A DNA stretch of 37,568 nucleotides, taken from an uncultured Anaerolineales bacterium. GTDB lineage: Bacteria; Chloroflexota; Anaerolineae; Anaerolineales; UBA4823. Made by a program: the position numbers and the translations under genes. The notes beneath the pieces were generated by a model. It was given only the letters and a program-made list of their open reading frames with translations, was not told the origin of the DNA and did not search any database. Below are positions 1 to 37,568 of the stretch, piece by piece. The DNA is taken from NCBI GenBank assembly GCA_903872065.1, contig CAIQJJ010000212.1, positions 1 through 37,568 on the forward strand, written 5' to 3'. How positions within the stretch are numbered: the first letter of the stretch is position 1; each line of letters begins with the position of its first letter.

Positions 1-55
1 AATAGCTTTCGTGATGCGTCAAGGACGTGTCGAACGAGAGTTCGTTAGGATTCAT
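1..55 (-). CDS. 5' end of the next transporter gene (probably DppC-type permease), runs off the left edge
   Basis: An ATG (complement of 53-55) opens a frame that stays open to base 1, giving about 18 codons beginning MNPNELSFDTSLTHHESY. A strong SD (GAGGAG on the minus strand, complement of 64-69) sits 8 nt upstream, and the gene starts 47 nt after the stop of the DppB-type permease. In Opp/Dpp operons this position is normally the second permease (DppC), whose N-terminus is a polar cytoplasmic segment before TM1; the visible residues are polar and fit. The identity is inferred from gene order only. Confidence 0.6.
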   Translation of the reverse strand, partial: MNPNELSFDTSLTHHESY

Positions 56-102
56 GAAATCTACTCCTCAAAAATCAACACCTGAAAGTAGGAATAAGGA
101 CC

Positions 103-1098
103 TTAGGAGTAACGAATACGCGGGTCGAGGACGGCCAGGAAAATATCCGCCAGCAAGTTCCCGAGGACAATCAAAACGCCGTACAGCAGGAGGAAGCAGC
201 CAGAGATGTAAATATCCTGCTGCACAAGCGACTCGTAAAACAGAGGGCCCAGCGTGGGCAAGCCCAAAATGATGGCGGCTTCCATTTCACCTTGCATCAT
301 GTAAGGCAGCACTGTTCCCTGGTAGGCAACGATGGCGTGAAGGGCATTCGGCACGGCGTGCTTCAACATGACCACCGATTCGCGCAAACCCTTTGAACGG
401 GCAGTGGTCACAAACTGCGCGCCCAGCACATCCAACAAGTTGCCGCGCATCACCCGCAAATTGCGCGCCACACCACCCAGGCCGGCAATCACCAAAACCG
501 GCCAGATGTGCTTGAACATATCCACCACGCGATCCCAGCTCCAGGGAGCAATCACATACTGAGGGGAGAAGAAAGAGACGATGCTGGGTTGTTTAAAGGT
601 AAAGACCAAGAAATAAAGAATGATAATCGCTATTGAAAAGCGCGGCACAGAGGTAAAGATAAAGGCCAGCACCGCGGTGAGGTTATCCCAGAAGCCGTAT
701 TTGCGTGGGGCGACAAAGATGCCCAAACCGACCCCCACAACGGTTGAGATCAAATGACATAACAAGGCCAACAAGAGCGTCTTTGGCAAGCGTTCGGCAA
801 TTAGCTCGCCGACATCGCGGCGATAGGAAAAAGAATAGCCGAATTTGCCTTCGGTGATCATCCCTTTGATCCATAGTCCAAATTGAACCAGAATCGGCTT
901 ATCCAGATCGTAACGTTCTCGCACAATCTGGGCCGCCCGTTCGGCGTCATCATTGGGCATCCCCTGGTTGATCAGGTACGCTTTATAGGTAGTGGCAAAA
1001 TCGCCGGGAGGCAGTTGGATGACGAAGAAAGCAACCAAGCCAACACCGATCAGCAAAAAAATGGAAATTATCAACCTGCGAACAATATAATTGAGCAT
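103..1098 (-). CDS. ABC transporter permease, DppB/OppB type
   Basis: 331-residue inner-membrane subunit of a peptide/nickel/oligosaccharide-type ABC importer. The N-terminal basic stretch followed by TM1 (residues 7-29), a long extracytoplasmic loop (about 30-100) with the YDLDKP...FG element of DppB proteins, then about five further TM segments match the family in order and length. The EAA-type coupling motif for the ATPase is near residues 227-242 ([15 protein letters not shown]). GGAG about 6 nt before the ATG supports the start. It lies 148 bp after the solute-binding gene, with a strong hairpin between them, and 47 bp before the next, truncated gene. Its solute is presumably that of the binding protein at 1247-3472. 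Confidence 0.93.
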
Positions 1099-1167
1099 GT
1101 CGTCTCCACAAAGGTCTTTTCACCACAAGCTCTATCCAAGGCGGCAAATTTTTCCTGGATTTGCCAC

Positions 1168-1205
1168 ACAAGACCTTTAGGGTTTAAGAAAACCCTAAAG
1201 GTCTC
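1168..1205 (-). terminator. Perfect 15-bp hairpin between the solute-binding and permease genes (repeat copy 1)
   Basis: AGACCTTTAGGGTTT (1171-1185) pairs perfectly with AAACCCTAAAGGTCT (1190-1204) around the loop AAGA. On the minus strand it lies 43 nt after the stop of the solute-binding gene and is followed by TTGTG rather than a T-tract, so it may be a leaky terminator or an RNA stabiliser that keeps binding-protein expression above permease expression. The same 38 nt recur exactly at 22245-22282. Confidence 0.7.
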
Positions 1206-1246
1206 GTTTTCATTCTTTGGGACGTTGCCCAAAAGGTCTAAAACAA

Positions 1247-3472
1247 TTACTTGTAAACCGGCAGAGTTTCGGGGCGGTTCTGGGGCAGTTGCTGTTCAAC
1301 TGGCGTCCAGAGGGTATCCAACAGGACCGCATCCTCAACCCAGGTGTACATGAAGACCGGGGTGCCGGACGGAACGTTCTTGACACGCTTGGCAAGACCC
1401 AGGCCATAGCGCCCGACAAAGACGCCCAGATCATACACGTTTTCGGTGTAGATTTTGTTGTACTGAGCCATCAGTTCCTTGCGCTTGGCGACATCGAACG
1501 TGCTGCGGTACTCCGTCACCAACTTGACCAGTTCTTCTTCAAAGGGCAGCATCTCGCGAGGCGTCTCGCCTTCGCGATGGCGGGTGAAGTTGGCGGTCAG
1601 GGGGGCAAGAGCAGTCACATTGACAAAGGGCAGCGCGAAGGGCTGTCCGCCGCGGAAGACCTGCATGTCCCAGTTGCCGGACTGGTTGATTTCGGTGAAG
1701 GCAGAGCTGGTGATAATGCGGTAGTTGATCTTGATGCCCACCTGCGCCCACTGGTTGACCAGGGCCTCAGCAACGCTTTGCGTCTCATGAGCATCTTCGG
1801 AAGCCAAGAGCTGCAATACCACATCCTGGCCAGCCTGCGAGCCTTCGGTCCAGTTCAAAACGCCGTTGTTATCCGTATCCTTAAGACCCATCTCAGCCAA
1901 AAGGGCTTTGGCGGATTCAACATCATACGGATAGTAGACCACAGAATTGCGATCGAATTCGGGAGCGCCCGGATACAGGCCGCCCGCCCACGCGCGCAGG
2001 AATGGGCCGCGCATGATGGACTGGGCAATACCTTCACGATCCGCAGCATAGCTCAAAGCCTGGCGGAAGCGCAGGTCGCGGAACAGTTGGCGGACTGCCT
2101 TGTCCCGATCGTTCTGGGTACCGACATCCACCGAGAAGTTGAACAAGACGCCATAACCCAGGGTTTCAGGGCCCCAGGTAACCTGGTACTTGGCATCCGC
2201 TTCTTGGGCGGTGGTCATCGCCTCAACAAAGGTGCTGGGGTTCTCCAGGTTCATGTGATCGCAGTCGCCGGCGATGGTGCAAAGATCACGCCCAATGCCG
2301 CTGGGGCCTTTGCGGTACTGAATTTCATCGAAGTAGGGCAGTTGGTTGCCGGCTTCGTCTACTTTCCAGTAGTAAGGATTGCGGCGCATGATCATCAGTT
2401 CGTCGGTCTTGTATTCAGTGATCACCCACGGCCCCATGGTGACAAGGGGTAAATTGTCGGGGGCGAGGGCATTTTCAAAATCTTTATAGGTCGGCTTGGG
2501 GTCAGCCATGCTCCACTGGGGATGCAGGGATTTAAGCTGATGCGCCGGCATGACAACGAAGTTCTCGTCGTTCATCATGTAGTAGGCATCCAGCGGCTTG
2601 GCAACCGGGAAGGTGAATTTAATGGTGAAATCATCCACCTTCGCCAGGGTGGCGGGTTGGCCGTCCCAGCTCCAGGCATCCTGCTTGCGCGGGGCGTTCA
2701 CATTGGCGTCAAGAATGTAGCCTTCCCAGGTGAAGATGACATCATCGGCGGTGAAAGGCTGGCCATCCGACCATTTTGCGCCTTCGATCAGGTGCATGGT
2801 CAGTTCCTTGCCATCCGCAGACCACTCCCAGCTCTTGGCCAGTTCGGGCATCGGCTCAATATCCTGCGAGGCGCGATACAGCGGGCCGGTCTTCACCAGC
2901 GAGCCATAGCGAGAAGTGTAGGATTCGATGCCGAACCACCCCATGCTGACGCCAGCCATAATATTGTAGCCGGCGGTGGGGCAGGCCGAGAAGCCGCGCC
3001 ACAGATCGCCATAGACGCCAATGCCATCGGACATGCCACTGGTCAAGTAGACCTGCGGTTCTTTGGGCAGGCGATCCTTGACAGGAGGCAGCGTTCCATC
3101 GGCAACCAATTTGTCCATCCAGGCAGGCTGTGAATAGCTATCCAACGCCTTGTAGGTGACAATCTGGTCAATTGGCAGGCGCTTCACTTCCGCTCCGCCC
3201 AATTCCAGTTGGTTCGCTTCAGGATAGGGGATCGGAGGGACGACTTTCGCCGCGGCCGGCTCTTCGGGCGCCTTGGTGGCTTCGGGAGCTTTGGTCGGTT
3301 CAGCGGCTTTCGTCGCTTCGGGAGCTTTGGTTGGTTCAGCAGCTTTCGTGGCTTCAGGCGCTTTGGTGGCCTCTGGGGCCGGCGCTTGAGTGGCAGGGGT
3401 GGAGCAAGCTGCTAAGAGCATTGAAACCACCATAATCAGAGTCAACAACTTCCATGCAATATTGGACTTCAT
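1247..3472 (-). CDS. Family 5 extracellular solute-binding lipoprotein (SBP_bac_5)
   Basis: About 741-residue lipoprotein, the capture subunit of the Opp/Dpp-type importer encoded around it. The ATG at 3472 was preferred to one at 3517 because AGGAGA lies 8 nt upstream and the protein then begins with a normal lipoprotein signal ending in LLAACS (lipobox Cys about residue 23). A Pro/Ala/Thr/Lys linker made of PEATKA/AEPTKA units follows, typical of Chloroflexota lipoproteins. The rest is SBP_bac_5: a LAKSWEWSADGKELT segment, the WSDGQPFTADDVIFTWE motif, RNPYYWK, and a FRQALSYAADREGIAQ segment. It is longer than the usual 500-600 residues because of the linker and an insertion before the first SBP motif. 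Family members bind peptides, nickel, oligosaccharides or sialic acid; the sequence alone does not say which. Confidence 0.93.
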   Translation of the reverse strand: MKSNIAWKLLTLIMVVSMLLAACSTPATQAPAPEATKAPEATKAAEPTKAPEATKAAEPTKAPEATKAPEEPAAAKVVPPIPYPEANQLELGGAEVKRLPIDQIVTYKALDSYSQPAWMDKLVADGTLPPVKDRLPKEPQVYLTSGMSDGIGVYGDLWRGFSACPTAGYNIMAGVSMGWFGIESYTSRYGSLVKTGPLYRASQDIEPMPELAKSWEWSADGKELTMHLIEGAKWSDGQPFTADDVIFTWEGYILDANVNAPRKQDAWSWDGQPATLAKVDDFTIKFTFPVAKPLDAYYMMNDENFVVMPAHQLKSLHPQWSMADPKPTYKDFENALAPDNLPLVTMGPWVITEYKTDELMIMRRNPYYWKVDEAGNQLPYFDEIQYRKGPSGIGRDLCTIAGDCDHMNLENPSTFVEAMTTAQEADAKYQVTWGPETLGYGVLFNFSVDVGTQNDRDKAVRQLFRDLRFRQALSYAADREGIAQSIMRGPFLRAWAGGLYPGAPEFDRNSVVYYPYDVESAKALLAEMGLKDTDNNGVLNWTEGSQAGQDVVLQLLASEDAHETQSVAEALVNQWAQVGIKINYRIITSSAFTEINQSGNWDMQVFRGGQPFALPFVNVTALAPLTANFTRHREGETPREMLPFEEELVKLVTEYRSTFDVAKRKELMAQYNKIYTENVYDLGVFVGRYGLGLAKRVKNVPSGTPVFMYTWVEDAVLLDTLWTPVEQQLPQNRPETLPVYK
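3236..3412 (-). repeat. Low-complexity coding repeat (PEATKA/AEPTKA linker)
   Basis: Within the solute-binding lipoprotein gene the DNA repeats units of about 18 nt (CTTTGGTNGCTTCAGGNG-like on the plus strand), encoding PEATKAPEATKAAEPTKAP-type sequence. It is the flexible spacer between the membrane-anchored Cys and the binding domain. The repeats are in frame and degenerate, as expected for a linker changing by slippage. Confidence 0.8.
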
Positions 3473-3655
3473 AAGATACTTCTCCTCAAGTTTCATAATG
3501 TTGGCTGGGGCATCCATTTTCCAGCCTGAACCTTTACAGGGATTCGCAGCACGGGATTGACGCCGCTGACAAGCATAGGATCAATTCCAGGCTGCATTTG
3601 CACGGTAAAGGTGTGCAATCAAGCGCAGGATGCTGCGCAGGTTTAAAATTTTGCT
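3473..3655 (-). other. Intercistronic gap with two small hairpins upstream of the solute-binding gene
   Basis: This 183-bp stretch separates the small membrane peptide gene from the solute-binding gene. It holds two inverted repeats: TTGCAC/GTGCAA (3598-3603 with 3613-3618) and GCGCAG/CTGCGC (3623-3628 with 3633-3638). Neither has a T-tract on the minus strand. The gap is long for this operon, so an internal promoter or processing site is possible, but I see no convincing -35/-10 pair. Confidence 0.35.
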
Positions 3656-3802
3656 TTACGCCTCCTTTCTGAAGAGTCTCAGACAAAACATCGCCGTGGC
3701 CGCAAAAAAAAGTGCAACGAGGCTCGTTCCAGCGACAAAGAGCATCGCCGCCATATAGAGCATCATCACAATTAAAAGCAGCGTGGCGATATAAAGTATC
3801 AC
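3656..3802 (-). CDS. Small (48 aa) hydrophobic membrane peptide, translationally coupled to the ATPase gene
   Basis: A GTG start (complement of 3800-3802) overlaps the TGA stop of the ATPase gene as GTGA, and AAGGG lies 6 nt upstream inside that gene. The frame gives 48 residues: about 40 almost uninterrupted hydrophobic residues (VILYIATLLLIVMM..., then a GTS break near 25-27, then LVALFFAATAMF) ending in a basic tail, LRLFRKEA, and TAA. The composition fits one long or two short transmembrane helices with the tail in the cytoplasm. I do not recognise the family. Its position between the ATPase and binding-protein genes suggests an accessory or regulatory peptide of the importer. It is too short for most gene finders. 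The overlap, SD and composition are seen in the sequence; the role is inference. Confidence 0.6.
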   Translation of the reverse strand: MILYIATLLLIVMMLYMAAMLFVAGTSLVALFFAATAMFCLRLFRKEA

Positions 3803-4857
3803 GATGACCCTTCGCCATACAACCAACAAGATACCAGGCGTCCGGGTTGGACCTCGCGCAGATCTGGCTTGCGCTCATTGCAAATGCTCATCACGCGCGG
3901 ACAGCGCGGCCCAAATGGGCAGCCCGGAATGATCTCGGTGGGCGTAGGCACCATGCCAGAAATCGGCACAAGCACTTTCTTCCCCTTCTTGCCCAACACC
4001 GGCACCGAGTTTAACAGCCCTACGGTATAGGGATGGAGCGGCTGGCGAAACAAAGCATGGGTTTCAGAATATTCGACTATTTTACCCAGGTACATCACTG
4101 CCACATCGGCGGCCATCTGCGAAACAACGCCCAGGTTGTGGGTAATCAGAATGATGGACGAATTAAAGTCGGCCTGAAGCTGATTCATCAGATCCAAGAT
4201 TTGCGCTTGAACGGTGACATCCAGGGCAGTGGTCGGCTCATCGGCAATCAGGATCGAGGGGTTGCAAGAAAGCGCCATTGCGATCATGACGCGCTGCCGC
4301 ATGCCTCCACTCAACTGATGCGGGTATTCCTGCAAGCGCTGCTTGGGGGCGCTGATCTGCACCTTGGTGAGCATTTCCAGGGCGCGATCGAGCGCCTCTT
4401 TGCGCCCTACGCGTTGATGAATGGTCACTACCTCAGCGATCTGATCGCCAACGGTGTAGAGGGGGTTGAGAGAGGTCATCGGTTCCTGGAAAACCATGGC
4501 GATCTCGCCGCCGCGGATGCTGCGCATCTTTGAGCCGCGCGCATCCAGTTTCGCAATATCCACCATCGTGTGATCGTGGCGCAAATACAAATTGATCTCC
4601 CCTGAAACGATCTTGCCCGGCGGCGACTGGATCAAGCGCATGATGGACATGGCGGTGATGCTCTTGCCGCAACCACTCTCGCCAACCAACCCCAGAGTAG
4701 ATTTACGCTTTAGACTTAAATCCACCCCATCCACCGAACGCACTGTTCCTTTTTCGAGAAAGAAATAAGTTTTCAGGTCTTTAATTTCGAGCAAGGGAGC
4801 CGCCTCGAAACTTGCCGCAGGAGAGGATAGGATAGAAGAAGAGGAAGAATCAATCAT
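3799..4857 (-). CDS. ABC transporter ATP-binding protein, DppD/OppD type
   Basis: 352-residue ATPase that powers the Opp/Dpp-type importer at the cytoplasmic face. Walker A is GESGCGKS (59-66), the Q-loop is VFQEPMTSLNP (about 122-132), the signature is LSGGMRQR (182-189), Walker B is ILIADEP (202-208) and the H-loop is THN (239-241). The C-terminal oligopeptide-transporter extension is present (PISGMVPTPTEIIPGCPFGPRCP, about 298-320), with the paired cysteines usual in DppD/OppD. The first 20 residues are a Ser/Ala-rich leader of no clear function. The start is 3 nt after the receiver gene's stop, with only a weak SD, so translation is probably coupled. Importers of this kind usually have a second ATPase (DppF); none is visible here and it may lie beyond the left edge. 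Confidence 0.94.
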   Translation of the reverse strand: MIDSSSSSILSSPAASFEAAPLLEIKDLKTYFFLEKGTVRSVDGVDLSLKRKSTLGLVGESGCGKSITAMSIMRLIQSPPGKIVSGEINLYLRHDHTMVDIAKLDARGSKMRSIRGGEIAMVFQEPMTSLNPLYTVGDQIAEVVTIHQRVGRKEALDRALEMLTKVQISAPKQRLQEYPHQLSGGMRQRVMIAMALSCNPSILIADEPTTALDVTVQAQILDLMNQLQADFNSSIILITHNLGVVSQMAADVAVMYLGKIVEYSETHALFRQPLHPYTVGLLNSVPVLGKKGKKVLVPISGMVPTPTEIIPGCPFGPRCPRVMSICNERKPDLREVQPGRLVSCWLYGEGSS

Positions 4858-4860
4858 AGC

Positions 4861-5280
4861 TTATTTTCTCAGAATTTGGTGCAGCGCATCGTGCAATTCG
4901 GTTGGCAATACAGGTTTCACCAGATAAATCACTGCGCCCATTTCCAGGCCGCGGCGGCGCTCATCCAAGGAACTACATAACAGAATGGGAATAGTTTTGT
5001 GTTTCAAGCTGCGCTGAATCGCCTCAAGCAACTCCCAGCCTTGCCCACCACCCCAATCCGGTTCCATGATCACGGCGCGCACCCCAGTTTGCTGAACCAT
5101 TGCCAGCGCTTCTTGCTTGTTCAAGGTGCCTAACACATCATATTCAGTGCTTAACTCCCGTGAGTACAATTCTAGCGTTGGCAAATCATCTTCAACAATG
5201 ACAATCGTTGGACGAAGATCGGGGGAGCGGCGCTCATGCACGCCATCTACCCCACCTTTACCGAATTTGCCGGTGGGCAT
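4861..5280 (-). CDS. Stand-alone receiver domain with Glu at the phosphoacceptor position
   Basis: 139-residue CheY-like protein with no output domain. The ATG at 5280 was chosen over 5295 because GAGGAG lies 7 nt upstream. The fold elements are in order: beta1 with the acidic patch (IVIVEDD), beta4 LLCSS with the switch Ser, and the conserved Lys in YLVKP. Aligning IMEPDWGGGQGWELL with the usual LLDLMMPGMDGWELL puts Glu, not Asp, at the phosphoacceptor site, with a new Asp two residues on. Asp-to-Glu can mimic phosphorylation, so this is probably a constitutively active or phosphorylation-independent receiver. It lies between the sensor gene and the transporter genes, 3 nt before the ATPase, so it may link sensing to uptake. 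The promoter candidate is at 5370-5398. Confidence 0.85.
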   Translation of the reverse strand: MPTGKFGKGGVDGVHERRSPDLRPTIVIVEDDLPTLELYSRELSTEYDVLGTLNKQEALAMVQQTGVRAVIMEPDWGGGQGWELLEAIQRSLKHKTIPILLCSSLDERRRGLEMGAVIYLVKPVLPTELHDALHQILRK

Positions 5281-5437
5281 ACAGAGACTCCTCAACAGTG
5301 ATCGGGCGGTTGTCTATCTCGCCGCCGCGTCCAGCCAGTCTAATGCGTTTCAGGCTGTCAGATGGTTTTACTATACAAAATTGTAAGGTATCTGTCTTGG
5401 ACAATACACCGAGATTCTTGGATAAAAGAACGATGAA
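5281..5437 (-). promoter_or_regulatory. Promoter candidate and operator-like palindrome upstream of the receiver/transporter genes
   Basis: On the minus strand AAGACA (complement of 5393-5398), a 17-bp spacer and TATAGT (complement of 5370-5375) form a plausible sigma-70-type promoter, giving a leader of about 80 nt. The spacer and -10 contain CTTACAATTTTGTATAG (complement of 5371-5387). This closely resembles the palindrome CTTACAAATTTGTAAG in front of the subtilase gene (26354-26369). A regulator binding here would block the -10. Confidence 0.45.
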
Positions 5438-8400
5438 TCAAGAGCGGCGGTACTCCTGCGGCGAAACGCCCATCTGTTTGCGAAAGACGCGGCTGAAATA
5501 CGCCGGATCGTCAAACGCGACCTGAGAGGCGATCGCTGTGACGCTCAAGGTTGTGGCGCGCAGCAGTTCACAGGCTTTTTGAATTCTCAAACGGCTCAAA
5601 TATTCCCACGGGGTCAGGCCCACTTCCTGGCGAAAAATTTGCGTCAGGTAGTTTTCCGTGACGCCCACCGCGCTGGCAACTGCGGCGCGGGAGAGGGTCT
5701 GTTGGTAATTTTGCTGCAAATAGGCCAGGGCATGCCGCGCCAGGGCGCTGGTGGAACGTGAAAGGGGATTTTCACCATGAAAAGCCTGCTGCAAAATATC
5801 GGCTGTTTCCTCAGTCGTCAGGATATTTTTCGGCTGAAAAGTCACTTGAGCATAATCCAGGCGTTGGATATCTTCAAAGGTCAGCATTTTTCCACTCAGC
5901 ACGACCACCGGCGCGTTTTGCGTCAGCGGCGAGGCGCGTAAAGCTTCAAGCACCTGAAAGCCATTGACCTGAGGCATCATCAGATCGAGCAGCACCAACC
6001 CAGGCGCTTGCTCTGGGGCTTTCACCTGCGCCAACAAACCCAGCGCCTGCGCCCCATCTGCGGCCGTCAAAATCTCAAGATCAAGAAAGACCTGACTCGC
6101 CAGCGATTGGTAGAGCAGGCGCGCCTCAGGATCATCATCTACAATCCAAACCGGACGACAGGAGAGCGAGGGGCGCAAGCCATCAAAAATCTCGCGCAGT
6201 TCGCGGATCGGGACAGGCTTGAGAAGGACGTTGGTCAAAGCGCCGCCCTCTGGGGATGAGGAAGAGGCGGCGCCAGCATACAGCACGAAAGGCAGGCGAG
6301 CGCAGGCTGGCTGCCGGCGCAAACGCTGGATCAGACTCCATTCCCGCGAGGTGGTTTGGCGGGCGGCGGCGGCGGCCATATCCCAAACCAGGGCGACCGG
6401 CTGGGCCTGCTCAAACAAATCTTCGATGCGATCGCCTGGCGCGAGCGAATAAGTTTCTACCGAGACGGAAGATGAAGCGGCAAAAGGAGGAAAATGGCGC
6501 GCCGCGGCGAATGATTTGACTTCTGATAAAACAGGTTTGCTTTGAGGAAACTGCTTCTCACTGGAGATCCACACGATCACCGGCCGTTTCGCGCCGCCGG
6601 CTTCCGCCCCATTCCATGCGGCGGCGCTGACGATTGAAGTCTGCTCGCCGCTGAGATCAGGCAAAGGGAAATAGACGTGAAAAATACTGCCCTGCCCCGG
6701 CTGACTTTGCAATAAAATATCGCCGCCATGCAAGGTAACCAGGCGGCGCGTGATGGTTAGCCCCAGCCCCACCCCCTCGCTGCGACGATGGGAGTAGTCG
6801 CTGGTGACAAATGGCTCAAAAATGCGTTCCTGCTGCTCAATTGGAATACCTGGGCCGGTATCCTGCACCCAAAGATGCAGGTACGGCGGCTCTACCTCCG
6901 CGCCCAGAGCAATCTGGCCGGCAATGGTGAATTTGCTGGCGTTATTGAGCAAATTCAACACAATCTGGCGCAGGCGGATCGGGTCGGCGTGAATCAGCGG
7001 CAGACGTTCGGGAATATCCAACTTCCAGTTCAGCTCTTCACGCGGCGACAAACTATTCACAAAACTCTCGAAGGTTTGCGCAAGCAAGCCGGCCGGCTCA
7101 ACCACTTCCAAAGCCAGGTCCAGCGCCCCGATCTCGGCGCGGGAGAGATCGAGCAGGTCGTTAATAATATGGTAAAGATGTTCGCCGCTCTGCAAAATAT
7201 ATTCCAGGTCGCGGCGCAGCGCGGGCGGCAGTTCCACCTGGTAGGGATTGGGCGCGCCCAACGCCGACTGGCTGTAGCCCATAATGATATTGAGCGGTGT
7301 GCGCAGTTCATGGCTCACATTCGCCAGTAAGCGCGTCTTCAAGCGATCGCCGGCTTCCGCCGCGGCGCGCGCTTGCAGGGCCTCGGCATACAACTCAGCA
7401 TTGCGCATGGCGACGCCCAATTGATCGGCCAACGCCTGCAATCCCACCAAATCCTGGCGCGCATGGCGCATGGGTTGGCGGCTGTGCAGGTCTAGCACCC
7501 CGGAAATGCTTCCACCCCAGTGGATCGGCAGCGCCACGCGCGAGCGCATTTCAGCCCATTCGGGTTCAGGGGAAAAACGGTAGCTGTAACGAGTATCGGG
7601 GATAAAAACTGGGGCGCGGCGCTGCACCACCTGCGCCAACAAGCCGGCCTGGGCCAAAGGAACGGCCTGGGCAGCGCCAGGGCGTATGCCGCTGGAGCCA
7701 TAGGGAGTAAACATCTGCTCCGCCTCGTCCCACAAGAACAAACGCACCGCATCGTAACCGTAGTTGGTACGGATCAGGTTCGCGATTTCATGCGAAAGCT
7801 GAGCGCGATCCAAAATAGCTCCCACGCGGCGGCTGATGGCCATGCTGGTTTCAAGCTGCAGCAGGCGGTCTTGTTCTTGGCGCAGGCTGCCCCCCACCAA
7901 TTGGCTGGGCAAATCGGCAATCTCTTGCAATTTCTTGACACTGCGCTCCAACGCGTTTTCCGCCACAACCCACTCAAACTTGCAAAAGCGATAATTGTTG
8001 ACAATTTTGCCACGCGCAGATTGAAGCGCCAGGTCAACCACCTGGGCGGCGATGTCCACGGGCGAGGTTTCCACCGTTGCGGTCATCCTGCCCTCGGCGA
8101 TTGCCGCCAACGCCAAAGGATCGCCGTTGACGCCAACAATGATTGTCCTGGCGTTCACCAGGCCTAAAGACTGCCCGGCATCGCGCGCCGCCAATGCGAG
8201 CGAGTCAGACAGGCCAAAAATGGCGTCAGGCGCGGTGTCCCAACCGCGCAGCATCATCTTTATACTGGGCAGCGCGTCTTCATAGCGCCAAAACGTAGGG
8301 CAGTGCACGACCGAAATACCGGGAATTTTCGAGAGGACATCATAAAAGCCGGCGACGCGCGAGATGCCCTTATCGCTGCCGGCATCCAACAACCCGCCAA

Positions 8401-8803
8401 CGCAAAGGACGCGCCCCTGCCCGTGCAGCCGCTCAACGATCAATTCCCCCGCCATCCGGCCCACCTCATAAAGCCCGGAGGGCGCGGTCAACAGGGCATG
8501 CTGCAAATGGGTTTCACTCAGGTAAACGATCGGCAGACCGCTGTTCAAAACCTGGTAGACAACCGGATCGGTGAGATCATTGCTGATCAAGACACTTAAA
8601 TCGCAAGCCAGGATTTCCTCCGCCGCGCTTTCGGTGTCTACCAGAGAGAAAGCCCGCTCACTGTTCACGATTTGGAGCGGCACAACCGTCACATCATGTA
8701 AACTGAGCTTGCGCAGCACCGCCTCGCGCATCTGCACCCAGAACGGGTCGCCAGGGAAAACATGCACCCCAATCCGCAGGTGGGATGAGTCGGCTTCTTT
8801 CAT
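5438..8803 (-). CDS. Soluble sugar-binding-domain / GAF / hybrid histidine kinase / receiver / AraC regulator
   Basis: 1121 residues with no signal peptide or TM segment. Domains in order: Peripla_BP_4/LacI-like binding fold (about 8-280: VFPGDPFW, VGGLLDAGSDKG, VGVNGDPLAL); coiled linker; GAF (about 320-470); HisKA with phospho-His 498 (VSHELRTP); HATPase with N-box LNLLNNA (616-622), DTGPGIP (648-654) and GVGLGL (677-682); a degenerate receiver (about 740-870) lacking the acidic pair; a canonical receiver (884-1005: DDD 889-891, Asp940, Ser970, Lys992); and an AraC/XylS double HTH (about 1020-1120). Ligand sensing, a full phosphorelay and DNA binding thus lie in one cytosolic chain. It resembles Bacteroides HTCS regulators without the membrane. 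It starts 12 nt after the Asp-box gene and probably controls this sugar locus. Confidence 0.92.
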   Translation of the reverse strand: MKEADSSHLRIGVHVFPGDPFWVQMREAVLRKLSLHDVTVVPLQIVNSERAFSLVDTESAAEEILACDLSVLISNDLTDPVVYQVLNSGLPIVYLSETHLQHALLTAPSGLYEVGRMAGELIVERLHGQGRVLCVGGLLDAGSDKGISRVAGFYDVLSKIPGISVVHCPTFWRYEDALPSIKMMLRGWDTAPDAIFGLSDSLALAARDAGQSLGLVNARTIIVGVNGDPLALAAIAEGRMTATVETSPVDIAAQVVDLALQSARGKIVNNYRFCKFEWVVAENALERSVKKLQEIADLPSQLVGGSLRQEQDRLLQLETSMAISRRVGAILDRAQLSHEIANLIRTNYGYDAVRLFLWDEAEQMFTPYGSSGIRPGAAQAVPLAQAGLLAQVVQRRAPVFIPDTRYSYRFSPEPEWAEMRSRVALPIHWGGSISGVLDLHSRQPMRHARQDLVGLQALADQLGVAMRNAELYAEALQARAAAEAGDRLKTRLLANVSHELRTPLNIIMGYSQSALGAPNPYQVELPPALRRDLEYILQSGEHLYHIINDLLDLSRAEIGALDLALEVVEPAGLLAQTFESFVNSLSPREELNWKLDIPERLPLIHADPIRLRQIVLNLLNNASKFTIAGQIALGAEVEPPYLHLWVQDTGPGIPIEQQERIFEPFVTSDYSHRRSEGVGLGLTITRRLVTLHGGDILLQSQPGQGSIFHVYFPLPDLSGEQTSIVSAAAWNGAEAGGAKRPVIVWISSEKQFPQSKPVLSEVKSFAAARHFPPFAASSSVSVETYSLAPGDRIEDLFEQAQPVALVWDMAAAAARQTTSREWSLIQRLRRQPACARLPFVLYAGAASSSSPEGGALTNVLLKPVPIRELREIFDGLRPSLSCRPVWIVDDDPEARLLYQSLASQVFLDLEILTAADGAQALGLLAQVKAPEQAPGLVLLDLMMPQVNGFQVLEALRASPLTQNAPVVVLSGKMLTFEDIQRLDYAQVTFQPKNILTTEETADILQQAFHGENPLSRSTSALARHALAYLQQNYQQTLSRAAVASAVGVTENYLTQIFRQEVGLTPWEYLSRLRIQKACELLRATTLSVTAIASQVAFDDPAYFSRVFRKQMGVSPQEYRRS

Positions 8804-8815
8804 CCTTACAGCAGA

Positions 8816-9931
8816 CTATTCTGGCAGTCGCCAGCGCGACCACAAGAGGGAACATTTGCGATCGCCGGGTACCTTCTGATAACAAATTGTAAACAGACTG
8901 CCATCCGCCAGTTCAACCGTGGCGGGATAGCCCAGGTCGCCATCCGGGCCATCGTCGCGGATGATCCAATCGTGATCCCAGGTGAGGCCGTCATCGCGGC
9001 TGATGGCGAGACGTTGGCCAAAGGCTGGCTGACGGTAGCCGTAGGTCAGCAGTAAGACGCCGGAGGAATGGCGCAGCAAATGCGGCGGCGAGCCATGAAA
9101 GCCAAGCGGGCGGGCGGTTGTCCAGGAACGCCCGCCATCATCGGACTCGGTTTGCATCAGGCTAAACGAGGGAATGCCCACCGGCTTGAGTTCCTTGCCG
9201 GGGGCGTCCTCAATGCGGATCATCCCCAACAAGCGCCCGTTGGGCAGTTCCACCAGGTGCGGCTCGTGATAATTGGCCGGGTCGCTGCCGGGATAGACCG
9301 GTACCTGCCCGGCCACCTCCCAGGCGCGCCCGCCATCGCGGCTGATGGCGGCGGTAATGATCGCATTTTCCATATCGGCCCAGCTTCCATAAGGCTTGCC
9401 CAGGTAAAGCAAAGTCCCGTCATGCAGCCTGATAGGCCCGTGCGGCGTTGAGACTGGCGCTCGCCGCGGGGCGCTCCAGGTATCCCCGTTATCCGCGCTC
9501 AACATGACCCAGGAGCCAATATGACGGGCGCAGACCTCATCGGTAACCGCGTCCAGGGTCGCCTGCCATGAAGCGACCTCTTCCTCGCCCAACCAATTGC
9601 GCAGCCACTCCTGCTGCGCGTATTGGCGCGTATCCGAGGTGAACCAGGTGACCAGCCAACTGCCGCCGCCCAGGTTGACAATGCCGGCGTCGCGATCGTC
9701 GAGCGGCGAGTTGTTAATAACGCGCGGTGCAGACCAGGTGCGCCCGTCATCCAGGCTGATGTTCAAAACCGTCTTGCCCCAGGGGCAAATATGTTCCGAG
9801 CGCAGTCCAGAACTGATCACCATCAGCGCGCCATCGTCGCCGCGCGCCACGGTTGGCCAGCCAAAATAACTGAGTTTCTCACCCGGCAGGCGGCAGATAA
9901 TGCCATGTTCAGCAGTCAAACGCTTGTCCAT
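8816..9931 (-). CDS. Asp-box (sialidase-superfamily) protein, cytoplasmic
   Basis: 371-residue six-bladed beta-propeller candidate. Five Asp-box/BNR-like repeats are visible: SLDDGRTW (about 59), SADNGDTW (about 145), SRDGGRAW (about 198), SDDGGRSW (about 265) and SRDDGLTW (about 317). Known sialidases (GH33) use three Arg, a Tyr/Glu pair and an N-terminal FRIP motif; here the equivalent position reads YFGWP, so the first Arg is absent and ordinary sialidase chemistry is doubtful. There is no signal peptide, so it probably acts on an imported oligosaccharide or glycoside. AAGGA 7 nt before ATG supports the start. It lies 19 nt after the previous Asp-box gene and 12 nt before the sensor gene. 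Common database labels would be sialidase family or exo-alpha-sialidase; the substrate is unknown. Confidence 0.88.
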   Translation of the reverse strand: MDKRLTAEHGIICRLPGEKLSYFGWPTVARGDDGALMVISSGLRSEHICPWGKTVLNISLDDGRTWSAPRVINNSPLDDRDAGIVNLGGGSWLVTWFTSDTRQYAQQEWLRNWLGEEEVASWQATLDAVTDEVCARHIGSWVMLSADNGDTWSAPRRAPVSTPHGPIRLHDGTLLYLGKPYGSWADMENAIITAAISRDGGRAWEVAGQVPVYPGSDPANYHEPHLVELPNGRLLGMIRIEDAPGKELKPVGIPSFSLMQTESDDGGRSWTTARPLGFHGSPPHLLRHSSGVLLLTYGYRQPAFGQRLAISRDDGLTWDHDWIIRDDGPDGDLGYPATVELADGSLFTICYQKVPGDRKCSLLWSRWRLPE

Positions 9932-9950
9932 CTTTTTTCCTTCATTCGGC

Positions 9951-11102
9951 TCAATCTATGGAAGATAATGCACTCAACGGGAAGCGGAGCGCCTCCACCG
10001 CCTCTTTTTGGCGCGAGACAATGATGTGCAGCGCGCCGGCATGAAGCAGTGTATGTGGATAGCCGTATTCGCCGCCCTTGTGCAGCCCATCCACGCGACG
10101 GAGATAAGGAGTATCGGCCAGGATATAATGTTGGTCAAATTCAATCCGGTTTTCATCCCCCATGCCGCTCGCCAGCGACAAGACCAACGGCGAGCGCTGC
10201 CAGCGCGGCGCCGGGTCAGGACAACCTACATAATAGAAGCGTCCGTCAGGCAAACGCCCGAAATGGAACTTGGCCGCATTATCGCTAAATTCAACCTGCC
10301 GCGGCGCTGACCAAGTGGCCCCATCGTCCAGGCTTTCCGTCAGCCACAGCCGCTCGACGTTACTGCGCAGCAGCATACACAGCGTCCCATCGCCGGTCTG
10401 GAAGAACGAACCTTCGCACAAGCCAGCCGGCCAGCCCATTGCGGCCTGCACCTGCCAGAAAGATTCAGAATCATCCACAATGCCGGCGGCCATAGATGGT
10501 GGATAGATGCCCGTCATGCGCCAGCCGCTTAACCCAGCCGGGTCATCTGTGTAGGGAAAGCTAATATTGCCGCTGATGATCAAACGCCCGGAAGCCGTAG
10601 GCTGCGGCCCATGATTGGGCACAATTGGCAAATGCAAATCGTGCGGGCCATCCCAATGGACTCCATCTGTTGTAACCAGCGCTAAAAGGGTCGTGTCCTG
10701 GTGGCCGCTGTCGCTAGGATGGCGCTGACCATGCTCTAATGCCTGGGGGCGATATTCGTAACAGCCAATATAAGCCGCCAACCGGCCGGCGTGCTGGTGA
10801 AAGCCGGCCGCGGTCAGCACCAACTCGCTGTGTTTCCCCATTTGCACATCCAGCAGCGGCGCCGGCGGCGACCATTCGAGGAAATCGCTTGAAGTTGCCA
10901 GCAGCACACGCTGACCGGGCGCATCCTCATCGCGCCGGCCGTTCGACCAGATGGCGTAGAAGCGACCTTTGAAATAAGCCAGGTGCGGGTGATGAGAGTA
11001 GCTCCACTCCCGCTCAGGCTGATAAAGCCAGGCGCGCGCAAGAGGCAAACGCGCCGCGGCGGATGGGCGGTAACTGGCATTGGCGACGTTGAACCGATTC
11101 AT
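9951..11102 (-). CDS. Divergent Asp-box / beta-propeller hydrolase-like protein
   Basis: 383 residues, soluble, no signal peptide. Only one clear Asp-box (SLDDGATWS, about 263-271) and two degenerate ones (TSSDFLEWS, TTDGVHWDG) are visible, but regular F/Y-W and GRL/GRF turns suggest a propeller of the sialidase or glycosyl hydrolase 43/32-like class. Polar clusters that could line an active site include SYSHHPHLAYF (about 34-44), NHGPQPTASGRL and EGSFFQTGDG. The ATG overlaps the stop of the upstream aldolase gene as ATGA, so the two are translationally coupled and probably act in the same pathway. It belongs to the same broad class as the genes at 8816-9931 and 12191-13318 but is clearly not a recent duplicate of either. 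Enzymatic function is unassigned. Confidence 0.8.
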   Translation of the reverse strand: MNRFNVANASYRPSAAARLPLARAWLYQPEREWSYSHHPHLAYFKGRFYAIWSNGRRDEDAPGQRVLLATSSDFLEWSPPAPLLDVQMGKHSELVLTAAGFHQHAGRLAAYIGCYEYRPQALEHGQRHPSDSGHQDTTLLALVTTDGVHWDGPHDLHLPIVPNHGPQPTASGRLIISGNISFPYTDDPAGLSGWRMTGIYPPSMAAGIVDDSESFWQVQAAMGWPAGLCEGSFFQTGDGTLCMLLRSNVERLWLTESLDDGATWSAPRQVEFSDNAAKFHFGRLPDGRFYYVGCPDPAPRWQRSPLVLSLASGMGDENRIEFDQHYILADTPYLRRVDGLHKGGEYGYPHTLLHAGALHIIVSRQKEAVEALRFPLSALSSID

Positions 11103-12061
11103 CCAACCTCCTGCAGAGTGGACGGAACGCCAGCCGGCAGGCGGCTTTTTACCTCCGCCAGTTCCGCCAGCAGACAGTCATGCACAAGCTGTTCTTCGCC
11201 AGGCGGGCTGGCTGCGGCAACTGACACGCGGCAGGCATCGCTGAGCGGCAGGCCGCGGCGCTGCAAAAAGACTTTGGCAGACTGCGGATAGCGCGGCCGG
11301 ATGACAACATCCCACAAGGTCAGGAGACGCTGCAAGGCAGCCGCCTCTGGGGGGTAAGCGGCATAATTGCGGCACAACCAGGCGAAAAGCTCCGGGTATA
11401 AATTGGCCGCTGTGCCGCTGTAGCCATCGCCGCCGGCCTGCAGCGAGGATAGCAGGGTAGGCACATGGGCATTAAACCAGCGCAGCGGAGTTCCATGCAC
11501 GGCAGCGATCTTGGCGCGTTCGGCCTCTGCATCGCAGCAGGTGTCCTTCATCCAGACAAAACGCCCGGTACGCGCCGCCCAGGACAACAATTCCACCGAG
11601 AGCCGGCGGTGATAGGGCGCCGGGCATTCATACAGTCCCAAGGGAACAGCCGCGGTTTGGTCGAGAAACTCAGCCACGTGCGCCTGCCAGACCGCATCCG
11701 GATCGTCCGCCTCGGCAAACTGGTTGACAACCAGAACCACCGCCGCGACGCCGGCCTCAGCCAACCGGCGGGTGAACTGCGCCTGGGATTGCAGCGAGCC
11801 GCCAAATACTCCCGCCGCTATCACCGGCGCACGCCCGGCCGCCCGCCGCGCCACCCGCCCGGCCAGGGTCAGGCGCTCCTCCTCATTTAAATGATACATC
11901 TCACTGGAGAGACAGACGGCGAACAAGCCCTGCGCGCCATTATCCAGGTACCAATCTGTCAGAGCATCCACGGCGGGCAAATCCAGGCTCAAATCCTGCC
12001 GAAAGGGAGTTAACATGACCGGCCAAAGTGTTTTGTGATTGATTGAAATGGTGTTCATCAT
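11099..12061 (-). CDS. Dihydrodipicolinate synthase / N-acetylneuraminate lyase family aldolase
   Basis: About 320-residue class I aldolase (TIM barrel). With the ATG at 12061, the Schiff-base Lys is K172 (FVWMKDT) and the catalytic Tyr is Y144 (LGLYECP). The pyruvate-carboxylate loop is CLSSE (about 50-54), equivalent to GTTGE/GSTGE, followed by the family pattern NEEER. The family cleaves or forms 2-keto acids by pyruvate addition; members include DapA, NanA and KDG aldolases. YECP and SSE, and the catabolic neighbours, argue against lysine biosynthesis. A longer frame to 12124 exists, but the conserved barrel starts at LWPVMLTPF, so 12061 (or the adjacent ATG at 12058) is preferred; the SD is weak. 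It heads the minus-strand unit and overlaps the next gene by 4 nt. The sugar acid cleaved is not known. Confidence 0.88.
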   Translation of the reverse strand: MMNTISINHKTLWPVMLTPFRQDLSLDLPAVDALTDWYLDNGAQGLFAVCLSSEMYHLNEEERLTLAGRVARRAAGRAPVIAAGVFGGSLQSQAQFTRRLAEAGVAAVVLVVNQFAEADDPDAVWQAHVAEFLDQTAAVPLGLYECPAPYHRRLSVELLSWAARTGRFVWMKDTCCDAEAERAKIAAVHGTPLRWFNAHVPTLLSSLQAGGDGYSGTAANLYPELFAWLCRNYAAYPPEAAALQRLLTLWDVVIRPRYPQSAKVFLQRRGLPLSDACRVSVAAASPPGEEQLVHDCLLAELAEVKSRLPAGVPSTLQEVG

Positions 12062-12190
12062 ATACTTTTCAAATCTCTTCCCTTTCGCATTGTAACACGT
12101 CTCACAATAAAATCTTATTGACAAAAACGGGGTTCATTGGCACACTTTGGGTATCCAAAACTTGAAAACAAGCCACAGAAAGGCGATTTT
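12062..12190. promoter_or_regulatory. Divergent control region with operator-like palindrome
   Basis: The 129 bp between the aldolase and third Asp-box genes hold an 18-bp imperfect palindrome, TTGTGAGACGTGTTACAA on the minus strand (12090-12107), with 7 of 9 half-site positions symmetric. It resembles LacI-family or CRP-type operators and overlaps a minus-strand TACAAT -10 candidate (complement of 12089-12094). Immediately beside it is CAATAA-AATC-TTATTG (12105-12120). A perfect -35, TTGACA (12118-12123), points toward the plus-strand gene but has no good -10 at 17 bp. The layout suggests joint control of both directions. Confidence 0.5.
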
Positions 12191-13318
12191 ATGCTGGAAC
12201 ATTTCGCACGTGTTTTTTCTGAACCTGGCAAGGCAGCGGTCAAATTCATAGACCTGGCCGACCAAACCCATCGCCAGACGATCGTTGACCGGGAAGCCGG
12301 TCAATACCTCGGCCACCCAACCACCGTTTTGCTCGAAGATGGGCAGACAATCTTATGCGTCTATCCTAAGGGACATGGCAAAGGGGCGATTCTCTTCAAG
12401 CGCAGCGCCGATGGCGGCCTGACCTGGAGCGAACGCCTGCCTACGCCGGCCAGTTGGGCCACCAGCCTGGAGACGCCGACCATCCATCGCCTGGTGGATG
12501 CATCCGGCAAAAAACGGCTTATCCTCTGGTCTGGCTTATACCCGGCGCGGCGGGCGCTCAGCGAAGATGACGGCGCATCCTGGACTGAACTGGAGGCCGC
12601 CGGCGATTGGGGTGGGATTGTGGTTATGAGCAGCGTCGCAGCCCTGCGCACTGGGGCCGGGCATTATATGGCTTTGTTCCATGACGATGGCCGCTACTTT
12701 ACCCGCGCCGGGCAAGATGCAGCGGGACAGATCGCCGCCGGCATATTCACCCTATACCAGACGATTTCACGCGACGGCGGGCTGACCTGGGCCACGCCAT
12801 GCCCTCTTCTCTCCCCGCAGCAAGCCAACATCTGTCAAGAGATCGATCTGTGCGAACCGGGGCTGATCAGGTCGCCGGATGGCAAGCAACTGGCAGTGCT
12901 GCTGCGCGAAAACTCACGCCAAAAAAACTCGCACATCATCTTTTCGGACGATGAGGGCCAGCATTGGAGCAATCCCCGCGAACTACCCGCCGTTCTCAGC
13001 GGCGACCGGCACGTGGGCCAATATGCTCCCGACGGGCGTCTGTTCATCTCTTTTCGCGACACGGCTTTCGATTCGCCCACGTATGGCGATTGGGCGGCAT
13101 GGGTTGGCAGGTATGAAGACCTGCTGCACGGCGACCTCGGCCAATACCGGCTGCGCTTGATGGACAATCTCTATCAAGGCGACTGCGCTTATCCCGGTGT
13201 GGAAGTGCTGCCAGATGGCGTCTTCGTCGTCACCACTTATGGACATTGGCAAGAAGATCAGCCGCCTTATATTGTGAGCATTCGCCTTAAACTGGCTGAA
13301 CTCGATCAAATAAGTTAA
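12191..13318 (+). CDS. Asp-box (sialidase-superfamily) protein, divergent from the aldolase operon
   Basis: 375-residue soluble beta-propeller candidate. The ATG at 12191 is preferred to 12137 because AAAGG lies 7 nt upstream. Asp-boxes include KRSADGGLTWS, SEDDGASWT, SRDGGLTWA and SDDEGQHWS. At the FRIP position it reads YLGHPTTVLLEDGQT, followed by VYPKGHGKGAI, so the canonical sialidase Arg is missing; this GHP...GHG form recurs in uncharacterised Asp-box proteins (family recollection, not checked here). No signal peptide. The LCEPGLIRSPDGKQLAVLLREN segment carries the typical second-Arg region of sialidase folds. It is transcribed away from the aldolase operon across the shared control region and is followed by a 105-bp gap before the HD-GYP gene. 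Function is likely glycoside cleavage in the same pathway; substrate unknown. Confidence 0.88.
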   Translation: MLEHFARVFSEPGKAAVKFIDLADQTHRQTIVDREAGQYLGHPTTVLLEDGQTILCVYPKGHGKGAILFKRSADGGLTWSERLPTPASWATSLETPTIHRLVDASGKKRLILWSGLYPARRALSEDDGASWTELEAAGDWGGIVVMSSVAALRTGAGHYMALFHDDGRYFTRAGQDAAGQIAAGIFTLYQTISRDGGLTWATPCPLLSPQQANICQEIDLCEPGLIRSPDGKQLAVLLRENSRQKNSHIIFSDDEGQHWSNPRELPAVLSGDRHVGQYAPDGRLFISFRDTAFDSPTYGDWAAWVGRYEDLLHGDLGQYRLRLMDNLYQGDCAYPGVEVLPDGVFVVTTYGHWQEDQPPYIVSIRLKLAELDQIS

Positions 13319-13423
13319 GTCAAGAGGTGTACAATGTCACGGTAGAACGATCCAATTTTCATCCGATTGGAGAGAAAAAGGACGGAGACATCCGGCAGGT
13401 TTGCGAATGAAAGAGCCGCAGCG

Positions 13424-16400
13424 ATGATAGCAAACACTCCATCACTCACAGAGAAAACAATGAAGGGCCAGTCTGCAATCGCGGAAACACAAGAGGCGTT
13501 TTTGAAATATCAAGCTGTGTTTGAAGCCTCGAATGACGCCATTTTTTGGGAAACCCTGGAGGGCCATATTCTCGATTGCAACCAGGCTGCCTGTACCCTG
13601 TTTGGCTACACCAAAGAAGAACTTCTTCAATTAAGCGTCGCGGACCTGGTGCCGGCAGAGATAGCAGCCAATTTACCTGCCGTTATCCAGGAAGAATTAA
13701 ACGATCAAGGTATCTTTATCAAAGCCGTCAACAAAAGAAAAAACGGGGAGATTTTTCCGGTCGAAGTCAACACTCGCCTGGTCACTGCGTTGACAGAGCC
13801 ACGTGTGATCGTCTATGTACACGATATTACCGCCCGCGAACGCAGTGAGAAATTGCAGGCCGCTTTGTATAACATCTCCGAAGTGGCCCAAATGGCAGAA
13901 GACCTGGACCAACTGTACAGCTTGATCCATGTCATCATTGACGGAGTGATCCCCGCCCAAAACTTCTACATTGCTCTTTATGACCCCGATACCGATTTGC
14001 TCAGTTTTCCCTACTTTGCCGATGAGTACGACGACACACCGCCCCCCCGCAAACCTGCCAATGGCCTGACCGAATATGTTTTACGGAGTGGACAGGCGTT
14101 GTTGGCGACGCCCGAAACCCAGACGCAGCTCCATCGCGATGGGATAATCCAATCTATCGGAGCGGATGCAGTGGATTGGTTAGGAGTGCCGCTCAGGTCG
14201 CAGCAGCGGACGATCGGGGTTATGACCATTCAAAGCTACGACCCTCAAGTGCGCTATACAGCAGCCGACCAGGATTTTTTTGAATTCATTTCAGTTCAAG
14301 TAGTCATGGCCATCGAGCGCAAACAAGCCGGGCAAGCCTTGCGTCGAAGCGAATTTCGCTACCGCCAGTTGTTTGAAACCGCGCCGGTTGGCATCTTTAT
14401 GATCGCCCCCCAGGGGGAGATTCTGGAAGCCAACCCGGCAGTGCTTCAAATTCTTGGCTCGCCCTCGCTTGAGGCCACCCGGGCGATTAATACCTTGACC
14501 TTTCCTTTGTTGGTTAAGGTTGGATTCTCAGCCAATCTGCGCAAGTGCTTTGAAAGCGCCCAATTCTACGTCGCCGAATGTACTTATACCAGCAAATGGG
14601 GCAAAGCAATCTACGTGCGCTATGCGCTAACCCCGATTTTGGATGACAACGGACGCCCTATCCTGGTTCAAGCCTTGATCGAGGATATTACCGAGGCCAA
14701 GCAGGCCGAAGACGCCCTGCAACTGCGCGATCGCTTACTGCAAGGCGCCGCGAAGGCCACCCATCTCTTGATCACTGAACCTGATCTAGACCAGGCAATG
14801 CCGGCCGTTTTGCAATTGTTAGGACAGGCAGCCGGGGCCGATCGCGCCTATGTATTTCGCAATCACACCGATCCCCACAGCGGAGAGGTGTTCATGAGTC
14901 AAGTGTTCGAGTGGATCAGCAGCGGCATCTCCTCAGAAATTGTCAACCCTGATCTTCAAAACCTGCCTTATGATATTTTGACGCCCAATTTGTTTGAAAT
15001 TTTGAGCCAGGGGCGGCCCTTCATCAGCTCGGTCGAAAAACTAGACCCTACTTCGCAGCAGATTCTCAAAGAACAGGGCATTTTATCCATTTTGTTAGCG
15101 CCCATCCATGTCCAGGGAAATTTTTGGGGGTATATCGGTTTTGACGACTGCACCCTCCATCGGGAATGGCGCGAGACCGAAGCGGCTATCTTACAAGCCG
15201 CCGCCAGTTCCCTGGGCGCGGCGATTGGCCGCAAGCACGCCGAAGAAGAGATCGTCTCGCTTAACCTGAGCTTGCAGCGCCGCGCAGAGCAGCTCTCTCT
15301 GCTTTATGAAGCCGGCCTGACCCTCAACCACGCTCTGAATGTACAGGATCAACTGACGGCGCTCTCTCAAATCGCACTCCAGGCGCTGCGGGCTGAAAAC
15401 AGTGTCTTTTTCCGCTACGATGCAGTCCACAACGAGATTTATTACGAGGTCGGCGTTGGGCGCAATGCGGATGCAGATGCGCTGCGCCACCTGAGGGTGC
15501 GCGTGGGCGACGAAAGAGGGCTGATTGGCTGGATCGCGCAGCAGCGCAAGCCGTTTTATCTGCCGGACGTCTCAACCGATGAACGTTGGATTACCATTAA
15601 CCCAGAGTTTCGTTCAGCCTTGTGGGCGCCAGTGGAGCATGATGAACGCTTATTGGGACTTATTTCGATTGTCAGCACACGCCTGGATGCCTTCACAACG
15701 GATGACCAACGGCTGCTGATGTTGTTTGCTAACCAGGTGGCAGTCGCGCTGGATAAGCTCTTGCTCTTTGAGGCCGAAAGGCAAGCGCGCGAATTTGCTG
15801 AGACGTTGAGCCAGGCCAGCGCGACCTTGACCTCGACGCTCGATTCAGAGTTCATTCTCGATCGCCTGCTTGATCAAGCCGGGCGCGTCATTCCAAATGA
15901 CGCCGCCAACCTCAGGTTGATCAAAGATGGACAGGTCTATGTGACTCGCTGGCGCGGCTATGACTCTTTTGGCGCCGAAAATCTGATCCATCAGCAAATG
16001 CTTCCACTTGACTCCTATCCTTTATTCCGCGATATACTGGAAACCAAACAGCCGTTGGTTATCCCAGACACCCAAAAGGATGCGCGTTGGATCAATCGCC
16101 CTGGCCTGGAATGGCAGCGATCGCATGTTACCGCGCCGATTTGTGCGCGCGACAGTGTCATTGGTTTTCTCAGCATGTACAGCGCAACCGCCGGTTTATA
16201 CAGTCCAATTCACGCCAAACGCCTGGGCGTCTTTGCCAACCATGTCGCCATTGCGCTGGAAAACGCGCGCGCCTTCGCCCAAATGCAGGCCTGGAACGTC
16301 GAATTGAGCAATGCGTATGAGGCGACGATCGCTGGCTGGTCGCGCGCCCTGGAATTACGCGACAAAGAAACCAAGGGTCACTCAGACCGGGTGACGCACC

Positions 16401-16885
16401 TGGCAGTGCGCCTGGCGCGCCAAATTGGATTCATTGAAGAGGAAATCACCCACTTTCGCCGCGGGGTGCTGCTGCATGATATCGGCAAGATGGTTGTGCC
16501 AGATTACATTCTCCTTAAGCCAGAAAAGCTCGATGAGGAGGAGTGGAGCGTAATGCGCCAGCACCCGGCTTATGCCTATCAGATGCTATCTGGCATTCCT
16601 TTCCTGGCGCACGCAGTGGATATCCCCTATTGCCACCATGAGAACTGGGATGGCTCAGGCTACCCGCGCCGCCTGAAAGGGGAACAAATTCCTTTGAGCG
16701 CCCGCATTTTTGCCATTGTGGACGTGTGGGATGCGCTAACCTCTGACCGGCCCTATCACCCGGCCTGGCTGCCAGAAGCGGTGTGCAGCTATATCCGCAC
16801 CCAATCGGGCATTCGTTTTGACCCCAAGATCGTTGAAGAGTTCTTTAAGTTGTTAGATGCTACGAAAAGCGAAATAGAGAGATAA
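13424..16885 (+). CDS. PAS/GAF multi-sensor HD-GYP protein (cyclic-di-GMP phosphodiesterase)
   Basis: About 1153 residues, no TM segment. In numbering from an upstream in-frame TTG at 13367, the domains are PAS (45-160), GAF (165-318), PAS (325-448), then three GAF domains (455-622, 645-800, 810-968) and HD-GYP (985-1165). The HD-GYP metal site is intact: HDIGK with H1037/D1038, HPAYAYQML, HHENWDGSGYP (1090-1100) and DVWDALTSDRPY. Such domains hydrolyse c-di-GMP to pGpG or GMP. The start is uncertain: TTG 13367, ATG 13424 and ATG 13460 are all possible and none has a strong SD; 13424 is a compromise. It lies 15 nt before an efflux-adaptor gene, so it probably shares a transcript with the MacAB-like exporter. 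Confidence 0.9.
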   Translation: MIANTPSLTEKTMKGQSAIAETQEAFLKYQAVFEASNDAIFWETLEGHILDCNQAACTLFGYTKEELLQLSVADLVPAEIAANLPAVIQEELNDQGIFIKAVNKRKNGEIFPVEVNTRLVTALTEPRVIVYVHDITARERSEKLQAALYNISEVAQMAEDLDQLYSLIHVIIDGVIPAQNFYIALYDPDTDLLSFPYFADEYDDTPPPRKPANGLTEYVLRSGQALLATPETQTQLHRDGIIQSIGADAVDWLGVPLRSQQRTIGVMTIQSYDPQVRYTAADQDFFEFISVQVVMAIERKQAGQALRRSEFRYRQLFETAPVGIFMIAPQGEILEANPAVLQILGSPSLEATRAINTLTFPLLVKVGFSANLRKCFESAQFYVAECTYTSKWGKAIYVRYALTPILDDNGRPILVQALIEDITEAKQAEDALQLRDRLLQGAAKATHLLITEPDLDQAMPAVLQLLGQAAGADRAYVFRNHTDPHSGEVFMSQVFEWISSGISSEIVNPDLQNLPYDILTPNLFEILSQGRPFISSVEKLDPTSQQILKEQGILSILLAPIHVQGNFWGYIGFDDCTLHREWRETEAAILQAAASSLGAAIGRKHAEEEIVSLNLSLQRRAEQLSLLYEAGLTLNHALNVQDQLTALSQIALQALRAENSVFFRYDAVHNEIYYEVGVGRNADADALRHLRVRVGDERGLIGWIAQQRKPFYLPDVSTDERWITINPEFRSALWAPVEHDERLLGLISIVSTRLDAFTTDDQRLLMLFANQVAVALDKLLLFEAERQAREFAETLSQASATLTSTLDSEFILDRLLDQAGRVIPNDAANLRLIKDGQVYVTRWRGYDSFGAENLIHQQMLPLDSYPLFRDILETKQPLVIPDTQKDARWINRPGLEWQRSHVTAPICARDSVIGFLSMYSATAGLYSPIHAKRLGVFANHVAIALENARAFAQMQAWNVELSNAYEATIAGWSRALELRDKETKGHSDRVTHLAVRLARQIGFIEEEITHFRRGVLLHDIGKMVVPDYILLKPEKLDEEEWSVMRQHPAYAYQMLSGIPFLAHAVDIPYCHHENWDGSGYPRRLKGEQIPLSARIFAIVDVWDALTSDRPYHPAWLPEAVCSYIRTQSGIRFDPKIVEEFFKLLDATKSEIER

Positions 16886-16900
16886 TCAGACGAGGAGCTA

Positions 16901-18061
16901 ATGTCTATACAGCGTTATTTTTCACATCCTCTATCCACAATGATCTTGCTGGCGGGTCTTGGGCTGCTTCTGGCCAGCTGTTCGGCATTTGGACCGCAAG
17001 AAGAACCTACGCCGTCGCCCATGCCCCCTTCTCTTGCAGCCAACCCCACCTATACTGTCCAGCGCGGCGAGGTGCTCAATGAGTTAAAGGTCAAAGGACG
17101 GATCGCGCCGCTCAACGAACAGCGCCTGTTCTTCCGCAGCAATGGCTATGTGCGCCAGGTCTATGTTCGCCGCAATGAAGCGGTTAAAACCGGCCAGGTG
17201 TTAGCCGACCTGGAGATCGGCGACCTGGAAAACCAACTGGCGCAAGCCCAAATTAACCTGGAAACTGCTCAAGTGGAGCTGCTCGCCGCGCAGCAGGTGA
17301 TCAGCGATACCTTGATCGAAGCCGACAGCGCCCTGACGGTTGAAAAGCTGCGCCTGGAGGCGGCGCTCTACGCGCAAAAAATGGACGATCAACTGCCGCA
17401 GCAAATTGCCGTGCAGATCCAGCGCGAGGCGGTTCGGATGGCCGAACTGCGCCTGGCGAAGCTGCAGCGCGGCGTGGATCCACGCCTGGTGCAGGCGGTC
17501 GAAATCGCGCATCTGACCATCACCCGCCTGCAAACCCAAATCGCCGATTCCAGCATCATCGCTCCTTTCGATGGACAAGTCTTGGCGCTCAATATCGCCC
17601 AGGGCGACAGCGTCGCCGCCTTCAATCAGACCGCCATGACACTCTACGATCCAACCCAGCTCGAAGTCAGTGTAGATCTCGCTCCTGAACAACTTAAGGA
17701 CATGAGCGAAGGGATGAATGTTTCCATCCAGCAGGGCAATCAATCGTGGGAGGGCATTATCCGCCGCCTGCCTTTTCCTTACGGCTCCGGGGAGAAAAGC
17801 ACCTCGGCCCGCATCTCGTTGGTCAGCAGCAGTGACCTGGCATTAAACGCGCTGGTAGATGTGCAGGTGGCGCTCGAAAAAAAGACCGATGTCTTATGGC
17901 TGCCGCCGGCGGCGATCCGCAACTTCGAGGGACGCAAGTTCGTCGTCATCCAGGATGGGGAGCGCCAGCGGCGGCAAAACGTGGTCTTGGGCATCCAAAG
18001 CAAAGAACGCGTTGAGATCGTTGAAGGCTTGCAAGAAGGCCAGATCATTGTCAGTCCATAG
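16901..18061 (+). CDS. Efflux periplasmic-adaptor-type lipoprotein (HlyD/MacA-like)
   Basis: 386-residue lipoprotein: signal MSIQRYF...LLLASC with the lipobox Cys at 27, then a Pro-rich spacer (EEPTPSPMPPS). The biotinyl-lipoyl half-motif (FRSNGYVRQVYVRRNEAVKTGQVLADL, about 78-104), a coiled-coil hairpin (about 105-215, rich in Ala/Gln/Leu heptads) and the second lipoyl half (APFDGQVLALNIAQGDSV, about 222-240) are in the usual order, followed by beta-barrel and membrane-proximal parts ending VEIVEGLQEGQIIVSP. GAGGAG before ATG supports the start. It is followed by an FtsX permease and a MacB-type ATPase, so the three form an ABC export or mechanotransmission complex. Substrate unknown. Confidence 0.92.
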   Translation: MSIQRYFSHPLSTMILLAGLGLLLASCSAFGPQEEPTPSPMPPSLAANPTYTVQRGEVLNELKVKGRIAPLNEQRLFFRSNGYVRQVYVRRNEAVKTGQVLADLEIGDLENQLAQAQINLETAQVELLAAQQVISDTLIEADSALTVEKLRLEAALYAQKMDDQLPQQIAVQIQREAVRMAELRLAKLQRGVDPRLVQAVEIAHLTITRLQTQIADSSIIAPFDGQVLALNIAQGDSVAAFNQTAMTLYDPTQLEVSVDLAPEQLKDMSEGMNVSIQQGNQSWEGIIRRLPFPYGSGEKSTSARISLVSSSDLALNALVDVQVALEKKTDVLWLPPAAIRNFEGRKFVVIQDGERQRRQNVVLGIQSKERVEIVEGLQEGQIIVSP

Positions 18062-18085
18062 GGGTAGAGCAAAAGAGATCATTTC

Positions 18086-21028
18086 ATGAAATTTTTGCAC
18101 AGACTGTGGGCCCATATCCTGATCGCCGTGTGGCGTCTGCGCTCGCAAGGCGGGTTGACTCTGGCCGCCTCATTGGGGCTGACGGTTCTCCTGGGGTTGG
18201 TGATGAGCATCCCTTCGTACGCCGATGCCGTCTCTTACCGCCTGTTGAGCGCCAACCTGGCAGGGAGATCATCCGCCAGCGCCACAGCGGAGGCGCAGCG
18301 CGCGCCATTCACTTTCCTTTTTGAATATACCGGCCCGTTCCGTGGCGCGTCGCAGTGGGAGCAGGCCCAGGCGGTGGATGCTTATCTACTGCGCCAGGCC
18401 AGCGCAGAATTGGGCCTGCCGCAGCAAAATTCAAGCCGCATCCTGATCAGCTTTCCTTTTAAATTGTCCATACTGCCAGAAGCCAACCCAGAGGAGGAAC
18501 CGCAAAGCGGCTTTGCCTGGGTGAACTTCGCCGCGATGAACGACCTGCAAAGTCACATTACCCTTGTGGAGGGAAGCTACCCAGAGATCAGCAACCCGGC
18601 GACAGATCCTTTTGTGGAAGTTTTGATCAGCGAAAAAAGCGCCAATCAGATGGGCCTCTCCGCCGGAGAAACTTATACCCTCTACAGCAAAGGGGAGAGC
18701 GGGATCACTCTCTATCCAGTGCGCCTGGCAGGGATCTGGCGCGCGACAGACCCCAAAGATTCTTACTGGTTCTATTCGCCGCGAGAATTTGACAAAGCTC
18801 TGCTGGTGCCAGAAGCCACGTTCCTCGAGGGGCTGGCGCCGGCAATGCTGGACGAACTGGGCAAGATCACCTGGCGTTTAACGTTGGATAGTTCCAATGT
18901 CCATGCGGTGGATGCCATCCCGCTGGCCAACCGCATCACTCGCGTGGAACTACAAGCCAAAAAATTGTTTACCGGCGTCTACCTGAAAGAATCGCCCCAA
19001 GCGCTGCTGTTGGAATATCAACGCACGACAAGCCTGCTCTCTTTTCTGCTGGCCGCCTTCAGCGTACCGATTGCCGCGCTGTTCCTGGCGTATATCAACC
19101 TGGTCTCAGGGGTGATCATCGAACGCCAGCGCAACGAGATCGCCGTACTGCGCAGCCGCGGGGCGACGCTGTTCCAAATTGCCGGCATCACCACCCTGGA
19201 AGGGCTGCTGATGGTGGCGTTAGCCCTGGCGACGGGGGTTCCGCTCAGTTTGGGGGTGATCTGGCTGATGGGCAAGACGCGCAGCTTTTTAGATTTCTCG
19301 CTGCCGGCCAGCCTGCGCCTGCATCCAACCGAACTGTCGCTGGTTTTTGGCGGCTGCACGGCTGTTCTGATCCTGATGGCGCGCCTGGCGCTGATCATTG
19401 AAGCCGCTCGTCACACCATTATCACCTACAAACAAGAGCAGGCTCGCAATCTGCGCCCACCCTGGTGGCAGCGCGCCGGGTTGGACCTGCTGTTGTTTAT
19501 CCCGGCGGCGTATGGCGCGTTTCTGCTGCGCAGCCAGGGCAGTATTTTGCCCACCCCGGCAGTGCCTACTGCGACGGCTGTCGGAGCCGCGGCTGACGCC
19601 GGAGCCGCCGCGGCCAGAGCAGCCGCCCTCAACGACCCGTTTCAAAATCCACTGCTGATGCTGGCGCCAGCCCTGGGGATTTTCGCTTTCACCCTGTTCA
19701 TGCTGCGCCTGCTGCCAGGTCTGATGGCCGGGATTTCCTGGGCGGCGGCCCAAAGTAAAAGTGTGGGTCTGCTGCTGGCGGCGCGCCATCTAAGCCGCAG
19801 TCCGAGCTTTTACTCCGCGCCCCTGATCCTGTTGGTGCTGACTCTCAGCCTGTCCACCTTCACCGCCTCGCTGGCGCAAACCCTCGATCAACACTTTTAT
19901 GACTTGCAATATTACCAACAGGGGGCGGATATACGCCTGGTGGAGTTGGGGCAATGTCTCAAATTTGATCCGGTTGGCAACTGCGATACTGGCGCTTCGA
20001 CGGAAGAGGGCGCGACCTGGGCGTTCATCCCGGTGGCTGAACATCTCAAAGCGCCCGGTGTGACCGCCGCCGCCCGCGTCGGCTCATGGCCGGCGCGCGC
20101 CTCCATGAGTGGAAAGCCCATCACGGGGGCCTTCCTGGGTATTGACCGTCTCGATTTTTCACAAGTGGCGTTTTGGCGCAAAGATTTCGCCGCCGACAGC
20201 CTGGGGGAATTGATGAACGCCCTGGCCAGCGATGCGAGCGGGGTGTTGGCGGCGCGCAGTTTCTTGAAACAGGAAGTGCTGTATCCCGGCGACAGCCTGG
20301 CGCTCACGGTAGATATCGCCGGCAAATCTTACCCCATCCAGTTCACCATCGTCGGCAGTTTCGATCTCTTTCCCACCTGGTATCCCGAAAAAGGGCCGCT
20401 GTTTGTCGGCAACCTGGATTATTTATTCGAGCAGGTGCAAGGCCAACACCCTTACAATGTCTGGCTGAAAACCGAGGCGACGCCATGCGAGCCGCTGGTG
20501 GAGGCGCTGACCAACCCTCAAACTTTAGCGCTAAATGTGGTCGGCTGCATTTCCACCCGCCAGGGCATTTTGCAGGAGCAAAAGCGCCCAGAGCACCAGG
20601 GAGTATTCGGGCTGCTTTCGGTGGGGTTTGCGGGCGCGGGTTTGTTAACCGTACTGGGCTTTTTGCTTTATGCGCTCTTCTCCTTTCAACGGCGGATGAT
20701 CGAGATGGGGGTGCTGCGCGCCCTGGGGCTGTCTTCGCGGCAGATGCGCTCCTTCCTGGCCTGGGAGTTGATCTTTTTGATCGCCATTGGGTTGGTGGTT
20801 GGCAGTGGGTTGGGCATCTTCGTCAGCCTGCTGTTCATCCCTTATTTGCAACTGGGCAGCAAAGCTTCGGCGCTGATTCCGCCCTTCACAGTGCAAATTG
20901 CCTGGGAACGCATCCTTCAGATCTACGCTCTATTTGGCCTGCTTTTTGTCGCCGCGTTCAGCGGGTTGGCGCGCCGGCTGGCGCATTTAAAAATCTTTCA
21001 AGCGGTCAAGCTTGGGGAGACCACCTGA
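18086..21028 (+). CDS. Double-FtsX ABC transporter permease (MacB/LolCE type)
   Basis: 980 residues. TM1 is at about 23-43, followed by a long extracytoplasmic domain (about 50-310), a first FtsX module of three or four TMs (about 315-440: SVPIAALFLAYINLVSGVIIERQRNEIAVLRSRGATLFQIAGI), central TMs (about 470-600), a second extracytoplasmic domain (about 600-840) and a C-terminal FtsX module (about 845-970: FQRRMIEMGVLRALGLSSRQM). Both modules carry the E-x-x-x-L-R-x-x-G coupling motif, so two permease halves are fused in one chain. An Ala-rich segment near 505-525 (AAADAGAAAARAAA) lies in a loop. The gene overlaps no neighbour upstream and ends 1 nt before the ATPase ATG, implying coupled synthesis. 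The exported substrate is not deducible. Confidence 0.92.
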   Translation: MKFLHRLWAHILIAVWRLRSQGGLTLAASLGLTVLLGLVMSIPSYADAVSYRLLSANLAGRSSASATAEAQRAPFTFLFEYTGPFRGASQWEQAQAVDAYLLRQASAELGLPQQNSSRILISFPFKLSILPEANPEEEPQSGFAWVNFAAMNDLQSHITLVEGSYPEISNPATDPFVEVLISEKSANQMGLSAGETYTLYSKGESGITLYPVRLAGIWRATDPKDSYWFYSPREFDKALLVPEATFLEGLAPAMLDELGKITWRLTLDSSNVHAVDAIPLANRITRVELQAKKLFTGVYLKESPQALLLEYQRTTSLLSFLLAAFSVPIAALFLAYINLVSGVIIERQRNEIAVLRSRGATLFQIAGITTLEGLLMVALALATGVPLSLGVIWLMGKTRSFLDFSLPASLRLHPTELSLVFGGCTAVLILMARLALIIEAARHTIITYKQEQARNLRPPWWQRAGLDLLLFIPAAYGAFLLRSQGSILPTPAVPTATAVGAAADAGAAAARAAALNDPFQNPLLMLAPALGIFAFTLFMLRLLPGLMAGISWAAAQSKSVGLLLAARHLSRSPSFYSAPLILLVLTLSLSTFTASLAQTLDQHFYDLQYYQQGADIRLVELGQCLKFDPVGNCDTGASTEEGATWAFIPVAEHLKAPGVTAAARVGSWPARASMSGKPITGAFLGIDRLDFSQVAFWRKDFAADSLGELMNALASDASGVLAARSFLKQEVLYPGDSLALTVDIAGKSYPIQFTIVGSFDLFPTWYPEKGPLFVGNLDYLFEQVQGQHPYNVWLKTEATPCEPLVEALTNPQTLALNVVGCISTRQGILQEQKRPEHQGVFGLLSVGFAGAGLLTVLGFLLYALFSFQRRMIEMGVLRALGLSSRQMRSFLAWELIFLIAIGLVVGSGLGIFVSLLFIPYLQLGSKASALIPPFTVQIAWERILQIYALFGLLFVAAFSGLARRLAHLKIFQAVKLGETT

Positions 21029-21029
21029 G

Positions 21030-21707
21030 ATGACAGACGAGCCTTTGATTATCTGCGAAAATTTGTGGCGGGTGTATAAATTGGACGCGCTGGAGATCGC
21101 CGCGCTGCGCGGGGTGAACTTGCAGGTTGCGGCCGGGCGCTTTGTCGCTTTGAAAGGACGCTCCGGCAGCGGCAAGACCACCCTCTTAAACTGCCTGGGG
21201 GGGCTGGACTCCCCTACGGCGGGAAAGGTGCGCGTCTTGGGCCATGATCTGACGCAGCTTGACGATGAACACCTGGCGCGCTGGCGGCGAGAGCAGATCG
21301 GATTGGTCTTCCAGTCTTTCAGTTTGCTGCCCACCCTCTCAGCCTACGAAAATATTGAATTGATGCTGCGCATCCAGGGCGAAGAGAAAAAGGAGCGCCG
21401 CGAGCGCACACTGGCTTGCCTGGAACAGGTGGGGCTGAGGCAGTGGATGCACCACCGGCCTTACGAAATGTCCGGCGGGCAGCAGCAGCGCGTGGCGATT
21501 GCCCGCTCACTGGCCAACCGCCCACGCCTGATCCTGGCCGATGAACCCACCGGCGAGTTAGACAGCGTCACGGCGCGCGAGATCCTGGCGCTCTTCCAGC
21601 GCATCGTCCACGCAGAAGGAGTCACGCTTTTGATGGTTTCGCATGACGCATTGGTGGATGAGTACGCGGATCAAATCTTGCACCTGAAAGATGGTCAGGT
21701 CATGTAA
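21030..21707 (+). CDS. ABC transporter ATP-binding protein (MacB/LolD type)
   Basis: 225-residue ATPase of the MacB/LolD/FtsE class. Walker A is GRSGSGKT (43-50), the Q-loop is VFQSFSLLPTLSAYENIE (93-110), the signature MSGGQQQR (147-154), Walker B LILADEP (167-173) followed by TGELDS, and the H-loop is SHD (204-206). PTLSAYEN after the Q-loop is diagnostic of this class. The ATG at 21030 is preferred over an upstream TTG at 21012 because it directly follows the permease stop (21026-21028) and GGGGAG is 10 nt before it. It powers the double-FtsX permease. Confidence 0.94.
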   Translation: MTDEPLIICENLWRVYKLDALEIAALRGVNLQVAAGRFVALKGRSGSGKTTLLNCLGGLDSPTAGKVRVLGHDLTQLDDEHLARWRREQIGLVFQSFSLLPTLSAYENIELMLRIQGEEKKERRERTLACLEQVGLRQWMHHRPYEMSGGQQQRVAIARSLANRPRLILADEPTGELDSVTAREILALFQRIVHAEGVTLLMVSHDALVDEYADQILHLKDGQVM

Positions 21708-21720
21708 AATAGTGATTGGA

Positions 21721-21754
21721 CACCCACGCAGTGGTGACACCCACGCAGTGGTGA
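21721..21754 (+). repeat. Tandem 17-bp repeat with internal dyad
   Basis: Two perfect direct copies of CACCCACGCAGTGGTGA (21721-21737 and 21738-21754) lie between the exporter ATPase and the next small gene. Each copy contains CCAC-GCA-GTGG, so it can form a short hairpin in RNA. A run of TTTTA follows 2 nt after the second copy. It could be a weak terminator, a processing element or a protein-binding site. Confidence 0.7.
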
Positions 21755-21776
21755 ATTTTATGATAAGGAGTATGCC

Positions 21777-22197
21777 ATGGCCAACAAAAAAATCAAGAAA
21801 AGTCTAGTTTCTTCAGGGAACAAACCCAATGAGTTTGCCTGCCCGGCCGAAGATGTTGGGGAAGAAGAAGTCATTCTGCTCTTCAACAATGCGCCCGACA
21901 AGAATCAATATGACGTGGTTAAGTTGGAGCGCGCCGGCCTGCCAGCCTCTTACCAGGGGCAAAACAGTTAATTGGATCAGCAATTTCGGCATCAAAGAGA
22001 AGAACAATGATAAATACGCCGATATGACTTATACTGTGATCCTCAGCCCGCATCCCGGCCAGACTTTGGTTTGTTTCAACGGCGCTACCGACCAATTTCA
22101 TCCGATCAATGTCTACACCGCGCCGGCCGAATACCCGGGCAAGATCGCTTTCAATCTGACGATCGGCGATCCAGGGACAGGCTGGATCGGCGAGTAA
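21777..22197 (+). pseudogene. Small unknown gene split by a one-base frameshift
   Basis: An ATG at 21777 with AGGAG 6 nt upstream opens a 64-residue frame (MANKKIKKSLVSSGNKPNEFACPAED...) that stops at 21971. The following frame, shifted by one base, continues plausibly to 22197 (NWISNFGIKEKNNDKYADMTYTVILSP..., ending GDPGTGWIGE). The total of 421 nt is 140 codons plus one base. Removing one G from the run GGGG at about 21956-21959 joins the halves into a 139-residue protein with a lysine-rich start, an acidic middle and beta-like C-terminal half. I do not recognise the family. It may be a real pseudogene, a sequencing error or, less likely, programmed frameshifting. It is probably read with or just after the exporter operon. 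Confidence 0.65.
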
Positions 22198-22244
22198 AGC
22201 AGCCGCAAGACCGGGCTGACGCCGGTGTTCTCAGTGGATGAAAA

Positions 22245-22282
22245 ACAAGACCTTTAGGGTTTAAGAAAACCCTAAAGGTCTC
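22245..22282 (-). terminator. Hairpin terminator at the end of the TPR gene (repeat copy 2)
   Basis: AGACCTTTAGGGTTT (22248-22262) and AAACCCTAAAGGTCT (22267-22281) form a perfect 15-bp stem with loop AAGA, starting 4 nt after the stop of the minus-strand TPR gene. On the minus strand it runs into TTGTTTTTC, a good rho-independent tail. The 38 nt are identical to 1168-1205. Confidence 0.8.
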
Positions 22283-22285
22283 ATT

Positions 22286-23617
22286 TCATATCTCTTCCAT
22301 CCCGGCGGCTTTCCAGGCGGTGAGCAGCTCGCGGTTGTAGGAAACTTGCTCAAAAAAGTTGCGGCGGGCGATCTCGTCGGTGATGCTGGCGGCGCGAGCT
22401 TTGAGTTGGGCGCAGCCGGCGCGCAGCATTTGCGCGGCGCGATCATCGCGCGCGGCGCTCAAGGTCAAGAAACAATTCAGATAGACGCGCGCCGGCTCAT
22501 CGGCTCCATCGAGCGCGCCGCCCGACGCCAGGTAATCCAGGATATCATTGGTGTGCTGTTTTGCTTCATTCAAATCGCCTTGCGCCAACAAGACGCGCGC
22601 CAACCCGGCCCCCGGCTCTGCTGCCAGCGCCGGCTGATTGAAAGAACGACGAATCGCCAGCGCGCTGCGATAGACGCGAACCGCCTGCGCCAATTCGCCT
22701 TTCTCCCATAAACTATGCCCCATAAAAGTCAACGCCCAGGCCTCACTGTTTTGATCGCCGCTCTGGCGCGCCAGTTCAAGCGCCTGACGTGTATACAAAA
22801 GCGCCGCCTCGGCATCGCCCAGAGCGCTGGCGCAGGAGCTCAGGTTGATCAAGGCATTGGTCTCTACGAAACGGTCGTTGATCTCGCGCGTCAGGTAGAG
22901 AGTGCGCTCAAGATAAACGCGCGCCCGACCATAAGCGCCCAGCATGCTGGCCACCCAACCTAAATTGACCAGCACAATCGCTTCTCCGCGCCGCTGCCCC
23001 ACTTTTTGAGTCAGTTGCAAGGCTTCTTCATAATATCCCCAGGCCGCATCAAAATTGCCCATCTGTCCTGCCACCATACCCAGGTTGCTCAAAGGCATGG
23101 CCAGTTTGGCCAGGTTGCTGGTTTCTTTAAAGATGGACAAAGCCTGCTCAAAATAGCGGATCGATGCGGGAAGATTCTGCTCTTCCAACATAATCATACC
23201 CAGGGTATTTAATAAGCCGGCCTCCACCCCCCGATTCTGCTCGCGGCGGGCGATCACCAGCCCTTGTTCGCAATATGCCACAGCCTGGGAATAATGCCCC
23301 AAACGCACCGAAGCCTGCGCCAGGAGGCCCGCGGCTTGCAAGCTAATCACATCATCGCCGCGCGCATGAGCCGATTCAAACACCGCATCCATCAAATGCA
23401 CCACCTGGGCATACTCTCCGCCAGTCTGCAAACTATTGGCGCGGCGCACCCGCGCGGTCGCCATCTTGGCCTCATCTCGCAAGGCGGCGGCAATCGCCTG
23501 CAACTGCTCGATATCTTGCAGCACCGCTTCCCGCTTCCCAGCGATCGTCAAAACATTCTCGCGCGCCAGCAAAAGTTGGTAGCGCCCTTCAAGATCGGTT
23601 TCGGGGGTGCGCTTCAA
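22286..23617 (-). CDS. TPR-repeat C-terminal part of a frameshifted cyclase/AAA/TPR protein
   Basis: 443 residues of tetratricopeptide-like helices. TPR signatures recur about every 40 residues, e.g. AGLLNTLGMIMLEEQNLPASIRYFEQALSIF, SNLGMVAGQMGNFDAAWGYYEEAL, and VNLGWVASMLGAYGRARVYLERTL. Such superhelices bind partner proteins. The annotated ATG probably is not the true start: reading the same frame upstream of 23617 gives VYLRLAGDAARDYFENAQAEDYYTRALKRTPETD, which continues the preceding protein (23614-26256) and is the expected linker in this family. The two are therefore one gene of about 1320 residues broken by one missing base near 23697-23705. It ends 4 nt before a hairpin terminator. 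Confidence 0.85.
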   Translation of the reverse strand: MKRTPETDLEGRYQLLLARENVLTIAGKREAVLQDIEQLQAIAAALRDEAKMATARVRRANSLQTGGEYAQVVHLMDAVFESAHARGDDVISLQAAGLLAQASVRLGHYSQAVAYCEQGLVIARREQNRGVEAGLLNTLGMIMLEEQNLPASIRYFEQALSIFKETSNLAKLAMPLSNLGMVAGQMGNFDAAWGYYEEALQLTQKVGQRRGEAIVLVNLGWVASMLGAYGRARVYLERTLYLTREINDRFVETNALINLSSCASALGDAEAALLYTRQALELARQSGDQNSEAWALTFMGHSLWEKGELAQAVRVYRSALAIRRSFNQPALAAEPGAGLARVLLAQGDLNEAKQHTNDILDYLASGGALDGADEPARVYLNCFLTLSAARDDRAAQMLRAGCAQLKARAASITDEIARRNFFEQVSYNRELLTAWKAAGMEEI

Positions 23618-26256
23618 GGCGCGCGTGTAATAATCTTCGGCCTGCGCGTTCTCAAAATAATCGCGCGCCGCGTCGCCAGCCAGGCGCAGGTAGACCGCGC
23701 CTTCTCATTCAGACTGGCGCGCTCGGCATGATAAGCCAGTTCATCGTAATGGATGCTCAGATCGCCGGCGTAAAGCTGTTCGATCGAGACCACCGCCAGA
23801 GTATGCAGCTCACGCTGCCGGGCGCGCAACTGCATTGAGTACGCCGCATCGCGCATCAAGGCGTGTTGAAAACTGTAGTGAGCATCCGTCCGCGGCATCC
23901 AGATTTCCGCCGTCTCAGCCTGGCTAATTGCCGAAGAAATCAGCGTGTCATCCAGCATTTTGCTCAAGAGCCTGACCTCGAACTCACGCCCCAAAACCGC
24001 CGCCGACTGGACGACGTTTTTCACTTCTTGCTTCAACTGATCCAGGCGCGCCACCAACAGCGATTGGATATCCGTTGAGAGCAAATCCACCTGATCCGAA
24101 TGGATGATATTAAAAAGCCCATTTTGCTGTTCGAGCAGCTTGTTTTCTTGCAGATAGCGCAGCGCTTGCTCGACAAAGAACGGGTTTCCATCGGCGCGCT
24201 GCGCCAGGAAATCCACCAACGCCCCTGAGACCGGCGCGCCGAGCAGTTCAAGCGCCATCTGTTCGAGCGAACGCCGCTCCAGGCCCTTCAGGGTCAATTC
24301 GCGCGCCGGGAAATTGCCCAGGAACGGGAAGGCTTCTCCTTCCAGGCGAGAAGTGGCCAGGATCGCAATGGGATAAGGGCATGAGATGTCCAAATGCAGA
24401 CTGCGCGTAAAGTAGGGCAAGAACGCGCGCGAATCTTGATCCAGCCAGTGAGCATCCTCGATCAGCAAAATCAAGGGGTTGCGCAGGCTTTCGCAGCGCA
24501 GCAAAACACTCAAGGCGATAAAGGTATTTTCGTAGCGTCCTTTTGCATCGAGATGTTCATATAACGAGTCTTCCCAAGTAAGATTGAGCAAAGCGCCCAA
24601 CACCGAATTGGTGCGCAGCAGTTCAGCGCGCAGTTCCTCATCGGGCGTAATGCTGACAAGTTGATTGATCCGGCAAAAGAAAATATCGCGCGGGTCTTCG
24701 ACGCTGGCGGCGTTGGCCAGACCGGCCCAATTTTTAAGCCAATAGCGGAAGGGATTGAACGGCTGGCGGATGATCTCGTCCGTCTGGCAGATCGCCCACA
24801 CCACCTGCCCATCGGCAAAGAGGGGCGAATCCATGAATTCATGCACCAGGCGGCTTTTGCCAACGCCGGCGTCGCCCTTGATCAGCAGGCTGCCGGCGGG
24901 CTGCCCGCGCCACAATGGAGCGACAAATTCTTTCAAAAGCGTCAATTCTTGCTCGCGGCCCTCAAATGCGCCGCGAAAAACCTGTTCAGCCATGTCCTTA
25001 CGGCTGAACAGGCGATAGACCCTCTGCTTTTCAGCAAAACCCTTGAACTGCCTCTCCTCCGGTTTATCCAGGTGAAAATCGGCTTCGATGCGCTGCGCGA
25101 CTTCACCATCCACCCAAATTTCGCCCGGCGCAGCCGATTTCATCATGCGTGCGGCAAGCGAGATGCCCCATCCATAGCCGGTGTAATCCTCCCGCAGGGC
25201 AGAGCCGATAAAGCCGGCGTATTGGTGACGGTAACTCACGCCAGCGGTGAAAAGAATTTTTCTCTCATGGCGCAGTTCGAGGAGAAAATTCAAGGCGCGT
25301 TCGATGTCGTTCTCATACGCCACAGGCGCGCCCCAAAAGATGAGCAAATTTGCCCCCTTATCGCCAAAATCAGGCCGCAGGAAGAATCCACCGTAACGAT
25401 CTTGCAGTTCAAACACGGCGCGCATCAGTTCTGCCACCTGATCGGCCGGCTCGCCGCCAGGCGCGTCGCTGCTCAACCGGGGGTCAGTGGGCAGATCAAT
25501 GAACACATTCACCAATGGACGGAACTCGCCCATAAAGGGGCTGTTGACGATTGCTGGCGGGAAAAAAGCAGCGATATGGCGGGCTGCAGGGATATCCAGA
25601 ACGGGCAAAGCCAAGCCTGGCAAAGCCGCTTCTGAGCGGGATAAATGAAAAAATTCGCCAGCCAATTCCCCATCCACACGAGACTTCACTGCCTGATAAA
25701 ACGGCCTATCCAACCAGGTCTCGCCGGGTTTGGCGCAATGTTCCGCATGGGCTGAGGCGTCAATCGCCGCGCCGCGAAAGCCAAAAGTCGCTTTGCTTTG
25801 ATTGACGGAGCGGAAGATCTCCCAGGTCACCTCGCCCAGGGATAAACCGATTTTGACCGAGACAGGGAAATCGCCCAGGGGGGTGGACTGAGTCGGATGC
25901 TGCGCAAAATGGTTCTGGATAGCGAGGGCGGCGGAAAGACAGCGCCGCGCGCAGGCTTCTGCAATATCGAGAGCCGCGTCCGCTGGATCAGGCAGAAAGA
26001 CGGCGGTAATGGCGTCGCCGGCGTAGCCCACCACAAAGCCCCCTTGGACATAAACGTCTTGCACCAACGGCGCGAAGACCGCTTGCATCACCGAAGCCAA
26101 CAATTCATCGGAAACGTAACGCATTTGTTTCGCCAAAACATCCGACATTTTGGAAAAGCCGGACAGGTCAGCAAACATGGTCGCGGCAAATAGTTTCCCC
26201 TGCTGCTCGCCGTGATCGAATCTTTCGAGAATAAAGGTAGGGACAAGGTGACGCAT
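23614..26256 (-). CDS. Class III adenylate/guanylate cyclase-like / AAA ATPase protein (N-terminal part, frameshifted)
   Basis: About 880 residues, soluble. In numbering from an upstream TTG at 26265: a cyclase homology domain at about 25-200 with both metal-site elements (FADLSGF, Asp33; GYAGDAI, Asp84), a second, degenerate CHD at about 250-415 (GDKGANLLIFWG, YTGYGWGISLAARMM), then an AAA/STAND ATPase with Walker A GDAGVGKSR (464-472) and Walker B LLIEDAHWLD. The last 25 residues (RSTCAWLATRRAIILRTRRP...) are out-of-frame sequence; after EKA the correct frame leads into the TPR part at 22286-23617. ATG 26256 is preferred to TTG 26265. No SD is present; TATAAT lies 8 nt before the ATG, suggesting a leaderless mRNA. 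Whether it makes cAMP is not known. Confidence 0.88.
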   Translation of the reverse strand: MRHLVPTFILERFDHGEQQGKLFAATMFADLSGFSKMSDVLAKQMRYVSDELLASVMQAVFAPLVQDVYVQGGFVVGYAGDAITAVFLPDPADAALDIAEACARRCLSAALAIQNHFAQHPTQSTPLGDFPVSVKIGLSLGEVTWEIFRSVNQSKATFGFRGAAIDASAHAEHCAKPGETWLDRPFYQAVKSRVDGELAGEFFHLSRSEAALPGLALPVLDIPAARHIAAFFPPAIVNSPFMGEFRPLVNVFIDLPTDPRLSSDAPGGEPADQVAELMRAVFELQDRYGGFFLRPDFGDKGANLLIFWGAPVAYENDIERALNFLLELRHERKILFTAGVSYRHQYAGFIGSALREDYTGYGWGISLAARMMKSAAPGEIWVDGEVAQRIEADFHLDKPEERQFKGFAEKQRVYRLFSRKDMAEQVFRGAFEGREQELTLLKEFVAPLWRGQPAGSLLIKGDAGVGKSRLVHEFMDSPLFADGQVVWAICQTDEIIRQPFNPFRYWLKNWAGLANAASVEDPRDIFFCRINQLVSITPDEELRAELLRTNSVLGALLNLTWEDSLYEHLDAKGRYENTFIALSVLLRCESLRNPLILLIEDAHWLDQDSRAFLPYFTRSLHLDISCPYPIAILATSRLEGEAFPFLGNFPARELTLKGLERRSLEQMALELLGAPVSGALVDFLAQRADGNPFFVEQALRYLQENKLLEQQNGLFNIIHSDQVDLLSTDIQSLLVARLDQLKQEVKNVVQSAAVLGREFEVRLLSKMLDDTLISSAISQAETAEIWMPRTDAHYSFQHALMRDAAYSMQLRARQRELHTLAVVSIEQLYAGDLSIHYDELAYHAERASLNEKARSTCAWLATRRAIILRTRRPKIITRAP

Positions 26257-26264
26257 GGATAACA

Positions 26265-26270
26265 ATTATA
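26265..26270 (-). promoter_or_regulatory. -10 box (TATAAT) for a possibly leaderless cyclase transcript
   Basis: A perfect TATAAT on the minus strand ends 8 nt before the ATG at 26256, so transcription would start at or next to the start codon. A TTGATC -35-like hexamer lies upstream but at a long spacing (about 19). No SD-like sequence lies between. Confidence 0.4.
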
Positions 26271-26315
26271 CCAACGTCTCTGAAACGCTGATCAAAAAAA
26301 TGTTTACGCAAATGG

Positions 26316-26344
26316 TTGACAAATCAGGCTTAATGGCTTTTAAT
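26316..26344 (+). promoter_or_regulatory. Promoter of the subtilase gene
   Basis: TTGACA (26316-26321), a 17-bp spacer and TTTAAT (26339-26344) match a housekeeping promoter at 11 of 12 positions. Transcription should start near 26351, leaving a leader of about 130 nt before the subtilase ATG. Confidence 0.7.
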
Positions 26345-26353
26345 TAGGCGCAA

Positions 26354-26409
26354 CTTACAAATTTGTAAGGCTAGCAGTGCAGCAAACAACATCCTTACAA
26401 ATCTGTCAG
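26354..26409 (+). promoter_or_regulatory. Paired palindromes in the subtilase leader (operators or alternative hairpins)
   Basis: CTTACAAATTTGTAAG (26354-26369) is a perfect 16-bp palindrome at the expected transcription start. A second copy, CTTACAAATCTGTCAG (26394-26409), matches it at 14 of 16 positions and is displaced by exactly 40 bp. In RNA, ATTTGTAAGG (26361-26370) can also pair fully with CCTTACAAAT (26393-26402), excluding the first palindrome's own hairpin. Confidence 0.55.
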
Positions 26410-26483
26410 CCCCATACAAAATGTCCAGTCGGTACCAACTCTCAGCCGAGAGGCAATCAAATCCAAATTCGGAGGAACAAACG

Positions 26484-28397
26484 ATGAAACGATTTTCTGT
26501 GTTATCCCTGGTCTTGATCATCAGTCTGGCTTTCAGCTTGCTGGCCAACCTGCCAGCCAACGCCGGACAGGGCAACGACAAAGTGCGCATCATGGTTCAA
26601 TTTACGCCCGGGCACAAAGCTGATGCTGAAAAAGCGTTGAACGGCGTGGGGGCGGAATTCCACTACACATTTGATGAACTGAATACTTTTGTTGTCTCTG
26701 TGCCAGCCCAGGCGGTGAACGGGCTAGAACACAATCCCAATGTTGCTTTCATCGAAGAAGATGTTGAGCGCTACCCGATCAGCATTACCCAATCCCAGAG
26801 CGCCGCGCCGCAGGCAGCCGTCGCAGAGCAGACCGTGCCGTATGGCGTGGATATGGTGCAGGCGCGGGATGTATGGGACACGAATCGCGATGGTACTGTG
26901 GACAGCGGCGCGCCGACCGGCGCGGGCCGTAAAATCTGCATCATCGACTCCGGCTTCTACACTCAGCATGAAGACCTGGTGGGCATTAACGTCACCGGCT
27001 ACAATGGCAACCTGCCCTGGAACCAGGATGGCAGCGGTCACGGCACGCATGTCGCCGGCACCATTGCCGCCGTCAACAACAGCCTGGGTGTGCTAGGCGT
27101 TACCCCCGGCACGGTCAGCATTTATGAAGTGCGTGTCTTCGGGGACGACGGTACATGGGCTTATTCATCTAGCCTGATTGACGCCGCCTACAAGTGCCGC
27201 GACGCCGGCGCCAATATCATCAGCATGAGCCTGGGCGGCGGCCGCTCGAACGTGACCGAGAAGAACGGCTTCGCCACCCTCTACAGCACCAACGGCATTC
27301 TTTCGATCGCCGCGGCGGGCAATGATGGCACGACCGCCTACTCTTACCCGGCTTCCTACGACTCAGTCGTTTCGGTGGCGGCGATTGACAGCAACAAGGC
27401 TGTGGCGAGTTTCTCGCAGTATAACAGCCAGGTCGAACTGGCGGCGCCCGGCGTAGGCGTTCTCAGCACGGTTCCTTACCTGGATCAGACCAGCATGACC
27501 GTCAGTGGGGTAACTTATCCCGCGGGACATATTGAATTTTCAGCCCGCGGCTCGAAGAGCGCCGCCCTGGTCAGCGGCGGCCTGTGCGACAGCGTCGGCT
27601 CTTGGAGCGGCAAGATCGTGCTGTGCGAACGCGGCGTGATCTCCTTCTACGACAAAGTTCACAACGTTGAGCTTGGCGGCGGCGCAGCGGCGGCCATTTA
27701 CAACAATGTCCCCGGCGGATTCGCGGGCACTCTGGGCGATGGCAACACTTCGACCATCATCGGCGTCAGCCTGAGCCAGGAAGACGGTCAGTACCTGGTT
27801 GCCAACCAGCTTGGCCAGACCGCTGCGATTAGCAGCGTCTTCACCCAGCCGGCGACCAATGGCTATGAATATTACGACGGCACCTCGATGGCCACCCCGC
27901 ACGTTTCGGCGGTAGCCGCCCTGGTATGGTCAGCCAAGCCCACCGCCACCAATGCGGAAATCCGCCAGGCGCTGCAGCAGACCGCCCAGGATTTGGGCGC
28001 GGCTGGGCGCGATGTTTACTACGGCTATGGCCTGGTGCAGGCGAAGGCCGCCATCACCGCCCTGACCAGCGTTACCAAGATGTCAGTGAAGGACTTGGAT
28101 GGCGTCGCAGCAGTCAAGAAGACCGGCTGGAGCGCCACCGTCACCATCACGGTGAAAGACGCTAACGGCGTTCTTCTGAGCAATGTGAAGGTGGATGGCA
28201 AGTTTGGGACGACGGCGATCTCCTGCACCACAACCAACGGGCAGTGCAGCGTCACCGCTTCATTCAAGAGCACGGTCACTTCGACCACCTACACTGTGAC
28301 CAACCTGACGGCAAGCGGCTATGTGTACGATAACACAGGGAACAGCGACGTTGAGGGCGACAGCAACGGCACTGCGATTACGGTCAACAAACCCTGA
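26484..28397 (+). CDS. Secreted subtilisin-like serine protease (S8) with PA insertion
   Basis: 637 residues from ATG 26484, chosen for GGAGG about 8 nt upstream and the signal peptide it creates (MKRFSVLSLVLIISLAFSLLANLPANA). An I9-type propeptide follows (VRIMVQFTPGHKADAEK...AFIEEDVE). The catalytic triad is Asp155 (IIDSGF), His186 (GHGTHVAGT) and Ser468 (GTSMATPH), with the oxyanion Asn280 (AAAGND). A protease-associated (PA) domain is inserted between the Asn and Ser regions (about 330-455: GLCDSVGSWSGKIVLCERG). The C-terminus (about 530-637) is a beta-sandwich (MSVKDLDGVAAVKKTGWSATVTITVKD) of bacterial Ig-like type. It should be exported and autoprocessed, digesting extracellular protein. 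Monocistronic: strong promoter upstream, strong terminator after the stop. Confidence 0.95.
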   Translation: MKRFSVLSLVLIISLAFSLLANLPANAGQGNDKVRIMVQFTPGHKADAEKALNGVGAEFHYTFDELNTFVVSVPAQAVNGLEHNPNVAFIEEDVERYPISITQSQSAAPQAAVAEQTVPYGVDMVQARDVWDTNRDGTVDSGAPTGAGRKICIIDSGFYTQHEDLVGINVTGYNGNLPWNQDGSGHGTHVAGTIAAVNNSLGVLGVTPGTVSIYEVRVFGDDGTWAYSSSLIDAAYKCRDAGANIISMSLGGGRSNVTEKNGFATLYSTNGILSIAAAGNDGTTAYSYPASYDSVVSVAAIDSNKAVASFSQYNSQVELAAPGVGVLSTVPYLDQTSMTVSGVTYPAGHIEFSARGSKSAALVSGGLCDSVGSWSGKIVLCERGVISFYDKVHNVELGGGAAAAIYNNVPGGFAGTLGDGNTSTIIGVSLSQEDGQYLVANQLGQTAAISSVFTQPATNGYEYYDGTSMATPHVSAVAALVWSAKPTATNAEIRQALQQTAQDLGAAGRDVYYGYGLVQAKAAITALTSVTKMSVKDLDGVAAVKKTGWSATVTITVKDANGVLLSNVKVDGKFGTTAISCTTTNGQCSVTASFKSTVTSTTYTVTNLTASGYVYDNTGNSDVEGDSNGTAITVNKP

Positions 28398-28419
28398 TCC
28401 AACCCTTTGATTAAACCAG

Positions 28420-28459
28420 CGCCCCCCGAAAGTATACTTTCGGGGGGCGTTTTCTTTTA
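28420..28459 (+). terminator. Rho-independent terminator of the subtilase gene
   Basis: CGCCCCCCGAAAG (28420-28432) and CTTTCGGGGGGCG (28437-28449) form a perfect 13-bp stem around TATA, followed by TTTTCTTTTAATTT. It lies 22 nt after the subtilase stop. On the minus strand it could also serve manA, which converges on it. Confidence 0.95.
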
Positions 28460-28495
28460 ATTTCTCACCGCGCCCAGAATCGGGCTGGACACCGA

Positions 28496-29449
28496 TCAGT
28501 CGGCGATCGAAGAACACAAAAGCTTAAATTCGCCCTCCAGGCGGTAGGCGCCGCAAGCCGCCGGGATGAGGACGGAGTTAAATTGGCGCAGAATGAGCTC
28601 GCCGCTGTCCGTCGCGAGATGCGCTTCTCCGGCAATCGCCGTCAGAGCATGGAAGCTTTCTCCACGGGTGTGACGTTCTTGTGGCCCAGAAAGCTGCTCC
28701 AGGTGAAAGTAAGGGCTTTGCACCAGGCTGCGCGCCGGCTGCAGATTCGCCGCCTCCGCGCGGATGATCTGCCGGGCAGCCTGGGGATCAGTCACTGCGA
28801 TCGATTTTTCAATGTGCAGGGCGCGCCCCTCAGTCTGAGGGCGGTTCCAATCAAAGACGCGATAGGTCAGGTCAGAAGTCTGCTGAACTTCGTAGACCAA
28901 CAAGCCCGGCCCCAGCGCATGGATGGCGCCGGCCGGCATGAAAATGGTATCGCCGGTTTGCACACGATGGTATTCAACCAGGTCAAGGATCGCATGCTTA
29001 CCAATCGCGGCGTGCAGGGCCTCGATAGAAGTTCCAGGCTTGATCCCGGCGATGAGTTGGGCATCAGGTTGAGCGGCGAGAATGTACCAGGCTTCCGTCT
29101 TGCCGAGAAAACCAGGCCCTTCGAGCGCCGCCGCCTGCTGATCGTTGGGATGAACTTGCAGAGACAGCCAACGAGCGCAATCGAGCAGCTTGACGAGGAG
29201 TGGAAAGCGCGTTATGCCGCGGGCGGCGAGCCGCGCCCCAAGAATTTCGGTGGGATATTCGAGAACTAGCTGCGCCAGGGTGCGGGCAGCGGCAAGGTCG
29301 CCAGCGGCGACCAGGTTATTTTCATAAACTGTCCACACTTCGGCAACCGGAACTTCTGGCGGCGCGCCAAGCAGGTCAGCAAAGGCGCGCCCCCCCCAAA
29401 CATAATTGCGAACAGCCGGGATTAATGTAAGAAAAGAGAAATGGGTCAT
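28496..29449 (-). CDS. manA: Mannose-6-phosphate isomerase, type I
   Basis: 317-residue cupin enzyme that interconverts mannose-6-P and fructose-6-P in the cytoplasm. The zinc ligands of type I PMI are in place: Q98 and H100 (LQVHPND), E119 (GKTEAWYI) and H177 (PAGAIHALG). The substrate region reads YEVQQTSDLTYRVFDWNR (186-203). The length fits the short bacterial class I form (about 315 aa). The start has only a weak AGGA, but the family N-terminus (LTLIPAVRNYVWGG) sets it. It is convergent with the subtilase gene and divergent from the sugar-binding lipoprotein gene across 88 bp, with a TATAAT (complement of 29470-29475) close to its ATG. It may feed the pathway for hexoses bound by its neighbour, but this is guesswork. 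Confidence 0.93.
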   Translation of the reverse strand: MTHFSFLTLIPAVRNYVWGGRAFADLLGAPPEVPVAEVWTVYENNLVAAGDLAAARTLAQLVLEYPTEILGARLAARGITRFPLLVKLLDCARWLSLQVHPNDQQAAALEGPGFLGKTEAWYILAAQPDAQLIAGIKPGTSIEALHAAIGKHAILDLVEYHRVQTGDTIFMPAGAIHALGPGLLVYEVQQTSDLTYRVFDWNRPQTEGRALHIEKSIAVTDPQAARQIIRAEAANLQPARSLVQSPYFHLEQLSGPQERHTRGESFHALTAIAGEAHLATDSGELILRQFNSVLIPAACGAYRLEGEFKLLCSSIAD

Positions 29450-29487
29450 AAGGGTTAGTCCTATCAGATATTATAATGCCTGTTGGC

Positions 29488-29516
29488 TTGACTTTCTAAT
29501 GTGAAACGCTTATGAT
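29488..29516 (+). promoter_or_regulatory. Promoter of the sugar-binding lipoprotein / sensor kinase genes
   Basis: TTGACT (29488-29493), 17-bp spacer, TATGAT (29511-29516). The predicted start near 29523 gives a very short leader that begins at the SD (AAGGAG, 29524-29529) before ATG 29538. Confidence 0.65.
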
Positions 29517-29537
29517 TTCATCTAAGGAGATCAATAC

Positions 29538-30539
29538 ATGGACAAAAAAATAATCATCACGTTATGCCTGATCATGGCTTTCTTATGGACAGCCTGCAGC
29601 AAACCAACTTCTGACACGTCTTTGCTGGCCTCACAAAGCACCCCCGTCGAAGCGCAGCCAGAAGCCTCCCCCGAAACCAAAAAATACACCATTGCTTTAG
29701 TGATGAAAACATTGACCAATCCTTTCTTTGTCGAAATGGAAAAAGGCGCGCGCCAGGCAGAGAAGGAATTTGGAATTAATTTGATCGTCAAAACAGGCGC
29801 TCAGGAAACCTCGGTTGAACAGCAAATCACGATCATTGAAGAGCTGATTATTGACAAAAAGGTGGATGCGATCTTGATCGCGCCAGCCGACTCGGTGCAG
29901 TTGATCCCGGTCTTGAAAAAGGCGCAGGAGGCCGGCATCGTGATCATCAATCTCGATAACATTCTGGACGCGCAGTCTATGGAAAAAGTCGGTTTGACCG
30001 GCGTACCCTTCATCAGTGTTGATAACGAGAAGGGCGCGTATCTTTCGGCCAGTTACATCAGCGCCAAAGTCACCACACCCACCCAGGCCATTATTTTGGA
30101 AGGTATTCCAACCGCCAAAAATGCGCAAGATCGCAAAGCCGGCGCGGTCAGAGCCTTCGGTGAGAATTCCAATATTAAAATCGTCGCCTCAGAAACCGCC
30201 CATTGGAAGATTGACGAGGCCAACCAGGTGACCGCCCAATTGTTCAAGCAGTATCCTGATGTCAAGCTGATTTTCTGCGCCAATGACATGATGGCTTTCG
30301 GCGCGATTCAGTACTTGAAGGAAAGCGGCAAGACCGACGTGCAGGTAGCTGCGTATGACGCCCTGGCAGAGGCCATGCCCATGCTCAAAGATGGCACGCT
30401 GCAGGCTACGATTGACCAACAGGCTGCTCAACAGGCTTATACCGGCGTGCAGTTTGCGATTCGCGCCCTGAACGGTGAAACACTACCGCCGCTCACCTTG
30501 CTGGATGTCCTTCTGGTGACGCGTGAAAATGCTAAGTAA
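29538..30539 (+). CDS. Sugar-type substrate-binding lipoprotein (Peripla_BP_4), orphan
   Basis: 333 residues. Signal MDKKIIITLCLIMAFLWTAC gives lipobox Cys20; a Ser/Pro/Glu linker follows. The binding domain is the ribose/galactose-binding type: YTIALVMKTLTNPFFVEMEKGA (about 50-71), IIDKKVDAILIAPAD (about 110-124), an AGIVIINLD element, EGIPTAKNAQDRKAGA, and a VQVAAYDALAEAM hinge/binding segment near residue 275. AAGGAG before ATG supports the start. No permease or ATPase gene accompanies it. Instead its 3' end overlaps a membrane histidine-kinase gene, so it probably presents a sugar or similar ligand to that kinase, in the manner of LuxP-LuxQ or TorT-TorS. The ligand cannot be read from the sequence. 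Confidence 0.92.
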   Translation: MDKKIIITLCLIMAFLWTACSKPTSDTSLLASQSTPVEAQPEASPETKKYTIALVMKTLTNPFFVEMEKGARQAEKEFGINLIVKTGAQETSVEQQITIIEELIIDKKVDAILIAPADSVQLIPVLKKAQEAGIVIINLDNILDAQSMEKVGLTGVPFISVDNEKGAYLSASYISAKVTTPTQAIILEGIPTAKNAQDRKAGAVRAFGENSNIKIVASETAHWKIDEANQVTAQLFKQYPDVKLIFCANDMMAFGAIQYLKESGKTDVQVAAYDALAEAMPMLKDGTLQATIDQQAAQQAYTGVQFAIRALNGETLPPLTLLDVLLVTRENAK

Positions 30540-33162
30540 GCTCAAATCGTTTTTGCGCACGCCCAGCCTGGCGTTCACCCTGAGCGTTTTCCTGGGATTG
30601 GCAAGCGTGCTGCCATTAATGGTGCTGGGCATTATCTCCGATAATGTCTCACGCACCGTTATTGAGCAAGACGTGACCAATTACGCGCAGGCATTGGTCA
30701 GTGCGCAAAGAGATTATCTGGATGTACTTTTCCAGGAAATTGAAAGCCTGATCGTCAATATTTCAGGGGTCGAGGAGATCAAAACCGCGATTGATGATGC
30801 AGCAAGCTCTCCAGATGAATTTACCCGCCTGGCAACCCATGCCAGGATCGGGTATATTCTAAGCGGCTACAGCGGGGTCAAAGGGTTGGTATCGCTGGAT
30901 ATCTTCACGCCTGGCAAAGCGCATTATCACGTCGGCGATACGCTGAATGTCCAAGAGATTGACCAGGCCGCATTGGATAAAATCAAAGTCTATACCTGGG
31001 CCTCGGACAACCTGGTGACCTGGGTGGGGGTGGAAGATAATGTCAATATCAATTCCACCCATCGCAAAGTGATCACCGCCGCCAGGCTGTTTCAAATCAT
31101 TGACCCCATCTCGCTGGAAGAAGAGCCCGGCGCATTACTGTTGGTGAATTACAGTGTGGACGATCTGTATAGCCATTTTGCAACCTTGAAACTGGGCGCC
31201 GACGCTTACTTCATGGTCATAGACAACGAGGGACGGTTGGCTTACCATCCGAACCGCGCCTATATCGGCGCCCAAATTTCGCAAACATTTCTTGACAAAC
31301 TAACCAACGAGAGTGTGGTGACTGAGGTAAACGGCGAAAAAATGCTGGTGACGCACACCCATTCCACCGTCAATGGTTGGCTGGTCGTCAGCTTGAATCC
31401 CTATCGCAACCTGACCGCCAGCGCGGATACCATCCGCCGGATTACGCTTATGGTGCTGCTCTTCAGCTTCGCCTTTATCGCGGTGATGTTTTGGATCGTC
31501 GCCTACGCCATTGTCCAACCGCTGCGACAAATCACTGAGTCGTTTCAGAAAATCCAAACCGGAGATTTTGACTGGCATTTACGTTTGAACGTGAAACGTT
31601 CAGATGAAATTGGCGAGTTGATGCGCTGGTTCAACACGTTCCTGGATGGCCTGGAGGCGAAAAACCAGGCCGAACAGGAGCTGCTGCGCGCCAAAGAAGC
31701 CGCCGAAGCCGCCAACCGCGCCAAAAGCGTCTTCCTGGCCAATATGAGCCATGAACTGCGCACCCCTCTGAATGCAATTCTAGGCTTTAGTGAGCTTATG
31801 GTGCACGATAACGGCCTTACCCCGACCCAGAGCGAAAACCTGGGCATGATCAACCGCAGCGGAGAACATCTGCTTGGCCTGATCAATGACATTCTCGACC
31901 TATCCAAAATTGAATCCGGGCAGATCGAGTTTCGTTCGCACACCTTTGATCTGTATCGCATGTTGAAAGGCCTGGGCGAAATGTTTGAGTTTCGCGCCAG
32001 GCAAAAAGGGTTAAAGCTGGTGGTTGAATACACTCCTGATGTTCCCCGATACGTGAACACAGATGACGGAAAGCTGCGCCAGGTGCTGATTAATTTAATG
32101 GGTAATGCCATCAAATTTACGCGCGCCGGCTCTGTCTTGCTAAAGGTGAGCGTCGGCAGCCGGGATGAGCGGCTGATTGCCCTGACCGGGCATGGACAGG
32201 AAGACGCCCCTTACCAACATCGCTTACGCTTTGCGGTCGAAGATACTGGTGTGGGGATTGCCAAAGAAAATTTTGCGCAGATGTTTGAACCTTTTGTACA
32301 GTTGGAAGAGGGGAAAAAGATGCAGCAAGGCACCGGACTGGGATTATCCATCAGCCGGCAGCATGTGGAACTGCTGGGCGGCAAACTCGAGGTGCAAAGC
32401 GAACCGGGGGTAGGCTCCACGTTTAGCTTTGAAATCCCGGCCCTGCCTGGCTTTGAGGATGAGGTGTTCGCAGCAGATGAAAAAGTGATTGGGATAGCGC
32501 CCGGGCAAAGCGCTCCAGATGGCGGGCCTTTCCGTTTGCTGGTCGTCGAAGATGTGGACGCCAACCGCAACCTTCTGGTCAAACTGCTGAATGTCTTTGG
32601 CTTTGAGGTGCGTGAAGCGGTGAACGGACAGGCCGCGCTGGAGATTTGGGAATCGTGGCAGCCGCACCTGATTTTTATGGATCTGCGCATGCCGGTGATG
32701 GATGGTTTTGAGGCGACACGGCGCATCAAAGCCGCCCCACAAGGCCCAAAAACGATCATTGTTGTCTTGACGGCGCATGTTTTTGATGAAGGCCAGGCAT
32801 CCATCAAAACCCTGGGCTGCGACGATTTAATTCATAAACCCGTGCGCGAGAGTGAAATCGTGCAAGTCTTGCGTCAACACCTGGATGTGGAATTTATCGC
32901 CAGAGGCGGCGCAGCAAAGACCGTCGAAGGGGCGTCCGCCCTGGCTTCAACGGCCGTTCCCACCGGCGCAGAGCAAAAGGTTGTCCTCCCCGAAAATTGG
33001 AAGGAGAGAATGCGCCAGGCAGTCATCGAAGCGGATATTGTATTGATGCAAGAATTAATTGGCGAGATTGAAACCAGCGCCCCAGTGTTAAGCCAAGAAC
33101 TGGCGCAAATGGTATATCACTTCAACTATAACGGCATCTACACATTGATAGATACGTTGTGA
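30529..33162 (+). CDS. Membrane hybrid histidine kinase with Cache-like sensor
   Basis: 877 residues from ATG 30529 (GTG 30523 is also possible); the start overlaps the lipoprotein gene by 11-17 nt. In GTG numbering: TM1 about 18-38, a dCache-like extracytoplasmic domain (about 40-300, including AYFMVIDNEGRLAYHP), TM2 about 306-330, HAMP (about 331-385), a coiled coil, HisKA with H410 (MSHELRTP), HATPase (N-box INLMGNA, DTGVGIA, GTGLGL), a receiver with Asp720, Thr750 and Lys772, and a helical C-terminal domain (about 823-879, LPENWKERMRQAVIEADI...). No DNA-binding domain, so a phosphate acceptor elsewhere is needed. Pairing with the upstream binding lipoprotein is inferred from the overlap and domain type. 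Confidence 0.93.
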   Translation: MLSKLKSFLRTPSLAFTLSVFLGLASVLPLMVLGIISDNVSRTVIEQDVTNYAQALVSAQRDYLDVLFQEIESLIVNISGVEEIKTAIDDAASSPDEFTRLATHARIGYILSGYSGVKGLVSLDIFTPGKAHYHVGDTLNVQEIDQAALDKIKVYTWASDNLVTWVGVEDNVNINSTHRKVITAARLFQIIDPISLEEEPGALLLVNYSVDDLYSHFATLKLGADAYFMVIDNEGRLAYHPNRAYIGAQISQTFLDKLTNESVVTEVNGEKMLVTHTHSTVNGWLVVSLNPYRNLTASADTIRRITLMVLLFSFAFIAVMFWIVAYAIVQPLRQITESFQKIQTGDFDWHLRLNVKRSDEIGELMRWFNTFLDGLEAKNQAEQELLRAKEAAEAANRAKSVFLANMSHELRTPLNAILGFSELMVHDNGLTPTQSENLGMINRSGEHLLGLINDILDLSKIESGQIEFRSHTFDLYRMLKGLGEMFEFRARQKGLKLVVEYTPDVPRYVNTDDGKLRQVLINLMGNAIKFTRAGSVLLKVSVGSRDERLIALTGHGQEDAPYQHRLRFAVEDTGVGIAKENFAQMFEPFVQLEEGKKMQQGTGLGLSISRQHVELLGGKLEVQSEPGVGSTFSFEIPALPGFEDEVFAADEKVIGIAPGQSAPDGGPFRLLVVEDVDANRNLLVKLLNVFGFEVREAVNGQAALEIWESWQPHLIFMDLRMPVMDGFEATRRIKAAPQGPKTIIVVLTAHVFDEGQASIKTLGCDDLIHKPVRESEIVQVLRQHLDVEFIARGGAAKTVEGASALASTAVPTGAEQKVVLPENWKERMRQAVIEADIVLMQELIGEIETSAPVLSQELAQMVYHFNYNGIYTLIDTL

Positions 33163-33196
33163 ACTGGCGCGGCAGCAAATTCACGGAGTATGCAGT

Positions 33197-36100
33197 ATGA
33201 TGAAGACCTCACCTGCCAGCCCTAAGGCTGACATTCTGATCGTAGACGACACCCCCGACAATCTGCGCTTGCTCAACCAGATTTTGAGCAAGTATTACAA
33301 AGTTCGCCTGGCGCCCAGTGCGAATATTGGCCTGACCGCGGCCCGATCGGCGCCGCCAGACTTGATTTTGCTTGACGTGATGATGCCTGAAATCAATGGC
33401 TATGAAGTCGCTGCTCAATTGAAATCGGAAAAGCAAACCCAGGAAATCCCGATCATCTTCATCAGCGCGCTGAATGATATTGAAAACAAAGTACGCGGCT
33501 TTTCAGCGGGAGGGGTAGATTTCGTCACCAAGCCTTTCCAGGAAGAAGAAGTGTTGGCGCGCGTCAAAACCCATTTGATGCTGCGCTCCCTTTACAAGCA
33601 AGCTCAAGCGGAGATCGTCGAAGGAAAGATAGGATTAGAATCAGAACGCAAGCGCGCCGATGAGAAAAACGCACAACTTGCCGCAATTGTGGAATATTCC
33701 GACGATGCCATTTTAAGCCAGACCCTGCAAGGAGTCGTCTTCAGTTGGAACCGAGGGGCAGAACGCATTTATGGCTACACCGAGGAGGAGATCAGTGGAA
33801 AGGAATCCAGCCTTCTGGTCGCGCCGGGACATGAAGGCGAAATGTTGAAGATTCTCACCAAAATCGGGTTGGGAACCTCCGTTGAACATTATGAAACGGA
33901 ACACCGCCGGAAAGATGGGCAAGTCATTGCCATGTCGCTTACGGCTTCACCCATCCGCGATCAAGAGGGGAATATTATTGCCGCTTCACTGATTGGGCGC
34001 GATATCACGCAAAGCAAACAAGCCGAGAAAAATGCAATTTACCGGCAGCAACTGCTGGAGAAGGTGATCCAATTAGGCAAGAATGTGACCCAGATCACCG
34101 ATTTGAAGCTGTGTCTGCATGAAATCTACCGCAGCGTCAAATATGAGCTGGGATTCGATCGGGTAGGCTTATTTTTGTACGACAGCGCCACGAACATGAT
34201 CCACGGCGTGCGCGGCACCAGCCGGCAGGGGATGCCTGAAGATACCAGTTGGTTCTCAGAAGAGGGCAGCCAGAAAAGCGCCTGGCACAAAGCCTTGCAC
34301 ACCCCTTCTGGGATTGTGGTGGATGACTATCAGACCACCTTTAACCCGCCTGAGACAAATGAAATGTACGACGTCAAACAGTACATCACTCTGGCAGCCT
34401 GGGCCGGGGATAAGCCGGTGGCGGTGATCTCCGCCGATAATGTGATTTCGCAGCGGGAGATGAACCCCGCTGACCTGGAAGCCTTGCAGCTTTTTGCCGG
34501 CTATGCCGGGCTGGCTATTGAAAACGCGCGCATGAACGCCGAGCTTGAGCGGCGCGTGGAAGAACGCACCGCTGAAGTGCGCCAAAACGAGGCGATCTAC
34601 CGCGCCCTCTTTGAGAATTCAAACGATGGCATTTTCTTGTATGCGCCCAACGGCGAAGAATTGCAGGCCAACCCACAGGCGCTCAAAATGCTTGGCTATA
34701 CCCTGGAAGAATATCAAAGCGTTGTGGCGGCCAATCCGCGCCGTTCGTTGACCTCTGCCGAGCAGAGCGAGAGCGAGCCGCGTTTTCAAGCCGTGCTGCG
34801 TGGGGAGCAGACGCCGCTCTATGAAAGGAATTTCATGGCTAAAGACGGGAAAAGGGTTGACGTCGAAGTCAACCTTTCGGCGGTGCGCGATGCCAGCGGA
34901 AGAATCGTTCTCGTGCAAAGTGTGATGCGCGACATTACCGAGCGGAAGAAGGCCGAGGCCGTCCTACGGGAGAGCCGCGATAAGTTGAGCGCGGCCAACG
35001 CCGCGCTCGAAAACGCCTCCCGCATGAAGGATGAATTCCTGGCCAGCATGAGCCACGAACTGCGCACACCGCTGACCGGCATCCTGGGACTTTCTGAAAC
35101 CTTGCAGTTGCAAACTTATGGGGTGCTCAATGTGAGGCAGCTTAAAGCAGTGAAAAATATCGAAAGCAGCGGCCGGCACCTGCTGGAGTTGATCAATGAT
35201 ATCCTCGATCTTTCCAAGATCGAAGCTGGAAAACTGGATATGCAGTTCGCGCCTTGCGCGGTAGCAGATATCTGCCAGGCCAGCCTGCAACTGGTCAAAG
35301 GCATGGCAAGCCAAAAGAAGCAAAGCGTCGGCTTTAGCATGAACCCGGTTTCGATCATGGTTCACGCTGACGCCCGCCGATTAAAGCAGATCCTGGTCAA
35401 CCTGCTTAGCAACGCGGTCAAGTTCACCCCGTCCGGTGGGCAATTAGGATTGGAAGTGGCTGCGAACGAGGCGGAGAAGGCCATCGCTTTTTGTGTATGG
35501 GATAAAGGAATTGGCATCGCGCCTGAAAACCTGGGTAAACTGTTCAAACCTTTTGTCCAGCTCGATAGCAGCCTGGCGCGGCAGTACTCTGGGACAGGCC
35601 TGGGGCTGTCGCTGGTGCAGCGCATGGCAGAAATGCACGGCGGGAGTGTCACGGTAGAAAGTAAGCCCGGCGAGGGCAGCCGGTTCACAGTTTTCTTGCC
35701 GTGGTCTGCCGCGACGTCGCAATCCGCGCCGGAACTGCCGCTGCAAAATCCCAATGTTTTGAAAAACGCCTTAATTATCGAAGACAATGTTCTGGACGCT
35801 GAGAACATCACCCGCTATCTGAAAGAGTTGGGGATGACAAATATCGTCCAACCGACAATCAACGGCGCATTAGAAAAAGCCGCCGCCATGCAGCCGAGCG
35901 CCATTTTATTGGATCTCCATCTGCCGGATGGTTCTGGCATGGATTTACTCAGCCAGTTCAAAACGGATGCGCGCACTCGCGAGATCCCTGTGATTATTAC
36001 CTCAGTTGAAGAACGGCGGCGAGAAGCAGCGAAACTGGGCGCGTTGGGCTACCTGGTCAAGCCATTCACGCTGCAAGAACTGCACACTGAGCTCTCTAAA

Positions 36101-36550
36101 GCCGCGGCCTTAAACCAGCCCAACAACCCCGTGATGGTGATCGGGGAAAATGCATCGGCGGCGTTGGTATTGATGGCCGATGACAATGAATTGATCCTGG
36201 AAACCCTCACTGACTTCTTGGAAACGCGAGGCTGTCGCACCGTCGCCACACGCAGCGGGTTTGAACTGCTCAAGCGCGCTCCCGAACTTCACCCCGACAT
36301 CATTTTGGTAGATATCCAAATGCCCGGCATGGATGGCATAGAAACGATCCGCCGCCTGCGCGCCCACAGCGACCCGGCCATCGCCTCCCTACCGATTATT
36401 GCGGTGACGGCCCTGGCGATGACCGGCGATCGTGAGAAATGCCTGCAAGCCGGCGCCAATGAGTATATGAGTAAGCCAATTGCTCTGACACAACTGGTAG
36501 AACAGATCAACAAGTTTTTGAAAGCAAAAAGAGGGGAAGGACAGAAATAA
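33197..36550 (+). CDS. Soluble hybrid kinase: receiver-PAS-GAF-PAS-HisKA-HATPase-receiver-receiver
   Basis: 1117 residues, no TM. Start supported by GGAG 8 nt upstream. Domains: REC1 (12-130, Asp60, Lys112), PAS (about 158-275), GAF (about 285-445), coiled coil, PAS (about 463-585), HisKA with H620 (MSHELRTP), HATPase (N-box VNLLSNA 734-740, DKGIGIA 769-775, GTGLGL 799-804), REC2 (857-970, Asp906) and REC3 (990-1108, Asp1039, Lys1093). The N-terminal receiver suggests it is itself controlled by an upstream kinase, plausibly the membrane hybrid kinase encoded 34 bp before it; the terminal receivers would pass phosphate on. There is no DNA-binding output. A close paralogue of REC1 begins the next gene. 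Confidence 0.93.
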   Translation: MMKTSPASPKADILIVDDTPDNLRLLNQILSKYYKVRLAPSANIGLTAARSAPPDLILLDVMMPEINGYEVAAQLKSEKQTQEIPIIFISALNDIENKVRGFSAGGVDFVTKPFQEEEVLARVKTHLMLRSLYKQAQAEIVEGKIGLESERKRADEKNAQLAAIVEYSDDAILSQTLQGVVFSWNRGAERIYGYTEEEISGKESSLLVAPGHEGEMLKILTKIGLGTSVEHYETEHRRKDGQVIAMSLTASPIRDQEGNIIAASLIGRDITQSKQAEKNAIYRQQLLEKVIQLGKNVTQITDLKLCLHEIYRSVKYELGFDRVGLFLYDSATNMIHGVRGTSRQGMPEDTSWFSEEGSQKSAWHKALHTPSGIVVDDYQTTFNPPETNEMYDVKQYITLAAWAGDKPVAVISADNVISQREMNPADLEALQLFAGYAGLAIENARMNAELERRVEERTAEVRQNEAIYRALFENSNDGIFLYAPNGEELQANPQALKMLGYTLEEYQSVVAANPRRSLTSAEQSESEPRFQAVLRGEQTPLYERNFMAKDGKRVDVEVNLSAVRDASGRIVLVQSVMRDITERKKAEAVLRESRDKLSAANAALENASRMKDEFLASMSHELRTPLTGILGLSETLQLQTYGVLNVRQLKAVKNIESSGRHLLELINDILDLSKIEAGKLDMQFAPCAVADICQASLQLVKGMASQKKQSVGFSMNPVSIMVHADARRLKQILVNLLSNAVKFTPSGGQLGLEVAANEAEKAIAFCVWDKGIGIAPENLGKLFKPFVQLDSSLARQYSGTGLGLSLVQRMAEMHGGSVTVESKPGEGSRFTVFLPWSAATSQSAPELPLQNPNVLKNALIIEDNVLDAENITRYLKELGMTNIVQPTINGALEKAAAMQPSAILLDLHLPDGSGMDLLSQFKTDARTREIPVIITSVEERRREAAKLGALGYLVKPFTLQELHTELSKAAALNQPNNPVMVIGENASAALVLMADDNELILETLTDFLETRGCRTVATRSGFELLKRAPELHPDIILVDIQMPGMDGIETIRRLRAHSDPAIASLPIIAVTALAMTGDREKCLQAGANEYMSKPIALTQLVEQINKFLKAKRGEGQK

Positions 36551-36600
36551 AAAAACTGTCTACCAAAGCGCGAACTTGATTGGTGGATGGAGCGACCACA

Positions 36601-37568
36601 ATGACAATGAAAATACCTACCACTCCTGCTGCGAATATCTTAATTGTGGATGATACACCGGATAACCTGCGCTTGCTCAACCAGATATTGAGCAGGTATT
36701 ACAAAATCCGCCTCGCTCCCAGTGGAAGCATTGCTTTGACCGCCGCCCGTTCCGCGCCGCCGGATTTAATTTTGCTTGATATTATGATGCCTGAAATGGA
36801 TGGCTATGAGGTTGCCAGCCGCCTCAAAGCCGATGAGCATACCCAAGAAATTCCGGTCATTTTCATCAGCGCCCTGGGGGATACCGAAAGCAAGATGCGC
36901 GGTTTTACCTCCGGCGGGGTGGACTATATCACTAAACCCTTCCGTGATGAGGAAGTATTGGCGCGGGTGAGAATCCACCTGACGCTGCGATCGCTTTACA
37001 AGCAAGCCCAGGCGGAAATCGCCGAACGCAAGCGGATCGAGGAGGAACTGCGCCGCAGCGAGGAACGCTTTCGCCTGCTGGTCAATTCAACCGAGGATAT
37101 GATTTTCTCTCTCGACCGCGAGCAGCGCTATACCGAAATATATGGCGCCTGGGCGCAAAAAAGCGGGCTGAGCCCGGATTATTTTTTGGGGAAAACGCCC
37201 GGCGACATTTTCGGCGCTGGAGCCGCAGTCCATGAAGACGCCAATCGCCGCGCCCTGGCCGGCGAATCGGTCATTTACGATTGGTCAATTTCTGATCAAT
37301 ATGGGTCGCGCGATTATCAAACCTCGTTATCCCCCCTGCGCAGCAGGGATGATGAAATTATCGGTCTGGTTGGCATTGGGCGCAATATCACCGATCGCAA
37401 GCGAGCCGAGGCGATCGAACTAAAGCGTCACATCCTGGCTAATGCTCTACGAGACACTGCCGAATCCCTGAACAGCTCTTTGAACCTGGATGATGTCTTT
37501 GAAAAAATCCTCGATAAGGTGGACCTGGTGGTGCAGTGCAACGCGATGAGCGTCGCCTGGTTGAGCGA
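36601..37568 (+). CDS. Receiver-PAS(-GAF) sensor protein, truncated by the right edge
   Basis: ATG 36601, with GGAG 8 nt upstream, opens a frame that stays open to the end of the window (322 codons). Residues 12-130 are a receiver (VDDTPDN, Asp60 in LLDIMMP, Lys in YITKPF), about 145-270 a PAS domain (RFRLLVNSTEDMIFSLDREQRYTEIYG...IGRNITDRKRAE) and the last 40 residues (SLNSSLNLDDVFEKILDKVDLVV) the beginning of a GAF domain. The receiver differs from REC1 of the preceding gene at only about 29 of 130 positions by eye, a recent tandem duplication. The missing C-terminus is probably a kinase or cyclase-type output; which one cannot be said. Confidence 0.9.
   Translation, partial: MTMKIPTTPAANILIVDDTPDNLRLLNQILSRYYKIRLAPSGSIALTAARSAPPDLILLDIMMPEMDGYEVASRLKADEHTQEIPVIFISALGDTESKMRGFTSGGVDYITKPFRDEEVLARVRIHLTLRSLYKQAQAEIAERKRIEEELRRSEERFRLLVNSTEDMIFSLDREQRYTEIYGAWAQKSGLSPDYFLGKTPGDIFGAGAAVHEDANRRALAGESVIYDWSISDQYGSRDYQTSLSPLRSRDDEIIGLVGIGRNITDRKRAEAIELKRHILANALRDTAESLNSSLNLDDVFEKILDKVDLVVQCNAMSVAWLS

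Follow-up and report, generated by a model that had tools for sequence, protein, structure and literature searches.

The window analysed here (the whole stretch of 37,568 nucleotides, from an uncultured Anaerolineales bacterium) encodes on its minus strand, at 5438-8803, a protein of 1121 amino acids that is probably (at about 0.7) a cytosolic activator of the AraC type, acting as a single protein under ligand control and devoted to the importer operon beside it. This reading was built from features of the sequence, namely the domains, the solubility and the active residues of the protein, a conserved gene order and a direct repeat phased with a promoter. We consider as new a soluble build with all parts in one chain, conserved as a family, and its close link, accompanied by a phased predicted operator, to ABC importers, together with a partner receiver of the Glu type and a natural series of domain losses. 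Neither this architecture nor such regulators in these organisms were found in the literature covered, which left subscription papers largely outside and weighs little on novelty.

Architecture, solubility and fold of the regulator

The earlier note had placed the gene correctly, but without a strand: it is read from 8803 to 5438, a stop directly upstream of 8803 closing the reading frame at once. A plus-strand reading of the same interval was ruled out by its many stops and its lack of any open frame. Organised as Peripla_BP_4-GAF-HisKA-HATPase-pseudoREC-REC-HTH_AraC, the product gave Pfam matches, all over the cut-off, to Peripla_BP_4 (residues 111-266), GAF (332-465), HisKA (489-557), HATPase (607-715), Response_reg (885-983) and HTH_18 (1043-1120). 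The domains extend, all on the minus strand, over 7904-8791 for the RbsB/BT1754-like sensor (residues 5-300), 7379-7873 for GAF (311-475), 6644-7378 for HisKA and HATPase (476-720), 6194-6586 for a degenerate receiver (740-870), 5789-6166 for a canonical receiver (880-1005) and 5441-5746 for the AraC-type DNA-binding domain (1020-1121). The domain set claimed in the earlier note is therefore present, with profiles and predicted fold supplying the degenerate receiver. Pfam revealed no LacI-type HTH N-terminal to the binding-protein-like domain, the sensor being assigned to Peripla_BP_4.

No signal peptide or membrane helix was seen in the regulator by a 19-residue hydropathy scan, the maximum of which (1.26) lies below the values of a lipoprotein signal, a membrane kinase and a permease taken from the same window (2.2-3.1). 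Likewise, no membrane segment was detected among the 44 ORFs that were checked (maximum 2.06). Since no stretch of the protein is as hydrophobic as the signal or membrane segments of its neighbours, we place all of its parts in the cytosol, as had been proposed.

In the window protein, the active residues His498 (7310-7312), Asp889/890, Asp940 (5984-5986), Ser970 and Lys992 are intact, and the His, the N and G boxes and the acidic pair, Asp, Ser/Thr and Lys of the receiver are present there as in the other receiver-bearing members, from which functional phosphotransfer would be expected in these forms. The region at about 740-870 had no Pfam match. Its profile gave weak matches to the true receiver (E 6e-3 to 0.2), the receiver profile matched it in one member (L112, E 8e-3), and its predicted fold followed a receiver-like order of strands and helices, at a model confidence that is only moderate there. 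The acidic pair is absent, while Asp808 and Lys862 are present in the window protein and a Trp-Asp at strand 3 and a Lys-Pro are kept in the family, with single-member exceptions. Sequence and model together identify this region as a worn-out receiver. With this dead first receiver and no HPt domain among the Pfam matches, the protein falls outside multistep phosphorelays; a strict His-Asp-His-Asp relay is overstated because HPt is absent, and the ‘whole phosphorelay’ of the earlier note is likewise too strong, the more so as relatives without receivers, and even without the His, keep the same gene place.

The structure prediction suggested in the earlier note returned a sugar-binding-protein fold for the sensor (AF2 model from a 28-row alignment, mean pLDDT 89.6). 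By Foldseek and VIA-align, the model groups with the sugar-binding proteins of ABC importers (Z 27-29), including those for ribose (2ioy) and myo-inositol (4irx), 4yo7 and the fructose domain of BT1754 (2x7x), with Z 28-29 against RbsB-type proteins and 2x7x. The sequence profile agrees with this placement, and the sensor matches the ribose-contact residues only in part. Both model and profile support a descent of the sensor from sugar-binding proteins, the nearest being RbsB-type proteins and the BT1754 fructose domain.

Long and short builds of the family

A search of 396 genomes of the class with residues 1-301 separated family members (E under 1e-28) from ordinary binding proteins (1e-16 and weaker), and further searches brought in a second order of the phylum. 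The family came from these whole-genome searches, a single-protein scan of named genomes having returned only kinase-level relatives. Among the 43 loci read, 39 members were complete or near-complete, and the same soluble build was found in dozens of genomes; as architecture, residues and gene order are repeated in all of these, the architecture is not a product of chance. Twenty-seven members have a long build (ORFs of 1037-1205 aa) with both receivers, and 12 a short build (716-917 aa) without receivers, in which the AraC domain directly follows the kinase. At L066 (8228-11531), an in-frame stop splits the regulator into a sensor-GAF part (465 aa) and a kinase-AraC part (634 aa), and at L110 the frame stops within the kinase; these are either true split genes or sequencing errors. 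The window genome also holds two paralogues, L002 and L003, with the same kinase-receiver-receiver-AraC chain and a different LacI-like N-terminal sensor, and four of its six HTH_18 matches lie in kinase/receiver fusion proteins.

In all 27 long forms the His and the ATP-binding boxes are retained, as is the phospho-acceptor Asp of the second receiver. By contrast, five of the 12 short forms have lost the catalytic His or its partner acid: the His is absent in four, replaced by Gln in L074, L076 and L078 and by Glu in L111, while HE has become HG in L073, and L078 has also lost most of its ATPase domain. The difference between long and short forms gives a Fisher P of 0.006 or 0.0014, with relatedness ignored. 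HisKA domains at large lack the His in 0.9% of cases (PMC12632262), far below the 4/12 found here (binomial 3e-6, again ignoring relatedness), and in the present family His loss is concentrated in receiver-less members. Relatives without receivers or His nevertheless keep the same gene place, and several keep a recognisable operator. As far as these sequences tell, the His-Asp step is dispensable for the family as a whole, because receiver-less members exist, and phosphotransfer would matter in the long forms, because selection keeps its residues there. The two observations that the earlier note had set against its own reading, a missed membrane segment and the loss of key residues in all homologues, were looked for and not found in the receiver-bearing forms.

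An alternative for which these losses speak is a conformational switch throughout the family, in which the kinase core would be an ATP-dependent or mechanical linker and the receiver of the long forms would only tune the response. Such a switch would also accommodate L074 and L076, which lack the His and keep a recognisable repeat, with a -10 box again 18 bp away in L074, as well as a stand-alone receiver (see below) whose Glu cannot take phosphate in the usual way. Complete retention of the His, the ATP-binding motifs and the receiver Asp in the receiver-bearing members, and the contrast between the two builds, argue against it, and we regard it as unlikely for the whole family. For the short forms taken separately, a conformational path would likely replace phosphotransfer within the locus.

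A first tree of 27 rows suggested a single loss of the receivers. On 39 rows, the sensor-GAF tree gave two to three changes for the short forms, of which well-supported branches force just one, so that one to three losses are possible. We put at about even odds that the family forms a natural deletion series, leading from a one-chain His-Asp regulator to a phosphorylation-free transcription factor with the kinase core as a conformational relay. In this series, the receivers would go first, next the phospho-acceptor His and finally, in one member, most of the ATPase domain, leaving the sensor, the AraC domain and the position of the gene, and in several members also the spacing between operator and promoter.

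Importer operon, stand-alone receiver and predicted operator

An ABC importer adjoins the regulator at 38 of the 40 loci with enough flank, and belongs to the Opp/Dpp (10 loci), CUT1 (22) or CUT2 (6) type. It lies nearly always directly downstream on the same strand, and is divergent in part of the second order. In the window, its genes, all on the minus strand and assigned by Pfam, encode an OppD-type ABC ATPase (3799-4857), an SBP_bac_5 lipoprotein (1247-3517) and an OppB-type permease (103-1098); a 114-aa ORF overlapping them (3534-3878) has no family match and is probably not a gene. At four CUT1 loci (L065, L071, L074 and L084), the importer genes are regularly followed by one for an FG-GAP / UnbV-ASPIC repeat protein. 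At L120, L121, L123 and L030, the frame just behind the regulator gene opens like the HTH of a LacI-type repressor (e.g. MPKARVTIEDVARAC), and one importer may be controlled there by both an activator and a repressor. A second sugar-sensing set, of an ordinary kind, lies elsewhere in the window (29538-36550): after a periplasmic Peripla_BP_4 protein come a hybrid kinase of the membrane (dCache, HAMP) and a kinase that has PAS/GAF domains and several receivers.

Between regulator and importer, the first gene behind the predicted operator (4861-5280, minus strand, starting at ATG 5280 rather than TTG 5295) encodes a small stand-alone receiver without effector domain, in which Glu (5062-5064) occupies the phospho-acceptor position. 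Such a receiver adjoins the regulator at 26 loci, window included, with Glu in 25 and Asp in one (L109). Eight of these are short-form loci carrying the Glu type, and therefore have no classical phospho-acceptor Asp in either protein. This conservation beside the regulator suggests a working partner, perhaps one that docks on the kinase to damp or set it. The regulator is thus probably not autonomous, and the action ‘without partner proteins’ foreseen in the earlier note does not fit a Glu-type receiver that is a conserved neighbour within the target operon. An autonomous regulator of the HTCS kind, with a sensor, one His-Asp transfer and DNA binding and no partner, would find all needed residues in this one chain, and the CUT2-linked members indeed lack the stand-alone receiver gene; we nonetheless judge it improbable in view of the 26 loci that have one. 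Glu is the commonest Asp replacement in aspartate-less receivers (26%; PMC4395418), which our stand-alone receiver resembles in this respect. Unlike pseudo-receivers generally, it is, without any effector, the fixed operon partner of one regulator family.

Because the regulator gene adjoins importers, the imported solute is its natural candidate ligand. The pocket motif at residues 226-229 (within VGVNGDP in the window protein, with Asn226) is NGDP at all cleanly read Opp/CUT1 loci, save one NGDL, and GGNP, GGTP or GASP at all six CUT2 loci and exactly in the CUT2-linked members, as if sensor specificity tracked importer type. A sensor copied from the adjacent CUT2 binding protein was considered and rejected, the two having no close similarity. 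Many kinases sense small molecules through GAF domains, and this domain is kept in every complete member, which might point to GAF as the true sensor, with the RbsB-like domain merely docking or dimerising; strongly conserved pocket motifs that shift with the importer are unexpected for a mere scaffold, making this quite improbable. Sugar is not certain as the ligand of the window regulator, since it adjoins an Opp/Dpp-type importer, and peptides are often the cargo of this type. Directly upstream of the regulator, a DHDPS-family lyase and two BNR (sialidase-like) proteins are encoded (8816-12124, minus strand), probably in one operon with it given a gap of 12 bp. As a possible pathway clue, they hint at an acidic sugar, and the importer type also allows peptides.

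The gap behind the regulator gene contains a predicted operator (5394-5425, minus strand), a direct repeat TTATCCAA-N13-TTGTCCAAGAC with a 21-bp period, and a -10 box TATAGT (5370-5375, minus strand) exactly 18 bp behind it. In a test that assumed no motif beforehand, direct repeats were in excess in the family gaps solely with a period of 21 bp (z 11.9 relative to other periods). The family consensus is TTnTCCAA-N13-TTnTCCAAGAC, the second half-site being longer; TTGTCCAA occurs in 10/29 gaps, compared with at most 5 for the most frequent 8-mer in shuffles, and operator scores of at least 14 in 22/38 gaps, compared with 0.11 in shuffles. Behind the second half-site, a -10 box TAnnnT stands at offset 18 in 18/24 sites and at any other offset in at most two. 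AraC-type activators usually bind at the position of the -35 element, and the 18-bp spacing implies that the repeat stands in for this element. About a third of the gaps have no clear repeat, including those of L029, L073, L112 and most of the divergent g351 clade.

Within its genome of 7.5 Mb, the window operator has no second perfect copy. A wider regulon was rejected, near-sites with 2-3 mismatches being about as frequent as in a reversed control (17 and 11 matches in all). Across 392 genomes, the operator plus -10 pattern, which was derived from those same loci, gave 20 matches, 12 of them at family loci, and 8/9 perfect matches fell at family loci, the reversed control giving 1. Of the two DNA targets put forward earlier, 5281-5437 holds the predicted operator and 12062-12190 holds no site. 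The paralogue L002 adjoins a CUT1 importer, preceded by what looks by eye like a similar operator arrangement with 18-bp spacing, and this operator code may be a wider property of the kinase-AraC chassis. That the stand-alone Glu-receiver, a conserved first gene of the operon, should be the real output while the AraC domain acts elsewhere is very hard to reconcile with its lack of an effector domain and with the location of the genome's only good operator, at the promoter in front of this very gene.

Proposed mechanism and relation to known regulators

Under our preferred reading, a ligand-controlled activator of the importer operon, the RbsB-like domain would bind a small polar solute, which is most likely either the compound taken up or one formed early from it, and closure of the domain would be relayed via the GAF domain and the kinase dimer. 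In the long form, His498 would phosphorylate Asp940, freeing the AraC domain, which would bind the repeat at 5394-5425 in the -35 region and recruit RNA polymerase to the promoter with its -10 box at 5370-5375. Transcription of the Glu-type receiver gene and the Opp-type importer would thereby be activated rather than repressed, and more importer would provide a local positive feedback on uptake.

The HTCS regulators of Bacteroides, to which the earlier note had likened this protein, also gather a sensor, HisKA/HATPase, a receiver and an AraC domain in one chain, and for BT1754 (HTCS_Fru) the sensor family is common to both (COG1879/Peripla_BP_4), 2x7x being a top structural match. Their AraC-type sites are direct repeats with a period of 20-21 bp (PMC3878776), which our predicted operator, with its 21-bp period, resembles as a prediction only. 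However, HTCS, reported from Bacteroidetes alone, sit in the membrane and have their sensor in the periplasm (PMC3878776), whereas the present regulator is entirely soluble, has a GAF domain and a dead receiver beside the canonical one, and has an ABC importer as its predicted target. The likeness holds for the one-chain domain set and not for the membrane-crossing periplasmic sensor, and the regulator is therefore not filed as an HTCS.

Intracellular ligand sensing by this fold has long been known from the LacI family and from E. coli XylR, so that the relocation of the sensor to the cell interior, pointed out in the earlier note, is not new in itself. XylR joins a cytosolic PBP/LacI-fold sensor to an AraC domain, without GAF, kinase or receiver, and activates a sugar importer operon; its entry 4fe4 was among the matches through its AraC part. 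The window protein, with its kinase and receiver, differs from such a direct fusion, the nearest approach in the family being L078, and the receiver-less members look like steps towards a XylR-like protein. Vibrio cholerae ChiS is comparable in that this hybrid sensor kinase reportedly has a DNA-binding activity of its own and governs the use of a sugar (Klancher 2020, cited in PMC11856585). It differs in being membrane-bound, in its other DNA-binding fold and in having no sugar-binding-protein domain inside the cell.

Our results carry the logic of a fused sensor, kinase and regulator over from receptors in the membrane to a nutrient sensor that is soluble and intracellular, and they provide a regulator code for the importers of organisms in which few circuits have been worked out. 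They also give a fixed operon role to the Glu-type stand-alone receiver, a class whose mechanism was called a mystery in a 2025 review (PMC12632262). Finally, with matched proteins that either have or lack the receivers and the His, and one short, well-phased predicted operator, this family offers a clean setting in which to ask whether a histidine kinase core can drive a DNA-binding domain without phosphate transfer.

Follow-up and report, generated by a model that had tools for sequence, protein, structure and literature searches.

Why should the leader of a subtilase gene carry a perfect palindrome at its predicted transcription start and a near-copy of it a short distance downstream, and are the two read as DNA or as RNA? 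The question is raised by a 37,568-nucleotide stretch of DNA from an uncultured Anaerolineales bacterium, the whole of which we refer to as the window. Few members of the Anaerolineales have been cultured, so their gene regulation is poorly mapped, and a sequence-defined box marking secreted proteases and exported proteins would provide a handle on extracellular-enzyme control in these organisms. We consider it probable, judging by sequence comparison, that the two palindromes are DNA operators of one dimeric transcription factor serving an order-level regulon rich in secreted and surface proteins. On this computational basis the boxes are candidate operators, and the regulon appears to overlap the c-di-GMP riboswitch regulon.

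The features of the locus are collected in Table 1. The subtilase has Peptidase_S8 (Pfam, 4.7e-48), PA and fervidolysin-type prodomain matches, and its N terminus is, by eye, hydrophobic and signal-like. Directly 5' of box 1 lies a predicted sigma-70-like promoter with a predicted start near 26351; a promoter scan of 26200-26600 reported none because its rule requires the second base of the -10 element to be A, and in TTTAAT it is T. The sequence-only reading had described a palindrome at the transcription start and a near-copy downstream, and both are present, 88% alike and 40 bp apart from start to start, which is near four helical turns but not exactly four. Box 1, which contains the palindrome, would span about +1 to +20 of the predicted start, with its center at about +11, and box 2 would be centered at about +51. 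By our own arithmetic, about 0.6 perfect 16-bp palindromes are expected by chance per 37.5 kb; since a single palindrome is therefore weak evidence in a window of this size, we examined whether the sequence recurs.

Table 1. Positions of the boxes, the subtilase promoter and gene, and associated features (window coordinates unless a locus is named)
Feature	Position	Strand	Basis or remark
-35 element TTGACA, predicted subtilase promoter	26316..26321	+	sequence
-10 element TTTAAT, predicted	26339..26344	+	sequence; 17 bp from -35
Perfect 16-bp palindrome CTTACAAATTTGTAAG	26354-26369		
Near-copy CTTACAAATCTGTCAG	26394-26409		
Box 1, AACTTACAAATTTGTAAGGC	26352..26371		22.6 bits (riboswitch-promoter matrix); 22.0 own genus held out
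Box 2, TCCTTACAAATCTGTCAGCC	26392..26411		18.8 bits; 18.1 own genus held out
Third box, ACTATACAAAATTGTAAGGT	5370..5389		18.9 bits; 18.4 own genus held out
Alternative stem, first arm ATTTGTAAGG	26361-26370		
Alternative stem, loop (22 nt)	26371-26392		
Alternative stem, second arm CCTTACAAAT	26393-26402		
GGAGG, likely ribosome-binding site	26471..26475	+	sequence
Subtilase gene	26484..28397	+	Pfam; N terminus by eye
Intrinsic-terminator-like hairpin and T-rich tail, 3' of subtilase gene	28420..28457	+	by eye
Divergent gene, cyclase-like domain and AAA ATPase	23614..26265	-	Pfam
Response-regulator gene	4861-5295	-	Pfam Response_reg
Histidine-kinase-like frame	5438-8803	-	by eye
Candidate small RNA, about 60 nt	L077:1385-1520	-	
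Candidate small RNA, about 60 nt	L078:1385-1520	-	
Candidate small RNA, about 60 nt	L085:1498-1640	+	

A scan of the bacterium's own genome (7.49 Mb) for the 14-bp core, which had been proposed as a check, found it once exactly, with four one-mismatch copies elsewhere. Among 41 related genomes, 12 contained CCTTACAANNTTGTAAGG with one mismatch allowed, at 21 forward sites in all (mirror control, 0); in the window's family the count was likewise 21 sites, in 12 of 38 genomes (mirror, 1). The contexts first found by pattern were largely intergenic, and the gene that followed often had a signal-like N terminus; from one listing of box sites, part of the listed sites was fetched. A c-di-GMP-I type riboswitch lies between box and gene both at another subtilase of the window's own genome (L060) and at one of genome G020 (L081), and in genome G042 (L087) the box stands just before a further riboswitch of this type. 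Because of these riboswitches, the motif search was started from riboswitch promoters.

Within the family, RF01051 yielded 132 matches (131 above the Rfam cut-off) in 30 of 38 genomes, 26 of which were collapsed as tandems, leaving 106 promoters; 100 of these were fetched and 6 were not. By mismatch counting, a box with at most four mismatches lay within 400 bp in 33 of the 100, compared with 2 of 100 for the mirror and an average of 1.75 for 60 shuffled half-sites. Palindromic expectation-maximization on 89 non-redundant 140-bp upstream regions (11 of the 100 were omitted as redundant) converged on AcCTtACAAatTTGTaAGgT with a log-likelihood of 207, whereas six shuffled sets, with 10 restarts each, gave 33-46; a search without the palindrome constraint found the same motif as ACCTTACAAtTTTGttAGgt (log-likelihood 236). 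No window sequence was used in training; the search settings, a width of 20 and palindromic symmetry, were picked after the window had been seen. Sites of at least 12 bits occur in the last 150 bp of 47 of the 100 riboswitch promoters (mirror, 1) and in 0/98 far-upstream and 0/98 downstream control regions, the remaining 53 promoters having no box at 12 bits. When one genus at a time was left out and restarts were selected by likelihood, 34 of 100 held-out promoters reached 12 bits or more (mirror, 0); with restarts selected by information content, 21 of 100 did so (mirror, 0), and several folds reached other motifs. The fold without genus g13 recovered 1/20 under likelihood selection, where it settled on another motif, and 11/20 under information-content selection. 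As for stringency, 400 kb of a relative, G001, contained no site of at least 16 bits (mirror, 0) and 11 of at least 12 bits (mirror, 9); the OmpR control loci described below included isolated mirror hits scoring 14.5 and 15.3, and 12 bits is not a strict level genome-wide.

Scanned with this matrix, the window contains the three boxes of Table 1 and, as its fourth-best site, one of 10.3 bits, the top mirror-matrix score being 9.7. The third box lies between the histidine-kinase-like frame and the response-regulator gene, upstream of the latter. The window boxes share their sequence with the promoter box of c-di-GMP-I (GEMM) riboswitch genes (RF01051 / RF03167) of the same family. Those genes include subtilases; in contrast, the window subtilase has no riboswitch. 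The idea of a site for a dimeric regulator is supported by computation, insofar as the palindrome matches a consensus derived de novo from riboswitch promoters and is kept before close orthologues.

How well is the box kept? A contig search of genomes found 51 subtilase relatives, mainly in records named Anaerolineales, Anaerolineaceae or Chloroflexi. A site of at least 14 bits lies within 350 bp upstream of 9 of the 51 (mirror, 0/51, maximum 7.8), and the seven relatives with at least 66% identity have best sites of 11.6 to 20.5 bits. The 42 relatives without a box at 14 bits are mostly more distant, several of them with little upstream sequence; four of the 51 loci, scanned separately, had nothing above 6.1 bits, two of these with under 80 bp upstream, and in L345 (G010) the best matrix score was 7.9, that is, no box. 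The relative in cultured Longilinea arvoryzae (L321) likewise shows nothing upstream that exceeds 7.9 bits. The sequence-only reading had named a lack of conservation upstream of orthologous protease genes as the outcome that would count against it: this outcome did not appear among close orthologues, but distant relatives lack the box.

The arrangement of promoter and box is kept as well. TTGACA with 17-bp spacing is found also in L312, L313, L314, L315, L328 and L318, with TTGACA at 16-bp spacing in L322 and TTGACG in L316. Measured from the best predicted start, the box center falls at +9 to +11 in the window and in L312, L313, L314, L315, L316 and L322, and six of the nine relatives with a box of at least 14 bits resemble the window in having a box at +9 to +11 from a TTGACA-type promoter. 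Elsewhere it falls at +15 (L328), about +10 for a weak 11.6-bit site (L318, by eye), -54 (L320), -27 (L325), and -59 or -54 depending on promoter choice (L352, 12.5 bits), and L314 (G005) has degenerate boxes of 13.8 bits at +10 and 18.2 bits at -53. The flanks change among orthologues while the promoter-then-box layout persists, and L313 deviates from the window core at matching positions of its two arms, which preserves the symmetry. An Rfam scan of 11 subtilase loci found the c-di-GMP-I riboswitch only in L315, elsewhere in the locus. L315 also carries a tandem duplication of the promoter and box module, with two TTGACA-17-TTTAAT promoters and boxes at +10/+11.

Which genes lie beside the boxes? 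Among genes adjoining 66 box sites of at least 16 bits, 31/79 are secretion-like by a simple hydrophobicity rule (no signal-peptide predictor was used). The share is lower among background frames, at 39/312 (p 2.6e-7; odds ratio 4.5), and among the remaining frames of those loci, at 37/189 (p 8e-4; odds ratio 2.7); the loci were picked by box pattern and are therefore not an unbiased sample of sites. Many of the first genes after riboswitches likewise have signal-like N termini by eye. Nine of 10 picked subtilase-like riboswitch genes reach the Pfam Peptidase_S8 cut-off (L196 falls just short), and nine of the 10 have a promoter box of at least 12 bits (L166 has none). The box also precedes a PAS-GGDEF gene (L224), a HAMP-HD gene read as HD-GYP-like (L230, where the site lies inside an opposite-strand frame), an alpha-amylase gene (L074), and a gene taken as a secreted metalloprotease from its HExxH motif, without Pfam support (L039). 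The notion of control dedicated to one secreted protease is unsupported because the box is common to many genes, often for secreted proteins. Across L118-L217, riboswitches, often in tandem, lead subtilases with a SYIVQG..GGxVTSxLxxINGVGA-like prodomain and large exported proteins. Three genomes have a candidate small RNA whose predicted start lies, by eye, about 42 bp downstream of a box and whose features include a terminator hairpin and a second, conserved hairpin around CACTnGGGCGAGTG; a 6-phosphogluconate dehydrogenase gene (Pfam) adjoins it in L077 and L085, and an Rfam scan of L077 and L078 gave no match for it.

Is the box more widespread? In a phylum sample of 400 genomes, the window's own order had 17 sites in 11 of 36 genomes (control, 1), compared with 3 sites in 3 of the 364 genomes outside it (control, 4); enrichment is seen only in the window's own order. 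A class-wide link between box and riboswitch was not borne out: a riboswitch search gave 104 matches in 35 of 150 genomes, the window's own included, and when a single locus was taken from each of 29 of the 34 other matching genomes, outside the family, one (L258, 14.7 bits) had a site of at least 12 bits within 200 bp. In L264 and L265 (same order, family f12), riboswitch promoters carry half-sites like CCTT..CAA and TTGTAAGGT, wider apart than in the window's family, which are perhaps a divergent form of the box.

How might such a box act? A dimer centered at +10, over the start region, ordinarily represses, and activation is the usual outcome of a box at -42 or -53. Since box 1 covers about +1 to +20, a protein bound there would most likely repress the subtilase gene, blocking RNA polymerase entry or promoter clearance, and box 2, at +51, could strengthen repression by cooperativity or as a roadblock. 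A box near -53, as in many c-di-GMP-I riboswitch promoters, or at -42, as at the candidate small RNA, would instead favor activation. We posit one dual regulator that would repress at the subtilase promoter and activate from upstream positions; judged by position, repression from +10 and activation from upstream are both probable. We infer that a protein binds the box and that its signal is related to c-di-GMP. We speculate further, as a possibility that we hold only tentatively, that a c-di-GMP-responsive transcription factor recognizes the box, such that secreted-protease and surface-protein genes of the Anaerolineales would be controlled twice, through the DNA box and through riboswitch RNA, with box-only genes such as the window subtilase forming a branch of opposite sign repressed from +10. 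The interest lies in this partnership of a transcription-factor box with a riboswitch, and a box so frequent in the riboswitch promoters of one family makes its regulator findable by pull-down.

What kind of protein could this be? The published operator cores of two OmpR/PhoB response regulators are TTACAAnnTTGTAA for MbrC of Streptococcus mutans (PMC4048456) and ATTACAAnnTTGTAAT for LciR of Legionella (PMC6989116). Box 1 contains TTACAAATTTGTAA and hence the inverted repeat TTACAAnnTTGTAA of such operators as described there. In comparison with them, the window-type box has a core extended towards ACCT...AGGT, belongs to Chloroflexota, and lies before many secreted-protein genes, partly at +10. 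Within the operator reading, a response regulator of the MbrC/LciR kind is a possible but doubtful candidate: the shared core speaks for it, but a protein family cannot be assigned from the core alone, and no box precedes the gene in any of the 50 OmpR-type loci examined, out of 83 matches in five genomes and including 20 of the 23 in the window's genome. In two of these loci (L377 and L405) the contig ends before the promoter. No candidate regulator gene for the box was found in them, and OmpR-type autoregulation was accordingly set aside; in L397 a 12.2-bit site lies just after a regulator gene. Autoregulation is not required of a regulator.

Other families were compared with the box as well. 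A BldD box has the form TNAC-N5-GTNA, with a five-base spacer, and was rejected since the window spacer is six (TTAC-AAATTT-GTAA), and a MerR-type operator would lie between -35 and -10, a rule that the observed box positions do not fit. LuxR-type boxes take the form CT-N12-AG; CTTACAAATTTGTAAG fits this frame, but its core differs. The E. coli EvgA box, an inverted repeat with TACAA...TTGTA, resembles ours, which we treat as a lead only, EvgA being a LuxR/NarL-type regulator of another phylum. The accessible part of PMC4222967 does not contain the EvgA motif. GerE-domain response-regulator genes lie beside sites in L037 and L276. The literature consulted, in which subscription journals were thinly covered, yielded no description of this box.

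Could the two boxes instead be activator sites for an unrecognized promoter further downstream, in the manner of the riboswitch genes? There, the commonest position is indeed near -53 from the riboswitch start: of 73 sites of at least 8 bits, 16 fall at -56..-50 and 11 at -90..-84, the others being spread, and 15 of the 100 promoters contain more than one site at this level. A full reading of L119 puts the end of the nearer box 7 bp upstream of the -35 element. The box that L314 has at -53 besides the one at +10 also suits this explanation. Nonetheless, we think it improbable: box 1 is preceded by a strong TTGACA-17-TTTAAT promoter, the +10 layout recurs in orthologues, and no downstream candidate in the window matches more than 8 of 12 promoter bases, where this promoter matches 11. 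Over all boxes, predicted-start distances fall at +4..+11 in 16/147 cases, compared with 8/319 random positions, and at -52..-49 in 12/147, compared with 10/319; these peaks are modest because the starts are predicted, not mapped, and a further peak at -28 is probably an artifact of the resemblance of TTGTAA to a -35 element.

The sequence-only reading also proposed that the leader RNA folds in one of two mutually exclusive ways, into the hairpin of the first palindrome or into a long stem, and a switch between them could control translation or termination of the protease message. The 10-bp stem with its 22-nt loop can indeed pair as described (Table 1), the first hairpin alone is predicted at -5.1 kcal/mol (z -2.2), the two-copy segment adopts the long stem at -13.0 kcal/mol (z -2.1), and the +10 site lies in the transcribed region, where it might also act as RNA. 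But the whole leader folds no better than expected (z -0.97; 36 of 200 shuffles were equally good), and cross-pairing can arise automatically between two near-identical palindromes. In the window, no Rfam family scores at or above its gathering cut-off, and the c-di-GMP-I aptamer is absent from the subtilase leader. The 40-bp pair is missing from all 11 orthologue leaders checked, which have one box or pairs 63/73 bp apart, and in many riboswitch promoters the box precedes the -35 element and hence would be untranscribed. Because boxes serve upstream of promoters too and orthologues lack the 40-bp pair, the hairpins are most readily explained as a by-product of two palindromes, and we regard an RNA switch as very unlikely.

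Least likely of all, by a small step, is that the boxes shield the message as structural hairpins at its 5' end, or are scattered terminator stems. Palindromes at +1 to +20 can fold and one copy (L051) is terminator-like, but the sequence is conserved beyond its symmetry (mirror controls 0-1) and copies exist upstream of promoters. We return to operators of a dimeric protein as the preferred reading of the subtilase boxes. The terminator-like copy just mentioned (L051/L073, G001:C4) is a perfect box inside a terminator-like stem followed by a T-rich run; it looks like a terminator stem, and thus not every copy is a promoter box. A mobile repeat was likewise considered and rejected, as the flanks of the copies look unrelated by eye except for L069 and L080, which belong to one genome (G037). 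These two are copies of a longer repeat that contains the box, and a transposase-like frame lies, by eye, near L069.
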